Shown here: in pieces, positions 1 through 64,000 of the stretch
How positions within the stretch are numbered: the first letter of the stretch is position 1
Layout: every line of letters starts with the position of its first letter
Source of the DNA: Archangium violaceum
GTDB lineage: Bacteria > Myxococcota > Myxococcia > Myxococcales > Myxococcaceae
Length of the DNA stretch: 64,000 nt
Direction of reading: 5' to 3'
Assembly (NCBI RefSeq): GCF_016887565.1
Contig: NZ_CP069396.1
Location: forward strand, 10,460,001-10,524,000
Translations under genes and position numbers: made by a program
The notes under the pieces: model-generated
The model's database searches: none
The model's input: the letters and a program-made list of their open reading frames with translations, nothing else
Told to the model about the DNA's origin: nothing

Positions 1-155
1 GTATCGACTTCGATGACCGGCTCATCCAGGGACAGACGAACAAGTCCGGAGCCGTCTATCTGTACGACCGCAAGGAGCTGAAGACGCGGTCGATGATTCG
101 CGAGCGGGAGAACTTCCGCTCGGAAATCCTGTCCACCGTCTACGACCAGCCGTAG
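1..155 (+). CDS. 3' end of an unidentified gene
   Basis: The window opens inside a reading frame whose codons start at base 3 and which ends at TAG 153-155, leaving about 50 C-terminal residues. The visible tail is charged and hydrophilic and contains the stretch KELKTRSMIRERENF; no domain can be recognised from this fragment. It lies 41 bp upstream of the FHA/TonB-like gene on the same strand, so it may be the preceding member of the same envelope-machine operon. Function is not assigned. Confidence 0.6.
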   Translation, partial: IDFDDRLIQGQTNKSGAVYLYDRKELKTRSMIRERENFRSEILSTVYDQP

Positions 156-196
156 GCATCCGGGAACTGAGGGCGCCTGCGCCAGGAGGAGTAGCG

Positions 197-2386
197 GTGA
201 GCGGTCAGCAGACGGTTCTCCAGGTTGTCATTCTACGTGATGGGTTGCTCGTGGGCACCGAGGTGTTCACGCCAGGCTCGTACGTGCTCGGCTCGGGTCC
301 AGCGTCGGACCTGCGTCTGGACGACGCGAGCGTCGGGGCCCGCCACGCCGTCCTCTATTTCCAGAACGGGCGCGCGGCCATCCAGGACGCGGGCTCGAGC
401 TCGGGCATCTACGTCAACGGCCATCGCGTCTCCGCGTGTGAGATCCGCTCCACGGACGAGGTGCTCTGCGGCCCCTTCGTGCTGAAGACCCGGGTGCTGT
501 CGCAGCGGCCACGGGACGAGCGGCCGCAGCCGCCTCCCGAGGTGGCCGCGCTGCTCGGTGCCGCGCCGCCCCCGGTGGCGCCCGCGCAGGCCCAGGCGCC
601 CGTGGCCGCGCCGGTGCCTCCGGCGCCCACGGCGCAGCAGCTCGCCGCCACCCAGCCCATCGCGAGGCTGTCGGGCGCGGTGAGGCCCGTGGCGCCCGTG
701 CCGTCTCCACCGCCCGCGGTCACCGTGGCCGTCACGCGTCCCACCGCGTCGCCGGCGTCGCTGGCCGCCACGGCCGTCTATGGCTCGGGAGCCGTCCCGG
801 CCCGTGCCGTCCCGCCGCCCGCCGTCCCCGAGCCCGTGCCAGCGGCCACCATGCCCTCGACGCGCCGCCGCGCGGCCCCCCAGCCGGTGCAGGCCACGGG
901 CCCGGCGCTCGTGCTCGCGGATGAGATGCTCGCGGACCTGCCGGTGGAGGAGCCACCCGCGCGGGCAGCCGACACGGAGATACCGTGGGAGCAGGAGGCG
1001 GCACCGCTCGACCGTCCCACGCACGCGCCGCGCCTGGAGCAGGGCCGGGGCCCCGCGCAGCTCTACCTGGAGCTCTACTGGGGCGCCGTGCGCCGTGACG
1101 CGCGCCGCTTCGCGCCTGGAAAGAAGGTCCAGGCGGCCGCGGACGAGCGAGCCCCCATGCCGCTGTGGGGCTTCCAGCTCCCGGACGAGCCCTTCACGCT
1201 GGCGGAGACCGCCAGCGACGCCTTCCGCCTCTACGTGCCCAAGGGGGCGCAGGTGGAGCGGACCGGCCCTGGCGGCCGTTACGAGCGGATAGCGCCCAAC
1301 GCCCTGGAGGCGGAGGGAGGGCGCCGCTTCATCACCCTGCGCTCGGGCACCGCCGCGCGCCTCACCGAGGGGAAGATGTCGCTGGTGGCCTACGCGGCCC
1401 CGCTGCCCGAGAAGGTGCGCATCAACCCGCTCCAGGGCCTGCCCTGGCTGGCCATCGCGAGCTTCCTCTTCTTCAGCTCGGCCTTCGGCGGCTTCATCGC
1501 CTTCATGCCCAAGCGGCCGGAGGGCGCGGACTTCACCCAGAAGAACCTGCCGCCCGTGGCCCTGCGCCTGCTCGCGCCCGAGCCGAAGAAGAAGGAAGAG
1601 GCCAAGAAGAAGCTCGAGTCCATCAAGGAGAAGGCCAAGAAGCAGGTGGCCAAGAAGGACACCCCGACGCCGGTGGCGCCGCAGCCTCCCCCTCCCAAGG
1701 AGGAGAAGCCGGCGCCCGTTCCCAAGGCGGTGGCCGCCGCGCCCGAGGCCAAGGCCCTCAAGGCGCTCGCGAAGCTGTCGGCCGCGGGCCCCGCCACCAA
1801 GGACCTGTTGGCCGCGGTGGACAAGCTGGGCAGTGGCCCGGGCAGCAAGAACGCGAAGAACTCCAACTTCAAGCTCTCCGGCCTCATCGGCAAGGCGCCC
1901 ATCGCCAACGCGGGCCTGGGCACCTTCGGCCTGGGCGGCGGGGGCAAGGGCGGCGGCGCCACGCTCGGCGCGGAGATTCTGCGGGGCAAGGGCGGCGGCG
2001 GCATCGGCGCGCTGGGCGCGGGCGGCGTGGGCAAGGGCAAGGTGGGCGGCACGGTGGCCCGGGCCAGCGCGCGCACCATCGCGGCGCAGGGCTCCATCGA
2101 TCGCGAGGCCGTGGCCAAGGTGGTCAACAGCCACCTGCAGGAGGTGTACGCCTGCTACGAGCGCGCGCTGCTCAAGGAGCCCGGCCTCGCCGGCAAGGTG
2201 GTGCTGGAGTGGACGATCGGCACCAACGGCCGCGTGGTGGCCACCAAGACGAAGTCCTCCACCCTGCGCAGCCCCTCGGTCGAGGCCTGCATCCTCGGGG
2301 GACTGAAGACGTGGACGTTCCCGCCCGCCAAGGGTGGCGCCGTCATCATCACCTATCCCTTCATCTTCAACTCGGTCGGCTACTGA
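197..2386 (+). CDS. FHA-domain, AgmX/PglI-type TonB-like inner-membrane protein (GltG/NfsG-like)
   Basis: This 729-residue protein starts at GTG 197, with GGAGGA 7 bases upstream. An N-terminal forkhead-associated (phosphothreonine-binding) domain covers about residues 1-100, with the GSG, ARH and SSGIYVNG motifs. A Pro/Ala-rich linker follows, then a single membrane segment near 413-437 and a Lys/Glu-rich stretch near 465-490. A glycine-rich linker leads to a C-terminal TonB-like AgmX/PglI domain (about 632-729) containing a YACYERALL motif. This architecture is that of GltG of the Myxococcus gliding complex and NfsG of the spore-coat complex, which are thought to reach from the inner membrane into the periplasm. 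The next gene begins at its stop codon. Whether it belongs to Glt, Nfs or a third paralogous cluster cannot be decided here. Confidence 0.88.
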   Translation: MSGQQTVLQVVILRDGLLVGTEVFTPGSYVLGSGPASDLRLDDASVGARHAVLYFQNGRAAIQDAGSSSGIYVNGHRVSACEIRSTDEVLCGPFVLKTRVLSQRPRDERPQPPPEVAALLGAAPPPVAPAQAQAPVAAPVPPAPTAQQLAATQPIARLSGAVRPVAPVPSPPPAVTVAVTRPTASPASLAATAVYGSGAVPARAVPPPAVPEPVPAATMPSTRRRAAPQPVQATGPALVLADEMLADLPVEEPPARAADTEIPWEQEAAPLDRPTHAPRLEQGRGPAQLYLELYWGAVRRDARRFAPGKKVQAAADERAPMPLWGFQLPDEPFTLAETASDAFRLYVPKGAQVERTGPGGRYERIAPNALEAEGGRRFITLRSGTAARLTEGKMSLVAYAAPLPEKVRINPLQGLPWLAIASFLFFSSAFGGFIAFMPKRPEGADFTQKNLPPVALRLLAPEPKKKEEAKKKLESIKEKAKKQVAKKDTPTPVAPQPPPPKEEKPAPVPKAVAAAPEAKALKALAKLSAAGPATKDLLAAVDKLGSGPGSKNAKNSNFKLSGLIGKAPIANAGLGTFGLGGGGKGGGATLGAEILRGKGGGGIGALGAGGVGKGKVGGTVARASARTIAAQGSIDREAVAKVVNSHLQEVYACYERALLKEPGLAGKVVLEWTIGTNGRVVATKTKSSTLRSPSVEACILGGLKTWTFPPAKGGAVIITYPFIFNSVGY

Positions 2387-2430
2387 TGCGCTCCCCAGCG
2401 CGTCGGGCCGGCTTCCGCCAGGACCGAACC

Positions 2431-3069
2431 GTGCGAAACGCCCTGCTCCTCCTCTCGAGCCTCCTGCTGCCCGGGCTGGCCCATGCCCAGGCCGAGGCCC
2501 TCGAGAACCCCGGAACCGTCTCCGCCGTCCAGGAGCGTCAGTACCGGATGAACCACGAGCTGACGCTCGGCGTGGGCGTGCTGCCCGCGGACGCCTTCTA
2601 CAAGGGCGTGCTGGGCAGCGTCGGCTACACCTACCACTTCAGCGACAGCTTCGCGTGGCAGGTGGGCCGGGGCAGCTACAGCTACAACCTGAAGACGAGC
2701 CTGCGCGAGCAGCTCGAGCGCGACTTCGACGTGGCGCCCACCAACGCCGCCTTCGAGGAGCAGGTGCAGTGGATGGTGGGCTCGGACCTGGTGTGGAGCC
2801 CCATCTACGGGAAGATGGCCATCAGCAACCGCTCGGTGGTGCACTTCACCGGCTTCCTGCTGGGCGGCGCCACGGTGATGAAGCTGTCGCGCTCCGATGG
2901 CTTCCGCCCGGCCGTCAACCTGGGCGTGGGCGTGCGCGTCTTCACCAGCCGCAACGTCTCCTTCCGGTTGGACGTGACGAACAACACCGTCTTCGTGGGC
3001 GGCACCCGGCTCATCCAGGTCCCCACCTTCCAGCTGTCCACCGCGTTCAACTTCGGCGCCACGGAATGA
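2431..3069 (+). CDS. outer-membrane beta-barrel protein of the Glt/Nfs-like cluster
   Basis: Start GTG 2431 is chosen because it has AGGA 8 bases upstream and gives a clean signal peptide, MRNALLLLSSLLLPGLAHA followed by QA. An ATG at 2386 overlapping the previous stop would add 15 charged residues. The mature part (about 190 residues) alternates polar and hydrophobic residues, is rich in Gly/Tyr/Phe/Val, has an SVGYTYHFSD-type hairpin and ends in LSTAFNFGATE, all features of a small outer-membrane beta-barrel. Similar barrels accompany GltG/NfsG-type proteins in myxobacteria, where they are thought to form the outer-membrane part of the machine. The stop overlaps the next gene's ATG. The barrel assignment is an inference. 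Confidence 0.75.
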   Translation: MRNALLLLSSLLLPGLAHAQAEALENPGTVSAVQERQYRMNHELTLGVGVLPADAFYKGVLGSVGYTYHFSDSFAWQVGRGSYSYNLKTSLREQLERDFDVAPTNAAFEEQVQWMVGSDLVWSPIYGKMAISNRSVVHFTGFLLGGATVMKLSRSDGFRPAVNLGVGVRVFTSRNVSFRLDVTNNTVFVGGTRLIQVPTFQLSTAFNFGATE

Positions 3070-4619
3070 GTCCCCGCCCGCTTCTCGCCGCGCTCGTCTC
3101 CGCCGCGCTGCTCGCCGCGCCCGCGTCCGCCAAGGACCCGGCCGGTGGCGCGCCGGCGGCCACTCCCGCTCCCGCCGCTCCGGCCACGCCCGCCGCCGCG
3201 GCCCCGCCGAAGGACGCTCCGCCGAAGGACGCCCCTCCGCCTCCGCCCGAGAAGGTGCCGGACGAGGTGTTCGACAAGGCGCTGGCGGACTACTTCGCCG
3301 GCAACCCGCGCGCCGCCGCCGGGCCGCTCCACGCGTGGGTGTCCGCGGCGCCGCGGACGCACGAGAACTACGCCTGGGGCCAGTACTTCCTGGCCCGGAG
3401 CCTCATCGACCTGGGCTTCACCCATGCCGGTGGCGTGTACCTGGCCCGCATCGCGCGCGAGCGCTCCAACCCCAACGTGCTGCCCCGCGCCCTGGAGACG
3501 CTGCGCGAGCTGACGGATCGGCCGCACGACGAGGTGATGATCGACGAGGAGGTGTTCGGCGCGCTGGACCTGGGCTTCCTGCAGGAAGAGGCGGGCGCCT
3601 ACGCGCACTACCAGCAGGGGTTGGTGGACCTGCGGGTGGGCAACGAGCGCTGGGCCAACACGCACTTCTCCAAGCTGCCGGAGGGGAGCGCCGAGGCGAG
3701 CCGTGCGCGCTTCGCGCTGCTCGTCACGCGGCTGCGCGAGGTGAAGGAGCCCAACGACGAGCTCATCGAGGACTTCCTCGGGCTGTCCAAGGACGAGAAG
3801 CTCACGCGCGAGTCGCGCAACGAGGCGGCGCTGGCGGTGGCGCGGCTGCGCTACGAGCGCCAGAACTACAAGGGCGCGCTGGAGGCCTACCAGCTGGTGA
3901 AGCTGCCGGAGTTGGATCCGGGCCGGGCCACGCTGTACCTGGAGGAGGCGTGGACGCGCTACAAGCTGGGCGAGCCGCGCGCGTCCATGGGCATCCTCAC
4001 CACGCTGGACGCGCCCTCGTTCCGGGACGAGTTCCTGCCGGACAAGTACCTGCTGCGCGCGCTCATCTATCGAGACTTGTGCCACTACCTGCCGGCCAAG
4101 CGCGCGGCGAAGGAGCTGACGCGGCGCTTCGCGGACTCGCTGGAGAGCATCCGCAACCGGGAGGACCTGACGCAGGATCCGCGCATGCGCCGGGCCGCGA
4201 GCGCCCATGGCAACACGAAGCGCGCGGCGCGGTTCCTGGAGGTGCTGGAGCTGGAGGGAGAGCGCCTGGGCCGCTACGCGGGCAGCTTCGGCGAGCGGCT
4301 CTACACGCACCTGACGAAGACCTATGACCTGGCGCATGCCGAGGCCCAGCGCGTCTACCAGTCGAGGCTGGAGGAGGCGGTGAGGCAGGAGGCGGACACG
4401 CTGCTGCGGGCGACCGAGCAGGTGCGCCTGATGGAGTACGAAGTGGGCCTCAAGCTGTACGAGCGAGTGAAGAAGGGTGCCAAGGCGGCGGCGCCGCCCG
4501 AGGAGGAGCTGCTGTCCCCCTCGCAGGTGGGCTTCACCTTCGACGGCGAGTACTGGAACGACGAGCTGCGCTCGTACCGGGTCCGCCTCGACAGCCGCTG
4601 CATCGAGGAGAACCCATGA
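3066..4619 (+). CDS. secreted TPR protein, GltE/AglT-like
   Basis: The start ATG 3066 overlaps the previous stop as ATGA, indicating translational coupling. The 517-residue product has a signal peptide (MSPRPLLAALVSAALLAAPASA) and a Pro/Ala/Lys-rich linker to about residue 65. The remainder is helical, with tetratricopeptide-like repeats such as ENYAWGQYFLARSLIDLG and YERQNYKGALEAYQLV. Length and position beside a GltG-like gene resemble AglT/GltE, a periplasmic TPR component of the gliding machine with a paralogue (NfsE) in the spore-coat machine. It probably acts as a protein-interaction scaffold in the periplasm. The assignment to GltE rests on architecture, not on alignment. Confidence 0.72.
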   Translation: MSPRPLLAALVSAALLAAPASAKDPAGGAPAATPAPAAPATPAAAAPPKDAPPKDAPPPPPEKVPDEVFDKALADYFAGNPRAAAGPLHAWVSAAPRTHENYAWGQYFLARSLIDLGFTHAGGVYLARIARERSNPNVLPRALETLRELTDRPHDEVMIDEEVFGALDLGFLQEEAGAYAHYQQGLVDLRVGNERWANTHFSKLPEGSAEASRARFALLVTRLREVKEPNDELIEDFLGLSKDEKLTRESRNEAALAVARLRYERQNYKGALEAYQLVKLPELDPGRATLYLEEAWTRYKLGEPRASMGILTTLDAPSFRDEFLPDKYLLRALIYRDLCHYLPAKRAAKELTRRFADSLESIRNREDLTQDPRMRRAASAHGNTKRAARFLEVLELEGERLGRYAGSFGERLYTHLTKTYDLAHAEAQRVYQSRLEEAVRQEADTLLRATEQVRLMEYEVGLKLYERVKKGAKAAAPPEEELLSPSQVGFTFDGEYWNDELRSYRVRLDSRCIEENP

Positions 4620-7600
4620 CCGGCACCCTGACCGGCCTGCTCGTCGCGGCGATGCTGGCCGCTGGCCCCACCCCGCGCCCCTCGGGCCCCGCGGGCGTCA
4701 ACCCGCTGGTGTCGAAGGCGAAGGAGCGCGAGGAGCTCATCGAGAAGCTCAAGCGCGACATCTTCAAGGTGGACCGCGCCATTGGCGAGACGGAGCGGCT
4801 CATCGCCAAGAGCCGCAACGCGCCGTACCTGCCGGACCTGCAGTTCCGGCTGGCGGAGCTGTACGTGGAGAAGAGCCGCTACGTGTACTACCTCCAGGCC
4901 GAGCAGCGTCCGGCGGGGGCGAGCGGCGCCATGGTGTCGCCGGAGACGCGGCTGCTCAAGCAGAAGGCCGTGCAGATGTACTACCGGCTGCAGCGCGAGT
5001 GGCCGGACTTCCACGACGGCGACAAGGTGCACTTCTACCTGGCGCACGAGCAGCGCGAGCTGGGCTCCTTCGAGGACATGCTCAAGACGCTGGACGACCT
5101 GGTGCGCAAGTACCCGAGCAGCCCGCTGCGGCTGGAGGCGCTCCAGATTCTGGGCGACTACCACTTCGAGAAGTCGGACCTGGCGGCGGCGGAGAAGCAC
5201 TACACGACCATCCTGGAGGCGCCGCCCTCGCCGGTGCACGACCTGGCCCGCTACAAGATGGGCTGGATTCGGGTGAACCAGGCCAAGCACGCGGAGGCGG
5301 TGCCCTTCTTCGAGGCCGCCGCGGCGAGCGCCCCGCTGCCCGGGGTGGACGTGCAGAAGGCGCTCAACGTGAAGCGCGAGGCGCTGTTGGACCTCGTGTA
5401 CAGCTACACGGAGGCGAAGCCGGCCAAGGGCGCGCTCAACTACTTCGAGAAGCTGAGCGACAGCCGGGCCACGTACGCGCTCGCGCTGGACAAGCTGGGC
5501 AACCGCTACTTCATCAAGGCGCAGTACGAGTACGCCATCCCGGCGCTGCGCAAGCTGATGGAGATTCAGCACGACCCGGAGATGGACCTGGAGCGCTCGC
5601 AGAAGCTGTACGACGCGCTCAAGGCGGCCAAGGGCAAGGTGCTGCCGGAGCCGGAGGACCTGCGCTTCCTGGTGCGCGCGGCGGTGACGAGCAAGACGGA
5701 CCCGGAGCTGGACGAGGCCGAGCGGAAGAAGCACCTGGCGGAGCTGGAGGAGATGGGGCGCGACCTGGCCACGCAGCTGCACGTGGCGGCGCAGAAGAAG
5801 GAGGACAAGGGGCTGTACCTGAGGGCGGCGGCGGCCTACCGCGAGTACCTGGGACTCTTCCGGCCGGAGCAGTACGTGCGGACGATGATGAAGAACCGGG
5901 CGGAGGCGCTGTTCGCCGCGAAGGAGTTCCCCGGGGCCGCGCGGCAGTTCGAGGAGCTGGTGCGCTACGAGGCGAAGGCCAAGGACGAGCAGGGCTCGGA
6001 GGCGGCGATGTACGGGGCGCTGCTGGCGCACTTCTCCACGGTGAAGCCGGAGGAGGCGCAGCGCCGCAACGCCTTCGAGGTGGCGGATGCGCGGCAGGCG
6101 CTGAAGCTGATGGGAGCGGACTACGTGTCGCGCTACCCGAAGAGCCCGAACGCGCTGGAGGTGAAGTTCAACATCGCGCGCGCCTACTACGAGGACGGCG
6201 AGTTCCCCAAGGCGGCCGAGCTCTTCACGGCCTTCGCGCTCACGCACCCCACGCACAAGGACGCGACGGCGGCGGGCAACCTGGCGATGGACAGCCTGCG
6301 GCAGGTGAATGACTTCAAGGGGATGGAGGAGACGGGCCAGAAGTTCATCGGCTCGCCGTTGCCGGTGGCCTTCCAGAACGACGTGAAGCGCATCCTCACG
6401 CAGACGCGCGCCGAAGCGCTGGACGAGCTGGCGCTGAAGAGCTCGCAGGAGACGGGCGACGTCATCGAGGGCCTGCTGAAGGTGGCCAACGAGAACAAGG
6501 GCGCGGAGATTGGGGAGAAGGCGCTGTACGGGGCCTTCACGGCGGCGCGAGACAAGCGGGAGCTGCAGCGCGAGCGGGAGATTGGAAAGCGGCTGGTGGA
6601 CGAGTACCCGAAGAGCCAGTTCGTGCCGGACGTGTTGCTGACGCTGGGTCGGCACGCGGCGGAGGCGGCGGCGTTCACCGAGGCGGCGGGCATCTTCGAG
6701 ACGGTGGGAGCGAAGCTGGGCTCGGACGTGGCGGCGGTGGATGGCTGGCTGACGGGAGCGCGGCTGCGGCAGGCGCTGGGGCAGTTCCGTGAGGCGGCGA
6801 GGGACCTGGAGGCGGCATCGGAGGTGGCGGGGGCGCGCAAGGCGGAGGTGATGGTGCAGCTGGCGGAGGCGCACCTGAAGTCGAAGGACTACGCGAAGGC
6901 GAAGGCGGCGGCGGAAGTGGCGCTGAAGCTGGACAAGACGAGCGCGGCGGCGGTGGCGGTGCTGGCGGAGGTGCAGGCGACGACGGCGGTGAAGGACGCG
7001 CCGGACGGGCTCATCAAGACGCTGACGGCGGCGGTGCAAGGGCCGAACGGACAGACGGAGGAGGCGGCCAAGGGCCTGTGGTACCTGGGAGAAATCCTGT
7101 ACCGCGCGTACAAGGACCTGGGGTCGGACAAGGTGGAGGAGAAGGTGTCGGCGCTGCAGGGGTTGGAGGGCGTGTACACGCAGGCGGCGTCACTGGGGTA
7201 CCCGGAGTGGGCGGTGGCGTCGTTGTGGAAGGTGGGCCTGGCATACGGACACCTGGCGGACGTGGTGGAGGCGACACCGACACCGGCGGGGTCCTCGGCG
7301 GCGGACGCACAGGCCTTCCGCAAGGCGGTGGCGGAGCAGGTGGCGCCGCTGAGGCAGCGGGCGCAGGACGCCTTCGAGGCGTGCGTGTCGCGAGCGGAGT
7401 CGCTGGAGGTATTCAACGCGGCGGTGGTGGGCTGCCGGACGAAGACGGAGACGGTGGCGCTGCCGGTGCCCGCGCCTGGGGCCTCGTCGCAACCCTCCTC
7501 GCTGGAGGAGCTGCGCAAGAAGGCGGAGGCGGCGCTGACGGCGGAGGCGCTGGAGGCGCTGGGGGTGGGCTACCTGAGCGCGAACCAGTTCGGGCTGGCG

Positions 7601-7885
7601 CAGCTGACGTTGGGGCGGGTGACGGAGCTGCAGGACACGAGGGCCTCCGCGCATAGCGCCTTGGGCTGGGCGATGCTGAACCAGGGGGACGCGATGGGTG
7701 CGCGCGAGGCATACGCGAAGGCACTGGAAGCGGACCCGACGTACGACAAAGCGAGACTGAACCTGGCGGCGCTGCGATGCCGCTTCGGTGACACCGAGGG
7801 GGCGAGGCGGGAGCTGTCGGTGCTGAAGGACGTGGGAGGCCTGAGTGGTCCCGACGTGGACACCGGGTGGAAGGCATGCAAATGA
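4616..7885 (+). CDS. large TPR protein, GltD/AgmU-like
   Basis: A 1089-residue protein whose ATG 4616 overlaps the upstream TGA. A short hydrophobic N-terminus (TGLLVAAMLAAGPTPRP) suggests export. Almost the whole chain is alpha-helical TPR repeats, many with YxxGEFPKAAELF or KDYAKAKAAAEVAL patterns and KYPSSPLRLEAL-type loops typical of outer-membrane-associated TPR lipoproteins. AgmU/GltD and NfsD are proteins of similar size and repeat content in the Glt and Nfs complexes. Downstream genes follow with overlaps, so it belongs to the same transcription unit. Strong codon bias with repeated gcggcg runs makes it prone to spurious overlapping reading frames. Confidence 0.75.
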   Translation: MTGTLTGLLVAAMLAAGPTPRPSGPAGVNPLVSKAKEREELIEKLKRDIFKVDRAIGETERLIAKSRNAPYLPDLQFRLAELYVEKSRYVYYLQAEQRPAGASGAMVSPETRLLKQKAVQMYYRLQREWPDFHDGDKVHFYLAHEQRELGSFEDMLKTLDDLVRKYPSSPLRLEALQILGDYHFEKSDLAAAEKHYTTILEAPPSPVHDLARYKMGWIRVNQAKHAEAVPFFEAAAASAPLPGVDVQKALNVKREALLDLVYSYTEAKPAKGALNYFEKLSDSRATYALALDKLGNRYFIKAQYEYAIPALRKLMEIQHDPEMDLERSQKLYDALKAAKGKVLPEPEDLRFLVRAAVTSKTDPELDEAERKKHLAELEEMGRDLATQLHVAAQKKEDKGLYLRAAAAYREYLGLFRPEQYVRTMMKNRAEALFAAKEFPGAARQFEELVRYEAKAKDEQGSEAAMYGALLAHFSTVKPEEAQRRNAFEVADARQALKLMGADYVSRYPKSPNALEVKFNIARAYYEDGEFPKAAELFTAFALTHPTHKDATAAGNLAMDSLRQVNDFKGMEETGQKFIGSPLPVAFQNDVKRILTQTRAEALDELALKSSQETGDVIEGLLKVANENKGAEIGEKALYGAFTAARDKRELQREREIGKRLVDEYPKSQFVPDVLLTLGRHAAEAAAFTEAAGIFETVGAKLGSDVAAVDGWLTGARLRQALGQFREAARDLEAASEVAGARKAEVMVQLAEAHLKSKDYAKAKAAAEVALKLDKTSAAAVAVLAEVQATTAVKDAPDGLIKTLTAAVQGPNGQTEEAAKGLWYLGEILYRAYKDLGSDKVEEKVSALQGLEGVYTQAASLGYPEWAVASLWKVGLAYGHLADVVEATPTPAGSSAADAQAFRKAVAEQVAPLRQRAQDAFEACVSRAESLEVFNAAVVGCRTKTETVALPVPAPGASSQPSSLEELRKKAEAALTAEALEALGVGYLSANQFGLAQLTLGRVTELQDTRASAHSALGWAMLNQGDAMGAREAYAKALEADPTYDKARLNLAALRCRFGDTEGARRELSVLKDVGGLSGPDVDTGWKACK

Positions 7886-8403
7886 GCCCCCGGGTTCCGA
7901 GCACCCTCTCCCTCTGGGAGAGGGCCGGGGTGAGGGTCTTCCCCGCCCTCCTGGCGCTCCCGCTGGTCGCCTGCGCGCCCGCCAAGGTGCTGGAGGGCAG
8001 CGTCACGCCCCTCCTGGACCTGAGCTACGAGCGAGCCGAGGCCCAGGCCTCGCAGACGGAGGTCACCGTGAGCTTCCTGCGTCCACAGGGAGCGGGAGAG
8101 GACACGCTCCTGAAGGTGACGGCGAAGCTGGAAGGAATCACCCTGGAGCCGCGGGTGGCCATCGATCTGGCGCAGCGGGTGGGCAGCGACACCGAAGGCC
8201 CGCGGCGAGGCACGGTGAGCCGCAGCGTGCTGGACGAACCGGCGCGCCAGTTCCCGGCCATCGAGAGAGGGGAGCTGGTGTTCGACGGGTACCTGGACTC
8301 GGGGAAGAAGGTGGAGGGGGAGCTGCACATCACCTTCACCAACGGCACCGACGTCTACTCTGGCCGTACCATCTTTGGCCGCTTCGAGGCGACCGTTCCA
8401 TGA
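7882..8403 (+). CDS. small lipoprotein of the Glt/Nfs-like operon, with a repeat element across its 5' end
   Basis: A lipoprotein with the lipobox LVAC. Two starts are credible. ATG 7882 overlaps the preceding TGA as elsewhere in this operon, giving 173 residues and an unusually long leader. GTG 7930 gives MRVFPALLALPLVACAP, a textbook lipoprotein signal, and 157 residues. A hairpin repeat (7904-7938) supplies the codons for LWERAGVRV in the longer form, and its GGGAGAGGG lies just upstream of GTG 7930, where it could act as the ribosome-binding site. The mature protein (about 140 residues) looks beta-rich and matches no family I recognise. It sits between TPR and coiled-coil components, suggesting an outer-membrane-anchored accessory. 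Confidence 0.7.
   Translation: MSPRVPSTLSLWERAGVRVFPALLALPLVACAPAKVLEGSVTPLLDLSYERAEAQASQTEVTVSFLRPQGAGEDTLLKVTAKLEGITLEPRVAIDLAQRVGSDTEGPRRGTVSRSVLDEPARQFPAIERGELVFDGYLDSGKKVEGELHITFTNGTDVYSGRTIFGRFEATVP
7904..7938 (+). repeat. hairpin repeat copy 1, at the start of a lipoprotein gene
   Basis: An inverted repeat with arms CCCTCTCCC and GGGAGAGGG is followed by the tail CCGGGGTGAGGGTCTT. The same unit recurs near 10975-11062, 24171-24248, 42164-42185 and 48951-48985. The other copies are intergenic; this one overlaps the coding start of the lipoprotein gene. Confidence 0.85.
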
Positions 8404-9038
8404 AGCGCACAGTCCTGCCATTCGTGCTGCTGCTCGCCGCGGCGTGCGGCCCCCGCTACGGGATGAGGGTCCCGGACAAGCTGGTGGAGAAGCTGCCGTA
8501 CGAGAGCCGAATCGAGCTGTTGGAGTCGGAGAACGACCTGGCGTTGGCCATCGACACGGTGGACGAGGCCAGCAACGAGGTGCTGCGGGCGCGCGACGCC
8601 ATCCGGAGGGCGAAGGCGCGGGAGTCGGCGGCCGAGGAAGAGGAGAACCGCGCGGCGGACACGGCGTCGCGGGAGGTGGCGAAGCTGGCCATCGAGGAGG
8701 CGCGGGCGCGGGTGACGTACCTGAGGGCGAAGCAGCGGCTGAACGTGGGGCTGCGGGACGTGGAGCAGCTGGCGCTGCGCTGTGCGTTCGCGCGCTACGA
8801 GCTGGCGCGGCTGCAGTCGACGCGCAAGGCGAAGGTGGAGGGGAGCGAGAAGCTGGACGTGAAGAAGTACGAGGGGCAGGTCTCCCAGTGTGAGGCGAAG
8901 GTGAAGGAGGAGCGGGCGGAGTTGGCGGAAGACAGTGCTCAGGAGAAGACAGCGCGGGAGGCCTGGGAGGTGAAGAAGGCCGCCCTGGCGAAGAAGACTT
9001 TCGACGCACGCGCGAGCCCCTACGTGGAGAACCTGTGA
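8400..9038 (+). CDS. coiled-coil lipoprotein of the Glt/Nfs-like operon
   Basis: ATG 8400 overlaps the upstream TGA by four bases. The 212-residue product has a lipoprotein signal (MKRTVLPFVLLLAAACGP, Cys at about residue 16). From about residue 30 to the end it is Glu/Lys/Ala/Arg-rich with heptad spacing, predicting a long coiled coil (for example VDEASNEVLRARDAIRRAKA). One internal CEAK and one RCAF cysteine are present. No enzymatic motif is visible. A lipid-anchored periplasmic helical protein fits a spacer or tether role in the envelope machine encoded around it, but this is inference from context. Confidence 0.72.
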   Translation: MKRTVLPFVLLLAAACGPRYGMRVPDKLVEKLPYESRIELLESENDLALAIDTVDEASNEVLRARDAIRRAKARESAAEEEENRAADTASREVAKLAIEEARARVTYLRAKQRLNVGLRDVEQLALRCAFARYELARLQSTRKAKVEGSEKLDVKKYEGQVSQCEAKVKEERAELAEDSAQEKTAREAWEVKKAALAKKTFDARASPYVENL

Positions 9039-10945
9039 TGACGCGAGCTGGCCTGCTGATGTTGCAGCTGCTCACCGCCCAGACGCCCGCGGTGGAGGCG
9101 GCGCCGCCGGAGGAGACGGTGGCGGAGTCCGCGCCGCGAGCGGAGATGTCCGCGGAAGCGGAGAAGCTGTACCGGCTGGGGACGGCCTTCCTGGCGCAGG
9201 GGCAGCCCCGGAAGGCGGTGGCGCCGCTGACGAAGCTGACGGAGCGTGAGCCGGAGCTGCTGCCGCCGAAGGTGGCGCTGGCCCGAGCGCTGCGGCTGTC
9301 GGGGGAGACGGACAAGGCGCGGGCGCTGCTGGACGCGGCGCTGGCCACGTGGCCGCAGGAAGCGGGGCTGCACGCCGAGCGCGGACTGCTGGCGAGGGCG
9401 CTGGACGAGCGGGACACGGCGATTGCGCGCTTCACGAAGGCGGTGGAGCTGTCGCCGAGGGACGCGGAGTTGCGCTTCAACCTGGGCGAGGCGCTGCAGC
9501 GCGCGGGGAAGACGGACGAGGCCATTTCGGCGTACCGCGAGGCGTTGAAGCTGGACGAGACGCTGACGTCGGCGCGGGTGAACCTGGGCAAGGGGCTGGC
9601 GGACAAGGGGCTGGCGGGAGAGGCACAGGAGACGCTGCGGGAGGCGACGCGGCTGGCGCCGAGGGACGCGGAGGCGCACTACAACCTGGGCGTGCTGCTG
9701 ATGCGCGAGGGCACGCTGGACGGTGCGGTGTCCGCGTACGAGAAGGCGTTGGCGGTGGCGCCGAAGCACGCGCTGGCGCACAACAACCTGGGAGTGGCGC
9801 TGGACGCGCAGGGCAGGCACGACAAGGCGCTGGAGAGCTTCCGCAAGGCGGTGGCGGCGGACGCGAAGTACGCGGAGGCGCACTTCAACCTGGGGATGGC
9901 GTACTTCCGCAAGGACGACCACATCCGGTCGACGAAGCACTTCGAGAAGGCGCTGGCGCTGGAGCCTCGGAGGGCGAGCGGCCCGTACACGCAGCTGGGG
10001 GCGAGCTACCTGGCGCAGGGCAAGCGGGACCGGGCGGTGGAGGCCTACAAGAAGGCACTGGAGGCGAGCGCGGAGGACGGCAAGCCGAACACGGAGGCGT
10101 GGCAGGGGCTGGCGAGGGCGTACCTGGGGATGGGCAAGGTGGACGAGGCGGTGGCGACGCTGGCGAAGGCGGTGGAGGGCTTCCCGAAGGACGCGAGCGC
10201 GCGGGCGGCGTACGGAGACGCGCTGTTGGCGAAGGGGGAGTTGGACGGAGCCATCGCGCAGTACGAGGAGCGGCTGGAGCTGGAGCCGACGACGGAGGCC
10301 CGGCTGGCGCTGGCGAAGGCGTACGCGCGCAAGCGGGTGGGAGCGAAGGCGGCGCCGCTGTACGAGGCGGTGCTGGAGGAGGAGCCGGAGAACGCGGCGG
10401 CGAAGCTGGGGCTGGCGGACCTGTACCTGGCGATGGGGAACTACGACGGGGCGGAGAAGCAGCTGAAGCCGAGGGAGGGCGAGGAGGCGGACACGGCGGC
10501 GCTGGCGAGGCTGGGCATCCTGCACTCGAGGCGGGGGCGGCCGGACCTGGCGGTGCCGGAGCTGGAGGCGGTGACGAAGAAGGATCCGGCGCAGCTGGAC
10601 GCGAGGGCGGAGCTGGGCTTCCTGTACCTGCGAGGCGGGGACAAGGAGAAGGCGGTGAAGGTGTTGGGGGACGTGGTGGCGTTGGAGCCGGGGCACGCGT
10701 ACGGACTGCTGTACCTGGGGCACGCGCTGTACCAGTTGGGGAAGCCGAAGGAAGCGGAGCAGTCCTTCCGGGGCTCGGTGAAGATGGATCCAGCGTTTGG
10801 AGAGCCGCACTACGCGCTGGGCCAGTTGCTGGAGGCGTCGGGGAAGCTGGTGGAGGCGAAGGCCGAGTACGAGAAGGCGGCGGAGCTGCAGAAGGACCAC
10901 CCGGACGCGGCGGCGGCGGCGAAGCGTCTGAGCAGCGCGAAGTAG
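9038..10945 (+). CDS. TPR-repeat protein closing the Glt/Nfs-like operon
   Basis: The start ATG 9038 overlaps the preceding TGA (TGATG); an in-frame GTG lies at 9035. The 635-residue protein has a short hydrophobic leader and then classical tetratricopeptide repeats for nearly its whole length. Examples are AEAHYNLGVLLMREGTLDGA and ALAHNNLGVALDAQGRHDKA, with the canonical W/L-G-Y-A-P spacing. About fifteen repeats can be counted by eye. It ends at TAG 10943-10945, after which comes a double hairpin repeat. It resembles periplasmic TPR scaffolds of gliding clusters (for example GltC-type proteins), but TPR arrays are too generic for a firm orthology call. Confidence 0.75.
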   Translation: MTRAGLLMLQLLTAQTPAVEAAPPEETVAESAPRAEMSAEAEKLYRLGTAFLAQGQPRKAVAPLTKLTEREPELLPPKVALARALRLSGETDKARALLDAALATWPQEAGLHAERGLLARALDERDTAIARFTKAVELSPRDAELRFNLGEALQRAGKTDEAISAYREALKLDETLTSARVNLGKGLADKGLAGEAQETLREATRLAPRDAEAHYNLGVLLMREGTLDGAVSAYEKALAVAPKHALAHNNLGVALDAQGRHDKALESFRKAVAADAKYAEAHFNLGMAYFRKDDHIRSTKHFEKALALEPRRASGPYTQLGASYLAQGKRDRAVEAYKKALEASAEDGKPNTEAWQGLARAYLGMGKVDEAVATLAKAVEGFPKDASARAAYGDALLAKGELDGAIAQYEERLELEPTTEARLALAKAYARKRVGAKAAPLYEAVLEEEPENAAAKLGLADLYLAMGNYDGAEKQLKPREGEEADTAALARLGILHSRRGRPDLAVPELEAVTKKDPAQLDARAELGFLYLRGGDKEKAVKVLGDVVALEPGHAYGLLYLGHALYQLGKPKEAEQSFRGSVKMDPAFGEPHYALGQLLEASGKLVEAKAEYEKAAELQKDHPDAAAAAKRLSSAK

Positions 10946-10974
10946 CCCGCTCGAACACAGACCCAACCCACCAT

Positions 10975-11062
10975 CCCCTCTCCCTCCGGGAGAGGGTCTA
11001 ACTCGATTCCACACCGTGGATGCCCCCTCTCCCTCTGGGAGAGGGCTGGGGTGAGGGTCTAC
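10975..11062. repeat. composite double-hairpin repeat (copy 2)
   Basis: Two hairpins, 10975-10996 and 11023-11045, have arms CCCTCTCCC and GGGAGAGGG and are separated by TCTAACTCGATT and a short variable stretch. The tail CTGGGGTGAGGGTCTAC follows. The layout is nearly identical to 24171-24248. It lies between the end of the TPR operon and the 3' end of the convergent kinase gene, where the hairpins could also end transcription. No T-tract is present. Confidence 0.85.
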
Positions 11063-11077
11063 CCGGGCGTCCCATCC

Positions 11078-13330
11078 TCACGGCGGATACGGCAACTCCA
11101 GGATGAACGTGGCCCCGAGCCCGGGCCCCTCACTCTCGGCCACCAGGGATCCCCCCAGCTCCTGAGCGGCCAGCGCACTGGCGTGCAATCCAAAGCCGTG
11201 CCCGCCCTCGCGAGTCGTAAACCCATGCTGGAAGATGCATGTGAGCATCTCCTGTGGAATCCCCACGCCGTTATCGCGGACCGAGATGCGGAGGCGGCCC
11301 TCCGCGGGAGCGTCGATTCTCAGGACCATGCGCCTGTGGCCCGAGGGGACGGAGTCCACCGCATACCGGGCGTTGCTGATCAGGTTGACGAGGATCATCA
11401 GCACCTTGTGCTTGTCGGTCGTCACCGGAGGCAGAGGAGCGAAATGCCGTTCCACCTGGATGTCGGAGCGGCCGAGCGCGGCGACGTTGATGCGCAGGGC
11501 GTCCTCGATCAGCTCCGCCAGCTGAACCTGCTCATGAAGCTTGGGGGCGCTGGCGTAGTTCTGCTGGACCTTGACGATGGTGCCGATGTGCGCGGTGTAC
11601 CGGCCCAGGTCGTCGAGCAGCGACAGGATTTCCTGCCGCGACTCCGTCAGGTGTTGCCCCAGCTGGACCAGGAAGGGAGCGACGACGCAGCCGCGCTCGT
11701 CCTGGGAGAGGAAGGTCGCGAGGGAGGCCTGATTCTCCTCGAGCAGTCCCCCTACCCTGCCCACGTGCTCGAGCTTCATCCCGCTCAACTGCTCCCTGGC
11801 CAGGGTCGCCGAGGTGAAGACGCTGTTGAGGACATTGCCCACGTTGTGCAGCACGTTGGTGGCGATCTCCGCCATGCCGGCCTGCCGCGCCACGCCCACC
11901 AATTGCTGGTGGAGCGCCTGCAGCTCGCGGGTGCGCTCCTCCACGCGCTGCTCCAGCCCCTCGTTGGCCTGACGCAGGGCTTCCTCGCGACGCTGGACCT
12001 CCTCGGTCATCACCTGAAAGGCGTGTGCGAGCCGCCCCAGCTCGTCCTTGCGTGAGACATCCAGCGAAACCGTGAAGTCACCGGCCGTCACCTGATCCGC
12101 GGCGCGGGTGAAGGCCAGCAGCGGGCGGGAGAGCTGGACGTTGAGCACCCAGTACATGATGGCCAGCTCCAGGGCGAGCGAGAGGACACCGACGAAGAGG
12201 ACATAGCGCGCGGCCCGGAGGGCGGGCCGGGTCACCGCGTGCTGGGGGAGGACGGTGGCGAAGTACCAGCCGGGGCCCTTGAGCCGTGTCACGGCGATGT
12301 ATTCGCCATACTCCGGATCCTCGACGATGACCTGCCCGGGCTGGCGTCCCTTCACGTGCTCGAAGGTACTCCTCAGGTGGGCGCGCTGCTCCTGGGAGAT
12401 GGAGGGATCGGGCTGCCCGGTGGCGGTCAGGACGTCGGGGGCATTGGAGGAGCCATCCTTCATCAGCTCGGGGTGGGCGATGAGCAGACCATCGTCGCGG
12501 AAGATGATGTTGTAGGCGTCGGGCAGGTGGTCGTTGACGGTGCGGGCCATCAACTCCGTGAGCAGGACATCGTGGCCGATGGTCGCCACCAGGCGGCCCT
12601 CCATGTCCAGCGGGGTGGAGACGGAGACCATCCAGTTCTTGCTGACCTTCTCGCGGTAGATGCTGGACCAGACCGTCTGCCGCTCCGGGTTCTTGTCGCG
12701 CTGGCTGCTGAGCCAGAGCTCATTGCTCTTGGACGACGGGGTGCCCTTGGACTTCGACTGGACGACCGACAGCTTGGAACCGACCTTCCGGCACCAGTCG
12801 GGGTACTCGGGCCAGTAGACGGAGACCGCCCCTTCCGGCAGGGAGATGAAGGTATTGGCGAAGCGGACGTGCATCGCGGGCCCGTGCTGGGCGAGCACGT
12901 CGTACGAGGCCAGGAAGCGGCGGAGGAGGTCGGCGTCGGGCTCGAAGCCCGCGGAGACCATGCCGCCGGGCATCTTCGTTCCGTCGAAGTGCTCCAGGCG
13001 GCAGCGGATGGCGCCATCGGGCATTCGGGCATAGAGGCTGTCGAAGTGGGCGGTCGGATCCTCCTGGCCCCAGGCGCGGATGCGCTCCTCCAGGGACGCC
13101 TTGAGGAGGGCGTGGTTGTCCTCCGCCAGTACGAAGAGGGCCTGCTCGCGGGGGACTCGCGCCTCGACATACCGCGCCAGCTGTGCGAGCGCCTCGTCGC
13201 GCACGGAGTTGACCAGGTGGAAGTAGCTGACGAGTGTGGCCAGGGCGATGACCCCGGCGATCCACACCCCCATCTTCAGGAGCGTCGAATGGGCCAGGGC
13301 TGTCTGGGGGCGGGCGACGGCTGGCGGCAT
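11078..13330 (-). CDS. membrane sensor histidine kinase (Cache-HAMP-kinase)
   Basis: A 750-residue kinase, ATG at 13330, TGA at 11078-11080. A membrane segment near 19-40 is followed by a periplasmic domain of about 330 residues resembling double Cache sensors, with PDAYNIIFRDDGLLIAHPEL and YGEYIAVTRLKG, and a second membrane segment near 378-402. HAMP follows (SRPLLAFTRAADQVTAGDFT), then a coiled coil, the H-box EIATNVLHNVGN with the presumed phosphorylated His near residue 493, and a GHKL ATPase domain (NLISNARYA; DNGVGIP; GGHGFGLH). It probably detects a small extracytoplasmic ligand. No response regulator is adjacent, so its partner is elsewhere. The H-box is shared with the two kinases at 29938-35092. 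Confidence 0.92.
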   Translation of the reverse strand: MPPAVARPQTALAHSTLLKMGVWIAGVIALATLVSYFHLVNSVRDEALAQLARYVEARVPREQALFVLAEDNHALLKASLEERIRAWGQEDPTAHFDSLYARMPDGAIRCRLEHFDGTKMPGGMVSAGFEPDADLLRRFLASYDVLAQHGPAMHVRFANTFISLPEGAVSVYWPEYPDWCRKVGSKLSVVQSKSKGTPSSKSNELWLSSQRDKNPERQTVWSSIYREKVSKNWMVSVSTPLDMEGRLVATIGHDVLLTELMARTVNDHLPDAYNIIFRDDGLLIAHPELMKDGSSNAPDVLTATGQPDPSISQEQRAHLRSTFEHVKGRQPGQVIVEDPEYGEYIAVTRLKGPGWYFATVLPQHAVTRPALRAARYVLFVGVLSLALELAIMYWVLNVQLSRPLLAFTRAADQVTAGDFTVSLDVSRKDELGRLAHAFQVMTEEVQRREEALRQANEGLEQRVEERTRELQALHQQLVGVARQAGMAEIATNVLHNVGNVLNSVFTSATLAREQLSGMKLEHVGRVGGLLEENQASLATFLSQDERGCVVAPFLVQLGQHLTESRQEILSLLDDLGRYTAHIGTIVKVQQNYASAPKLHEQVQLAELIEDALRINVAALGRSDIQVERHFAPLPPVTTDKHKVLMILVNLISNARYAVDSVPSGHRRMVLRIDAPAEGRLRISVRDNGVGIPQEMLTCIFQHGFTTREGGHGFGLHASALAAQELGGSLVAESEGPGLGATFILELPYPP

Positions 13331-13367
13331 CGCCCCGGATCATGCCATGCCTGCGGGAAACACTTCT

Positions 13368-13396
13368 CACCCCCCGAGAATGAACCCGGGGGAGTG
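13368..13396 (-). terminator. hairpin between the CBS-domain enzyme gene and the kinase gene
   Basis: CACCCCCCG (13368-13376) can pair with CGGGGGAGTG (13387-13396), leaving a 10-base loop and one bulge. It is downstream of the minus-strand enzyme stop at 13411 and upstream of the kinase start, so it may end the exporter-enzyme transcript. No U-tract is obvious. Confidence 0.4.
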
Positions 13397-13410
13397 GGGA
13401 ACCCAACCAC

Positions 13411-14787
13411 TCAGCGCAGCTTGCGGCGCAGGTGGTTGAGCAGGTCGATGCGGGTGATGAGGCCGATGAACTCGTCCCCGTCCATGACGATGGGCACGAA
13501 GCCCTTGTCGAGCAGCGGGAGCAGCTCGCGCACGGGGGTGCGCACGTCCACGGTCTGCAACCGGGTGGACATGACGTCGCGCACCGGCAGGCGCAGGCGC
13601 GTCTCGTCGTCGACGGCGGCGAGCAGCAGGTCGGACTCGTCGATCATCCCCACCACCCTGCCCCCCTCCAGCACGGGGAGCTGGGAGACCTCGTAGAGCT
13701 TCATCCGCGCGTAGGCGACGAGCATCGTGTCCGAGGGGGCCAGGGTGACCACGGCCCGGTCCGCGTAGCGGCGGGTGATGACGTCGCGCAGGTCCCCATG
13801 GAGCTGGCGCGGCAGGAAGCCCTGGTCCGCCATCCAGAAGTCATTGAACATCTTCGACAGGTACTTGTTGCCGCTGTCGCAGACGAAGGTGCACACGCGC
13901 TTGGGCGTGGTCTGCTCGCGGCAGTAGCGCAGGGCCGCGGCGATGAGCGTGCCGGAGGACGAGCCCGCGAGGATGCCCGCCTGCTTGAGCAGCAGGCGGG
14001 CCGTCTCGAGGCTCTCCGCGTCGGAGATGGAGTAGGCCTTCTTCACCCGGGACAGGTCCGCGTTGGGGGGGAGGAAGTCCTCGCCGATGCCCTCGACGAC
14101 CCAGGAGCCCGCCTTGCCCATGGTGCCCGTCTTCACGTAGTCCGCGAGCACCGAGCCCTGGGGGTCGGCGAGCACCATCTCGCACTCGGGGATGGCCCGG
14201 GCGAAGTAGCGAGACAGGCCGGCCAGGGTGCCGCCGGAGCCGACGCCGCACACCATGGCATCCAGCCGGTTGCCGAGCTGGGCGGCGATCTCCGGGCCGG
14301 TGGTGGTCTCGTGGGCCAGCGGGTTGGCGGGGTTGGCGAACTGGTTGACGTAGAAGCCCCCCAGCTCTCGGGCGATGCGCTCGGCCATGTCCTGGTAGTA
14401 GTCGGGGTGACCCTTCTCCACGTCCGAGCGGGTCATGATGATTTCGGCCCCGAGCGCCTTGAGGTGGAGGACCTTCTCCTGGCTCATCTTGTCGGGGATG
14501 ACGAGCGTGAGCCGGTAGCCCTTCTGGGAGGCGACGAGGGCGAGCCCCAGGCCGGTGTTGCCGGCGGTGGCCTCGACGAGGTGCTTCTGGTGGGGGCCGA
14601 GCAGGCCGGACTGCTCCGCGGCGGAGATCATCGACAGGCCGATGCGGTCCTTGATGGAGCCGCCGGGGTTGTGGCTCTCGAGCTTGAGGAAGAGCTCGCA
14701 CGGGCCCGTGTCGAGCTGGGTGACTCTCACCATGGGGGTGTTGCCGATGAGGCCGAGGAGATCGGTGGGAAGGGGTGCGGAGCGCAT
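13411..14787 (-). CDS. cbs: cystathionine beta-synthase-type PLP enzyme with paired CBS domains
   Basis: A 458-residue fold-type II PLP enzyme. The N-terminal catalytic part (about 1-320) has NTPMVRV, the PLP lysine in NPGGSIKDR, the substrate loop ATAGNTGLG, GVGSGGTLAG and a C-terminal GSSSGTL phosphate-binding loop. A pair of CBS domains follows (about 335-458: VVTLAPSDTMLVAYARMKLYE and DVMSTRLQTVDV). Bacterial proteins of this layout make cystathionine or cysteine from serine/O-acetylserine and homocysteine/sulfide; the exact reaction cannot be told from sequence. Its start is 6 bp from the stop of a TauE/SafE-type exporter gene, suggesting a joint role in sulfur metabolism. Confidence 0.88.
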   Translation of the reverse strand: MRSAPLPTDLLGLIGNTPMVRVTQLDTGPCELFLKLESHNPGGSIKDRIGLSMISAAEQSGLLGPHQKHLVEATAGNTGLGLALVASQKGYRLTLVIPDKMSQEKVLHLKALGAEIIMTRSDVEKGHPDYYQDMAERIARELGGFYVNQFANPANPLAHETTTGPEIAAQLGNRLDAMVCGVGSGGTLAGLSRYFARAIPECEMVLADPQGSVLADYVKTGTMGKAGSWVVEGIGEDFLPPNADLSRVKKAYSISDAESLETARLLLKQAGILAGSSSGTLIAAALRYCREQTTPKRVCTFVCDSGNKYLSKMFNDFWMADQGFLPRQLHGDLRDVITRRYADRAVVTLAPSDTMLVAYARMKLYEVSQLPVLEGGRVVGMIDESDLLLAAVDDETRLRLPVRDVMSTRLQTVDVRTPVRELLPLLDKGFVPIVMDGDEFIGLITRIDLLNHLRRKLR

Positions 14788-14793
14788 GGCCGG

Positions 14794-15549
14794 TCAGAGT
14801 ACATGAGCGGCCCGAAAGAAGAAGGCGGCGGTCATCGCAACGTTGAAGATCGTGATTCCAGCCCGGAGGAGATGCGAAGGAAGACGCCGGGTGACACGCG
14901 CGCCGGCATGGCCGCCCACCACCGAGGCGGCGAGCATGACGCAGGTCTGCGGCCACCAGACCGCGTTGGCGGCGACGAAACAGAGGACCGCGATGGAGTT
15001 CGTCGCCCCGACCAACAGCGTCCTGGCCGCGTTCATGGCCTTGATGTCGGAGAGGCCCACCAGGCTCCAGACCGCCATCATCATGATGCCGACGGCGCCT
15101 CCAAAGTACCCCCCGTAGGTCCCCAGCAGGAACTGGCCACAGAGGAGCGTCCGCGGGCCGATGTGGAACCTCCGGCGAAGCACCGCGCCCACCCGCCGGC
15201 CGAAGGCGAAGGCCAGCGTCCCCATCAACAACAGCCAGGGAAGGATGACATCGAAGGCCGTCCGGGGTGTGACGAGCAACAGCAGCGCACCGGAGAGACC
15301 ACCGGACAGGCTCGCCAGGAGCATGGCGCGCATCGAGACGCCCTCGAAGGCCCCGAGGTCTTCGCGATAGACCCAGGCACTGGCGAGACTGCCCGGGAAC
15401 AGCGCGACGGTGCTCGACGCGTTGGCCGGGACGGGGGGCACCCCGGCGAAGACCAGCGCGGGCAGGGTGATGAAGGAACCGCCGCCCGCGGCCGCGTTCA
15501 TCGCTCCCGCGAGAAGGCCCGCACCGAACAAGAGGAGGAAGTGTTCCAT
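14794..15549 (-). CDS. TSUP (TauE/SafE) family membrane permease
   Basis: A 251-residue integral membrane protein starting at ATG 15549. Its N-terminal signature AGAMNAAAGGGSFITLPAL is characteristic of the TauE/SafE family, and a second copy of the motif is visible as LGTYGGYFGGAVGIMMMAVW, reflecting the internal duplication of the fold. About eight hydrophobic helices are visible. Members move sulfite, sulfoacetate or other organosulfur anions across the inner membrane. It is the first gene of a pair with the cystathionine beta-synthase-type gene and is divergent from a LysR regulator gene, an arrangement in which the regulator usually controls the exporter. Confidence 0.88.
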   Translation of the reverse strand: MEHFLLLFGAGLLAGAMNAAAGGGSFITLPALVFAGVPPVPANASSTVALFPGSLASAWVYREDLGAFEGVSMRAMLLASLSGGLSGALLLLVTPRTAFDVILPWLLLMGTLAFAFGRRVGAVLRRRFHIGPRTLLCGQFLLGTYGGYFGGAVGIMMMAVWSLVGLSDIKAMNAARTLLVGATNSIAVLCFVAANAVWWPQTCVMLAASVVGGHAGARVTRRLPSHLLRAGITIFNVAMTAAFFFRAAHVL

Positions 15550-15639
15550 GCGGCGAGCCTGCGCCCCCTGCCCTCGACGGACAATGCGGGATAAGCTGAG
15601 TGTGCCTTCGGCTCCCCCGAAGGCTGGAGGACCGACGGA
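15550..15639. promoter_or_regulatory. divergent control region between the permease and LysR genes
   Basis: The 90 bp between the two divergent starts contain an inverted repeat CCTTCGG (15605-15611) and CCGAAGG (15617-15623) with a 5-base loop, a candidate operator or leader hairpin. GGAGGA at 15626-15631 serves the LysR gene. Promoter boxes were not convincingly identified. Confidence 0.45.
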
Positions 15640-16533
15640 ATGGAAGCGACGTCGCGCTTCGACCTGACCGACCTGCGACTGTTCCTCCAGGTGGTGGAAG
15701 CGGGGAGCATCACGGGGGGTGCCGAGCGGTCGCACCTGGCGCTGGCCTCCGCCAGCGCACGCGTGCGAGGCATGGAGGAGGCACTCGGTGTGCCGCTGCT
15801 GCTGCGCGGGCGCCGGGGCGTGCAACCGACGGAGGCGGGGCGGACCCTGGTCCACCATGCACGTGTCGTCCTGCTGCAGATGGAGCGGATGCGGGACGAG
15901 CTCGGCGAATACGCCCGGGGACTCAAGGGTCACGTCCGTCTGCAGTGCAATACCGCCGCCCTCACGGAGTTCCTCCCCGAGGCGCTGAGCACCTTCCTGA
16001 CCACGCATCCCCATGTCGACGTCGCCCTGGAGGAGCGGCTGAGCCATGAGATCGTCCAGGCGATCGCCGAGGGCCGGGCGGATATGGGCATCGTCTCGGA
16101 CTCGGTCGACCTGTCGGGGCTGGAGACCTTTCCCTTCCGCATGGACCGGCTGGTGCTGGTGACGGCGCGAGCGCATCCCCTCGCGGCACGGCGGAGCATC
16201 GGCTTCACCGAGACACTCGAGTACGACTTCATCGGACTGAGCGAGGACAGCGCGCTCCAACAATACCTGGCGGGGCACGCGGCGCGCGCCGGACGGCGGA
16301 TGAGCTACCGGGTGCGCCTGCGCAGCTTCGACGCGATCTGCCGGATGGTCGAACGCGACGTGGGCATTGGAGTGATTCCAGAGACCGCGGCCGAGCGCTG
16401 TCAGCGCTCGATGGCGCTCCGGCGGCTCCGGTTGACGGATGCCTGGGCGACCCGCCAGCTCACCCTCTGCGTACGCCGATTCGCCGAGCTGCCAGCCTAT
16501 GCCAGACAGTTGCTCGAGGCGCTCAGGGCCTGA
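15640..16533 (+). CDS. LysR-family transcriptional regulator
   Basis: A 297-residue regulator starting at ATG 15640, 8 bases after GGAGGA. The N-terminal winged helix-turn-helix (about 8-66) shows the family pattern LRLFLQVVEAGSITGGAERS...SARVRGMEEALGVPLLLR...PTEAG. The rest is a periplasmic-binding-protein-like effector domain (about 95-295). Divergence from the TSUP permease gene suggests it controls the permease/CBS-enzyme pair, sensing a sulfur compound or a related anion. The target and ligand are inferred from position only. Confidence 0.93.
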   Translation: MEATSRFDLTDLRLFLQVVEAGSITGGAERSHLALASASARVRGMEEALGVPLLLRGRRGVQPTEAGRTLVHHARVVLLQMERMRDELGEYARGLKGHVRLQCNTAALTEFLPEALSTFLTTHPHVDVALEERLSHEIVQAIAEGRADMGIVSDSVDLSGLETFPFRMDRLVLVTARAHPLAARRSIGFTETLEYDFIGLSEDSALQQYLAGHAARAGRRMSYRVRLRSFDAICRMVERDVGIGVIPETAAERCQRSMALRRLRLTDAWATRQLTLCVRRFAELPAYARQLLEALRA

Positions 16534-16627
16534 GAATCCAAGGCCGGGCAACCGCCTCATTCCGTATTGAAACGTCGAGGGTCCGGCATTAGCAAGGGCG
16601 CGAACGTCGAACGTCAGGAACCCCCCC

Positions 16628-17098
16628 GTGAGCATCAAAGTTGGTGACAAGGCCCCCGATTTCACGTTGCCGAAGCAGGACGGTACCCCCGCGAACCTGA
16701 AGGAGCTGCTCCAGAAGTCGGCGGTGGTGCTCTACTTCTATCCGAAGGACGATACGCCGGGCTGCACCAAGGAGGCGTGCTCGTTCCGTGACTCGTACGA
16801 GGCCTTCAAGGACGCCGGAGCCGAGGTGGTGGGCATCAGCTCGCAATCGGCGGCCTCCCACGAGGCCTTCGCGGCGAAGTACCGGCTGCCGTTCACCCTG
16901 GTGAGCGACGAGGGCGGCAAGGTGCGGAGCCAGTACGGCGTTCCGAGCACGCTGGGGCTGCTGCCCGGGCGGGTGACGTACGTCATCGACCGCGACGGCA
17001 CCGTCCGGCACGTCTTCAACTCGCAGCTCAACGCCACGCGCCACGTCACCGAGGCGCTGAACATCGTCAAGCAGCTCACCGGCAAGACGGCCAACTGA
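16628..17098 (+). CDS. bcp: thioredoxin-dependent peroxiredoxin, Bcp/PrxQ family
   Basis: A 156-residue peroxiredoxin starting at GTG 16628. The active-site motif DDTPGCTKEACSFRD holds the peroxidatic and resolving cysteines five residues apart, the Bcp/PrxQ arrangement, which forms an intramolecular disulfide reduced by thioredoxin. KAPDFTLP near the N-terminus and VTYVIDRDGTVRHVF near the C-terminus are also family hallmarks. The role is reduction of hydrogen peroxide and organic hydroperoxides in the cytoplasm. It is monocistronic by spacing (94 bp after the LysR gene) and convergent with the EamA transporter gene. Confidence 0.95.
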   Translation: MSIKVGDKAPDFTLPKQDGTPANLKELLQKSAVVLYFYPKDDTPGCTKEACSFRDSYEAFKDAGAEVVGISSQSAASHEAFAAKYRLPFTLVSDEGGKVRSQYGVPSTLGLLPGRVTYVIDRDGTVRHVFNSQLNATRHVTEALNIVKQLTGKTAN

Positions 17099-17113
17099 GC
17101 CGTCACGGGCTCA
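17096..17113. terminator. stop-codon hairpin between convergent bcp and EamA genes
   Basis: TGAGCC (17096-17101) pairs with GGCTCA (17108-17113). The bcp stop TGA forms the 5' base of the stem and the EamA stop (TCA on this strand) forms the 3' base. It is a short stem without a U-tract; the same arrangement recurs at 29926-29940. Confidence 0.45.
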
Positions 17114-17965
17114 CGGCCGGGGCCAGCCGAGCAGCACGGCCCCGAGCATCACCAGGCCCGCCCCCACGAGCTGACGCCGTCCCATCCGTTCACCCTGGAG
17201 CGCTCCGAGCCCCAGGGCGAACGCGATGGACGTATTGCGCAACGTGAGCACGGCCCCGGTCCCACCGTGCACGAGCGCCATGAGCAGCAGAGAGAAGGAC
17301 AGCGTGCAGAGCACCCCGGCGGTCACGAGCAGCAGGGGCCGGGTCATCACCTTGCGGAACAATGCGCCCCAGCCCGCCTCCTCCCGGCGGCGCTGAAGGA
17401 CGAGCAGCGGAAGGGCCACGCCGAGGGACAGGGTGAACAGGGCCGGAGGCGGCACCCCCTCGCCCAGGGCGCGCTTGTAGCTGAGGTTGAACCCGGCGAT
17501 GCACGCGGCGCTCGCGAGGGCCCAGAGCACGCCCTCGCCCACCGTGCCCCGAGGCCGCTCGAGGTTCATCCCCGCCATGCCCAGGGCCACGGCGGCGGCG
17601 CCCGCCACGGACGCCGGGGTGAGACGCTCGCCCAGCCACAGCACGGACGCGGGCCAGACGAGCAGCAGCGCGCCACCGCGGGCCACGGTGTACGCGAGCC
17701 CCAGGGGCGCACGGCGCAGCGAGCGCGCGAGCGTGACCAGGTAGCCGCTCTCCAGCACTCCGGCCACCAGCGACCAGAGCAGGGCCCATGGGGTGGGGAA
17801 CGCCGTGCCCTCCAGGCCGAGCGCCCACAGCCCTCCGCACCCCACGGTGACGGCGATGACGCCCACCACGGCGGATTCGGGGTCCTCGTGACGCTTGAGG
17901 AGCGCGTTCCACAGCGCGTGGAAGAAAGCGGACGACAGCACCAGCACCAGCGCGGCGGAGTTCAC
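17111..17965 (-). CDS. EamA/DMT-family transporter
   Basis: The chosen start is GTG 17965, because GGAGG lies 4-5 bases upstream and the product then begins at the first membrane helix (284 residues). A longer frame to 18082 adds an unsupported 39-residue leader. About ten hydrophobic helices form two EamA repeats: an N-terminal half with AFFHALWNALLKR and a C-terminal half with IAGFNLSYKRALGEG. Such proteins usually export metabolites or amino acids. Substrate is unknown. The gene lies downstream of the GlxA-type regulator gene on the same strand (79 bp gap), which could mean shared control. Confidence 0.88.
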   Translation of the reverse strand: MNSAALVLVLSSAFFHALWNALLKRHEDPESAVVGVIAVTVGCGGLWALGLEGTAFPTPWALLWSLVAGVLESGYLVTLARSLRRAPLGLAYTVARGGALLLVWPASVLWLGERLTPASVAGAAAVALGMAGMNLERPRGTVGEGVLWALASAACIAGFNLSYKRALGEGVPPPALFTLSLGVALPLLVLQRRREEAGWGALFRKVMTRPLLLVTAGVLCTLSFSLLLMALVHGGTGAVLTLRNTSIAFALGLGALQGERMGRRQLVGAGLVMLGAVLLGWPRP

Positions 17966-18044
17966 CGGGCCTCCGAGAAACGGGATGATGAGCCCTCGAA
18001 CACGGGGACTCAAGAGCACTCGATAAATCCGGGAGGTGGCAAGC

Positions 18045-19034
18045 TCAGGCGGCCAGCCCACGTCGTCGGCGAGGCGACTCACCCGCGAATCGACGAAAGA
18101 CGCGGCGGAAAGCCGCGGCGTCGGCGTAGCCCACCTGCGCGGCGATTTCGTCGACCGATGCGTGCGTCGTCTCGAGCAGATGTGCCGCGCGACTCACGCG
18201 GATGCGTTGCACGAGCGCGTGCGGCGTCATTCCGAGGCTCGCGTGGACTCGGCGAGCGAGCGTCCGTGGAGACACCGCGGCCACGCGAGCGAGCTCGTCG
18301 AGAGACAGCTGACGGTCGATGTTTTGCACGATGAAACGTTCGACCGCTCGCAGCCCGGGGTCGGACACGCGGAGATGCTCCATCACCATATAGCGGGCCT
18401 GGGAGGGCCGCTCGTCGAGGACGAGGTAGCGCGTCACGAGATGCGCCACGGAAGGCCCCGTCAGCCGTGCGACGAGCGCGAGCATGAGATCCGCGTGAGC
18501 CAGCGCGGAGCCGGCGGTGAGGATTTCCCCGGCGTCGACCACCATGGACTCGGCCGAGAGCGACACCCTGGGAAACATCCGAGCGAACTGCGGGGCGAGC
18601 CACCACGTCGTCGTCGCGGTCCGCCCCTCGAGGAGGCCCGACGCAGCAAGCACGAACGTGGCCGAGCACGACGCGGCGAGCATCACGCCCTTGGCAGCTG
18701 CCTTCGCGAGGAGGTCCGCGGCGCGTTGTGTGTCCTTTCGGGCCAACAACTTATCGACGGTTCGCCCACTGGCCGCGAACATCCCCGGCAAGACGACGAC
18801 ATCCCCCTTGCGGAGCCCGCGAAGGCTGAACGCGCCGTCCACCGCGACCGTCCGCCCGGCGGCGGAACGCACCGACCGGCCGTCGAGTGACACCACACGC
18901 TGGCGCAGCACCCTCGTCCCAGGATGCAACAGCGTGCGCCCGGCGTCGATGAGCTCCGCCGCCGTGCCGACGACGTCGAGCCCCACGCCGAGCGCGCTGT
19001 CGGCCACACCCTCGAGGACCATGTGCACGAACAT
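18045..19034 (-). CDS. GlxA-type AraC-family regulator with DJ-1/PfpI-like domain
   Basis: A 329-residue protein with ATG at 19034 (alternative ATG 19022). The N-terminal DJ-1/PfpI-like domain (to about residue 190) contains the conserved nucleophile-elbow-like AASCSATFVLAASGLLEGR, which precedes TTTWW. The C-terminal AraC/XylS domain (about 215-320) contains two helix-turn-helices, including LSLDELARVAAVSPRTLARR and DEIAAQVGYADAAAFRRVFR. Members regulate adjacent catabolic genes. It is divergent, with a 73-bp gap, from the dehydrogenase/hydrolase/hydratase set and is the likely regulator of that set. Confidence 0.92.
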   Translation of the reverse strand: MFVHMVLEGVADSALGVGLDVVGTAAELIDAGRTLLHPGTRVLRQRVVSLDGRSVRSAAGRTVAVDGAFSLRGLRKGDVVVLPGMFAASGRTVDKLLARKDTQRAADLLAKAAAKGVMLAASCSATFVLAASGLLEGRTATTTWWLAPQFARMFPRVSLSAESMVVDAGEILTAGSALAHADLMLALVARLTGPSVAHLVTRYLVLDERPSQARYMVMEHLRVSDPGLRAVERFIVQNIDRQLSLDELARVAAVSPRTLARRVHASLGMTPHALVQRIRVSRAAHLLETTHASVDEIAAQVGYADAAAFRRVFRRFAGESPRRRRGLAA

Positions 19035-19107
19035 GTGGCAAGGATAGACCGAACATTGTCGTTACCGCCACTGGCCGGAGCGCCTCGGTCCTTGCAAAAA
19101 GGAGCTC

Positions 19108-19818
19108 ATGAACATCCGACAATCCGTCGCACTCGTCACAGGCGCCAATCGCGGCCTCGGTCTCAGCCTCACGAAAGCGCTGCTCGCTCGCGGCGCCAAG
19201 AAGGTCTACGCAGCGGCTCGCACCCCCGCCTCGAGCTCCATGGACGGCGTCGTGCCGGTGGTTCTCGACGTCACGAAGCCAGACACCATTGCGGCCGCGG
19301 CTCGTGAGCTCGGCGACGTCACGCTTCTCGTGAACAACGCTGGCATCATCCGCGCGCGGGGGCTCCTCGCTGGAGGCATCGTTGCGACCGCACGCGAAGA
19401 GCTCGAGACGAACTACCTCGGACTCCTCGCTGTGAGCGAGGCCTTCGCTCCCGTGCTCGCGAAGAACGGTGGCGGCGCGATCCTCAACGTCTTGTCGGTG
19501 CTCAGCTGGTTGGCACCGCCGGGTTCGACGACCTACGGCGCCTCGAAGGCCGCGGCCTGGGCGCTGACCAATGGGCTGCGTGCGGAGCTTGGCTCGCAAG
19601 GCACCCAGGTGACCGCCGTGCATGTCGGCTATATCGACACGGATATGGTGCGCGGGCTCGACGTGCCGAAGGTGCCGGCCGAGGAGGTCGCACGACTGGC
19701 GCTCGATGGTGTGGAGGCCGGGGCCGACGAGGTGCTCGTCGATCAGCTCACCAGGACGGTGAAAGACGGCCTGTCGCGTGGGCTGTATCTCCGCTCCCCC
19801 TCGGCCCCCAGGGGATGA
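19108..19818 (+). CDS. short-chain dehydrogenase/reductase
   Basis: A 236-residue classical SDR. The nucleotide-binding motif TGANRGLG is near residue 11, NNAG is near residue 75, a catalytic Ser occurs in LSVLSWL, and the YGASK motif provides the Tyr/Lys pair. It uses NAD(P)H; the substrate is unknown. AAAAGGAG lies immediately before ATG 19108. The TGA is followed 53 bp later by the alpha/beta hydrolase gene, and an enoyl-CoA hydratase-like gene follows that, suggesting a short oxidative or detoxification pathway controlled by the divergent AraC-type regulator. Codon choice is less G/C-extreme than in the neighbouring core genes. Confidence 0.92.
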   Translation: MNIRQSVALVTGANRGLGLSLTKALLARGAKKVYAAARTPASSSMDGVVPVVLDVTKPDTIAAAARELGDVTLLVNNAGIIRARGLLAGGIVATAREELETNYLGLLAVSEAFAPVLAKNGGGAILNVLSVLSWLAPPGSTTYGASKAAAWALTNGLRAELGSQGTQVTAVHVGYIDTDMVRGLDVPKVPAEEVARLALDGVEAGADEVLVDQLTRTVKDGLSRGLYLRSPSAPRG

Positions 19819-19871
19819 GGAAATCCATCATTGGTATCGCGCAACGCTTACGGGCTGAAAGGACACGAAAT

Positions 19872-20729
19872 ATGACGACGAAGAATGGGCAACTGACTGC
19901 TCCGAACCTGACCATCGAAGCGGCGAACGGCGTGAGGTATGCCTATCGGCGCTTCGGCAAGACCGACGGCTCGGCGACGCCGCTCGTGTGCTTCGTTCAC
20001 TATCGCGCCAATCTCGACAACTGGGACCCGGCGCTCGTCGATGCGCTCGCTGCTGAGCGCGAGGTCATCCTGATGGACAACGTCGGCGTCGCCGGCTCGA
20101 GCGGCAAGACGCCTGACACGGTCGCTGAGATGGCCCATGGCGCAATCGCCTTCGTCGATGCGCTCAAGCTCGCGCGCTTTGACATCCTGGGCTTTTCGCT
20201 CGGTGGCTTCGTGGCGCAGGAGTTTGCATTGATGAGGCCGCATCAAGTACGCCGCCTGGTTCTCGCCGGAACGGGCCCCCAAGGCGGCGAGGGCATGCAC
20301 ATGTACGTGCCAGAAGTGCTCGAGATTGCGCTCCGCGAGACGATCGACGCGGAGGCGATGCTGACCATCTTCTTCGAGAAGTCGGAGTCGAGTCGCGCGA
20401 AGGGCCGCGAGTTCATCCAACGCCTCCGCCTGCGGCAGACCCATCGAGACGTCCCTGTCACCAGGGATACCGCCAACGCGCATATCACCGCGATCTCGAC
20501 TTGGGGTATCCCGGACGCGTCGAAGCTCTCGCGCCTCGCGGCGATCAAGCAGCCGACGCTGGTCGCCAACGGGGACAACGACATCATGGTACCAACGGCC
20601 AACTCCTACCTGATGGCCAGGCATCTTCCGAATGCGCAGCTGCGAATCTACCCGGACGCTGGGCACGCATTCTTGTTCCAATATCCGGAAGAGTTCGCCG
20701 CTGACGTGAACCGCTTCCTCGGTCGCTAG
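19872..20729 (+). CDS. alpha/beta hydrolase
   Basis: The start ATG 19872 is preferred because AAAGGA precedes it by 8 bases; an upstream in-frame ATG at 19815 lacks such a site. The 285-residue product has the nucleophile elbow GFSLGG (Ser), an oxyanion region near CFVHYRANLDNWDP, an acidic residue in VANGDNDIMVP and the catalytic His in DAGHAFLFQ. This is a soluble hydrolase or haloperoxidase-like esterase fold; the lack of a signal peptide suggests cytoplasmic location. It is the middle gene of the SDR-hydrolase-hydratase set. Exact substrate is not predictable. Confidence 0.9.
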   Translation: MTTKNGQLTAPNLTIEAANGVRYAYRRFGKTDGSATPLVCFVHYRANLDNWDPALVDALAAEREVILMDNVGVAGSSGKTPDTVAEMAHGAIAFVDALKLARFDILGFSLGGFVAQEFALMRPHQVRRLVLAGTGPQGGEGMHMYVPEVLEIALRETIDAEAMLTIFFEKSESSRAKGREFIQRLRLRQTHRDVPVTRDTANAHITAISTWGIPDASKLSRLAAIKQPTLVANGDNDIMVPTANSYLMARHLPNAQLRIYPDAGHAFLFQYPEEFAADVNRFLGR

Positions 20730-20755
20730 CCAGACTGCAATCTCAGGAGCGCAAC

Positions 20756-21586
20756 ATGAGCGAGAAAAGCACCATCATTTTCGAAAAATCAACGCCGAAG
20801 ATCGCCACCATCACCTTCGCGAATCCGCCCGTGAATGTGATCGCGCCGGAGACCGTGACACGACTGCACGAGCTCCTCCATGAGCTCGAGAATGACGTTC
20901 GAGTTCAGGTTGTCATCTTCACGAGCAACATCAGCGGATTCTTCTTCAATCACTTCGATCTCCGGCAAGCCGACAAGTTTCCGTTCATCCCAGGCCCAGA
21001 CTCCGTCCCCATGTGGGTCGACCTGGTCATTCGCCTTTCGAAGGCACCCTTCTTGAGCATCGCGAAGATCCGCGGACGAACGCGCGGAGGGGGCAACGAG
21101 CTCGCTCTGGCGTGCGACTTGCGCTACGCGAGCCGCGAGCACGCCATCTTCGGGCAGCCGGAAGTCGGCACCGGCATCCTGCCAGGTGGTGGTGGCAGCG
21201 AACGTCTGCCACGCCTCATCGGGCGTGACCGCGGCCTCGAGGCGATTGTCACCAGCCAGGACTACGATGCTGAGCTTGCCGAGCGATACGGCTGGGTCAC
21301 GCGAACCTTGCCCGACGCCGAGCTCGATGGATTCGTGGAAAGGCTCGCGACCCGCGTCGCTTCCTTCGACAAGGCCGTCGTGGCTGCCGCCAAGGCTCAA
21401 GTCAACCGGGCGTCACTGCCTCCGGACGCTGATTTCGCCACGGCATATGCGGAGTACACGCGCTCGCTGGCGGGACCGGGCTTCCAGGCCAGCTTTGCGC
21501 GGCTTGGTAAGCAGTTCGCCGAGAAAGGCCTCGAGGTCGAGCATCGGCTCGGCGAGTACCTCGGCATCGCCAACGCGCATCCCTGA
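20756..21586 (+). CDS. enoyl-CoA hydratase/isomerase family protein
   Basis: A 276-residue crotonase-fold protein starting at ATG 20756, with CAGGAG 7-9 bases upstream. Family features are ATITFANPPVNVIAPET near the N-terminus, the oxyanion-hole region IRGRTRGGGNELALACDLRYA and EVGTGILPGGGGSERLPRLIG. The usual catalytic Glu positions are not confidently assigned, and the N-terminal oxyanion segment (FTSNISGFFFNHFDL) departs from standard hydratases, so isomerase, hydratase or another CoA-ester activity are all possible. It is the last gene of the set downstream of the GlxA-type regulator; a hairpin follows at 21604-21638. Confidence 0.9.
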   Translation: MSEKSTIIFEKSTPKIATITFANPPVNVIAPETVTRLHELLHELENDVRVQVVIFTSNISGFFFNHFDLRQADKFPFIPGPDSVPMWVDLVIRLSKAPFLSIAKIRGRTRGGGNELALACDLRYASREHAIFGQPEVGTGILPGGGGSERLPRLIGRDRGLEAIVTSQDYDAELAERYGWVTRTLPDAELDGFVERLATRVASFDKAVVAAAKAQVNRASLPPDADFATAYAEYTRSLAGPGFQASFARLGKQFAEKGLEVEHRLGEYLGIANAHP

Positions 21587-21603
21587 CACGCCTCCAACCA
21601 TCC

Positions 21604-21638
21604 GGGCCCACCTGCGCGGGCAAATGCCCAGGTGGCCC
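21604..21638 (+). terminator. hairpin after the hydratase-like gene
   Basis: GGGCCCACCTG (21604-21614) can pair with CAGGTGGCCC (21629-21638), with one bulged base and a 14-base loop. It starts 18 bp after the stop codon and is a plausible end for the SDR-hydrolase-hydratase transcript. There is no U-tract. Confidence 0.5.
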
Positions 21639-21689
21639 ATCCGGGACACCAAACCTCCTGCGACACGCCCGCCCGCTCGCCCACCTCGA

Positions 21690-21712
21690 AACATGTATTC
21701 GAGATGCACGAT
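21690..21712. promoter_or_regulatory. NsrR-like operator upstream of the NO reductase gene
   Basis: AACATGTATTC and AGATGCACGAT are separated by one base. They match the two 11-bp halves of the proteobacterial NsrR consensus (AAGATGYATTT-N-AAATRCATCTT) at 9 and 7 positions, with the exact 1-bp spacing. The site ends 132 bp upstream of the norZ start. NsrR is an NO-sensing repressor of NO-detoxification genes. This is a by-eye match only. Confidence 0.4.
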
Positions 21713-21844
21713 TTGCGCGCGCCGGCCCCCCTGAACGCACCGCTTGCGCACACGGCGCGTGCGAGCCCGAGGGGAGAAGCCTGGAACGGGGTTTGCTCTG
21801 GGAGTCGCCAACCTGCTGACACCCTCCTTTCAGGAAGCCCGGTC

Positions 21845-24145
21845 ATGCGACACCGCAAACTCTGGTTCGGCCTAGGCGCCGTCGTCCTCGTCTCCTTCCT
21901 GGTCCTGGGGGGCCAGGGAGTGCGCATCTCGCGCACGCTCCCGCCCATCCCCGAGAAGGTGATGACGCCCGAGGGCACGGTGCTGCTCACGGGCGAGTCC
22001 ATCATGCGCGGGCAGAACGTGTGGCAGTCCATCGGAGGCCAGCAGGTGGGCTCGGTGTGGGGCCACGGGGCGTACGTGGCGCCGGACTGGAGCGCGGACT
22101 GGCTGCACCGCGAGGCCACCTTCGTGCTGGACACCTGGGCACGCGAGGAGGGCCTCACCTCCTATGCGGAGGCTCCGGCCGAGCGGCAGGCGGCGCTGCG
22201 CACCCGGCTCACCGCGCAGATGCGCACCAACACGTATGACGCCCAGACGGGCTCGGTGACGCTGTCCCCGGTGCGCGCCGAGGCGATGCGGGCCAACGCC
22301 GCGCACTACGCGGACGTCTTCTCCAAGGGCCGCGCGGCCTATGCCATCCCCGAGGGCGCCCTCACGAACCCGGAGAAGCTGAAGGACCTGGGGGCGTTCT
22401 TCTGGTGGACGAGCTGGGTGGCGTCGACGACCCGGCCCGGCGACACCGTCACCTATACGCAGAACTGGCCGCACGAGCCGCTGGTGGGCAACCAGCCCGC
22501 CGCGGGCGTGACGCTGTGGAGCATGGCGTCCGTGGTGCTGCTGCTGGCCGGGGTGGGCGCGCTCCTGTGGTACCTGAGCGGGAAGAAGGAGGACGAGGAG
22601 CCTGTGCCGCCCGAGAAGGATCCGTTCTCCGGGCTCCAGCTCACGCCGAGCCAGCGAGCCACGGGCAAGTACTTCCTGGTGGTGGTGGCGCTCTTCCTGG
22701 CGCAGGTGGGGCTGGGCGGGGTGACGGCGCACTTCGGGGTGGAGGGAGCAGGCTTCTACGGCGTGCCGTTGGCGAAGTACCTGCCGTACGCGGTGACGCG
22801 CAGCTGGCACACGCAGCTGGGCATCTTCTGGATAGCGACGGCGTGGCTGGCCACGGGCCTCTTCGTGGGCCCGGCGGTGAGCGGCGTGGAGCCGAAGTAT
22901 CAGCGGGCGGGGGTGAACTTCCTCTTCGTGTGCCTGCTCATCATCGTAGTGGGGGCGCTGTTCGGACAGTGGGCCTCGGTGCAACAGCGCATGGGCAATG
23001 GGGACTACTGGTACTGGTTCGGCCACCAGGGCTGGGAGTACGTGGACCTGGGCCGCTTCTGGCAGATCTTCCTCTTCGTGGGCCTCTTCGTGTGGCTGTT
23101 CCTCACGGCGCGGTCGGTGTGGCCGGCGCTGAAGAAGCCCTCCGAGGGCCGGCCGCTGCTGGTGCTCTTCGTCATCTCGTCGATGGCCATCGCCTCCTTC
23201 TACGGAGCGGGGCTGATGTACGGGCAGCGCAGCCACATGGGCATGGTGGAGTACTGGCGCTGGTGGGTGGTGCACCTGTGGGTGGAGGGCTTCTTCGAGG
23301 TCTTCGCCACGGTGGTGATGACGTTCCTGTTCACCAGGCTGGGGGTGCTGTCGGCGCGCACGGCGGTACCGGCGGTGCTCTTCACCACGGTGCTCTTCCT
23401 GGCGGGAGGAATCATCGGCACGTTCCACCACCTGTACTTCTCGGGGACGCCGGCGGCGGCGATGGCGCTGGGGGCGACGTTCAGCGCGCTGGAGGTGGTG
23501 CCGCTGGTGCTGGTGGGCCGCGAGGTGTGGAGTCACATCCGGCTGTCGCGACTGCAGGGGTGGATGCAGCAATACCGCTGGCCCATCCTGTTCTTCATCG
23601 GGGTGGCGTTCTGGAACCTGGTGGGAGCGGGGCTGTTCGGCTTCCTGATCAACCCGCCGATCGCGCTCTACTACATGCAGGGGCTGAACCTGACGCCGCT
23701 GCATGGACACACGGCGCTGTTCGGGGTGTACGGGATGCTGGGGATCGCGCTGATGCTCTTCTCGCTGCGGATGATGCAGCCGGAGGCGAGGTGGAAGACG
23801 AGGCCGCTGGCGTGGGCGTTCTGGAGCATCAACGCGGGGCTGGTGTTGATGGTGGTGCTGTCGCTGCTGCCGATCGGGGTGTTGCAGACGAAGGCGGCCA
23901 TCGAGCAGGGGACGTGGTGGGCGCGAAGCGCGGAGTTCCTGCAGACGCCGCTGATGGACACGCTGAGGTGGCTGAGGGTGCCGGGGGACGTGCTCTTCGC
24001 GGTGGGGGCGCTGCTGCTGGCGTGGTTCATCGTGGGGCTGAAGACGGGCTGGTCGCTGGAGCGAGCGGAAGCGCCGCGCCCCCAATCGGAGCCCGAGCGT
24101 CTCGGAGCTGCGGCCCCGGCACACGCCATCCTCCGCCGTCGCTAA
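21845..24145 (+). CDS. norZ: quinol-dependent nitric oxide reductase (qNOR)
   Basis: The chosen start is ATG 21845 (AGGAAG 7 bases upstream); the frame stays open to 21632 but the extension is not membrane-like. The 766-residue product matches the qNOR layout. An N-terminal membrane anchor is followed by a periplasmic cytochrome-c-like but haem-c-free extension (GQNVWQSIGGQQVGSVWGHG), then about twelve helices of the haem-copper oxidase core, with metal-ligand histidines in SWHTQLGIFW, WRWWVVHLWVEGFFE, GTFHHLYFSG and LHGHTALFG. It reduces NO to N2O with electrons from quinol at the inner membrane. Standing alone, it most likely detoxifies NO rather than supporting full denitrification. An NsrR-like site lies upstream. 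Confidence 0.95.
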   Translation: MRHRKLWFGLGAVVLVSFLVLGGQGVRISRTLPPIPEKVMTPEGTVLLTGESIMRGQNVWQSIGGQQVGSVWGHGAYVAPDWSADWLHREATFVLDTWAREEGLTSYAEAPAERQAALRTRLTAQMRTNTYDAQTGSVTLSPVRAEAMRANAAHYADVFSKGRAAYAIPEGALTNPEKLKDLGAFFWWTSWVASTTRPGDTVTYTQNWPHEPLVGNQPAAGVTLWSMASVVLLLAGVGALLWYLSGKKEDEEPVPPEKDPFSGLQLTPSQRATGKYFLVVVALFLAQVGLGGVTAHFGVEGAGFYGVPLAKYLPYAVTRSWHTQLGIFWIATAWLATGLFVGPAVSGVEPKYQRAGVNFLFVCLLIIVVGALFGQWASVQQRMGNGDYWYWFGHQGWEYVDLGRFWQIFLFVGLFVWLFLTARSVWPALKKPSEGRPLLVLFVISSMAIASFYGAGLMYGQRSHMGMVEYWRWWVVHLWVEGFFEVFATVVMTFLFTRLGVLSARTAVPAVLFTTVLFLAGGIIGTFHHLYFSGTPAAAMALGATFSALEVVPLVLVGREVWSHIRLSRLQGWMQQYRWPILFFIGVAFWNLVGAGLFGFLINPPIALYYMQGLNLTPLHGHTALFGVYGMLGIALMLFSLRMMQPEARWKTRPLAWAFWSINAGLVLMVVLSLLPIGVLQTKAAIEQGTWWARSAEFLQTPLMDTLRWLRVPGDVLFAVGALLLAWFIVGLKTGWSLERAEAPRPQSEPERLGAAAPAHAILRRR

Positions 24146-24170
24146 GTCCCCTCTTCTTCACCACCATCAT

Positions 24171-24248
24171 CCCCTCTCCCAGAGGGAGAGGGTCTAACTC
24201 GATTTATGCCCCCTCTCCCTCTGGGAGAGGGCTGGGGTGAGGGTCTAC
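24171..24248. repeat. composite double-hairpin repeat (copy 3)
   Basis: The two hairpins, 24171-24192 and 24209-24231, are joined by TCTAACTCGATT and followed by CTGGGGTGAGGGTCTAC. The organisation and sequence match 10975-11062 except for a shorter variable spacer and an altered first loop. It lies between convergent norZ and the zinc-ribbon gene. Confidence 0.85.
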
Positions 24249-24267
24249 ACCCCGTTCACCCGCCCGT

Positions 24268-24909
24268 TTACCCGCCTCGAGGCGTGCCGCACTCGGCACA
24301 AAACCGGGCCTTGGCAGCCAGCTCCGTACCGCACTGGGTGCAATGAACGGCCTTGGCGACCAGGGGCTTGCCGCACTCGGCGCAGAACTTCCCGCCCTTG
24401 GTACGAGCCCGGCAGTGGGGACACGCCACCACGGCCTGCTGGGCCTTCATGTCCAGGCCCTCCACCTGGTCCACCTTGCGAGCCTTGTCCCAGGCCTGCT
24501 CCACGGAGACCCGGGCCTGGATATGCGCGGCCTCTTCCTCCATGTTGGGCGCGCACGCCTCACACAACCCGCGGGACTCGTTCCAACAGGCCTCGGGGCA
24601 GACCCACTTGCCACAGCGGGTGCAGTGCTGGAAGTGCGTCTTGGCCTCGGTGACGGCCTCGGAGAAGGCATCATCCCAGGCGCTGCCGCGTAACGCATCC
24701 TTCACATGGTCGCCCGCGTAGGCGGCGCGAGACACGGCGCCGCCGAAGATGGAGCCGGCGGCGCGCAGGAAGCTGGCGGCCAGACCCACCTTGTTGGTGA
24801 TGAAGGTGGACATGTGCCCGTTGCCGCACTTGTCGCAGTGGAACTCGAACTGGAAACCGCTGTCGTTCGAGCGGTCGGTGTAATTCCGGGTGAACTGGAT
24901 CATCGCCAT
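24268..24909 (-). CDS. multi-zinc-ribbon protein
   Basis: A 213-residue cytoplasmic protein; ATG 24909 is chosen because GGAGGAGG lies about 9 bases upstream, although the frame extends to 24957. It carries several CxxC pairs: CDKCG (residues about 22-26), CTRCGKWVCPEAC with a following CEAC, and C-terminal tandem ribbons CPHC...CAEC and CTQC...CAEC. The middle contains a helical segment (EEEAAHIQARVSVEQAWDKA). Such arrays bind structural zinc and typically mediate protein or nucleic-acid contacts. No catalytic residues are seen. It is divergent from a membrane-anchored unknown at 25040. Function unknown. Confidence 0.85.
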   Translation of the reverse strand: MAMIQFTRNYTDRSNDSGFQFEFHCDKCGNGHMSTFITNKVGLAASFLRAAGSIFGGAVSRAAYAGDHVKDALRGSAWDDAFSEAVTEAKTHFQHCTRCGKWVCPEACWNESRGLCEACAPNMEEEAAHIQARVSVEQAWDKARKVDQVEGLDMKAQQAVVACPHCRARTKGGKFCAECGKPLVAKAVHCTQCGTELAAKARFCAECGTPRGG

Positions 24910-25039
24910 GGGCGTGGGCCTCCTCCTCGGACAACTCGGCGTCCCGTACGCTAGCACCGTCGGTGGGGGGTTGCCCTCGGAGAGCGGAAGGAGCTACCAC
25001 CCGGCCCCGCGGTTCCATACCCGGAAGAGGGGGAAGTGC

Positions 25040-25867
25040 ATGAACAAGAAGGTCCTGGTGGGAGTGGGCATCGGCTGTGGCTCGCTGGTGCTGCTGGCGG
25101 TCATCGGCGTGGGAGTGGGGGCGTGGTGGCTGAAGCGGCAGGTGGGCGACTCCATGTCGTCGATGATGGCGGCGGGGCAGAAGATGCAGGCGATGGGGCA
25201 GGAGCTGGCGCAGCTCGAGCGGCAACATCCCTTCACGGCGCCGGCCGAGGGTGAGGTGCTGGCGCTCTCGGAGGCGCGCGTGCTCGACTACCTCGGGGTG
25301 CGCGAGGCGGTGTTGCCGGCGTTCGCCGAGTTCGAGAAGCAGTCCCAGGGCTTCCAGGAGGAGCACCAGGACTCGAAGCAGGCGGACTTTGGCGCGGCGA
25401 TGAAGGCCACCGAGATGATGACCGAGCAGCTCACCCGGGTGCACGGCTCCTACATCGAGGGCCTGAAGAAGCACCGCATGTCGCCGAGCGAGTACCACGC
25501 CATCACCCAGACGCTCTACGCCTCGACGCTGGAGGGCATCACGGAGCAGGAGCAGGAGGAGGCGGCGGCGGTCCGCGAGGAGGCACTCCAGCAGGTGCGC
25601 GAGCAGCTGAAGGACGGCACGCTCGACGCCGAGCAACGGGCCGCGCTGGAGGAGGAGGAGCGGCAGCTCGAGTCCATGGGAGAGGAGGCCGCCCAGGCCC
25701 CTGCCCTCTCCGAGAGCGCGAAGGTGGCGGTCGCCACCAACCTGAATCTGCTGGAGAAGCACCGGGAGCGCATCGAGCGGGCCGGCAACCCCGGCATGGA
25801 CTCGGTGCTCCTGGGCACGCTCGCCGAGGCCGGGACTCCGGCGGGCGCGGCCCAGGACACGCCCTGA
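25040..25867 (+). CDS. membrane-anchored coiled-coil protein of unknown function
   Basis: ATG 25040 follows GAGGGGGA; the open frame extends to 24890 without a better start. The 275-residue protein has one N-terminal membrane helix (VLVGVGIGCGSLVLLAVIGVG, about residues 4-28) with a following charged KR pair, then a long Glu/Gln/Ala-rich helical region with heptad-like spacing (ITEQEQEEAAAVREEALQQV). It ends in a low-complexity Gly/Ala tail. No family is recognised. The divergent zinc-ribbon gene shares its promoter region (24910-25039); the convergent alpha-amylase stop is 7 bp beyond its own. Confidence 0.78.
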   Translation: MNKKVLVGVGIGCGSLVLLAVIGVGVGAWWLKRQVGDSMSSMMAAGQKMQAMGQELAQLERQHPFTAPAEGEVLALSEARVLDYLGVREAVLPAFAEFEKQSQGFQEEHQDSKQADFGAAMKATEMMTEQLTRVHGSYIEGLKKHRMSPSEYHAITQTLYASTLEGITEQEQEEAAAVREEALQQVREQLKDGTLDAEQRAALEEEERQLESMGEEAAQAPALSESAKVAVATNLNLLEKHRERIERAGNPGMDSVLLGTLAEAGTPAGAAQDTP

Positions 25868-25874
25868 CGGGGGA

Positions 25875-27128
25875 CTACTTCGTCCAGACGGCGTAGTTGG
25901 TGCCGGAGGTGGCCAGCGTCCAACCGGTGCCCGGAGACCAGTCCCCGGGGCCGATCTTCATGGCCACGCTGCCGCTGTTGCCGGTGATGATGGCGGCGTA
26001 CTTGCTGGTGTCCGCGACCTGGATGCTCACCGCCGAGGTGGAGGTGATGCCCTTGGACTTGCGGATGGACATCAGCTTCTTGATCTGCGCGGAGTTGCCC
26101 CAGTCATAGAAGTGCACCCAGTAGACACAGGGGATGCCCGGGTGGGTGAGGATGTAGGCGTAGCCCTGCATCACCTTGTCGCTGGGGAAGGGCCAGTGGT
26201 TCTGACCGCTGCTGGGGTAGCTCGGGCCGGTGTCGTGGTTGTCGATGAAGGTCACCGACTTGGCCGCCCACCAGCCGATGGCGCCCGAGGGCTTGCCGGC
26301 GCTGTCCTTGAGCCGCCAGAACTCGTTGTACTGCACGGCCTGCTGGAGGATGCCCTTGGTGGTGAAGTCGAACACCGCCGATTTGCCACCCGTGGCGTCG
26401 ATCCAGTTCATCAGCAGCTGCCGGTGGGCGTCGGGGTTGCCGAGGTTCAGGTCCGTCCACAGCTCGCCCACGGAGAAGTAGGGCACGGTGGCGGAGTTGT
26501 AGGCGCCCACGTAGGAGCCGGCGTAGCCCTTCACGTAGTCATAGCGCCAGCCGTCATAGCCGATGCTGGACTTGAGCCAGTTCATCCAGCCCTTGAGGTC
26601 GCTCTGGACGGTGGCGTGGGTGTGGTCCAGGTCGCGCGCGGCGCTGTAGCCGTCACCGGTGTCGGTGTTGCCGGTGGCGCCCGTCCACTCGTCCCCGCGC
26701 GTCACCGACCAGGAGCCCCAGGTGGGGTTGGTGAAGTCCGCCCAGTTGGTGGTGCCCACGCGGTGGTTGATGACGATGTCCGCGATGGCCTTCACGCCGT
26801 AGGTGTGCAGCGCGCCGATGGCCGACTTGAGCTGCGCCTCGGTGCCGTACTTGCTGTTCTGCACGTAGAGCTGCCGCGGCAGGTAGCCCTCGTTGGAGGC
26901 CGCGTCACTGGAGGGCGGCAGCCACACCATGGTGAAGCCGCTCGCGCCGATGTCGGAGGCCTTGCCCTGGATGGAGCTCCACCAGGGAGACGTCTGGTAC
27001 GACGTCCAGTGGAAGCCCTGGAGCATCACGTCGCCGCTGTTGCCATCCAGCGGCCCCGCGAAGGCGGCGAACGGCGCCAGCACCAGGGACAGGGGAAGGA
27101 CCGCACGAAACACGTTCTTCTGGAGCAC
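25875..27128 (-). CDS. secreted alpha-amylase, GH13
   Basis: A 417-residue enzyme, GTG start 27128 with GGAGA upstream. The signal peptide ends near AAFAGP. The catalytic (beta/alpha)8 domain shows the GH13 conserved regions: I (DIVINHRVG), II with the nucleophile Asp (GWRYDYVKGY), III with the acid/base Glu (FSVGELW) and IV with the third carboxylate (FIDNHDTG). A short C-terminal beta domain follows (about 350-417). The GWRYDYVKG motif and overall size resemble plant-type and Bacillus GH13 alpha-amylases. It hydrolyses internal alpha-1,4 bonds of external starch or glycogen, fitting a saprotrophic, predatory lifestyle. It lies alone on the minus strand. Confidence 0.95.
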   Translation of the reverse strand: MLQKNVFRAVLPLSLVLAPFAAFAGPLDGNSGDVMLQGFHWTSYQTSPWWSSIQGKASDIGASGFTMVWLPPSSDAASNEGYLPRQLYVQNSKYGTEAQLKSAIGALHTYGVKAIADIVINHRVGTTNWADFTNPTWGSWSVTRGDEWTGATGNTDTGDGYSAARDLDHTHATVQSDLKGWMNWLKSSIGYDGWRYDYVKGYAGSYVGAYNSATVPYFSVGELWTDLNLGNPDAHRQLLMNWIDATGGKSAVFDFTTKGILQQAVQYNEFWRLKDSAGKPSGAIGWWAAKSVTFIDNHDTGPSYPSSGQNHWPFPSDKVMQGYAYILTHPGIPCVYWVHFYDWGNSAQIKKLMSIRKSKGITSTSAVSIQVADTSKYAAIITGNSGSVAMKIGPGDWSPGTGWTLATSGTNYAVWTK

Positions 27129-27304
27129 TCGGTTCTCCGGGGTAGGGAGGGAAAGCGGGGAGGCGCTTTACTGCTCGTTTGCTGAGCAAGCGAGAGGCTC
27201 GGATATTAACGTCCGCGAAAGGACGGTCCCATCACAGCCCCATCGAAATCTTTTGGGATTGAAAAGGGTGGGGAGCGCGGCGCGTGGGGGTTAGGATGAG
27301 GGCC

Positions 27305-27652
27305 ATGGCCGAACAGTCCCCTCCCTATTGGGTCCTCATCTCGGTCCTGTTCAGCTCGCAGCCGTTGTCGCCCGGGTTGGCCATGACGCTGCACCAGGCG
27401 GCGTACGACCTCTATCGGCGTGGCGACTCGGTGCAGCCCGTGGCGGGAGACCTGCTCACCGGCAAGGTGCACAACCTGCGCAAGGACGTGCAGATGGGCG
27501 CCATCGCGGGCCCCGCCTTCGAGGCGGAGATCGAAACGGAGCGCGGCTCCGGCGTGGTGCGCTTCCTACTCACCCGCCAGGGGCTGGAGATGATGGCGTC
27601 CGGCGCGCCCGTGGAGCCGCCCGCGCCGCCGCGCCCGCGCTACCTCAACTGA
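27305..27652 (+). CDS. small conserved-looking protein of unknown function
   Basis: ATG 27305 (alternative ATG 27296) has AGGA 8 bases upstream and encodes 115 residues. The sequence has a mildly hydrophobic N-terminal half, a central LLTGKVHNLRKDVQMGAIAG segment and a proline-rich tail (EPPAPPRPRYLN). There is no signal peptide or recognised domain. Strong third-position G/C supports a real gene. It lies in a 170-bp-upstream isolated position and converges with the metallopeptidase-like gene. Function unknown. Confidence 0.7.
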   Translation: MAEQSPPYWVLISVLFSSQPLSPGLAMTLHQAAYDLYRRGDSVQPVAGDLLTGKVHNLRKDVQMGAIAGPAFEAEIETERGSGVVRFLLTRQGLEMMASGAPVEPPAPPRPRYLN

Positions 27653-27676
27653 GCACGTCCGCCTCGCGGGCGGGCC

Positions 27677-28336
27677 TCAGTGCAACCGCACCTTCTCCGC
27701 GCGCTCCTTGCCCTGGGGCTTGGACTCCTTCGGCGGACGGGGCCGCTTGTGCGTCACCATGCGGGCGATGCCGTAATAGAGCTGCTCCTCGGTGTACACC
27801 TTGCGCACGTGGGGCGTGCCGGGGACGTAGGCCGGGCCGGGCCGCTCCAACCACTGCAGCACCTTTATCTCCCCCGAGTACGAGAACAGCTTCAGCAGCT
27901 CCGGCGGGCAGTGCTTGAGGTAGCGGCGCACCAGCGGCTTCAACCGGCGGGAGAACTCCTTGCCCAGCACCGAGTGCCTGCGCCCCGCGTGCAGCGTGCC
28001 GTCGAAGCGCCGCGACATGTGGAAGAGCTCGTGAATCACCGTCTCGATGCGCCCCTGGGCCGTGGAGGAGCGGAAGAAGAGCGGGCGCAGGGTGATGCAG
28101 TAGAGCATCCGCCGGCTGCGGATGCGGACGATGGGCTTGCGGCGTCCGGTGCGGTCCGTGCTGCGCCCACCCCGGAAACACAGCGGCTTCACCGTGCCCC
28201 GGGAGGCCCGCCGGGCCTCGCCCGCGATGACGAGGATGCGGCTGGCCCTCACATGGGAGAACTCGGGCATCTTCGCGGCGATGTCGCGGATGAGGGCGCG
28301 GACGGCCTTGTTGAGGTTCGGGCGACGAGGGGCCAC
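27677..28336 (-). CDS. putative zinc metallopeptidase-like protein (HExxH)
   Basis: The product is about 219 residues if GTG 28336 is the start; the frame continues to 28432 but overlaps the 5' region of the divergent lipoprotein gene, and no strong ribosome-binding site decides the matter. The key motif is TVIHELFHMSRRFDG followed by HAGRRHS. This is an HExxH zinc site with further histidines downstream, as in SprT-like and phage-type putative metallopeptidases. The N-terminal part contains IRSRRMLYCITLRPLFFRSS. The C-terminus is strongly basic (RPRPPKESKPQGKER), which could bind nucleic acid. Activity is unproven; this is a motif-level call. Confidence 0.7.
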   Translation of the reverse strand: MAPRRPNLNKAVRALIRDIAAKMPEFSHVRASRILVIAGEARRASRGTVKPLCFRGGRSTDRTGRRKPIVRIRSRRMLYCITLRPLFFRSSTAQGRIETVIHELFHMSRRFDGTLHAGRRHSVLGKEFSRRLKPLVRRYLKHCPPELLKLFSYSGEIKVLQWLERPGPAYVPGTPHVRKVYTEEQLYYGIARMVTHKRPRPPKESKPQGKERAEKVRLH

Positions 28337-28402
28337 GGTGTAGTCAACAGTGTACCTGAAAACCCCTTGAGGCCAGACGGAACCGGACCCACCTTGGCGG
28401 GC

Positions 28403-29242
28403 ATGCGTTCCGCCCCGCGTGCCATCGTCCACCTCCTGACGCTCGCCGCCTGGGTCGCCGGGTGTGCCTCCACGCCATCCGCCGCGCCCGAGGGTGGCCC
28501 CGCCTCGCTCGAGGCCCAGGAGACCACCGTCGCCTCCCAGGGCCTCGCCGAGGTGACCCTCCGCTACGCCGGACAGCTCACCAGCCCCGGCCCCGCCGTG
28601 CTGGAGAAGGCCGACTACGAGCTCGTCTCCGACGGGCAGGTGGTGGAGAAGGGCTCGGCGCCGCTGGGGGTGACACTGGCCCCCGGGGCCGCCACGCCCT
28701 TCGCCTTCCAGGCCGAGGCCGCCTACGTACGGGGCACGGAGGACCTGCGGGCGATGAGCCAGCGGGGAGGGACGGTGCTCCTGGCGCTGCGCGGCGTGCT
28801 GACGGTGCGCTCGGGCGACACCGTGCGGACGCTGCCCTTCGCCGCCTCGAGACAGGTGCGCGTGCCGCGGCTGCCCGAGGTGCGCATCGAGAGCCTGGAG
28901 GGGGCGCGCTACTCGGAGGAGAAGGTGGACCTGCTGCTGCGGCTGGGGGTGCGCAACCCCAACCCCTTCCCGCTGCGGATGGATGGCCTCAGCTGGGCCG
29001 TCACCGTGGGAGGCCGGAAGCTGGGCGAGGGGACGCAGGGCAAGTACGACACCGTGGACGCGGCGGCCACTGGAGTGTATCCCGTGGAGCTGGCGGTGAC
29101 GACGGAGACGTGGGGGCAGGACGTGAGGGCGCTCATCGCCAAGGGGACGCTGCCGTATGAGGTGGCGGGTGAGCTCACGGGCCCGCTGGTGCGCGTCCCC
29201 TACTCGCTGTCCGGAGACGTGAAGCTCAACGTGTCGCGGTAG
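28403..29242 (+). CDS. LEA/WHy-domain lipoprotein
   Basis: A 279-residue protein starting at ATG 28403. The lipoprotein signal MRSAPRAIVHLLTLAAWVAGC places the lipidated Cys near residue 21. The mature part contains two immunoglobulin-like beta regions of the LEA type-2/WHy kind, with the typical phrase LRLGVRNPNPFPLRMDGLSWAV near residues 180-200 and GVYPVELAVT later. Such domains occur in desiccation-related and envelope proteins and usually have structural roles. Its TAG overlaps the GTG of aat, so the two are translationally coupled. A second, shorter LEA-type lipoprotein is encoded at 45387-45860. Confidence 0.82.
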   Translation: MRSAPRAIVHLLTLAAWVAGCASTPSAAPEGGPASLEAQETTVASQGLAEVTLRYAGQLTSPGPAVLEKADYELVSDGQVVEKGSAPLGVTLAPGAATPFAFQAEAAYVRGTEDLRAMSQRGGTVLLALRGVLTVRSGDTVRTLPFAASRQVRVPRLPEVRIESLEGARYSEEKVDLLLRLGVRNPNPFPLRMDGLSWAVTVGGRKLGEGTQGKYDTVDAAATGVYPVELAVTTETWGQDVRALIAKGTLPYEVAGELTGPLVRVPYSLSGDVKLNVSR

Positions 29243-29928
29243 TGCCCATCTATTTCCTCGGAGAAGACCCGGAGCTCTTCCCTCCCCCGGAGAAGGCGGA
29301 CCGCAGCGGCCTGCTGGCGGTGGGGGGAGACTTGAGTCCCCAGCGCCTGCTGGCCGCGTACTCCCAGGGCATCTTCCCCTGGTACAACGAGGGCCAGCCC
29401 GTCCTCTGGCACTCGCCGGATCCGCGCTTCGTGCTGGAGCCGGACAAGCTGCACGTGGGCCGCTCGCTGCGCAAGACGCTCAAGGCCGGTGTCTACGACA
29501 TCCGCTGGGACACCGCCTTCGAGCACGTCATCACCGAGTGCTCCCGCGTGCCGCGCCCCGGGCAGAACGGGACGTGGATAACGGACGAGATGCGCGAGGC
29601 CTATGTCACCCTGCACGAGCTGGGCTTCGCGCACTCGGTGGAGGCCTGGGCGGAGGGCGAGCTGAAGGGCGGCTTCTACGGCGTGTCGCTGGGGGCGGCC
29701 TTCTTCGGAGAGAGCATGTTCGCCCACGCGCCGGACGCCTCGAAGGCGGCCTTCGTCACCGCGGTGGAGCGCTTCCGCGAGTGGGGCCTGCACTTCATCG
29801 ACTGTCAGGTGGAGACGGAGCACCTGGCGCGCTTCGGCGCCGAGCACTGGCCGAGGAAGCACTACCTCCAGGCGCTCGCCCGGGCCCTGGAGGAGCCCAC
29901 GCGGCGCGGGAAGTGGACGGGCACCTGA
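29242..29928 (+). CDS. aat: leucyl/phenylalanyl-tRNA--protein transferase
   Basis: A 228-residue enzyme with GTG start 29242 overlapping the previous stop. Hallmarks are GLLAVGGDLSPQRLLAAYSQGIFPWYNEG, WHSPDPRFVL, GTWITDEMREAY and GGFYGVSLGAAFFGESMF, all in the expected order and at the usual family length. It transfers Leu or Phe from aminoacyl-tRNA to N-terminal Arg/Lys, marking proteins for ClpS/ClpAP degradation (N-degron pathway). The upstream lipoprotein gene has no obvious link. The gene converges with the kinase gene at 29938, the two stops forming a hairpin. Confidence 0.96.
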   Translation: MPIYFLGEDPELFPPPEKADRSGLLAVGGDLSPQRLLAAYSQGIFPWYNEGQPVLWHSPDPRFVLEPDKLHVGRSLRKTLKAGVYDIRWDTAFEHVITECSRVPRPGQNGTWITDEMREAYVTLHELGFAHSVEAWAEGELKGGFYGVSLGAAFFGESMFAHAPDASKAAFVTAVERFREWGLHFIDCQVETEHLARFGAEHWPRKHYLQALARALEEPTRRGKWTGT

Positions 29929-29940
29929 GCCGGCGGCTCA
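29926..29940. terminator. stop-codon hairpin between convergent aat and kinase genes
   Basis: TGAGCC GGC GGCTCA is a perfect 6-bp stem with a 3-base loop. The aat TGA is the first arm base triplet and the reverse-strand kinase stop is the last. It is the same design as 17096-17113. Confidence 0.45.
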
Positions 29941-31827
29941 CCCCGCCGCCCGGGTGGAGGCCTCCGGACTCCCCTGGGCCTTCGCGGCGCCATCCATCGG
30001 CAGCTCGAGGGTGAAGGTGGCCCCCTGGCCGAGGCCGGCGCTCGTGACGAGGAGGGCGCCCCCCATCTCCTCGGCCGTCAGCGCGCTGATGTGCAGCCCG
30101 AAGCCGTGCCCCTCCTTCTTCGTGGTGAAGCCCTGGGTGAAGAGCCGCTCGAGGTTCTCCGCGGAGATGCCCACGCCGTTGTCCCGCACGGAGATGCGCA
30201 GCCGCTCCCCGTCCCGCTCCACGCGGATGTCCAGCTGCTTGTCCTCGCGCTGGCTGTCCAGCAGCGCGTGGCGCGCGTTGCTCACCAGGTTCACCAGGAT
30301 TTGCAGCAGCTTGTGCCGGTCCACCACCACCGGCGGCAGCTCGGCGTACTCGCGCCGCAACTGGATGCCCAGCCGCTCGAAGGACACCGCGTGCAGGCGC
30401 AGCGCGTCGTCGATGAGCTCCGGCATGGACACCCGCTCCATCACCCCGGAGAAGCGGGCGTTCTTCTGCTGCATGCTCACCACGAGCTTGATGTGGTCCA
30501 CGCTGTCGCTCAGCCGCCGCATCTCCTCCAGCACCGTGTCCCGCTCCCGTGAGAGCTGCTCCCCGAGCGCCTGGAGGTAGGCCGGGAGCTGCCGGCCCCG
30601 GACGTCCTTCGTGAAGAAGGTGGTCAGGTCCGCCTCGTGCTCCCGCAGCAGCTCCGCGCTCTTCACCAACCCGGCCAGGCGCAGGCTCCCCATCCGCTCG
30701 GTCACGAGGTGGGCCGACACGTTCACGCTGTTGAGCGTGTTGCCCACGTTGTGCAGCACCCCGGTGGCGATCTCCGCCATGCCCGCCCGCCGCGACACGT
30801 CCAGCAGGCTGCGGTGCATCTCGCTCAACCGCGCCTCGGCGTCCTTGCGCGCCGTGATGTCACGGCCGACGAAGAGCGCCCCCACCACCTGCCCCCCCTC
30901 CCCCAGCACCGGGCTGATGAGCGTCTCCAGCGTCACCCGCCGACCCCCCAGCTGGTAGTTCGACTCCACCCGCACGCGCTGCCCGGAGAGCGCCTGCTGG
31001 AGCCGCTCCCGCATGCGCTCGCGCCGCTCTGGAGGAAAAGCCTCGAGGATGGACCGGTCCGGCGGCCCATCCTCCACCCGGAACTCGGGGAAGAACGTCC
31101 GCACCGCCTGATTGGCGGTGATCAACCGGCCCTCCCCGTCGAGCGCAACCACCATGTCGTCCGTGCTCTCGATGAGGCTGGTGAGCTGCCACTCCCGCTT
31201 GCTCAGCACCGACAGGGTCCGTGTGAGAGCCGTGTGGGACTCCTGGCGCGCCAGGACGTGGAGCGAGTTCAGCGCCCAGCCCCCCAGGAAGGAGCCGCCG
31301 GCCAGGACGCTCATCATCCGCGACATCTCGTCCGGGAAGAGCGGACGCGACAGGTCGAAGCCCACCTGGAGGAGCGGTTGGAGCAGCAGCGCGTTGAGCC
31401 CGAAGAGCAAGGTGAAGAGCAGTCCCAGCCGGACGCCCAGCAGATAGGCCGCCAGCGCCGGGAGCAGCATGTGCGCCGAGTGCGTGGCCGCCTGCTGCGT
31501 GCCCATGGACAAGGAGGCGGCGATGATGCCCACCGACAGCAGGGAGCACAGCAGCAGCGAGGGCAGCCGGGGTGAGCGCGATCGGCGCGCCAGCACCAGC
31601 ACGCCCACGTAGCCCGCCAGGACCCCGGGTCCCGCCACCAGGAAGAACGAGCGGAGCGGCGAGCTCAGCCCGGAGAGCGACATCTGCGCGGCCATCACCA
31701 GGTTGAGGACCGTGGCGCCCACCAGCACCCGGTAGCGGCCGAGCTCCTCCGGAGGCAACCGCCGCTGCTCCTCCGACAGGAAGCGATCCAATACCCCCAG
31801 GAACCACGCTCGCGAATCCCAGCGCAT
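29938..31827 (-). CDS. membrane sensor histidine kinase with PAS domain
   Basis: A 629-residue kinase; ATG 31827 is chosen because the paralogue at 33239-35092 aligns from the same Met (both continue RAW-LG-LD-FL). The N-terminal region carries about six membrane helices (residues 35-220). A PAS domain follows (LTSLIESTDDMVVALDGEG...; a redox- or ligand-sensing fold), then the H-box EIATGVLHNVGN with His near 357, and a GHKL ATPase domain (NLVSNARHALL; DNGVGIS; GHGFGLH). It is the last gene of a three-gene signalling operon, 110 bp after the receiver-kinase hybrid. The sensed signal is unknown. Confidence 0.9.
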   Translation of the reverse strand: MRWDSRAWFLGVLDRFLSEEQRRLPPEELGRYRVLVGATVLNLVMAAQMSLSGLSSPLRSFFLVAGPGVLAGYVGVLVLARRSRSPRLPSLLLCSLLSVGIIAASLSMGTQQAATHSAHMLLPALAAYLLGVRLGLLFTLLFGLNALLLQPLLQVGFDLSRPLFPDEMSRMMSVLAGGSFLGGWALNSLHVLARQESHTALTRTLSVLSKREWQLTSLIESTDDMVVALDGEGRLITANQAVRTFFPEFRVEDGPPDRSILEAFPPERRERMRERLQQALSGQRVRVESNYQLGGRRVTLETLISPVLGEGGQVVGALFVGRDITARKDAEARLSEMHRSLLDVSRRAGMAEIATGVLHNVGNTLNSVNVSAHLVTERMGSLRLAGLVKSAELLREHEADLTTFFTKDVRGRQLPAYLQALGEQLSRERDTVLEEMRRLSDSVDHIKLVVSMQQKNARFSGVMERVSMPELIDDALRLHAVSFERLGIQLRREYAELPPVVVDRHKLLQILVNLVSNARHALLDSQREDKQLDIRVERDGERLRISVRDNGVGISAENLERLFTQGFTTKKEGHGFGLHISALTAEEMGGALLVTSAGLGQGATFTLELPMDGAAKAQGSPEASTRAAG

Positions 31828-31937
31828 CGCTGTCCCCCCAGCCCGTGCGCGCGGTGACCGGCCTCTCGCGGTACGGCCCAGGGGGAATGATGAAGAAGAA
31901 TCTGCCCCCGGGCAATGAAGCCCGGGGGGGCGAAGTG

Positions 31938-33242
31938 TCACACCGAGAACTCCCCCTTCCGCGAGGGCGCGGCGGGCAGCAGCACCCGGAAGGCGGTGCC
32001 TCGGCCCGGCGTGCTGTCCACGGTGATGTCTCCCCCCAACCGCGTCACGATTCCGTGACAGATGGACAAGCCGAGCCCCGTGCCCGTCCCCACCGGCTTC
32101 GTCGTGAAGAAGGGCTCGAAGAGGCGGCCCAGGTTCTCCGCTGGGATGCCGCAACCATTGTCGCGCACCTCCACCTCCACCCGGCCGTCCGCGCCCCGCC
32201 GCAGGCCCAGGTGGATGGAGGGCTCGGCGCGGCCCGCCAGGGCATGGGTGGCGTTGATGATGAGGTTGAGGAACACCTGCCCCAGGCCGTGCTCGCTGCC
32301 CAGCACGAGCGGCACCTCCTGGAAGTCGCGGACCACGCGGATGCCCGGGCGCAGCGCCTCGCCCGTCATGGAGAGGGACAGCTCCAACACCGCGCGCACG
32401 TCCACCGGCTCGCGCGGCGGCTCATCCATCCGGGCGAAGAGCCGCACGTCCTGGACGATGCGCGCGATGCGCTCGGCCCCGAGCACGGCGTCCTGGCAGG
32501 AGTCGCGCAGCTCCTCCCGCATCTCCACGCCCTCGTCCATGCACGGCAGGGACGCGAGCCCCCGATGGACGTGGCGCAGGTTGGACAGCACGTAGCTCAA
32601 GGGGTTGTTGACCTCGTGGGCGAGCCCCGCCGACATCCGCCCGAGCGCCTCCAGCTTCTGCGCGTGCAGCAGCCGCGCGTTGGCCTCCTCCAGCGCCCGC
32701 GTCCGCTCCGCCACCGCCCGCTCCAGGTCCTCCATCCGCTGGTGGCTGGCGCGCAGCAGCTCCCACTTCTCGCAGAGCGCGTGCGCCATCTGCCGCACCT
32801 CCATGTTGTCGAAGGGCTTGCGCAGGATGAGCAGCCGCTCGTTGGCGCCCAGCTTCTTCGCCAGGTCCTCCCACGAGTAGTCGGAGTGCGCGGAGCAGAG
32901 CACCACCTGCAGGTCCGCCTCCTCCCGCCACATCCGCAGCGTGGCCTCCACCCCGTCGATTCCCGGCGGCATCCGGATGTCCACGAAGGCCATGGCATAC
33001 GGGCGCCCCTCGCCCATGGCGGCCCGCACGCGCCGCACGCCCTCCTCCCCGTTCGTCGCCGAGTCCACCTCGAAGGCGGAGACCCGCACGCGCCCCGGGA
33101 CGGACCCGAAGAGCATGGACTCCATCGCATCCAGCTCCGCGAGGTCCTCTTGATGGGCGAGGATCTTCCGGAAGTCCTGGTGGATGGACGGGTTGTCGTC
33201 GACGACGAGGATGCGCCGGCCATCCCTTGTGTCCGCGTTCAT
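31938..33242 (-). CDS. receiver-histidine kinase hybrid (soluble)
   Basis: A 434-residue cytoplasmic protein. The N-terminal receiver (about 8-150) has ILVVDDNPS, the phosphoacceptor Asp in AFVDIRMPPGIDG and the switch region ILRKPFDNMEV. After a coiled coil (RAVAERTRALEEANARLL) comes a HisKA H-box GRMSAGLAHEVNNPLSYV and a GHKL ATPase domain with NLIINATHAL, DNGCGIPAENLGRLFEPFF and GTGTGLGLS. With the receiver in front of the kinase, it can take a phosphoryl group from another kinase and signal onward. Its ATG overlaps the upstream kinase stop (ATGA), so the two are co-translated. Confidence 0.92.
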   Translation of the reverse strand: MNADTRDGRRILVVDDNPSIHQDFRKILAHQEDLAELDAMESMLFGSVPGRVRVSAFEVDSATNGEEGVRRVRAAMGEGRPYAMAFVDIRMPPGIDGVEATLRMWREEADLQVVLCSAHSDYSWEDLAKKLGANERLLILRKPFDNMEVRQMAHALCEKWELLRASHQRMEDLERAVAERTRALEEANARLLHAQKLEALGRMSAGLAHEVNNPLSYVLSNLRHVHRGLASLPCMDEGVEMREELRDSCQDAVLGAERIARIVQDVRLFARMDEPPREPVDVRAVLELSLSMTGEALRPGIRVVRDFQEVPLVLGSEHGLGQVFLNLIINATHALAGRAEPSIHLGLRRGADGRVEVEVRDNGCGIPAENLGRLFEPFFTTKPVGTGTGLGLSICHGIVTRLGGDITVDSTPGRGTAFRVLLPAAPSRKGEFSV

Positions 33243-35092
33243 TCCATGGCCTCCCTGCTCGCCTGCTCGCGCAGGGGCAGCTCGATGATGAAGGTGGCGC
33301 CCTGGCCGGGCCCGGCGCTCTCGCAGCGCAGCTGACCTCCCAGCTCCTCGGCCGCCAGCGCGCTGGCGTGCAGCCCGAAGCCATGCCCACCCTTCTTCGT
33401 GGTGAACCCGTGCGCGAAGAGCCGCTCGAGGTGCTCCGGCGAGATTCCCACCCCGTTGTCCTCCACTTCGATTCGCAGCACCCGCTCCGCCCCTTCCCGC
33501 CGCACGTGGATGGACAGCTGCTTGTCCTTGCGCCCGCTCTCCATCAGCGCGTGCCGCGCGTTGCTCAACAGGTTCACGAGGATTTGAAGCAGCTGGTGCC
33601 GGTCCACCAGCACCGCGGGCACCTCGGCGTAGTCGCGCTGGACGCGGATGCCCAGCTGCTCGAAGGAGGTCGCGTGCAGGCGCAGCGCGTCGTCGATGAG
33701 CTCCGGCACCGGTACCTCCTCCACCCTGCCGCCGAAGCGCGCGTTCTCCTGCTGCATGCTTACCACGGACTTGATGTGCTCCACGTTGCGCGCCAATCCC
33801 TGCATCTCCACCAGCAACCGCTCGTGCTCCTTCATCAGGTGTTGCGACACCGAGGCGAGGTACTCCGGAAGCCGGCGTCCCCGATCGTCCTCCAACAAGA
33901 AGGCGGGCAGCCGCGCCTCGTGCTCGCGCAGCAGCTCCACCGCGCGCACCAGCTGGGGAGCCCGCGAGCCGCGCAGCCCCTCCATGACGAGCGTGGCCGC
34001 GACGTTGACGCTGTTGAGCGTGTTGCCCACGTTGTGCAACACGCCGGTGGCCACCTCCGCCATGCCCGCCCGGCGTGACATGTCCACCAGGTTGCGGTGC
34101 AGCTCGTCCAGCCGGGCCTCGGCCCGCTTGCGCTCGGTGACGTCCCGCCCGAACAACGTCACCCCCACCGCCCGTCCCTCCTCGCCCTGGATGGGGTGCA
34201 GGGAGAGATCCAACGTGATGGGGCGCCCCTCCTGCTGGAAGGGGATTTCATAGCGGACGGGCTGCCCTCCCAGCGTCCGGGCCAGGGCCGCGCGCCACGT
34301 GGCCCGCGTCTCCTCCGCGGACTCCTCGTCCAGCGCATCCCCCCGCTTCACCTCCCGTCCGAACGCCCGGCGGAACATCCGCCTCGCCGCCGCATTGGCG
34401 ATGACGATGTTCCCCTGTGGGTCCAGAGAACACACTGGATCATCCGTGTTTTCCAGGAGGCTGCGCAGCGTGCGCTCGTTCTCGCGCACCGTGGCGATGG
34501 CCTCGTCACGCGCGTAGCAGAACAGCGCGCTCACCCCCCAGCCGAGCAGCAGGACGAAGGCATCCATCACGCCCGAGGCCCACTGGCCAGGCCGGGCGAA
34601 GAGCGGCTCCAGGGTGCCGAACCCCGTCAGGCTGAGGGGGAGGAAGACACTGGCGTTGAGACAGAAGAACGCCGTGACGACGAGCCCCGTGCGCACCCCC
34701 ATCAGGTAGACCGCCAGGGCCGGGATGAGCATGGCCGTCGCGTGCGAGGCGATGGCGGGATGGGGCATCGCGAAGGTGGCACCGATGTAGCCGGCCACGA
34801 GCAGGCAGCACACCAGCATCGACGCGGGCCGGAGGGAGCGCCCCCGGCGCAGCACCCCCAGCACCATGCCGAAGAACGCCGCCATCACCAGGCCCAGCGC
34901 GAAGCGCGGAACGCTCACCTCCCGGAAGAACGACGCCGACAGCGCCAGCACCAGGTTGAGGAGCACCACACAGAGCGTGCACCCCACCAGCACGCGGTAG
35001 CGGCCGAGCTCGTCCGGCGGCAGCTGGCGCTGTCGCTCCGTCAGGAACGCATCCAGCCGCCCGAGCAACCACGCACGAGGCCCTTGGCCCAT
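33239..35092 (-). CDS. membrane sensor histidine kinase with PAS domain, paralogue of the 29938-31827 kinase
   Basis: A 617-residue kinase from ATG 35092, which has AAGGAA 9 bases upstream and aligns with the paralogue; an ATG at 35119 adds nine residues. About six N-terminal membrane helices are followed by a PAS domain (RSLLENTDDPVCSLDPQGNIV), the H-box EVATGVLHNVGN (His near 351) and a GHKL ATPase domain (NLLSNARHALM; DNGVGIS; GHGFGLH). It is the first gene of the operon and overlaps the hybrid by four bases. Two near-identical kinases flanking a receiver-kinase suggest signal integration or recent duplication. Confidence 0.9.
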   Translation of the reverse strand: MGQGPRAWLLGRLDAFLTERQRQLPPDELGRYRVLVGCTLCVVLLNLVLALSASFFREVSVPRFALGLVMAAFFGMVLGVLRRGRSLRPASMLVCCLLVAGYIGATFAMPHPAIASHATAMLIPALAVYLMGVRTGLVVTAFFCLNASVFLPLSLTGFGTLEPLFARPGQWASGVMDAFVLLLGWGVSALFCYARDEAIATVRENERTLRSLLENTDDPVCSLDPQGNIVIANAAARRMFRRAFGREVKRGDALDEESAEETRATWRAALARTLGGQPVRYEIPFQQEGRPITLDLSLHPIQGEEGRAVGVTLFGRDVTERKRAEARLDELHRNLVDMSRRAGMAEVATGVLHNVGNTLNSVNVAATLVMEGLRGSRAPQLVRAVELLREHEARLPAFLLEDDRGRRLPEYLASVSQHLMKEHERLLVEMQGLARNVEHIKSVVSMQQENARFGGRVEEVPVPELIDDALRLHATSFEQLGIRVQRDYAEVPAVLVDRHQLLQILVNLLSNARHALMESGRKDKQLSIHVRREGAERVLRIEVEDNGVGISPEHLERLFAHGFTTKKGGHGFGLHASALAAEELGGQLRCESAGPGQGATFIIELPLREQASREAME

Positions 35093-35191
35093 GACGAGAG
35101 ATTCCTTTGGCTCTGGCATCCCGGATGGTCGGTCCGTGAGTGTCCATTAGAGGACCCTCTTTATATCGCACACGAGCGGCCCCCATGACAA

Positions 35192-35223
35192 AAGCCACGA
35201 GCCCACCAGGGGGCCCGTGGCTT
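35192..35223 (-). terminator. rho-independent terminator after the hemerythrin gene
   Basis: AAGCCACGAGCCC (35192-35204) pairs with GGGCCCGTGGCTT (35211-35223) with one mismatch and a 6-base loop. On the minus strand the stem is followed by TTTTGTC, so it ends transcription coming from the hemerythrin gene (stop at 35279). Confidence 0.75.
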
Positions 35224-35278
35224 GCCTGAAGTCCGCTCGCGCCCACGCCCTGCTTGCGGGACGCAGTCGCCTGCTCGC

Positions 35279-35758
35279 TCACATCACCGGGGGTGGGGAC
35301 TCCTGATGCTCGGCCATGCGCAGCAGCTCTCGGTTGCGCCAGCTGTCGATGGCCCGCTGCATGTCGTCGCGCATGGAGACCAGGTCGTCGCGGTTGGCCA
35401 CGGACTCCACCTTGGGGAACAGCGCGCGCTCCTCCTGTCCCACATGCTCGGTCACCATCCGCTCCAGACGCGAGCACAGCTCCATCAGCCTCGGGTCGTT
35501 CTGCTTGACCTGGAGGAGCTCCGACACGAGCCGCTTCACCTCGGCGTGGTCCTGGAAGGACTCGTCGATGAGGCCGTCCACGCCCTGCTCCCGGGCGAAG
35601 GGATAGAACAACTGCTCCTCCAGCGCCGCGTGGATGGTGAGCGCCTCGGCCACCTTGCCCAGCAGGGAGATGCGCTCGTCCTCATCGCTGGCCTTGAGGC
35701 GCCGGAACAGATCGTCGACTTCCCGGTGCTGCTGCTTCAGTAGTTCGATCGCGCTCAC
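35279..35758 (-). CDS. hemerythrin-like (HHE) domain protein
   Basis: The start is GTG 35758, placed 8 bases after AAGGAG; 159 residues. The four-helix HHE cation-binding fold is indicated by LLKQQHREVDDLFRRL, IHAALEEQLFYPFARE, DHAEVKRLVSEL and TEHVGQEERALFPKVE, supplying the His and Glu iron ligands in the expected helices. Such cytoplasmic di-iron proteins bind oxygen or NO or take part in metal and redox stress handling. The gene has its own terminator at 35192-35223 and is preceded by 128 bp. A role in NO or oxygen response is possible but not shown. Confidence 0.9.
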   Translation of the reverse strand: MSAIELLKQQHREVDDLFRRLKASDEDERISLLGKVAEALTIHAALEEQLFYPFAREQGVDGLIDESFQDHAEVKRLVSELLQVKQNDPRLMELCSRLERMVTEHVGQEERALFPKVESVANRDDLVSMRDDMQRAIDSWRNRELLRMAEHQESPPPVM

Positions 35759-35886
35759 GGTTTTGGCTCCTTGGGGTCTTTCCCCGCCGGATTTCGTCCC
35801 CCGCCACACACTCCGCATGCTGGAGACGGGGGACAATCGGCGGGGAGCCCCGGCCCTCACACCTGCCCGCCTGGAAGGCGGCCGTG

Positions 35887-38019
35887 TCAGTCGCGAGCCA
35901 CCTGACGGAAGACGGCCAGGGAGCGGCCGGTCAGCTCGAAGTGGCCGGAGGGCACCGGCTCCTCGGGGCCCCGCTTGTCGTCCGCGGTGTAGAACTCGAT
36001 GACCCACCGGAAGCCCTCGGCCGGAGGAGGCACGGTGAAGCGCACGGGCTCGTGGTGGGCGTTGAGCAGCACCAGCAGTGCGTCGCCGATGATGCGCTGG
36101 CCGCGCTCGTCGGGCGTGGGGATGGCGTCACCGCCCAGGAGGAACGCGAGGGAGCGGACGAAGGGCTTTTCCCAATCCCCCGCGTCCATCTCCGTGCCAT
36201 CCGGGCGGAACCAGGTCAGGTCCTTGTACTCCGAGTCCCAGATGTGTTTGCCCTGGAAGAAGCGGCGGCGCTGCAGCACCGGCTGGCGGTGGCGGAACTG
36301 GATGAGCCGGGAGGTGAACTCCAGCAGGGCCTCGCGGCGCTTGTCGAGGTTCCAGTCCACCCAGGACAGCTCGTTGTCCTGGCAGTAGGCGTTGTTGTTA
36401 CCGCCCTGGGTGCGCCCCATCTCGTCGCCAGCCACCAGCATGGGCACGCCCTGGGAGAGGCAGAGCGAGGCGAGCAGGTTGCGCTTCTGGCGCTCGCGCA
36501 GGGCGATGATGCCGTTGTCCTCCGTCTCGCCCTCCACGCCGCAGTTCCACGCCTGGTTGTCGTCGGCGCCGTCACGGTTGTGCTCGCCGTTGGCCTCGTT
36601 GTGCTTGTGGCTGTAGGTGACGAGGTCGTGCAGGGTGAAGCCGTCGTGGGCGGTGACGAAGTTGATGCTGGCCTGCGGGCGGCGCTTCGCCTCCTGGTAG
36701 AGGTCCGAGGAGCCCGTGAGACGGTGGCCCACCTCGCCCGCGAGGTTCTCGTCGCCCTTCCAGTAGCGGCGCAGCGCATCGCGGTACTTGCCGTTCCACT
36801 CGCGCCAGGGCGCGGGGAAGCCGCCCACCTGGTAGCCGCCGAGCCCCACGTCCCACGGCTCGGCGATGAGCTTCACCCGGCCGAGCACCGGATCCTGGTT
36901 GATGATCTGGAAGATGGGGGCATGGGGGGAGAACTCACCCTTGCCCACGCGGCCGAGCACGGTGGCCAGGTCGAAGCGGAACCCGTCCACGTGCATCTCC
37001 TCCACCCAGTAGCGCAGGGAGTCGACGATGAGGCGCGCCGCCTGCGGGTTGGAGGCATTGAGGCTGTTGCCGCAGCCGGTGAAGTCCAGGTAGTAGCGCG
37101 CCTCGGGCATCAGCCAGTAGTAGGAGACGTTGTCGATGCCCTTGAGCGACAGCGTGGGCCCCAGGTGGTTGCCCTCGCAGGAGTGGTTGTAGACGACGTC
37201 GAGGAGCACCTCGATGCCGGCCGAGTGCAGCGCCTTCACCATCGCCTTGAACTCGTTGACGGCGGCGCCGGGAGTCTGGCGGCTGGCGTAGCGCTGCTCG
37301 GGGGCGAAGTAGCAGAGGGTGTTGTAGCCCCAGTAGTTGGACAGCCCCTTCTCGCCGAGGAAGGAGTCATCGGCGAAGGCGTGCACCGGCAGCAGCTCCA
37401 CCGCGGTGACGCCCAGCTTGAGCAGGTGCTCGATGACGGCCGGGTGGGCGAGGCCCGCGTAGGTGCCACGCTGGTGCTCGGGGACCTTGGGGTGGCGCAT
37501 GGTGAGGCCCTTGACGTGGGCCTCGTAGATGACGGTCTTGCGCCAGGGCACGTCCGGACGGCGCTCGTTGCCCCAGTCGAAGTAGTCACCCACCACCACG
37601 CTCTTGGGCATGCCCGCGGCGCTGTCCCGCTCGTCGCGCATGAGGTCCTGCTGCGCGTGCCCGAGCGGGTAGCCGAAGACGGGCTGGGACCAGTCCACCT
37701 CGCCATGGAGCGCCTTGGCGTACGGGTCCACCAGCAGCTTGAAGGGGTTGCAGCGCAGCCCCTTCTGCGGCTCGTACGGCCCGTGGACGCGCAGACCATA
37801 GAGCGTGCCCGACTCCAGTCCCGGCACGTAGCCGTGCCAGACGCAGTCGGTGACGCCCGGCAGGTCGAACCGCTCCACCTCCTTGGAGGGGTCCTGCGGG
37901 TCGAAGAGACACACCTCGACACGAGTTGCAGCCTGGGAGAAGACCGCGAAGTTCACTCCCGTCCCATCGAAGGTCGCGCCTCGCGGGTACGGCTTGCCCG
38001 GCCATACTTCCCTGGTCAT
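35887..38019 (-). CDS. glgX: glycogen debranching enzyme GlgX
   Basis: A 710-residue protein from ATG 38019, the standard GlgX length. An N-terminal carbohydrate-binding beta domain (CBM48: GATFDGTGVNFAVFSQAATRVE) precedes the GH13 barrel, with VIYEAHVKGLT, LLDVVYNHSCEGN, the nucleophile in VDGFRFDLATVLG, the acid/base Glu in KLIAEPWDVG and FVTAHDGFTLHDL. GlgX cuts alpha-1,6 branches of limit dextrins during glycogen breakdown. Glycogen synthase (46816-48246) is about 9 kb away rather than in one glg operon. It is divergent from the DUF4142 gene. Confidence 0.97.
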   Translation of the reverse strand: MTREVWPGKPYPRGATFDGTGVNFAVFSQAATRVEVCLFDPQDPSKEVERFDLPGVTDCVWHGYVPGLESGTLYGLRVHGPYEPQKGLRCNPFKLLVDPYAKALHGEVDWSQPVFGYPLGHAQQDLMRDERDSAAGMPKSVVVGDYFDWGNERRPDVPWRKTVIYEAHVKGLTMRHPKVPEHQRGTYAGLAHPAVIEHLLKLGVTAVELLPVHAFADDSFLGEKGLSNYWGYNTLCYFAPEQRYASRQTPGAAVNEFKAMVKALHSAGIEVLLDVVYNHSCEGNHLGPTLSLKGIDNVSYYWLMPEARYYLDFTGCGNSLNASNPQAARLIVDSLRYWVEEMHVDGFRFDLATVLGRVGKGEFSPHAPIFQIINQDPVLGRVKLIAEPWDVGLGGYQVGGFPAPWREWNGKYRDALRRYWKGDENLAGEVGHRLTGSSDLYQEAKRRPQASINFVTAHDGFTLHDLVTYSHKHNEANGEHNRDGADDNQAWNCGVEGETEDNGIIALRERQKRNLLASLCLSQGVPMLVAGDEMGRTQGGNNNAYCQDNELSWVDWNLDKRREALLEFTSRLIQFRHRQPVLQRRRFFQGKHIWDSEYKDLTWFRPDGTEMDAGDWEKPFVRSLAFLLGGDAIPTPDERGQRIIGDALLVLLNAHHEPVRFTVPPPAEGFRWVIEFYTADDKRGPEEPVPSGHFELTGRSLAVFRQVARD

Positions 38020-38265
38020 AGACGTCGGAATCCTTTCCAACACGGTGCTTGGGAGATGTGTGTGCCCGGGGAATCTGTGCGTGGAGGTCCCGCTATTCAA
38101 GGACTGCACGCTTCGTCCGACCCGGGACAGACGGAGTGTCCAGCAACCAGCGGCCAGGGCACCCCACCGTACGGTTCCGCACGCACGGGACCTGGGGACA
38201 CTCGAAGGATCTCCACCCGCTCGTCCAAGGTGCGCGCCGCCTTTCAAGGGAAAGGGAGAACGCAC

Positions 38266-38970
38266 ATGAAGCGGATGATTCAGGGTTTCCTCGTCGCGGG
38301 TACGCTGGTCCTCGGTGGCTCGGCGCTCGCGCAGCAGGGGGCCAAGGCCCAGGGCAAGGGCGGCACGGCCGAGTACCGGGGGTTCGTCGTGCCCACCGAC
38401 ACGAAGGCCCTGCTCGAGCGGCTGCACTACACCAACCAGCTGGAGATCAAGCTGGGCAAGCTGGCCCAGCAGAACTCCACCAACCCGGACGTGAAGTCCT
38501 TCGGCGAGACCATGGTGCGTGAGCACACCGACGCCGACGAGAAGCTGATGTCCTATGCGCAGAGCCAGGGCATCAAACTGGCGGACATGCCCAAGCCGAT
38601 GAACGACATGGAGAGGAAGGCCATGGCGGCCGACAAGGCCGTCACGGAGGAGCTCCAGGCGCTCAAGGGCGCGCCGTTCGACTCCTGTTACATCGCCAAC
38701 CTGGTGGGAGACCACGACGCCACGCTCGGCAAGCTGTTGGCCGGCCGTCAGGCGATCGGCACCGACAACGCGCAGCTCACCACGCTGGTGGATGACCTGA
38801 CCCAGCACGTGGCGCAGCACCGGCAGCAGGCCTACTCCGTGCTCAGCAAGTTGAACCCGCAGGCGACGGGCGTCGGCGGCGCGGGCAGCGACATGCAGCC
38901 GGAGAGCGAGTCGGGCACGGGCGGCCACATGGGCACGCACCCGGGCGGCGGCACCCAGCCGAAGAAGTAG
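38266..38970 (+). CDS. DUF4142-type secreted protein
   Basis: ATG 38266, 8 bases after GGGAGA, encodes 234 residues. The signal peptide (MKRMIQGFLVAGTLVLGGSALAQ) is followed by a helical domain typical of DUF4142 (KALLERLHYTNQLEIKLGKLAQ, FGETMVREHTDADEKLMSYA, VGDHDATLGKLL and DDLTQHVAQHRQQAYSVL), where conserved His residues sit as in ferritin-like bundles. A low-complexity Gly/His/Pro tail ends the protein. Periplasmic members are often stress-induced; mechanism unknown. It is divergent from glgX across a 246-bp region. Confidence 0.85.
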   Translation: MKRMIQGFLVAGTLVLGGSALAQQGAKAQGKGGTAEYRGFVVPTDTKALLERLHYTNQLEIKLGKLAQQNSTNPDVKSFGETMVREHTDADEKLMSYAQSQGIKLADMPKPMNDMERKAMAADKAVTEELQALKGAPFDSCYIANLVGDHDATLGKLLAGRQAIGTDNAQLTTLVDDLTQHVAQHRQQAYSVLSKLNPQATGVGGAGSDMQPESESGTGGHMGTHPGGGTQPKK

Positions 38971-39139
38971 TCGCGGTCCCCGGCCGGGCCCCGGCGCGTC
39001 GGAGAAGACTCCCTCGCGCCGGTCCCCGGTGGGAGGCCGGCCCCCCGGGCATACCCGCCGCATGCCTGCATGGAGGGCGCGAGAGCGTCTTTCCCTGGTG
39101 CGCTCCTGATGGTAGTGGAAAAGGAAGAGCACCTCCTTC

Positions 39140-39601
39140 ATGGGAATCGCTGACAGCCCATATCGGCGCGATCGACAGAGCGCCCGATGGACGGTCCTGG
39201 TGGGCGCGACTTGCGCCCTGACCCTGGCCGTGCTGGTCGGCGTGTGCTCGGCGGATGCTGGCGCTCGTGTGAGCACGGAGCCCCGAGGGCCCTCCGTGGC
39301 GCAGGGGTCCCAGCGGAAGAGCTCGGTCTCGGCCGATCTCCCCGGGAGCCAGGAGCGGCTGGTCGGCGTCCATGATCCATCGGTCCATGGCCGGCTGGAG
39401 CTGTCCCGGACGCCCCACAAGCCCACCCCACATCCCAAGCGAGCCGATCCACGCCTCGAGCTCGCGGTGCGGCAGGAGGCCCGGCTCGCGACACTGACGC
39501 GCACGCTCTTGTCGTGCACGTGGAGCGTGAGCCAGGGCCGCATCGCGGATCGGCCGGTGGTCGCCAACTGTCCCGCGCAAGGACCTCCGCGGACCGCGTG
39601 A
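39140..39601 (+). CDS. possible small membrane or secreted protein
   Basis: An ATG-initiated frame of 153 residues, with AAGGAAG about 12 bases upstream. The N-terminus is basic and then hydrophobic (WTVLVGATCALTLAVLVGV, about 18-36), consistent with a membrane anchor or signal sequence; the rest is basic, with no recognisable domain (RRDRQSARW, HKPTPHPKRADPR). Overlapping frames exist on the other strand, so coding status is uncertain. No family assigned. It lies in a 1.1-kb stretch between the DUF4142 gene and the antiporter that otherwise holds only one more small ORF. Confidence 0.35.
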   Translation: MGIADSPYRRDRQSARWTVLVGATCALTLAVLVGVCSADAGARVSTEPRGPSVAQGSQRKSSVSADLPGSQERLVGVHDPSVHGRLELSRTPHKPTPHPKRADPRLELAVRQEARLATLTRTLLSCTWSVSQGRIADRPVVANCPAQGPPRTA

Positions 39602-39728
39602 CGCTCCGGTCCCAGAGGTAGAGACGCGCTGGCCGCACGCATGGCTCGGTATACGAGACGGGTGTGCCCGCGCGTCGTGAATCCATCCCTTCGCCGCGCC
39701 AGCAGGACTGGCGCACGAGAGACACGCC

Positions 39729-39911
39729 TTGCGCGCAGAACACGATCTTTCCAAGTCCCCCGCCCCCCTCGAGTCCCCCTCGCCAACGACCCCGGAGGCA
39801 CCCGTCCCGAGCGAGTTCCACGCCCCATGGCAGACGTCGCGGCTCATCCTGGCCCTGATCGTCTGCCTGGGCATCATCTTCGCGGCCGTGGCGTACGAGA
39901 AGTTCGGCTGA
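39729..39911 (+). CDS. small single-span membrane protein
   Basis: A TTG-initiated frame of 60 residues with a Pro/Ser-rich N-terminal half (KSPAPLESPSPTTPEAP) and a C-terminal membrane helix (LILALIVCLGIIFAAVAYEKF). A strong hairpin begins 23 bp after its TGA, which supports a real transcript ending here. Myxobacterial genomes contain many such tail-anchored small proteins; the function is unknown. The non-ATG start and weak ribosome-binding site keep confidence moderate. Confidence 0.45.
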   Translation: MRAEHDLSKSPAPLESPSPTTPEAPVPSEFHAPWQTSRLILALIVCLGIIFAAVAYEKFG

Positions 39912-39933
39912 CGGGCGAGTGAGCGACTCCCCG

Positions 39934-39974
39934 GGCGCCGACCCCAACCCGGCCATGCGGACGGGGTCGGCGCC
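39934..39974 (+). terminator. strong hairpin terminator
   Basis: GGCGCCGACCCC (39934-39945) and GGGGTCGGCGCC (39963-39974) form a perfect 12-bp stem with a 17-base loop, followed by ACTTTCC. It most likely ends the transcript of the small membrane protein ORF upstream and insulates the antiporter gene. Confidence 0.75.
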
Positions 39975-40056
39975 ACTTTCCATGTCCCCCCCGCGCATCT
40001 GGCGAGGTGGGTCAGCACATTGATTTCCAGCGGTACTTCTCAGCGGGTGATTGGCG

Positions 40057-42147
40057 ATGCACGGAGCTCACGATTTCCTCAAGGCCCTGGCGATGGTCCT
40101 CTGCGTCGCGGCGGTGACGTCCGTCGTCTTCCAGCGACTGCGTCAACCCGTGGTGCTGGGGTACATCCTCGCGGGGCTCATCATCGGCCCCCATGTGCCC
40201 ATTCCGCTCGTCGCGGACGCCACCATCGTCCAGACCCTGTCGGAGCTGGGCGTCATCCTGCTCATGTTCTCGCTCGGGCTGGAGTTCAGCCTGCGCAAGC
40301 TGTTCCAGGTCGGCCCGACGGCGGGGCTCACGGCCGTCATCCAGTGCAGCCTGATGATCTGGCTCGGCTTCGTGGTGGGCCGGGCCTTCGGGTGGACGGC
40401 GCGCGAGAGCATCTTCACCGGGGCCATCATCGCCATCTCCAGTACGACGATCATCGCCAAGGCGTTCGACGAGCAGGGCATCCAGGGCAAGCTGCGCGAG
40501 CTGGTGGTGGGCGTGCTCATCGTCGAGGATCTCATCGCCATCCTGCTGATGGCGGCGCTCACGGCGATCTCCACGGGAGCGGGGCTGTCGGCCGGTCAGT
40601 TGACCCTCACCGTGGGACGGCTGGCCCTGTTCCTGGTGGGGCTGGTCGCGGTGGGCCTGCTGCTCGTGCCGCGCACGGTCCGCGCGGTGCACCGCCTGAA
40701 CCGCCCGGAGACGCTGCTGGTGTCGAGCGTCGGCATCTGCTTCGCCACCGCGCAGCTGGCGCAGGAGTTCGGCTATTCGGTGGCGCTCGGCGCGTTCCTC
40801 GCGGGCACGCTCGTGGCCGAATCGGGGAAGGAGAAGGACGTCGAGCACCTGGTGCAGCCGGTGCGCGACATGTTCGCGGCCATCTTCTTCGTGTCGGTGG
40901 GAATGCTCATCGACCCGGGGCTCATCGCCCAGCATTGGGTGGCCGTGGCCGTGCTGACGCTGGTGGTCATCGTCGGGAAGCTCGTGGGTGTCGGGCTGGG
41001 CGTGTTCCTCACCGGCAACGGGACACGCACGGCGATCCAATCGGGCATGAGCCTGGCGCAGATCGGTGAGTTCTCCTTCATCATCGCCGGCCTGGGCCTG
41101 TCGCTGAACGCCACGGGGACCTTCCTGTACCCGGTGGCCGTGGCCGTGTCCGCCATCACCACGCTGACCACCCCGTTCCTCATCCGGGCCTCGGGGCCGG
41201 TCGCCAACTACGTGGACCGGAAGCTGCCCGGACCGCTCCAGACGTTCGCCGCCCTCTATGGGACGTGGGTGGAGAACCTCCGCGCCGCGCCCCCGAGGCA
41301 GACGGTGGGCGCGAAGATCCGCCGCACCATCCGCCTGCTGCTGCTCGACTCGGCCCTGCTCACCGCGCTCGTCATCGGGACGTCCGTCGCCCTGAAGAGG
41401 ATCTCCCTGGCCATCGAGAGCACGGTGGGGCTGAGCGCCTCGGTGGCGCGCCTGCTGGGCATCGGGCTCGCGGTCGTCCTCGCGATTCCCTTCGGCGTGG
41501 GCATCATCCGGATGGCCCGCCAGCTGGGCGTGCTGCTCGCGGAGACGGCCCTGCCCGCCTCCACGGCGGTGAAGGGCAGGCTGGACCTGGCCGCGGCCCC
41601 GCGCCGCGTGCTCGTGTTGACGCTCCAGCTGGCGAGCCTCCTCATCGTGGGAGCCCCCATGGTGGCCCTCACGCAGCCCTTCCTCCCTGGCGTCCAGGGC
41701 GCGGTCGCGCTGTTGCTGCTCCTGGTGGTGTTCGGCGTGGGGTTCTGGCGCAGCGCCACGAATCTCCAGGGACACGTCCGGGCGGGCTCCCAGGTCATCG
41801 TCGAGACGCTCGCGGCCCAGTCCCACGGGGGGAGCACGAAGGCGCACGATGCGAGCCTCGAGGCGCTCCACCCGGTGCTGCCCGGGTTGGGCGAGCCGAC
41901 TCCCATCCGGCTCATGGCCTCCAGCCCGGCGGTGGGGCGGACGCTCGCGGAGCTGAACCTGCGAGGGATGACGGGAGCGACGGTGCTCGCCATCAAGCGC
42001 GGCGAGGGGGGCGTGGTCGTTCCCACGGCGAACGAGCAACTGCGCGAGGGAGACATCCTGGCGCTCGCCGGCACGCATGACGCGATCGACGCGGCACGAA
42101 GCGTGCTCGATGGAAGCGGAGCCCAGCCCGAGCAGGCGGTGCCCTGA
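40057..42147 (+). CDS. CPA2-family cation:proton antiporter with TrkA-C domain
   Basis: ATG 40057 (an in-frame TTG lies at 40051); 696 residues. The N-terminal 380 residues form the Na+/H+-exchanger-like core of the monovalent cation:proton antiporter-2 family (YILAGLIIGPHVP, LGLEFSLRKLF, AIIAISSTTIIAKAF, SVALGAFLAGTLVAES). A further membrane block of four or so helices lies at 410-570. A cytoplasmic TrkA-C/RCK_C ligand-binding domain closes the protein (LRGMTGATVLAIKRGEGGVV; LREGDILALAGT). Unlike KefB/KefC there is no TrkA-N nucleotide-binding domain. It likely exchanges K+ or Na+ for H+. Confidence 0.9.
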   Translation: MHGAHDFLKALAMVLCVAAVTSVVFQRLRQPVVLGYILAGLIIGPHVPIPLVADATIVQTLSELGVILLMFSLGLEFSLRKLFQVGPTAGLTAVIQCSLMIWLGFVVGRAFGWTARESIFTGAIIAISSTTIIAKAFDEQGIQGKLRELVVGVLIVEDLIAILLMAALTAISTGAGLSAGQLTLTVGRLALFLVGLVAVGLLLVPRTVRAVHRLNRPETLLVSSVGICFATAQLAQEFGYSVALGAFLAGTLVAESGKEKDVEHLVQPVRDMFAAIFFVSVGMLIDPGLIAQHWVAVAVLTLVVIVGKLVGVGLGVFLTGNGTRTAIQSGMSLAQIGEFSFIIAGLGLSLNATGTFLYPVAVAVSAITTLTTPFLIRASGPVANYVDRKLPGPLQTFAALYGTWVENLRAAPPRQTVGAKIRRTIRLLLLDSALLTALVIGTSVALKRISLAIESTVGLSASVARLLGIGLAVVLAIPFGVGIIRMARQLGVLLAETALPASTAVKGRLDLAAAPRRVLVLTLQLASLLIVGAPMVALTQPFLPGVQGAVALLLLLVVFGVGFWRSATNLQGHVRAGSQVIVETLAAQSHGGSTKAHDASLEALHPVLPGLGEPTPIRLMASSPAVGRTLAELNLRGMTGATVLAIKRGEGGVVVPTANEQLREGDILALAGTHDAIDAARSVLDGSGAQPEQAVP

Positions 42148-42163
42148 TCGGGTTGCGCATGCA

Positions 42164-42185
42164 CCCTCTCCCTCTGGGAGAGGGG
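42164..42185. repeat. hairpin repeat copy 4
   Basis: A single hairpin with CCCTCTCCC and GGGAGAGGG arms lies between the convergent antiporter and pilus-N-domain genes. It lacks the GGGGTGAGGGT tail. It could serve as a bidirectional terminator. Confidence 0.75.
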
Positions 42186-42212
42186 ACATCCACGGGACCC
42201 ACTCCAACTGAC

Positions 42213-42983
42213 TCAGGGCATGGGGTCGCCGGGCTTGCCCGCGTCGGGAGGCTCTGGCCGCCGCACGGTGGCGCGGTCCTCCAGCGGGACGCGCCCCACG
42301 GACTGGCGGAACAGCTCCCACAGCGCCCGGCGGTGACCCTCCGGGGTAGCAGTGCCATCCAGCACCGCGCCCGCCCCGCGGTAGCTCACGGTGAGGCCCG
42401 AGCCCTTCAGCGCGCTCGTCAGCGCCGCGAGCTGGTCCTGCAGGACGGGCAGCTCGAAGGTGAGCTCCAGATCGCGCGCCAGATACACGTCCGTCTTCAG
42501 CAGCGCGCGCAGGGCCTCGCGGCAGCGCACGTCCTTCACGTGGACCGTCAGGGAGCGCTCGGAGCCCTCGGTGGCCTTCAGCCCCGGGCAGGCCTTTCGA
42601 GCCGCGGCGAGCAGCTCCGCGGAGGGCTCGGGCTCGGGGGGCCGCCCTGGCGCGCCCACCCCCAGCCGCCACACGGCGAACTTCCCCTCCGCGTACAGCA
42701 GCAGCAGCGTGCGCCCCGGCTTGAGGGGCGTGAGCAACAGCTCGTTGCTGCCCTGGAGCACCTCCGCGGTGACGACGGAGGGGTCCTCCACCTCCACCCA
42801 GTCCACCGCGCTCAGCTTGTGGAAGCGCTCCTTACCCGGCTCCAGAGAAACCGAGAGGTCCACGGGCCAGGCCGAGGCGCGCGGGGCGGAGAGTGTCAGC
42901 AGGAGGACGGACAGGGGGGGGAGCAGCCGGAAGAGCCCCCGCCGGAGGGAGCGGGAGCGGCTCACTGGTGGACGCACACGCAT
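42213..42983 (-). CDS. secreted protein with a pilus-assembly (CpaC/secretin-type) N-domain
   Basis: A 256-residue protein from ATG 42983 with a signal peptide (RRGLFRLLPPLSVLLLTLSAPRASA). Residues about 45-110 resemble the N-terminal domain of type II/III secretion and Tad-pilus secretins: SVSLEPGKERFHKLSAVDWV, then LLLTPLKPGRTLLLLYAEGK. The C-terminal half contains a KDVRCREALRAL motif reminiscent of secretin-associated short domains, but no secretin barrel is present. It may be a stand-alone periplasmic partner of a secretin encoded elsewhere. It is divergent from the CorC-like gene, 58 bp apart. Confidence 0.72.
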   Translation of the reverse strand: MRVRPPVSRSRSLRRGLFRLLPPLSVLLLTLSAPRASAWPVDLSVSLEPGKERFHKLSAVDWVEVEDPSVVTAEVLQGSNELLLTPLKPGRTLLLLYAEGKFAVWRLGVGAPGRPPEPEPSAELLAAARKACPGLKATEGSERSLTVHVKDVRCREALRALLKTDVYLARDLELTFELPVLQDQLAALTSALKGSGLTVSYRGAGAVLDGTATPEGHRRALWELFRQSVGRVPLEDRATVRRPEPPDAGKPGDPMP

Positions 42984-43041
42984 CGGGATTCTCTCGGAAA
43001 GTGTGCGTGTGCTCTTACCACGGGGTATGTAGAGAAGCCGT

Positions 43042-44391
43042 ATGCCTCCTACCTGGGCCCTCTGGACTGCCTGCCTGGCCCTCGTCTTCACCCGAGGATT
43101 CATCGCCGCCGCCGAATCGGCCCTGTATGGGACCTCGGACCTGAGCGCGCAGGAACTGGCCAAGACGGCCCCGGTCTCTGGTGGCCGGGTGCTCCGGCAC
43201 AAGACGGAGCGGGAGGCCACCGCCACCGCGCTGCGAGTGGGCATGGTGCTCAGCGGCTTCCTGGCCGCCGCCATCGGGGCCTTCGTGCCGCCGCAGTTGC
43301 TCAACTTCACCCGTCTGGGCGAGGCGCCCTGGCTGAGCGTGGCCACGGTGCTGGCCGGCTCCCTGCTGGTGGGCCTGCTGGCCACGCTCGTCGAGGTGAC
43401 GATGCGCGGCCTGGCCAACGCCGGCCCCGAGCGCTGGGCGCTGCGCCTGTCGTGGCTGGTGTCGCTGCTCGTCCTGCTCTTCTACCCGCCCATGCGCCTG
43501 CTCATGGGGCCCATCAACCTGGTGGCGCGCGGCTTCGGGCGCACCCTGCGCTTCGAGCCCCCGCCTCCGCCGCTCGAGGAGCTGGAGAAGCTGCTCGCCG
43601 CCCAGGCGGCCAAGGAGGAGGTGGACCAGAGCGCGCCCCAGCTCATCCGCTCCATCTTCGAGCTGTCGGACAAGCGCTGCCGGGACGTGATGGTGCCGCG
43701 CACGGAGGTGGTGTGCGTGGACATCTCCACCCCGCCGGAGGAGGTGCTGCGCCTCTTGGCGGAGGAGAACCACTCGCGCATCCCCGTGTACCGGGACGAC
43801 GTGGACCACATCCTCGGCGTGCTGCACGCGAGAGACCTCATCCCGCTGCTGCAGCACCCCGAGCTCATCGTCCTGCAGGACACCATCCGGCCCGCGCACT
43901 TCGTCCCATGGCTCAAGCCGATTGGAGACCTGCTACGCGAGATGCAGCGCAAGAAGATCCACATGGCCATCGTGGTGGACGAGTACGGCGGCTTCATGGG
44001 GATCGTGACGTTGGAGGACATCCTCCGGGAGATCGTCGGAGACATCGGCGACGAGTTCGAGGTGGAGGAGAAGCAGGTGGAGAAGCAGCCCGACGGGAGC
44101 TTCCTGGTGGACGCGGCCCTGGAGGTGGATCAGTTCACCCAGGCCTTCGGCTTCCCGCTGCCGGAGGGCGACTTCGACACGCTGGGCGGCTTCCTGTCCT
44201 CGCTGGCGGGCCACCTGCCGGACGTGGGCGAGCGCTTCACCTTCAACGGCTGGGCCTTCACCGTCCACGCCAAGGAGGGTGCGCGCATCGACCGCGTGCG
44301 GATGATGCGGCTCAAGACGCCCACCAAGGAGCCCACGCCGCCCAAGGAGCCCCCGACCAAGGAGCCCGCGGGCCAGGAGCTCAAGGCCTGA
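43042..44391 (+). CDS. HlyC/CorC (CNNM/UPF0053)-family membrane protein with CBS pair
   Basis: A 449-residue protein. An N-terminal DUF21/CNNM membrane domain of about four helices (RGFIAAAESALYGTSDLSA and VGMVLSGFLAAAIGAF) is followed by a CBS-domain pair with DVMVPRTEVVCVDI, EENHSRIPVYRDDVDHILG and MAIVVDEYGGFMGIVTLEDILREIVGDI. A C-terminal CorC/HlyC transporter-associated domain comes next (VDAALEVDQFTQAFGFPLPEGDFDTLGGFL). A Lys/Pro-rich tail ends the protein. Family members affect Mg2+/Co2+ efflux or homeostasis; the label 'hemolysin' is historical. Confidence 0.92.
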   Translation: MPPTWALWTACLALVFTRGFIAAAESALYGTSDLSAQELAKTAPVSGGRVLRHKTEREATATALRVGMVLSGFLAAAIGAFVPPQLLNFTRLGEAPWLSVATVLAGSLLVGLLATLVEVTMRGLANAGPERWALRLSWLVSLLVLLFYPPMRLLMGPINLVARGFGRTLRFEPPPPPLEELEKLLAAQAAKEEVDQSAPQLIRSIFELSDKRCRDVMVPRTEVVCVDISTPPEEVLRLLAEENHSRIPVYRDDVDHILGVLHARDLIPLLQHPELIVLQDTIRPAHFVPWLKPIGDLLREMQRKKIHMAIVVDEYGGFMGIVTLEDILREIVGDIGDEFEVEEKQVEKQPDGSFLVDAALEVDQFTQAFGFPLPEGDFDTLGGFLSSLAGHLPDVGERFTFNGWAFTVHAKEGARIDRVRMMRLKTPTKEPTPPKEPPTKEPAGQELKA

Positions 44392-44419
44392 GCGTCAGTC
44401 GAACGCCAAGCCTCGGGAG

Positions 44420-45235
44420 TCAGCGACGGCGACCGCGCAATCGCTCCAGCTCCGAGAGGGCCTCGGCCAACCTGCGCTCGGACTCCTCGCGTCGGTGAGC
44501 CTCCTGGGCGAGCCGCTGCTCCAGCTCGGCGCGCACCTGGGCCTCCTCGGTGCGGTGAGCCTCCGCCTCTCCCACCATCCGCTCGAGCGTGGAGATCATC
44601 TCGTCCGCTTCCGGCAGCGCCGCCCGGCCGTGATAGAAGCGCAACCGCTCGCCCTCGAGCTGCAACTCCAATCCGAGCACCTCGGACGTGTAGAACCCCT
44701 GCTGCGGCACGATGGGCTGGTAGACGCGCCGCCCCTCCCCGGCCAGGCGCCAGCCGGTCAGCTTCAGCCGCCCCCGGTCGAAGAGGAAGTACTCGCGGAT
44801 GCCGAGCCGGGCGAAGCGCTCCACGTTCCGCTCCAGGTCCTTGCGCCGCTCGCCCGCGACATGGATTTCCAGGGCCAGGTCGAGCCCCCTGCCCTCGGCG
44901 CTCACCACCCAGCGCATGCGCGAATGGGGCTCCACGTCCATGACGGCGATGACGTCGGGAGCGAACATGCGCTCGCCCGGGTAGTACACGGGCAGCTCGC
45001 ACCCCAGGTACACCTTGCGTCCGATGCGGGAGAAGAAGCCCCCCAGCACTTCGCGCGCACGCACCTTGGCGTCGAAGTGCGGGTCTCCTTCAGGAGGATT
45101 GGCCTCGGAGACCGGAAACTCGGACGGCAGGCTGTCGAGGATGCGGGCGCGCTCGTCGGGCATGAGCCGCTCCCAGAGCTCCTGGGGGGGCGCACGCGGG
45201 TCGTCCGGATCGACGCGATAGGAGTCAGCGCACAT
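44420..45235 (-). CDS. Uma2-family (DUF820) restriction-endonuclease-fold protein
   Basis: A 271-residue protein from ATG 45235. The Uma2 domain (about 45-205) carries the PD-(D/E)xK-like elements ERMFAPDVIAVMD and LALEIHVAGERRKDLERNVERFARLGIREYFLFDRGRLKLTGW; the usual Glu-x-Lys catalytic pair is altered to EIHVAGERRKD, which could reduce activity. A Glu/Arg-rich coiled coil occupies the last 60 residues (EEAQVRAELEQRLAQEAHRR). Uma2 genes are abundant in myxobacteria and cyanobacteria, and their biological role is not established. The gene stands alone. Confidence 0.88.
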   Translation of the reverse strand: MCADSYRVDPDDPRAPPQELWERLMPDERARILDSLPSEFPVSEANPPEGDPHFDAKVRAREVLGGFFSRIGRKVYLGCELPVYYPGERMFAPDVIAVMDVEPHSRMRWVVSAEGRGLDLALEIHVAGERRKDLERNVERFARLGIREYFLFDRGRLKLTGWRLAGEGRRVYQPIVPQQGFYTSEVLGLELQLEGERLRFYHGRAALPEADEMISTLERMVGEAEAHRTEEAQVRAELEQRLAQEAHRREESERRLAEALSELERLRGRRR

Positions 45236-45386
45236 GGTGCTGTAGACACACTAAGTCCCTCCAGGGAGGTGACCAAGGGGGGTCGGCGAACAAGCGTCCA
45301 CCTGCCCCCAACCCCACCTTGGACATGGGGCCAGGAGACGTGACTTTAGCGGTCAGGTCAAGCCGTCCGATACCCTGCGCCGAGCC

Positions 45387-45860
45387 TCACTCCGGCGCGA
45401 GCACCATGGGCCGGAAGTACTGGAGCCGCAGGGTGCGCTCGGCGCGGAAGGGCAGCAGGCGCACCGTCTCTCCACCGAAGTTGAGCGCCACGCCGCCGCC
45501 CACCTCCACCCGCCACGTGCGCGGAGGAACCTCGCTCCCGCCCGGCTCGGACTGGAGCGGGAAGGACACCGTCAGGGTGCGGCGCTCGTCCGAGGCCAGG
45601 CGCAGGCTCACCCCGCGCGTGCCCACCGCGTAGCGCCGGCCATCCATCCGCAGCTCGAAGTCCACCCCCGTCACCTCCGCGTCCCAGAAGGTGGGGTTCT
45701 CCACCTCCAGGCGCAGGGTGAGCTCACCCGGGCCCTTGGGGGAGAAGGCGAGGCCCACGTCCTCCACCTTCACCGCCTGGTCCATGGCATGCGGGCGCAG
45801 CGTCACCCCGGCGCACCCAGCGAGCCACGGCAGCACGAGCAGCGGCGCGAGCCAGCGCAT
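45387..45860 (-). CDS. LEA type-2-like lipoprotein
   Basis: A 157-residue protein from ATG 45860 that overlaps the stop of the upstream kinase gene (ATGA). The signal MRWLAPLLVLPWLAGC gives a lipobox Cys at residue 16. The mature domain is a single LEA/WHy-like beta fold with LTLRLEVENPTFWDAEVTGVDFEL. Translational coupling to a protein kinase suggests a functional link, perhaps as an envelope target or anchor, but this is inference. Compare the longer LEA lipoprotein at 28403-29242. Confidence 0.82.
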   Translation of the reverse strand: MRWLAPLLVLPWLAGCAGVTLRPHAMDQAVKVEDVGLAFSPKGPGELTLRLEVENPTFWDAEVTGVDFELRMDGRRYAVGTRGVSLRLASDERRTLTVSFPLQSEPGGSEVPPRTWRVEVGGGVALNFGGETVRLLPFRAERTLRLQYFRPMVLAPE

Positions 45861-46780
45861 CAGCCCCCCAGGAGCGGCTTGAGCGCATCCACCGTGAGCG
45901 GCCACCCGGTGCGGCGCGACAGCACCTCCAGGGCGCGGATGAACTCCGCCGCCGACTGGAAGCGGCGCGCCTTGTCCGCGAAGAGCGCCTTGCGCACCAC
46001 CTGCACCGCGTAGTCCGGCAGCTCCGGCTGCACGCTGGACAGCAGCGGCGCCCGAGCGTCGCGCACCCGGTGCATCAGCTCCGCCTCGCCGTCCCCGGTG
46101 AACAGGCGCCGGTTGGACAGCAGCTCCCAGAGGATGACGCCCACCGAGTACAGGTCGCTGCGCGTGTCCACCGGCTGGCCCAGCACCTGCTCCGGGCTCA
46201 TGTACGACACCGTGCCGCGCAGCGCGCCCGTGTCCCCGCGCATCACCCCTTCCACGTCCGCCACGCCGAAGTCGGTGAGCTTCACGTCCCCGGCCACGCT
46301 CAGCAGGATGTTGGCGGGGTTGACGTCGCGGTGGACGATGGTGGCACCGCCCTCGCCCGCCTTGGCGCGGTGGACGTAGTCCAGCGCCTTGAGGACGCAC
46401 CAGGTGATGTAGCAGGCCGCCGCCGGAGGCATCGCTGCGCCCGCCTTCATCAGCAGCTCCTGCATGAAGCCCAGCGTCCGGCCCGCCACCAGCTCCTGCA
46501 CCATCAGGTAGTCCGGCCCGGCCTTGAAGAGACGGAAGGTGCGGACGATGTGCGGGTGGCGCAGGCGCACGGTGAGCTTCGCCTCGTCGACGAAGGCCTT
46601 CACGTACGCGCCATCGTTGCGGTACGTGGGCAGCAGCCGCTTGAGCACCACCTCCTCGGGCTCCCCGGGCGAGCGCTGCGTCGAGGCCTTCGCTCGCACC
46701 TGGAACACCTCGGCCATCCCGCCTACCGCGAGCCGGCCGATGACCTCATAACCTCCCAGGTCCGCTGCTTGTTGCGACAC
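45860..46780 (-). CDS. serine/threonine protein kinase (Hanks type), soluble
   Basis: A 306-residue kinase with GTG start 46780. The kinase domain spans about 10-270: glycine-loop-like IGRLAVGGMAEVFQV, the ATP-anchoring Lys in EVVLKRLLP, the catalytic loop IVHRDVNPANIL, DFG in KLTDFGVADVEG, an APE-like MSPEQVLG and a conserved Arg in KARRFQSAAEF. The Gly loop reads GRLAVGGMAEV, as in many myxobacterial kinases. There is no transmembrane segment or C-terminal sensor. It is the first gene of a pair with a LEA-type lipoprotein. Substrates are unknown. Confidence 0.93.
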   Translation of the reverse strand: MSQQAADLGGYEVIGRLAVGGMAEVFQVRAKASTQRSPGEPEEVVLKRLLPTYRNDGAYVKAFVDEAKLTVRLRHPHIVRTFRLFKAGPDYLMVQELVAGRTLGFMQELLMKAGAAMPPAAACYITWCVLKALDYVHRAKAGEGGATIVHRDVNPANILLSVAGDVKLTDFGVADVEGVMRGDTGALRGTVSYMSPEQVLGQPVDTRSDLYSVGVILWELLSNRRLFTGDGEAELMHRVRDARAPLLSSVQPELPDYAVQVVRKALFADKARRFQSAAEFIRALEVLSRRTGWPLTVDALKPLLGG

Positions 46781-46815
46781 GATTCGAGCCTACTCCGCTT
46801 TTCGTTGGAGCCGCA

Positions 46816-48246
46816 CTATTCCGTCAGCAGGGAGGCGAAGAGGCGCTCGTATTTCCGGGCGGAAGCGGCCCAGGAGAAGTCCCGGCCCATGCCCCTGCGC
46901 CGGAAGGACAGCAGCCGCTCCGGCTCGGCGTAGAGGGCCTGGGCGCGCCGCAGCGCCGCCAGGAGCGCCGCCGGGTGGAAGGCCTCGAAGAGGATGCCAT
47001 CCCCGTCCATGCTTCCGTCCACCGTGTCCACGAGTCCACCGGTGGCGCGGACGATGGGCACGGTGCCGTAGCGCAGCGAGTACATCTGGTTGAGGCCGCA
47101 CGGCTCGTAGCGGCTGGGCATGATGAAGAAGTCCGACCCCGCCTCCACCAGGTGGGACAGCCCCTGGTCGAAGCCGATGTACGTGCCCACCTGCTCGGGG
47201 AACTGGTGCTGGAGGGCGCGCAGCCCGTCCTCGAAGCGGGCCTCGCCGCTGCCCACCGCGACGAAGCGGATGTCGGACTGGAGGGCCTGGGGCATCACCT
47301 CCAGCAGCAGGTCCACGCCCTTCTGCCAGGCCAGCCGCGAGACGATGCCGAACACGGGGGCGTCGGTGTCCTCGCGCAGCCCGGCCTGGCGCAGCAGCGC
47401 GCGCCGGCAGACGGCCTTGCCGCTCAGGTCGTTGGCCCCATAGCGGGCGGGGAGATACGTGTCCGCCTCCGGGTTCCACTCGTGCACGTCGATGCCGTTG
47501 ATGATGCCGGTGAGCACCCCGCGCCGGCGGCGCAGCAACCCATCGAGGCTGGCACCGCCCTCGGGCTCCTGGATCTCCTTGGCATAGGTAGGCGAGACGG
47601 TGGTGAGGGCGTCGGAGAACTGGATGCCGCCCTTGAGGAAGTTCACCGCGTCCCAGAACTCGAGCCCGTGCTCGGCGTTGAAGAGGTCCCACGGCAGCCC
47701 GAGCTCGTCCATGACGTGCTTCCCGAACTGGCCCTGGTAGGCGAGGTTGTGGATGGTGAGCACCGTCTTGGAGCGGGCCAGGGCGGTGCCCTGGAAGCCG
47801 CGCTGGAGCGCCACGGCCGTCAACCCGGTCTGCCAGTCGTTGAGGTGGATGATGTCCGGGAAGAAGCGCAGCCGCTGGGCGAGCTGGAGGGCGCCGATGG
47901 AGAGGTAGGCGAAGCGCCGGTGGTTGTCACCGAACTCGCCCCAGGTGTCGCCGTAGATGCCGGAGCGGCCGTAGAAGTGCTCGTTCTCCAGGAAGAGGAT
48001 TTCCAGGTTGGGGGCCTGGCGGAGGGAGAGGATGGGACCGCGCTCGAGGCCGAAGGGGAAGCGCAGCTCCAGGTGGTGACCGGTGGGGGTGAGACGCGAG
48101 TCCTGGATGGAGGCGTACCGGGGGGTGACGACCTTGACCTCGTGGCCGAGCGCCGCGAGCTCCGCGGGAAGGGCACCGGCTACGTCCCCGAGCCCACCCG
48201 TCTTGGAGAAGGGTGTGACTTCGGAGGCCACGTAGAGAATCTTCAT
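46816..48246 (-). CDS. glgA: glycogen synthase (ADP-glucose type)
   Basis: A 476-residue GT5 enzyme. ATG 48246 is chosen because it gives the canonical N-terminus MKILYVASEVTPFSKTGGLGDVAGALP with its KTGGL ADP-glucose motif. Further signatures are HLNDWQTGL, LTIHNLAYQG, GIVSRLAWQKGVDLL, MPSRYEPCGLNQMYSLRYGT and PIVRATGGLVDTV. It extends alpha-1,4-glucan chains from ADP-glucose. The longer frame to 48345 has no family similarity. Together with glgX it shows that the organism makes and degrades glycogen. Confidence 0.97.
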   Translation of the reverse strand: MKILYVASEVTPFSKTGGLGDVAGALPAELAALGHEVKVVTPRYASIQDSRLTPTGHHLELRFPFGLERGPILSLRQAPNLEILFLENEHFYGRSGIYGDTWGEFGDNHRRFAYLSIGALQLAQRLRFFPDIIHLNDWQTGLTAVALQRGFQGTALARSKTVLTIHNLAYQGQFGKHVMDELGLPWDLFNAEHGLEFWDAVNFLKGGIQFSDALTTVSPTYAKEIQEPEGGASLDGLLRRRRGVLTGIINGIDVHEWNPEADTYLPARYGANDLSGKAVCRRALLRQAGLREDTDAPVFGIVSRLAWQKGVDLLLEVMPQALQSDIRFVAVGSGEARFEDGLRALQHQFPEQVGTYIGFDQGLSHLVEAGSDFFIMPSRYEPCGLNQMYSLRYGTVPIVRATGGLVDTVDGSMDGDGILFEAFHPAALLAALRRAQALYAEPERLLSFRRRGMGRDFSWAASARKYERLFASLLTE

Positions 48247-48319
48247 GAAATGAGACGATGCCGTGTGTGACGGGCGAGTCAACCCAAACACGCGGCTCGC
48301 ACTCTGGGAGTGGGTTGGT

Positions 48320-48916
48320 ATGGTAGGGGGCGTGGAGCTACCCAAGGATCCGATCGAACGTTTCGCGGCCCTCTATGAGGAGGCGAAGCGCGTCATACCG
48401 GTGGACCCCAACGCCATGGTGGTGGCGTCGGTGGGGCCTGACGGCAAACCGTCCACGCGCGTGGTGCTGTTGAAGGACTTCGACGCGAGGGGCTTCGTCT
48501 TCTACACCAACCTGGAGAGCCGCAAGGGGCGGGAGCTGCTGGCGCACCCGTGGTCAGCCCTGTGCTTCTTCTGGCAGCCGCTGGAGCGGCAGGTGCGGGT
48601 GGAGGGGCGGGTGGAGCGGGTATCGGACGCGGAAGCGGACGCATACTTCCAGAGCCGGCCGAGGGGGAGCCAGGTGGGGGCGTGGGCGAGCCTGCAGAGC
48701 CAGCCGTTGCCCTCGAGGGAGGAGTTGGAGGCGAGGGTGGAGGAAGTGACGCGCAAGTACGAGGGCAAGCAGGTGCCGAGGCCCGCGCACTGGTCGGGAC
48801 TGAGGGTGGTGCCGGAGCGAATCGAGTTCTGGCACGCGAGACCGAGCCGTCTGCATGACCGGCTCGTCTACATAAGGGAGGGAAGCGGCTGGAGAACGGA
48901 AGTCCTCTACCCGTAG
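48320..48916 (+). CDS. pdxH: pyridoxine/pyridoxamine 5'-phosphate oxidase
   Basis: The start is taken as ATG 48320 (198 residues); GTG 48332, with AGGGGG upstream, is an alternative, and an ATG at 48263 would add an unrelated leader. Conserved FMN and substrate motifs include [72 protein letters not shown] and the C-terminal [24 protein letters not shown]. It makes pyridoxal 5'-phosphate, the cofactor used by enzymes such as the CBS-type protein in this window. A hairpin repeat follows at 48951. Confidence 0.97.
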
Positions 48917-48950
48917 TCCCCGTCCCCCAGCCCCCAACACCCCCCAACAA

Positions 48951-48985
48951 CCCCTCTCCCCCTGGGAGAGGGACGGGGTGAGGGT
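48951..48985. repeat. hairpin repeat copy 5
   Basis: Arms CCCTCTCCC and GGGAGAGGG with a slightly altered loop, followed by ACGGGGTGAGGGT. It lies between convergent pdxH and the short-chain dehydrogenase gene. Confidence 0.8.
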
Positions 48986-49016
48986 ATAGAGGAACCCGGG
49001 TTGGACCCCGAGTCCC

Positions 49017-49709
49017 TTACCAGGGCAACTCCTGCCCATCGTGGTCGAAGAACCGGCCCCCGTGCTCATCGGAGAGCCGGTCGATGACTTCGAGCATGGA
49101 GCGAACGGACTGCTCGGGGCGAAGAGGAGCCTGGGGCCCGCCCATATCGGTCTGGACCCAGCCCGGGTTGAGGGCGATGGTGACGAAGCCCTCGCCGCGC
49201 AGCTCCAGGTGCATGTTGCGCATGGCCATGTTGAGGGCGGCCTTGGAGAGGCGGTAGCCGTAGAACCCGCCCATGCCGTTGTCGGCGATGGAGCCCATGC
49301 CCGAGGTGATATGGACGACGCGGCGCGCCGAACCGAGCCGCAGTGAGGGCAACAGAGCGGCGGTGAGACGCAGGGGCCCGAAGGTGTTGACGGCGAGGGT
49401 GCCGGCGACGTCGTCGAAGTCGAGTCCGGACAGGGGCTGGTTCTTGCCGAAGACGCCGGCGCTGTTGATGAGGACGTCGAGGGGCTGGCGCTCGCCCAAG
49501 GAGGCGGCGAAGTCCCTCACACTCCGAGGATCCGAGACATCGAGCGGGTGGACGCGGAGGCGGCCGTCGGAGGAGCGAGCGAGCTCCTGGAGGTGGCGGG
49601 CGTCGGAGGGGGCGCGGACGCCCGCGTCGATGGAATCACCCCGGTGGAGCAACTGACGAACGAACTCGAGACCCAGACCGCGACTGGCTCCTGTGATGGC
49701 ATAGCGCAT
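49017..49709 (-). CDS. short-chain dehydrogenase/reductase
   Basis: A 230-residue SDR from ATG 49709 (the longer frame to 52127 is the antisense shadow of other genes). It has the motifs ITGASRGLG, INSAG (in place of NNAG), a catalytic Ser in HITSGMGSI and YGYRLSKAALN with the Tyr/Lys pair. NPGWVQTDMGG shortly after is typical of the carbonyl reductase-like C-factor branch; CsgA of Myxococcus belongs to the same general group. Substrate unknown. It is divergent from the hemY gene, 111 bp apart. Confidence 0.92.
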   Translation of the reverse strand: MRYAITGASRGLGLEFVRQLLHRGDSIDAGVRAPSDARHLQELARSSDGRLRVHPLDVSDPRSVRDFAASLGERQPLDVLINSAGVFGKNQPLSGLDFDDVAGTLAVNTFGPLRLTAALLPSLRLGSARRVVHITSGMGSIADNGMGGFYGYRLSKAALNMAMRNMHLELRGEGFVTIALNPGWVQTDMGGPQAPLRPEQSVRSMLEVIDRLSDEHGGRFFDHDGQELPW

Positions 49710-49778
49710 GGCCCCATTAAATGTGCCTTGGGGCTGCAAAGACATGACGCCTCGCGGCACTTGACCGGGGAGTGATGA

Positions 49779-51185
<1,407 letters not shown>

Positions 51186-51192
51186 GGCTCGG

Positions 51193-51241
51193 GGGAGACC
51201 GTTCACGGGTGGCATCCGACCGCTCGCCGGGACGGTCTCCC
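51193..51241 (+). terminator. hairpin after hemY
   Basis: GGGAGACCGT (51193-51202) and ACGGTCTCCC (51232-51241) form a perfect 10-bp stem with a 29-base loop, starting 8 bp after the hemY stop. No U-tract follows. Confidence 0.55.
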
Positions 51242-51294
51242 ATGTCAGGGGCGGACGAGACACTCTCCGGATGACCCCCACACCGGAGCCAACC

Positions 51295-51399
51295 ATGCGC
51301 GCCTCGCTGCTCGTGCCCCTGGCCGTCGTCCTCTTCCCGCTGGTTCTGCTGGGTGCGCTGGCACTGGGCGCCAGGGAGACCCGGGAAGCGAGCCCGTGA
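51295..51399 (+). CDS. 34-residue membrane peptide coupled to a sensor kinase gene
   Basis: ATG 51295 lies 6 bases after GGAG (another in-frame ATG is at 51271). The 34-residue product, with charged ends, is one hydrophobic helix (LLVPLAVVLFPLVLLGALAL). Its TGA overlaps the GTG at 51396 of the following kinase gene (GTGA), the coupling pattern used throughout this genome. It may be a small regulatory or accessory subunit of the kinase, or only a leader that couples translation. Confidence 0.5.
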   Translation: MRASLLVPLAVVLFPLVLLGALALGARETREASP

Positions 51400-52496
51400 G
51401 CCTCACCGCCTGGGCCGGGACCGGGTGGTATGCTGGGACGCGGTCCACCATGAACGAAGGCTCCATCGTCCGCGCCACGCTCAAGGCGCTCCTGGTGCCC
51501 AGGCGGCTCATCCCGATCGTGCTCGTGAGCCTGCCGCTGGTGGCGGCGCAGGCGCGCTTCAGCCACCAGAGCATGGCGGGCCCGCTGGGCGTGCTGATGT
51601 GCGCCGTGTGCGTGGCGGTGGCCCCGGTGTCCTACCGCGTCATCTTCCCCGAGGGACTCGACTTCAGCCACGGAGGCATCCGGCTGCTGCTCTACGCCAC
51701 GGTGGGAGTGGGCGTCGTGCTCTCGGTGGGCGTGGTGCTGCCGCAGTTGCTGGACATCGGGCGCACCTTCCTGACGGACCGGTACAGCCTGGCGGTGTGC
51801 ATGGCGCTGTTCCTGGTGGGCGGATGGGGACTGGGGAGGGACATCGGCTTCGAGGAGAGCCTCGCCCGAGAGAGGGCCCGTGCGGCGCGGCTCGAGCTGG
51901 AGGCGGAGCAGGCGCAGCTGCTGGCGCTGCGCAGCCACCTGGATCCGCACTTCCTCTTCAACACGCTGAACGCCATCGCTGAGTGGTGCCAGACGGATGG
52001 AGCGGTGGCCGAGGCGGCCGTGCTGAGACTCTCCGCCATGCTGCGCAGCGTGCTGGCCGGGGTGAGGGCCGCCACCTGGCCGCTGGAGCGCGAGCTGGAG
52101 CTGGTGCGCACGCTGTTCGACCTGCACCTGCTGAGAGATCCGGGCCTCTTCCAGCTCTCGGTGGAGGTGGAACCAGGCCTGGAGTCATTCCCCGTACCGC
52201 CGCTGGTGCTGCTGCCACTGGCGGAGAACGCGGTGAAGCACGGGCCCGCCGCCGGCCACCGCGGGCCCATCACCCTCACGGTGAGGGCACGAGGCGACGA
52301 GCTCGCCTTCACCCTGGAGAACCCCGGCGCCTCCAAGGGGCCGCGCGAGGGAAGCAGTGGACTGCCCACGGTGGAGCGCCGACTCGCGCTCGCCTACGCC
52401 GGACGCGCGAGCCTCGCGCTGACCAGCGAAGCCGAGCGCACCCGGGTGGCCGTCACCCTGCCCCGCTCCGGCCCCGTGCCCGGCATCATTACTTGA
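51396..52496 (+). CDS. LytS/YehU-type membrane histidine kinase
   Basis: GTG 51396 (GGAAG 7 bases upstream, overlapping the small peptide's stop) gives 366 residues; ATG 51450 is an alternative start. Four or so hydrophobic helices lie between about residues 40 and 150, a coiled coil at 150-185, and then the His_kinase (PF06580-type) motif LRSHLDPHFLFNTLNAIAEW with the phosphorylated His. The ATPase part has PLAENAVKHG and a GSSGLPTVERRL G-box. LytS-type kinases normally pair with a LytTR response regulator, but none is adjacent here. The downstream region changes to A+T-rich DNA. Confidence 0.88.
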   Translation: MSLTAWAGTGWYAGTRSTMNEGSIVRATLKALLVPRRLIPIVLVSLPLVAAQARFSHQSMAGPLGVLMCAVCVAVAPVSYRVIFPEGLDFSHGGIRLLLYATVGVGVVLSVGVVLPQLLDIGRTFLTDRYSLAVCMALFLVGGWGLGRDIGFEESLARERARAARLELEAEQAQLLALRSHLDPHFLFNTLNAIAEWCQTDGAVAEAAVLRLSAMLRSVLAGVRAATWPLERELELVRTLFDLHLLRDPGLFQLSVEVEPGLESFPVPPLVLLPLAENAVKHGPAAGHRGPITLTVRARGDELAFTLENPGASKGPREGSSGLPTVERRLALAYAGRASLALTSEAERTRVAVTLPRSGPVPGIIT

Positions 52497-52834
52497 GCGG
52501 ACTCAGGTTCCCTTTTCACTGTATTGCCGGAGTGAGTGCCGGTTGGTCATGTCCTTCAGCCCCCTCCCCCACGCCTGCTGCAACAGCGGGAGCAGGTGTC
52601 AAGTATCGCGCTCCCACGCGCTTTCGGTGATGGTTGCCAGTAACAAGCACTTTTGAGTTTAAGTTGCTTGCCCTGTGACAGAGCAGTAGAGCGCTTCCTT
52701 CATGCATATGCAGATTCTCTGCGCCTTTACTTCCTCATCAGCCATAATGCTCTTTAAAGTTGGCTGCTCGCTCCCGTTCACACCCAACACTCGCTCATCA
52801 ACCATCAGGCGCTACAGTCCAGGAGTCACAATTA
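52497..52834. other. gene-free left boundary of the A+T-rich defence block
   Basis: No credible gene is seen. The sequence shifts from G+C-rich to A+T-rich around 52640. CCTGCT and AGCAGG near 52577-52600 could form a weak hairpin after the kinase gene. AGGAG at 52821-52825 is the ribosome-binding site of dtcA. The dtcA promoter must lie here, but I could not place the boxes convincingly. No tRNA or attachment-site repeat was recognised. Confidence 0.5.
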
Positions 52835-55800
52835 ATGCACAAAAAACACAGATCCTCAAAACTCATCAAGCTCGACCAAAAGCGCCAAGCAGTTAAAAAC
52901 CTCGAGAGCTACTGGCTCGACCCAAACGAGTACATGTCTGACATCGCCAGACTGAAACTCGAAAGCCCAATGACTATCAGGATGGCGCTGCGAGAGGCCC
53001 CCAGCACAGCCATACGCCTATTCGCTACTGGGAATCCATTCCCCAACACATACGACTCAATCTCAAAACACCCCACCACACATTTCTCCGAAAACATAGC
53101 AACCGAACTCACATGGACCACGGAAGTACTTTGCCAGCTCTCTCAAGAACTAAACACGTTCCTAGAGACCAAGCGTCATTTCGATCAAGCACTCTTGCGA
53201 AACGACTTTTCCGCAGCCCAATACAATCTAGATCAAATACAAAAAGAATTCGGCCAATCCTTTTGGCTCATAAACTCACACCTATTATTGGCTGAATATC
53301 GCGGCGGCCTAAAGGAGAATCGCGAATTCCTCCAGACTCTCAGAAACAACAGCCCCCAGCAATACACCCAATTCATCGCAGCATATTACAGCCAGCGCAC
53401 AGAAAAAAACCTATCAAGCTCAAATTACGACAAAGAAGTAGCGTCTTTTCGAAAAGCATTCGCAGACCAACCGGAACGAGACGCCCCGGTGGAGCACATC
53501 TGCTTCATACTCGCATTTTCAAGCCTGGACAATTACAAACATCTAGACTACATCCTTCACAGAGAAAGCGTACATCCAGCTATCGATCGCTACGCGAATT
53601 ACATCAGGATCCTCTCCATTCTTCAAGCTACGGCTGACGCGGAACTACTTCAGACAGTCCGAGCATGCGTACTCAGGGCATCAGAGCAGTTTCGAGATTC
53701 ACGCCTCTTAATGCTCCGACATCTCCACGAGCCATCAACACCGGTCAAGCCGTCAGAACAGGGGCGCCTGTTGATGACAGCCATTGATTCATACACATCC
53801 GGAGACTATCAAAGCGCAGAAAAGCTATCTCTCGACGCACTAAACAAGTATCCGGATTGCTTTGAATTCTATGAATTAAACGCAGAGGCATCACTCCATC
53901 TTGAGCAAAAACCTTCATCTCCTTTCGCTCAACAGTCGCTGGCAAGTGAAATCCTAAACGCTACGTTTGACGTTCTGAACAAAAGCGACAAGACAGTTGA
54001 CTCACTAAGACTCTTAAGAAAACTCGCAGGCAGCCTAGATGGCATGCAGCTTGCTGATCAACTCTTGGCGTTCGTGCTGAACCAGGAGAACCCTCGCCAT
54101 GCCCTCAACCCACGCCTGTTCGGCGCGATCAACAGTTCGGCACCGACGCCCAGGGTATCGTCTCTGTTTCGCGCAAGATCTGATTCTCGAAAATACCTCG
54201 ATCAACTCACAAAAATAACTCCAGTAGAATCAACAGCAAGACTGTTCGCCGCCGTACATGGAGATCCGCCTTTTTCCCAACCTGTCACAGGAATACCCGA
54301 AACAAGGTGGCAGAACTATAAAGCATACGCGCTGATGCGCTCTGGCGATTTCGCGGGGGCTGCATCCATCTACAGGCAATTGCTCGATAAAAACAGAGCA
54401 TCACCGCCGCTCAAACAAAGAGCAACCCTCGGTCTTCTGGAATGCCTGCTAAACACTCGCCAATTCAGAGAAAGCGCCGAACTAATAGTTGACACCTATT
54501 TAAACCAAAGAGCATTACTTATCTCGGTTTCTCTAGACGAACTGGTAAAGAACTGCCAAGAAAACCCAGATAGCGCCCTAGCAGGCGACATTTGTTGGCC
54601 AATCGCATGCTACATTCACTACTCCAACAAGGGTGAACTCAAAGAGAATGAAGCTCTGTATTACGCGTGCGAAGACTTTTTGAATTCCATTGAAATCGAA
54701 CGACCGAGTGAATTGAACCAAATTGCTGAATCGCTCGACCAGCGCAAACTTATCTTCTTCTTACGATACATATGCATTCCCGAAGTCTTGGATTTCTCGA
54801 TAGCATACGGAAGTTCCGCTGACCTGGAGAACGAGAGAATCAAGATTTGCCAGTGGCTGCTCCTTCTTGATCCAAAAAACGCGGAAATCTACTCACGAGA
54901 AATCTCTGAACTCACGCAAGCCGGAATGATTCGCAGTGCAATGATCCACTTGGATGAAAGCAAGGTCTACATCGACACCAAGGGAATCGCACACTCACTT
55001 GACTCTCTATTCAAGGAGAGATTTGAACGATACGTGTCTTACTCACGTCTCGACCAAGGACTGCGTGCCAACTTGTCACTCAAAGGCATCTCCTTCAAAG
55101 AGGACGAAGACATCTTCGTTGTCAGTGATGCCGGCTTGCATCAATTCAGTGAACTCTTCAACGAGTTAAAAAACAGATTCATATCAAGCAATGAGTACGG
55201 CTTGGACTCCTACCTGAGCGTGAGAATCCGCCACGGAACATTATCCGGTCAAATCAGGAGTCAATTCGAGAAGGAAAACCTAATAACTCGCCGCAGCAAC
55301 TCCGACGGAGCCTATGACAAAAACGACTTCTGGTCTGAACGAGTATTCTCTCGCTTTGGCTCTGCAATCGAAAATAGCGCCGACGCATTCTTGCGTGAAT
55401 TCTCGCATCGCATTGATTCAATAATTGAAACAGTAAAAAGCAAGTGGATCCAAATCAAAGGCCCATCCAACGCGGGAGAAGGCCTTTTTGACTTCGACTA
55501 CACAAACAGCCAAATACTAGACCTTTACATCAAAAACATAAAAACAACAACATACAATAGTTTTTTGCAAGCGATCTTCAACGAACTCTGGAATCGAACA
55601 ACCGACAATCTTGCAAGGGTTGTCAACAGAATAAAAGTCGAGCTCAGAGAGCAACTCACAGAAGCTCTCGACACAGTAGCTGGAAAAATATTCGACCTTC
55701 ATGGCGAGATCCGGCACTCCTCATTTGGAGATGCTGTGACCCGATGTCGCACGGGCATTCAGAACGAAATCGAAACGATTTCTGCTTGGTTCCGGGCGGC

Positions 55801-56326
55801 AAGCGAGAAGGCTGCGCCAGATTTCAAGTTCACCCTGCTCTCCGAAACAGCAACAGAGGTCGTTCGCAGATGCTTCCCGACTTCATACCTTTGGCTAGAG
55901 ACATCGATATCCACCCAAGAGACATTCAAGGGAGAGTCGTTCGCAGGATTCGTTGACGTTCTCTTCATATTGCTTGAGAACATTGTACGACATTCTCGTC
56001 CACCGTTTCGGCCCAAACTCGATGTCTCGGTACAGGATAGCCGACTCTCGCTCCGAGTCTCGAACCCAATAGGCCCATCTGTCGACACTCCAGTTCTACA
56101 AGCAAAAATATCAAACCTAAACAACATCAAATCCAACACGACCTTGGCAAGGACAATTCGCACAGAAGGGGGCAGCGGCTATTACAAACTGCACAAGCTT
56201 ATTCGTCACGACCTGGATAGAGGTGAGGACTACTCCGTCTCCATCAGCATAACTGACGCCGGAGCTTTCGAGGTGATAATCGAAATGGGACTCAAGGGGC
56301 TGCTGCATGCGAATTCTCGTCATTGA
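52835..56326 (+). CDS. dtcA: Detocs sensor histidine kinase-like protein DtcA
   Basis: A 1163-residue cytoplasmic protein; ATG 52835 has AGGAG 9 bases upstream. About residues 60-800 are helical and TPR-like (YTSGDYQSAEKLSLDALNKY; ALMRSGDFAGAASIYRQLLD). A helical stretch follows with candidate phospho-accepting histidines H956 and H961 in LHGEIRHSSFGDAV. The GHKL ATPase domain at the C-terminus has the N-box LLENIVRH (N1049) and the G-box TEGGSGYYKLHKLI (1110-1123). In Detocs, DtcA senses phage infection and phosphorylates receiver proteins DtcB and DtcC; the two following genes fit exactly. There are no membrane segments. Codon use is A/T-rich, unlike the surrounding genes, indicating transfer. 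It overlaps dtcB by 20 bases. Confidence 0.85.
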   Translation: MHKKHRSSKLIKLDQKRQAVKNLESYWLDPNEYMSDIARLKLESPMTIRMALREAPSTAIRLFATGNPFPNTYDSISKHPTTHFSENIATELTWTTEVLCQLSQELNTFLETKRHFDQALLRNDFSAAQYNLDQIQKEFGQSFWLINSHLLLAEYRGGLKENREFLQTLRNNSPQQYTQFIAAYYSQRTEKNLSSSNYDKEVASFRKAFADQPERDAPVEHICFILAFSSLDNYKHLDYILHRESVHPAIDRYANYIRILSILQATADAELLQTVRACVLRASEQFRDSRLLMLRHLHEPSTPVKPSEQGRLLMTAIDSYTSGDYQSAEKLSLDALNKYPDCFEFYELNAEASLHLEQKPSSPFAQQSLASEILNATFDVLNKSDKTVDSLRLLRKLAGSLDGMQLADQLLAFVLNQENPRHALNPRLFGAINSSAPTPRVSSLFRARSDSRKYLDQLTKITPVESTARLFAAVHGDPPFSQPVTGIPETRWQNYKAYALMRSGDFAGAASIYRQLLDKNRASPPLKQRATLGLLECLLNTRQFRESAELIVDTYLNQRALLISVSLDELVKNCQENPDSALAGDICWPIACYIHYSNKGELKENEALYYACEDFLNSIEIERPSELNQIAESLDQRKLIFFLRYICIPEVLDFSIAYGSSADLENERIKICQWLLLLDPKNAEIYSREISELTQAGMIRSAMIHLDESKVYIDTKGIAHSLDSLFKERFERYVSYSRLDQGLRANLSLKGISFKEDEDIFVVSDAGLHQFSELFNELKNRFISSNEYGLDSYLSVRIRHGTLSGQIRSQFEKENLITRRSNSDGAYDKNDFWSERVFSRFGSAIENSADAFLREFSHRIDSIIETVKSKWIQIKGPSNAGEGLFDFDYTNSQILDLYIKNIKTTTYNSFLQAIFNELWNRTTDNLARVVNRIKVELREQLTEALDTVAGKIFDLHGEIRHSSFGDAVTRCRTGIQNEIETISAWFRAASEKAAPDFKFTLLSETATEVVRRCFPTSYLWLETSISTQETFKGESFAGFVDVLFILLENIVRHSRPPFRPKLDVSVQDSRLSLRVSNPIGPSVDTPVLQAKISNLNNIKSNTTLARTIRTEGGSGYYKLHKLIRHDLDRGEDYSVSISITDAGAFEVIIEMGLKGLLHANSRH

Positions 56327-56771
56327 GGACGACCACAACAAGGCCAAGAAGATATGTGATTTTCTTCGAGAAGCCGCATCAGATGCAAATATCAATGAAC
56401 GGCGTGCATATCAAAGCGGCCTCAAGGAGGCGATAACAACCGTACCCGACCTGATAGTTCTCGACATGACCATGCCCACATACGAAATCTCCTTGGCGGA
56501 GAAAGGAGGAAGAATCCGCCCATACGCAGGTAGAGAAATCTTAAGCGCAATAAAAAGGAGAAAATTAAAATCCAAGATAGTAATCGTCACTCAATTTGAA
56601 AGCTTTGGAGAGGGAGCAGATGTCATGACACTTGAACAGCTCAAGACGAAGCTCCAATCGGAATTCCCCGACAACTATCTAACAACCATATTCTACCAAC
56701 CATCAGAGTCGAGCTGGCGTGATCATTTGGAACAGACTCTAAACAACGTTCGACTAATCATTGAAGGATAA
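56307..56771 (+). CDS. dtcB: stand-alone receiver protein, DtcB-like
   Basis: A 154-residue single-domain response regulator beginning inside the end of dtcA. It has the acidic pair in ILVIEDDHNK, the phosphoacceptor D53 in LIVLDMTMP and the switch Thr in IVIVTQF. The conserved Lys of the last strand is missing: the segment reads FYQPSESSW. There is no output domain. In Detocs, DtcB is thought to compete for phosphoryl groups and so buffer accidental activation of the toxic effector DtcC. The four-base gap to dtcC supports co-expression. Confidence 0.85.
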   Translation: MRILVIEDDHNKAKKICDFLREAASDANINERRAYQSGLKEAITTVPDLIVLDMTMPTYEISLAEKGGRIRPYAGREILSAIKRRKLKSKIVIVTQFESFGEGADVMTLEQLKTKLQSEFPDNYLTTIFYQPSESSWRDHLEQTLNNVRLIIEG

Positions 56772-56775
56772 GACC

Positions 56776-58008
56776 ATGATAAAGATCCTCATCGTCGACG
56801 ACGACGTCTCAAAGGCAAACAAGATTCGAGACGTTGCCTCCTCATTCCTTGGCGGCAGCGAATTTGAGATATCGACAACAGGAACGATTACTGACGCAGC
56901 CCCATTCTTGCGCAGCACTCTATTTGATCTGGTGGTCTTGGATCTGAACATTCCCATCCGGGCGGACGAGGAACCACGTAGCGACGGCGGAATACGTTTA
57001 TTGAAAGAGCTGCGACGCAGAAAGGAGTGGAAGCGACCCACACACATTTTAGGACTTACCGCTTTCGACAATCTTGCAAAAGAGTGCGAAAGTGAGTTTG
57101 ATGGAGATCTCTGGCATATCGTCCATTACGACCCCTCATCTGACTCATGGGAAGAGCGTCTTGGACGAAAGCTCGTACACATAGTGGAGACCCATAGCGC
57201 TCGCCGAGATGGATACTCATGCGACCTGGCTGTTATCACTGCCTTGCATGAAATCGAGCTTGAGAGTGTACTGGAACTTCCCGGGAATTGGCAAAAAAAG
57301 CCTATCGACGGGGACGAGACGATCTATCATGTTGGCAGCTTTACACGAGACGACAAGAAATTATCTGTCGTTGCGGCGTCCGCGACTGAAATGGGAATGC
57401 CTGCTGCGGCTGCTCTGACAATGAAGATCATTGAGAACTTCCGGCCCAGGTATGTCGTAATGACAGGTATAGCCGCTGGGGTAAAAGGAAGCTTCGGCGA
57501 CATATTGATAGCCGACCAGTCATGGGACTACGGAAGTGGGAAAAACAAATTCATAAAAAGGCGGGGTAGCATATTTGAGCCAGCGCCTGTCGCAATTCCG
57601 CTTAGCCCACTCTTAAAAGCAAAAGTAAGCTATTTCTTGATGTCAAAAAAAACAGTCCGAGAGATCCGTGAAGGATGGACAAGAAGTCAGGTCCCGACGG
57701 AGTTGAAAGCCCGACTAGGCCCAATCGCATCCGGCGCTGCAGTTCTTGAAAACAAACCCTTGATCGATGAGATAGTTGAACATAATCGAAAACTGATTGG
57801 CGTAGAAATGGAGACCTATGGTGTTTTTGTTGCAGCACGGGCAAGCAAAGCACCTCGTCCTGACGCGATGTCAATCAAGTCAATTTGTGATTTCGGAGAC
57901 GCCAATAAAAACGATGAATATCAAGCCTATGCAGCATATACTAGCTCAAAATTCCTGTACGAATTCGCATTGTCCGAGCTATGCGACATCGAGCATAACA
58001 TCCCCTGA
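56776..58008 (+). CDS. dtcC: receiver-nucleoside phosphorylase effector, DtcC-like
   Basis: ATG 56776 follows AAGGA by 7 bases; 410 residues. The receiver domain (1-140) has ILIVDDD, phosphoacceptor D56 in VVLDLNIPI and Thr in GLTAF; like DtcB it lacks the last-strand Lys (HYDPSSDSW). The PNP/UDP-phosphorylase-like domain (about 150-400) contains LAVITALHEIELESV, YVVMTGIAAGVKG, the ribose-binding EME triad (344-346) in GVEMETYG, and the catalytic-Asp region ICDFGD (D372). In Detocs this effector, once phosphorylated, cleaves ATP to adenine and ribose triphosphate, halting the infected cell. All expected active-site segments are present, so the protein looks intact. Activity is inferred from the family. 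Confidence 0.87.
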   Translation: MIKILIVDDDVSKANKIRDVASSFLGGSEFEISTTGTITDAAPFLRSTLFDLVVLDLNIPIRADEEPRSDGGIRLLKELRRRKEWKRPTHILGLTAFDNLAKECESEFDGDLWHIVHYDPSSDSWEERLGRKLVHIVETHSARRDGYSCDLAVITALHEIELESVLELPGNWQKKPIDGDETIYHVGSFTRDDKKLSVVAASATEMGMPAAAALTMKIIENFRPRYVVMTGIAAGVKGSFGDILIADQSWDYGSGKNKFIKRRGSIFEPAPVAIPLSPLLKAKVSYFLMSKKTVREIREGWTRSQVPTELKARLGPIASGAAVLENKPLIDEIVEHNRKLIGVEMETYGVFVAARASKAPRPDAMSIKSICDFGDANKNDEYQAYAAYTSSKFLYEFALSELCDIEHNIP

Positions 58009-58310
58009 CTTACTTCGCGCCTCTTTCAATCCCGAGTACCCAAAGGATTTCAAAGCTTGAGCGATTAGCCCAAGCGCAACGAGAGTCGGGAATGAGATGA
58101 GAGGAAATCAGACCGAGAAGTCTCGCCGCATCCAACGAGTTGCTGCCGCGCGGACCGATACGACGCGAGCACGGTACCGCTCGCACAGCTCCCGCAACAC
58201 CTAACAACGTTGAGGCATGCCGCAGCGGGCTGCACTTGTGTGCAGCCGCACGCTGCCGACGCCCCCCGGTAGCACCGGTAGCCACCGCGCGCGCAGAACT
58301 TCCACCACTA
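58009..58310. other. gene-free stretch between dtcC and the nested IS
   Basis: No credible gene is seen. Base composition returns to G+C-rich by about 58130. A perfect hairpin GGCTGCAC-TTGT-GTGCAGCC occupies 58228-58247; without a U-tract it is only a weak terminator candidate. CTTAG at 58311-58315 is the left target duplication of the outer insertion sequence. Confidence 0.5.
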
Positions 58311-58342
58311 CTTAGTTCGAGTTTCGCACTTTTGGACGGGGG

Positions 58343-58813
58343 TCAAGCCACCGCCCTCAAGGAGCCAGGCAGGAGCAAGAGGAGGTTTTGTCGACCCTGC
58401 TCGGCATGAGGGTTCGCAGAAATCGCGGCGCGCAGACAGGCGTAGCGCAGGGTGGTGAGCATGTCGGCGAAGGAGGGGCGTAGCTTGTGGCGGTACCAGG
58501 GCCGAAAGGGAGGCTTGTAGAGGGTATGGCCCTCCTGGGCAAACCACAGCACCGTCAGGCTGTAGAGGAGCATGGCCAGAGGCGCGGTACGTCGCACGGC
58601 CTGACGGCTCCAGCCTTGCGGCTCCTCGAAGCCCAGGTGGCTCTTGCTGCCCTGGAAGGCCTCGTCGATGGACCAGCGCCCCGCGTATCCACCCAGCACC
58701 CCCTCGACGGACGTCTCGGTGGCGGTGGAGTAGAAGGCTTGCACGGGACGGCCACCCGTCAGAGGCTCGACGGCTACCACCTTGAGAGGTCGCTGGTGCG
58801 TATTCCGGCCATC
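58343..58813 (-). pseudogene. C-terminal part of the split outer transposase
   Basis: This is the 3' portion (156 codons plus stop) of the transposase whose 5' portion is at 61520-62410. It begins in frame with DGRNTHQRPLKVVAVEPL and carries the DDE-family signature YAGRWSIDEAFQGSKSHLG, which holds the catalytic acidic residue in the Y-R-E-K context of IS4-like enzymes. Removing the IS21 element plus one copy of GTGATCAC rejoins the two halves in frame into a protein of about 453 residues. The gene is inactive as it stands. Confidence 0.85.
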
Positions 58814-58890
58814 GTGATCACCCAGATCGGTCGATCGTGATCAGGTGGATCGGTCATCGTGATCGGAGCGAAGCGACGCTGACCGGGGAC

Positions 58891-59631
58891 CTACTTCTCC
58901 GCAGACTCCTCCTTCCTGCGGGAGGGGCCCTTTAACACGACCCGATGGGAGTTATGTAGCACCCTGTCGCAAATAGCGTCGGCTACCGTCGGGTCCCCCA
59001 GGTGGTCGTGCCACTTCGTGGTGGGCAGCTGGCTGGTCATGAGGGTGCTGCGGTTGCCGTACCTGTCCTCGAGAATCTCGAGCATGTCCCGGCGCTCCTG
59101 CTCCTTGAGTGGAGCCAGCCCCCAGTCGTCGATGACCAGCACGTCCACCTTGGCCAGACGCGCCAGCACCCGCGCGTACGAGCCATCCGCGTGTGCCAGC
59201 GTCAGCTCGTCGAAGAGCCGGGGCGCTCTGCGGTAGAGCGCCTTGTAGCCCTTGCGGCACGCAGCCTCCGCCAGTGCGCAGGCCAGGTACGTCTTGCCGG
59301 TCCCCGTGGCTCCCGTAATCACCACGTTCTGGTGCTCGGCCACCCAGCGGCACGAGCCCAGCTGGCGCACCAGACTCTTGTCCAGCTCGCGCTTGGGCGC
59401 GTAGTCGAGGTCCTCCAGGCTCGCGCTGCTCAGCCGCAGCTTCGCCTCGCGCAGGCAGCGCGCCGTACGCGCGTTCTCCCGGTGCAGCCACTCGGCGTCC
59501 ACCAACATCCCCAGCCGCTCATCGAAGGACAGCTTCGCCAGCTCGGGGTCCTTCTGCTGCCGTTCCCACTCGGCCGCCAGGGCGGAGAGCTTCAGGGAGT
59601 GCAGCTTCTGCATCGTCGGTTCGTTCAGCAT
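58891..59631 (-). CDS. istB: IS21-family helper ATPase IstB
   Basis: A 246-residue AAA+ ATPase from ATG 59631. An N-terminal helical domain (MQKLHSLKLSALAAEWERQ) is followed by Walker A GATGTGKT, Walker B VDVLVIDDWGLAP, a sensor segment TLMTSQLPTTKWHDHLGD and a basic C-terminus. IstB loads on target DNA and activates the IstA transposase. It lies 127 bp downstream of istA, as expected for IS21. The gene appears intact. Confidence 0.95.
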   Translation of the reverse strand: MLNEPTMQKLHSLKLSALAAEWERQQKDPELAKLSFDERLGMLVDAEWLHRENARTARCLREAKLRLSSASLEDLDYAPKRELDKSLVRQLGSCRWVAEHQNVVITGATGTGKTYLACALAEAACRKGYKALYRRAPRLFDELTLAHADGSYARVLARLAKVDVLVIDDWGLAPLKEQERRDMLEILEDRYGNRSTLMTSQLPTTKWHDHLGDPTVADAICDRVLHNSHRVVLKGPSRRKEESAEK

Positions 59632-59758
59632 GTGCTTGTCCTCGGGTGTGTGGCACCTGCTTGGGTGCCGCGGTGTTGGAGAGCTTCGTCGTCGCGCGCC
59701 GGCGCACGCAGTGCGACGGCGCGCCCCTCACGCACGAGGCTCGTGGGTAGCGTGAGGG

Positions 59759-61303
59759 TCAGTGGTAGTAGTCGCTGCCGCGCACGTTCTCGTGCGTCTG
59801 CGCGGCGAGCTCCGGTTGCGCTTCGTCCGTTGGTGGGGCGAGCCGGTCCAGCCCATTCTGGAGAATGGAGTCCACGTGCCGGAAGGAGCGGGCGCTCACG
59901 GCCAGGGCTCGCGTGCACGCCGCCTCCAGCCGCTCGTTGCCGTAGCGCCTGGCCAGCCGCAGTATCCCCAGGCAGGAGCGGTAACCCAGCTCCGGGTGAG
60001 GACGCTCGCGCAGGATGCTCTCCACCAGCTTCTGGGTGTTGGGGCCGATGGTGCCCGCCCAGTGCACCAGCCGCGAGGGCGTCCACTCCAGGTGCTTCTG
60101 GTGCGCCTTGGGCATGTGCTCCGGCTGCGTGGTGTGCCGGCCCCGCTCGTCGCTACGCACGTGACTCGCCACGCGCTCGCCGCGCTGGTACAGCTCCACC
60201 GTGGTGGCCGTCACTCGCGCCTCCAGCACCTGGTGCACCAGCGCGTACGGCACCGAGTAGAAGTGATGGTGCACCTGCACGTGGTAGTCGATGTTGACTC
60301 GCACCTGCTTCCACTCGCCGTAGGTGAAAGCCTCGGCCGGTAGCGGCCGCAGCGCCGGTTTGTCCAGCCGCTCGAAGAGCTCTCTCCGGCTCGCGTCGTA
60401 CAGCCTCATTTTTCGGTTATTGAGGTCCTCCAGCAGCTCGCCAATGCGCTCGTTGAGCGCCTCCAGCGAGAAGAAGGTGTGGTGGCGCAGCCGCGCCAGT
60501 AGCCAGCGCTGCACCACCAGCACGCCCACCTCCACCTTCGCCTTGTCCCGGGGCGAGCGCGGGCGCGCTGGCAGCACCACCGTGCCGCAGTGCCGCGCGA
60601 ATTCCTCGTACGTGCGCTGCACTCCCGGCTCGTAGCGGCACGCGCGCGTCACCCCGCTCTTGAGCTGGTCAGGCACCAGCGCTCCCGGCACGCCACCGAG
60701 GTACACGAAGCAGCGCTGGTGACTGGCGATGAAGTCCGGCCCTCGCTGCGTGCGCGTGGCCTCCGCGTACGTGTAGTTGGAGGCCCCCAGCACCGCCACG
60801 AACAGCTCCACCTCCACGCGCTCGCCCGTTGTCTCGTCCACCAGGTGCGGCTTGTTTCCCGAGTAGTCGACGAAGAGCTTTTCTCCCGCCCGGTGCTCCT
60901 GCCTCATGGTGAGCCGGTGTTTGGCCAACCACTGCCGGTAGTACTCGCAGAACTGCGTGTAGCGGTACCCCTCCGGGTGTTTCTCCAGGTACTCCAGGTG
61001 CAACAGCTCCAGCGTGACGCCGGGCTTCTTTCTCTCCGTGTGGATGTACACCGGGTCGGGCAGGGGCCTCTGGGCCGTGGGCTTCGGCACGGCGCCATAC
61101 AGCCGCTCCTCCAGCTCCTCCTCCCGCATCTGCTCCACCTGCTCCCAGCTCAGCTTCGCCGCCGCAGCGCGCGCCAGCACGCTCCCCACCGCCCCCGCGC
61201 TGATTCCCAGGCTGCTGGCCACCTCCCGGTGGCTTCTCTTCTGCTCCCACTTCTGCCGTAGCACTTCTCGTATGTGACGCATGGACAGTCGCTCCGTGGC
61301 CAT
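59759..61303 (-). CDS. istA: IS21-family transposase IstA
   Basis: A 514-residue transposase. ATG 61303 (GAGGAGGG just upstream) is preferred to the longer frame ending at 61459. An N-terminal helix-turn-helix (MRHIREVLRQKWEQKRSHRE, VASSLGISAGAVGSVL) is followed by the DDE integrase core: first Asp in LFVDYSGNK, second Asp in LVPDQLKSGV and Glu in PRDKAKVEVGV. A C-terminal beta-barrel region follows (VNIDYHVQVHHHFYSVPY). All catalytic residues are present, so the element could be active. Confidence 0.95.
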   Translation of the reverse strand: MATERLSMRHIREVLRQKWEQKRSHREVASSLGISAGAVGSVLARAAAAKLSWEQVEQMREEELEERLYGAVPKPTAQRPLPDPVYIHTERKKPGVTLELLHLEYLEKHPEGYRYTQFCEYYRQWLAKHRLTMRQEHRAGEKLFVDYSGNKPHLVDETTGERVEVELFVAVLGASNYTYAEATRTQRGPDFIASHQRCFVYLGGVPGALVPDQLKSGVTRACRYEPGVQRTYEEFARHCGTVVLPARPRSPRDKAKVEVGVLVVQRWLLARLRHHTFFSLEALNERIGELLEDLNNRKMRLYDASRRELFERLDKPALRPLPAEAFTYGEWKQVRVNIDYHVQVHHHFYSVPYALVHQVLEARVTATTVELYQRGERVASHVRSDERGRHTTQPEHMPKAHQKHLEWTPSRLVHWAGTIGPNTQKLVESILRERPHPELGYRSCLGILRLARRYGNERLEAACTRALAVSARSFRHVDSILQNGLDRLAPPTDEAQPELAAQTHENVRGSDYYH

Positions 61304-61519
61304 CGGCCCTCCTCGCGGAGGGCCGTCGACGAATGCCGTCCAGCGTGCTCGCTCGGCTCGCCCGCCCTCCCGCGTCCGGTTGCTACCAGCCGACGGGCCC
61401 CGTAGGGCGAACCACCTGACCTCCAGCGTAGTCCTCGGGCACCTTGGCCCGCTGAGCACGATGGCCGATCCCGGTGATCACGATGCTCCGATCTCGCTGA
61501 TCACGATGCTCCGATCCTG

Positions 61520-62410
61520 GTGATCACGATGGGCCGACGCGCGCAGCTGGGGTACGGCGTACCAGTGAGCCACGGCCTGCACCACGCGCACCTTGTCCTG
61601 GCGGCCATACAGCTCGAGCGTCAGACGACGGGCCTGCTGCTGCTCGAGCATCTGTCGCGGCGAGGGCAGACGCTCTCCACGTCTGCGCGGCCGGCCCCGA
61701 GTACCAGGGCGATGCTCAGGAGGCGGTGCGTACAGGCGCGCATCCAGCGGCAGACGGCTGGTGAGGTCGCAATTGGACGGCAGGTGGGCCAACACGCTCT
61801 GCCCACCGTAGGCGGAGTCGGCGTACACGTGGAAGTGTCGTTGAGGGCAACTGCCGCACAGGCGCTGCAGCAGTTGCACGGCCAGCTCGGGCCGGGTGCG
61901 GTACGTCATGAGCCAGCGAGCAGCGGCCTTCTGGTTGAGGTAGAGGCGGAAGAGAATGGGCAGGCTGAAGAAGCGGCCCGGAATGCAGGGCAGTTGCACG
62001 CGTACGGCCAGCACCACCCAGGAGTGGCCCCAACTGGTCACCGCGTACCTGCGGCTGCTGGCCAGAGGGTCATGGTGCATACCGGCGCCGAATACCTTCA
62101 ACCCATGCTTGCGAGCCAGGGTGTCATCAAGAGTGAGCGGCACGGGGCCCGGCGCCAGCAGGGGCACAATGAGGTGGAAGAGCGCCAGGCCCAGCGCGTC
62201 CAGGCTCCAGCGCGCCGCGGCGAACAGCCGGTAGTAGGCCGAAAAGTGTTTGGGGCCAGCGGCCCCCACCGCCACCAGCACCCCGGTGAGGGTATGCTTG
62301 CCGGCGAACAGCCACCCCTTCACCAGCGTTACCAACGAGCAGAGCGTGGGCGTCGTCATGCTGGCGCCCATTTGCAGCACCAGTTGCAGGAACATGTCGG
62401 GCAGCATCAT
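61520..62410 (-). pseudogene. N-terminal part of the split outer transposase
   Basis: The 5' portion (297 codons) starts at ATG 62410 with MMLPDMFLQLVLQMGASMTT and includes the first catalytic Asp region VPLTLDDTLARKHG and the second in FHVYADSAYGGQS. The true frame runs into the IS21 border at VPQLRASAHRDH; further codons to 61478 are inside the inserted element. The remainder of the protein is encoded at 58343-58813. Confidence 0.87.
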
Positions 62411-62896
62411 GGCGGGTCTCCTGTCGGGCCGAGGCGTTGTCTGTCCCGTTCAGCAACCCACCTCTCCCGTCAGCTTCTCCTTCATGACTTCTAATGTCCT
62501 GCTGACGCGCTCTCCAGCTTCGCTCCCCTGTGCCATCTTCAGGCAAGCTGGAAGGCGCCACCGGGAGCGAGGGCTCCTCTGCCCACCAGCTCATCCGCTG
62601 CTCGCTCCTCCTGAGCGCTCAAAACTGCGAAACTCGAACTTAGTTCACCTACTACATGGGGCACAGTAATGGTGACCTCTACCTGTGAGGGTAATCTGTC
62701 CAACCCCCTGACGCAGCTGCCTCGCCAAGTAGGAGCCACGCCTGGAGGGTAGGATGATTCTGAGCCACCGTGCACATCCTGGATAGGAGACCCGGCCCGG
62801 TGCAAACGATAGGTTCAGGCCCTCTCGCGAGTGGGGAGGACATGAGGGGAACGCCTGGAGAAGAAGACCGGGTCGAGCTGAGAGGAAGCAGAGAAG
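62411..62896. other. gene-free stretch: right end of the outer IS and its flank
   Basis: From 62411 to 62619 is the non-coding leader of the outer transposase, 62620-62638 its terminal inverted repeat and 62639-62643 the CTTAG duplication. The rest (62644-62896) has no convincing gene; AGGAAG at 62882-62887 could serve the frame starting at GTG 62897. Confidence 0.6.
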
Positions 62897-63646
62897 GTGG
62901 GGCCGTACCTGCTGCGCGAGCAGATGCCGCAGGACGAGCACGGCCGGGGAGCCCTCTATAGGGCCACGAACGAGAAGAACGGGGCTACGGCCCTGGTGCT
63001 CAATCCCGCCACCGTGGAGGGCAAGGTGCCACTGAAGGACTGGCGGGTGCGCTACATCTCCTCGGCCTCTCCCAACTATCTGGCCCTAGAGGTAGAGGAC
63101 TCGCGCTGGTCCGTGGCCTCCGACGGACACTCGGTGGAGGCGCTGGTGTGCCTGTTCGAAGGTGTGCGTGAGGGAATGATGCGCATGGCCGACGCATTCC
63201 CCTCCTCCAGCGAGCCTCACCCCTGGCGGCGACTGGGACTGGTACTGGCAGGCTGCGCTGTGGCGTGCACTCTGGTTTTCGCGCTGCTCCACAGCGCTCC
63301 CGCGTCCCCACCGCCAAGCGAACCGAGCCATGTGGCGAGAACCGCGCGCGAGCCCTTGGACCACGAGGTGCCGATGCATCCCGGAATGTCGGACGCGTTC
63401 ACCAGCGCGCTGGATAACACCACGACCCAGGAACAACCCGGGCTCGCCCGACCCCTGCCGCGCGAGCCTTTCAAAGGGCAGAAGCGCCCCCCCTGCACTC
63501 GCTACACAGAGGTCGAGCTGGTGGGGGCCTGCTGGATGCCTCACGAGTTGAAGGCACAGTGCCCGAATGCCCTCTTTGAGCATCAAGGCAAGTGCTACGC
63601 GCCCGTCTTCACTGCCCCGCCGCCGCCTCAATCGATCGAGCAGTGA
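62897..63646 (+). CDS. single-span membrane protein, probably a kinase-related remnant
   Basis: A 249-residue frame from GTG 62897; an in-frame TGA lies six codons upstream, so it cannot extend further. The first residues, VGPYLLREQMPQDEHGRGALYRATNEKNGA, look like the glycine-loop start of a Hanks-type kinase, but no catalytic loop follows. One membrane helix lies near 113-132 (LGLVLAGCAVACTLVFALL). The tail has four spaced cysteines (PPCTRYTEVELVGACWMPHE, KAQCPN, QGKCYAP), a pattern I associate from memory with extracytoplasmic tails of myxobacterial kinases. It may be a truncated gene, or a pseudokinase-like membrane protein. Confidence 0.6.
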   Translation: MGPYLLREQMPQDEHGRGALYRATNEKNGATALVLNPATVEGKVPLKDWRVRYISSASPNYLALEVEDSRWSVASDGHSVEALVCLFEGVREGMMRMADAFPSSSEPHPWRRLGLVLAGCAVACTLVFALLHSAPASPPPSEPSHVARTAREPLDHEVPMHPGMSDAFTSALDNTTTQEQPGLARPLPREPFKGQKRPPCTRYTEVELVGACWMPHELKAQCPNALFEHQGKCYAPVFTAPPPPQSIEQ

Positions 63647-63653
63647 CTGCTGA

Positions 63654-64000
63654 TCATTCCCAGTCGTACGCCAGATCGAGGATCTTGCCCGCCGTGTCCA
63701 GGCTGAAGGTCCATTTCAGCGAGACATCCTTGCCATACACCGCTCGATAGATGCGCTTGCGCTGTTCACCGTCCCTACGGTCCTCGAGCAGGCTCATCCG
63801 GTGGAGGGGCGGAAGGAGGGCGTTCTCCGGGGTTCCAAACCCACGCAGTATCGGCAGGAGTTCCTGCTGTGCGCGCGGCGCGAATGCGGCGTCATCGAGC
63901 TTGCCGTTCAACAGGCCCTCCACGGCTCCGCGGAGCACGGTGGTCAGGGCAGGCTCCGAGTCCGTGATGCCCTCGTCCAGCGCGGGCAGAGGCGGCAGGT
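63654..64000 (-). CDS. partial gene running off the right end, function unknown
   Basis: The frame is open from the TCA stop complement at 63654 to the window end, giving about 115 C-terminal residues. The visible tail includes LTTVLRGAVEGLLNGKLDDA, then LLPPLHRMSLLEDRRDGEQR and SLKWTFSLDTAGKILDLAYD. The ending resembles the small C-terminal beta domain found after serine-hydrolase (beta-lactamase-like) domains, but without the catalytic part this is a guess. It converges with the kinase-related gene. Confidence 0.6.
   Translation of the reverse strand, partial: LPPLPALDEGITDSEPALTTVLRGAVEGLLNGKLDDAAFAPRAQQELLPILRGFGTPENALLPPLHRMSLLEDRRDGEQRKRIYRAVYGKDVSLKWTFSLDTAGKILDLAYDWE

Follow-up and report, generated by a model that had tools for sequence, protein, structure and literature searches.

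An operon of the G5 type in Archangium violaceum: relation to the Glt and Nfs machines, and candidate motor and cargo

The characterised relatives of the operon studied here are the Glt and Nfs machines of Myxococcus xanthus. Four homologues of gltD have been listed in that species (MXAN_4870, MXAN_3374, MXAN_1922 and MXAN_1327; PMC3169522), and the clusters G3 (nfs), G4 and G5 were published as paralogous clusters in 2011 (Luciano et al. 2011, PMC3169522). The same paper describes G4, G5 and the motor M2 as being of unknown function and states that a polar mutation in MXAN_1327 left motility unaffected (PMC3169522). In the literature that we searched, no function for G4, G5 or M2 was found.

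The window, the whole stretch of 64,000 nucleotides that was analysed (G000:C1:10460001-10524000), lies in a genome of 13.2 Mb that consists of a single contig. An earlier note, made from the sequence of the window, had described an operon of seven genes at its left end, and these seven open reading frames are present, all on the plus strand and head to tail, between 197 and 10945. An eighth gene, F, is truncated by the left edge of the window, which contains only its 3' end, so that the complete order reads F-G-barrel-C-D-lp1-lp2-E. The features are as follows.

-258 to 155 (L009:17742-18155; 1 to 155 inside the window), plus strand: F, GltF/CglF-like exported protein of 137 aa (NF033764, hhalign)
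197 to 2386, plus strand: G, inner-membrane protein of 729 aa with an FHA domain, a transmembrane segment, a Pro/Ala/Lys linker and an AgmX/PglI (TonB-like) C-terminal domain (PF00498, NF033768)
2431 to 3069, plus strand: barrel, outer-membrane beta-barrel (OMP_myx_plus) of 212 aa, GltA/GltB-like (TIGR04565, 113.1 bits)
3066 to 4619, plus strand: C, periplasmic TPR protein of 517 aa, GltC/NfsC-like (NF033756, hhalign)
4616 to 7885, plus strand: D, large exported TPR protein of 1089 aa, GltD/NfsD-like (hhalign, tree)
7930 to 8403, plus strand: lp1, small lipoprotein with lipobox LVAC, predicted all-beta, conserved in 21 Myxococcaceae
8400 to 9038, plus strand: lp2, lipoprotein with lipobox AAAC and three long helices, conserved across the phylum
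9035 to 10945, plus strand: E, exported TPR protein of 636 aa, GltE/NfsE-like (hhalign)
L009:15377-17512, divergent from the operon: cytochrome c/beta-propeller protein

A four-base overlap of stop and start is found at four of the six junctions among the seven frames (barrel-C, C-D, lp1-lp2 and lp2-E, each -4), the remaining two (G-barrel and D-lp1) being gaps of 44 bases. The order is kept in about 20 Myxococcaceae, with identities per gene of 46-84%, which indicates that the seven frames are genes and not chance open reading frames.

The assignment to the Glt/Nfs type, also proposed in the earlier note, is borne out by NCBIfam and hhalign: F, G, C, D and E are all homologous to Glt and Nfs components, and the homologues of G, C, D and E, the core complex of the Agl-Glt/Nfs class, occur in one set. 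G contains both the FHA domain (PF00498, 2.3e-12) and the AgmX/PglI C-terminal domain (NF033768, 113.7 bits, cut-off 40) that had been recognised in it, but its score of 221 bits to the GltG model NF033760 is under the equivalog cut-off of 650, so that it does not qualify as a GltG equivalog. The small barrel scores well above the OMP_myx_plus cut-off of 60; by hhalign (97-98% against proteins in the GltA/GltB position) it is nearest to GltA/GltB, not to GltH. D matches GltD, NfsD and the D protein of G4 at 99.5-99.8%. F reaches 35.5 bits with NF033764, below the cut-off of 90, and is supported by hhalign (GltF 94%, NfsF 87%) and by its place upstream of G in every relative in which that flank is present. 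The labels given to G and D in the earlier note thus hold, whereas the E-like label had been put on the wrong gene: the product of 3066-4619 is GltC-like (NF033756, 77.5 bits; hhalign GltC 97%, NfsC 95%), and it is 9035-10945 that encodes the E-like protein (NfsE 98.7%, G4 E 98.5%, GltE 98.4%).

The same genome also contains two glt clusters, G1 (4.60-4.63 Mb) and G2 (4.00 Mb), as well as nfs (7.29 Mb) and G4 (9.70 Mb, adjoining mglBA). In a tree of 40 D sequences, GltD, NfsD, the D of G4 and the D of the window form four distinct groups, each with 100% support; the last is a single clade of 25/25 rows (support 100/100), outside of which fall the GltD proteins of the host genome and of M. xanthus. 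Orthology with glt or nfs, which the earlier note had set against its own proposal, was thus not found when examined on GltD, and the D tree and the gene orders together exclude that the operon is a syntenic copy of glt, nfs or G4. Its identity follows by elimination. In M. xanthus AM003 the strong D loci number exactly four, as many as the gltD homologues listed for the species (PMC3169522), and one of them encodes a D with 78.5% identity to that of the window and lies in a region syntenic with the operon and its divergent neighbours. Since mglA is MXAN_1925 (PMC4316618), the cluster linked to mglBA is G4 (MXAN_1922), and with the other three gltD homologues eliminated, the window operon and its M. 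xanthus orthologue (L046) correspond to G5 (MXAN_1327); this identification was made with AM003 as the M. xanthus genome. On these sequence grounds the operon is almost certainly a machine of the Agl-Glt/Nfs class and the orthologue of G5 of M. xanthus, from which it shows no notable difference. The suggestion that it could be a third paralogous machine is therefore right in so far as it is separate from glt and nfs, with a D clade of its own, but the machine has been known since 2011 as cluster G5 and is not new.

Compared to Glt (gltA-K, with AglRQS), with which it shares F, G, C, D, E and a barrel related to GltA/GltB, the operon lacks GltH-, GltI-, GltJ- and GltK-like genes and has two additional lipoproteins, a D of a separate clade and a different gene order. 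Its F, G, C, D and E also have homologues in Nfs (nfsA-H), but here too the D clade and the order differ, Nfs has several barrels instead of one, and lp1 and lp2 are missing. The unusual order relative to glt and nfs had been noticed before, and the comparison of gene orders agrees with it. With G4 the operon has the core parts D, E, F, G and C in common, whereas the D of G4 belongs to a separate clade, and G4 lacks lp1 and lp2 and includes M2 motor genes in distant taxa.

An orthologous D was found in 113/195 genomes of the Myxococcota at identities down to about 30%, the lowest few matches of which may be other D types. By these searches G5 is a phylum-wide cluster. We compared 20 distant loci, from other families and from one early branch of the family of the window (f1). 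Where the contig is long enough, they largely keep the order G-barrel(s)-C-D-lp2-E; in one (L115) G is placed after motor genes. The lp2 gene nearly always adjoins D, except in L119, where an unmatched small open reading frame is found instead. lp2 was matched in 93/195 Myxococcota genomes, and its mean column identity is 87% (alignment A1). By this distribution lp2 is specific to G5 and an ancient signature gene of the cluster across the phylum. lp1, by comparison, is confined to the families f1, f6, f7 and f8 (G5_lp1 matches in L110-L112 and L124). That the two lipoproteins have no recognisable counterpart, as the earlier note had remarked, was confirmed for Glt, Nfs, G4, Pfam and NCBIfam, none of which gave a match. 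Structure searches of the PDB did not yield a match to either at E<=0.001, the model of lp1 being weak (mostly beta, low confidence, pLDDT 63). The lp2 model (pLDDT 84) has helices at 34-84, 88-143 and 154-204. A likeness of lp2 to BAR/arfaptin-like helical bundles was observed at E of about 0.04-0.3 only.

G5 is missing from 15/96 genomes of f1, among them 4/5 other genomes of the host genus and 4/4 of g6, although draft genomes blur such calls and thresholds were set search by search. These losses bear on the idea that G5 is a general envelope-stability system, similar to Tol-Pal and devoid of a specific surface cargo. A TolQ/ExbD-type motor, TPR proteins, lipoproteins and a barrel, in a widely distributed cluster, would suit such a role. 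Nevertheless, the four of six host-genus genomes and all g6 genomes that lack G5 are large and complete, so that the cluster is not needed for basic envelope integrity, and we consider a function of this kind very improbable.

Six of the distant loci (L106, L107, L113, L114, L115 and L119) have a TolQ-ExbD(-ExbD) set next to G5. In the TolQ tree these sequences form a clade, M3 (99/99, including one member from G190 that is not linked to G5), next to the clades M1 (97/96) and M2 (99/96); M3 groups with M2 rather than with M1 at weak support (87/63). Neither M3 genes nor motor genes linked to G5 were found in the family of the window. The host genome shows only M1 (AglRQS) and M2 (MXAN_3003-5 type), the seven other TolQ proteins tested from it falling outside M1, M2 and M3. 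These data suggest that G5 originally came with a dedicated motor, and that in f1 it would borrow M2 or M1.

M2 is the candidate that the losses in f1 bring forward. Ten f1 genomes lack M2, all of which have M1, and eight of these ten also lack G5; the two exceptions (G072 and G086) are drafts. The co-occurrence of G5 and M2 in f1 has a Fisher value of 1.9e-6, calculated with no correction for kinship, but the M2 losses amount to about three lineages only (g6, g2 and g23), in which G4 is missing as well, and in g1 and a few others G5 was lost and M2 kept. Moreover, a family-wide search with the G protein of G4 returned the same pattern of co-occurrence with M2, which means that co-occurrence cannot separate a G5-M2 link from a G4-M2 link, and the former may be secondary to that with G4 or to genome reduction. 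In 11 distant loci (L125-L131, L133, L135, L141 and L142) an M2-type set is in fact embedded in the G4 cluster, in most cases with E/F on one side and G on the other. The initial reading of the joint losses, that M2 is simply the motor of G5, was accordingly weakened to one of sharing with G4. MXAN_3003 did not bind GltG or NfsG in a two-hybrid assay (PMC3858216), which fits a motor serving G4 and/or G5. The position of M2 inside G4 could also mean that M2 drives G4 only and that AglRQS (M1) drives G5 as it drives Glt and Nfs. One draft apart, every f1 genome has M1; AglR is known to work with two G-type partners (PMC3858216); and in the complete genome G162, G5 and M1 occur while M2 was not detected at the threshold applied, which means that M2 is not obligatory everywhere. 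Such an arrangement agrees less well with the distant G5 clusters, whose own motor groups, weakly, with M2 instead of M1, and with the absence of G5 from f1 genomes that kept M1 and lack M2, the two drafts excepted. We regard M1 as the less likely of the two; for M2 as the motor of G5 in the family of the window, the chances come close to even without quite reaching it.

The FHA domain of G has also changed in this family. The Arg of the Gly-Arg pair characteristic of phosphothreonine-binding FHA domains is replaced by Ser in the protein of the window, and all aligned f1 G proteins of G5 have Gly-Ser. The pair is mostly retained in the distant G5 clusters (f6, f7, f11, f13, f24 and f25). In this respect G of the window's family resembles NfsG, which also has Ser, and differs from GltG, which has kept the Arg. 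The substitution suggests that in f1 G5 probably is not controlled by switching through FHA-phosphothreonine binding.

Divergent from the operon lie, besides the cytochrome c/beta-propeller gene, the genes for an MtsD-like protein, MtsC (NF047638, 600 bits) and MtsD (NF047639, 1268 bits), the latter two belonging to families that NCBIfam annotates for cell-cell cohesion. The DxSxS motif of VWA domains is retained in MtsD and in its paralogue (L009:6139-7878). Mts-type (VWA/TSP3) or cytochrome/propeller neighbours were found at 7/20 G5 loci (L112, L115, L118, L119, L120 and, with weak matches of 22-28 bits, L122 and L123) and at 0/40 control loci, which were motor loci of the same phylum and not random loci (p=2e-4). 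The link is one of position: the Mts genes are divergent from the operon and not co-transcribed with it, and they are missing near many G5 loci. A search of the literature for the Mts proteins or for MXAN_1324-1336 returned nothing. The surface adhesin of Glt is the lipoprotein CglB (PMC12288465), and by analogy the Mts proteins may be to G5 what CglB is to Glt; we put this forward tentatively, Mts-type proteins being a possible cargo of G5 and not the expected one. The neighbours would be incidental if G5 transported or packed a surface polysaccharide. Both characterised machines, which have the same core parts as G5, associate with polymers (PMC3858216), Nfs with that of the spore coat and Glt with slime. 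However, polysaccharide genes do not recur beside G5 in the 20 distant loci, the recurrent flanks including motors, MtsD-type proteins and the cytochrome/propeller protein, and a polysaccharide function seems unlikely to us.

Taken as a whole, we favour a reading of G5 as a trans-envelope force transducer with a borrowed motor and an Mts-type surface cargo, to which we give a probability of roughly 0.4. A TolQ/ExbD-type proton motor would move G, this motor being the dedicated M3, encoded beside the operon, in distant families, and in the family of the window M2 (ancestrally the motor of G4) or AglRQS, in the way that Nfs borrows AglRQS from Glt. C, D and E would transmit the force to the barrel and the lipoproteins. 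The output would be the loading, unmasking or moving of the neighbouring VWA/thrombospondin-3 surface proteins of the MtsC/MtsD group, parallel to the work of the Glt machine with the VWA adhesin CglB. A more specific version, in which G5 is a third functional type with ancestral M3 and lp2 that handles VWA/TSP3 cohesion adhesins, and in which the Myxococcaceae lost the motor and the FHA site and share M2 with G4, is speculative and only slightly better placed than the polysaccharide function.

New here, by computation, are the phylum-wide occurrence of G5 with lp2 after D, M3 beside G5, M2 inside G4, the Mts and propeller neighbours, and the loss of the FHA Arg. The pairings of M2 with G4, of the third motor with G5 and of MtsC/MtsD-type adhesins with G5 offer concrete tests in a tractable species. 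If they are true, a single force-transducing machine would have been adapted to gliding, to the winding of the spore coat and to cell-cell adhesion.

Left of the window, VWA and thrombospondin-3 repeat proteins of the MtsC/MtsD type, NCBIfam families described as cell-cell cohesion proteins, are clustered at L009:3784-12954 and oriented divergently from the G5 operon. Within the window the G+C content drops to 51-57% at 52000-60000, compared with ~69% in the rest, and this stretch is possibly foreign DNA.

A solitary additional FHA/AgmX-PglI protein with strong likeness to GltG is encoded at L058:10468-12294 (at 10.03 Mb in the genome), with no other glt genes nearby. In the same genome, ORF calling placed nothing GltK/CglC-like ahead of gltB/gltA/gltC (L076:6218-6606), in contrast to the M. 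xanthus G2 order.

In distant Myxococcota the G4 cluster contains motor genes of the M2 (MXAN_3003-5) type (L125-L131, L133, L135, L141 and L142), which suggests that G4 is the home cluster of the orphan M. xanthus motor M2.
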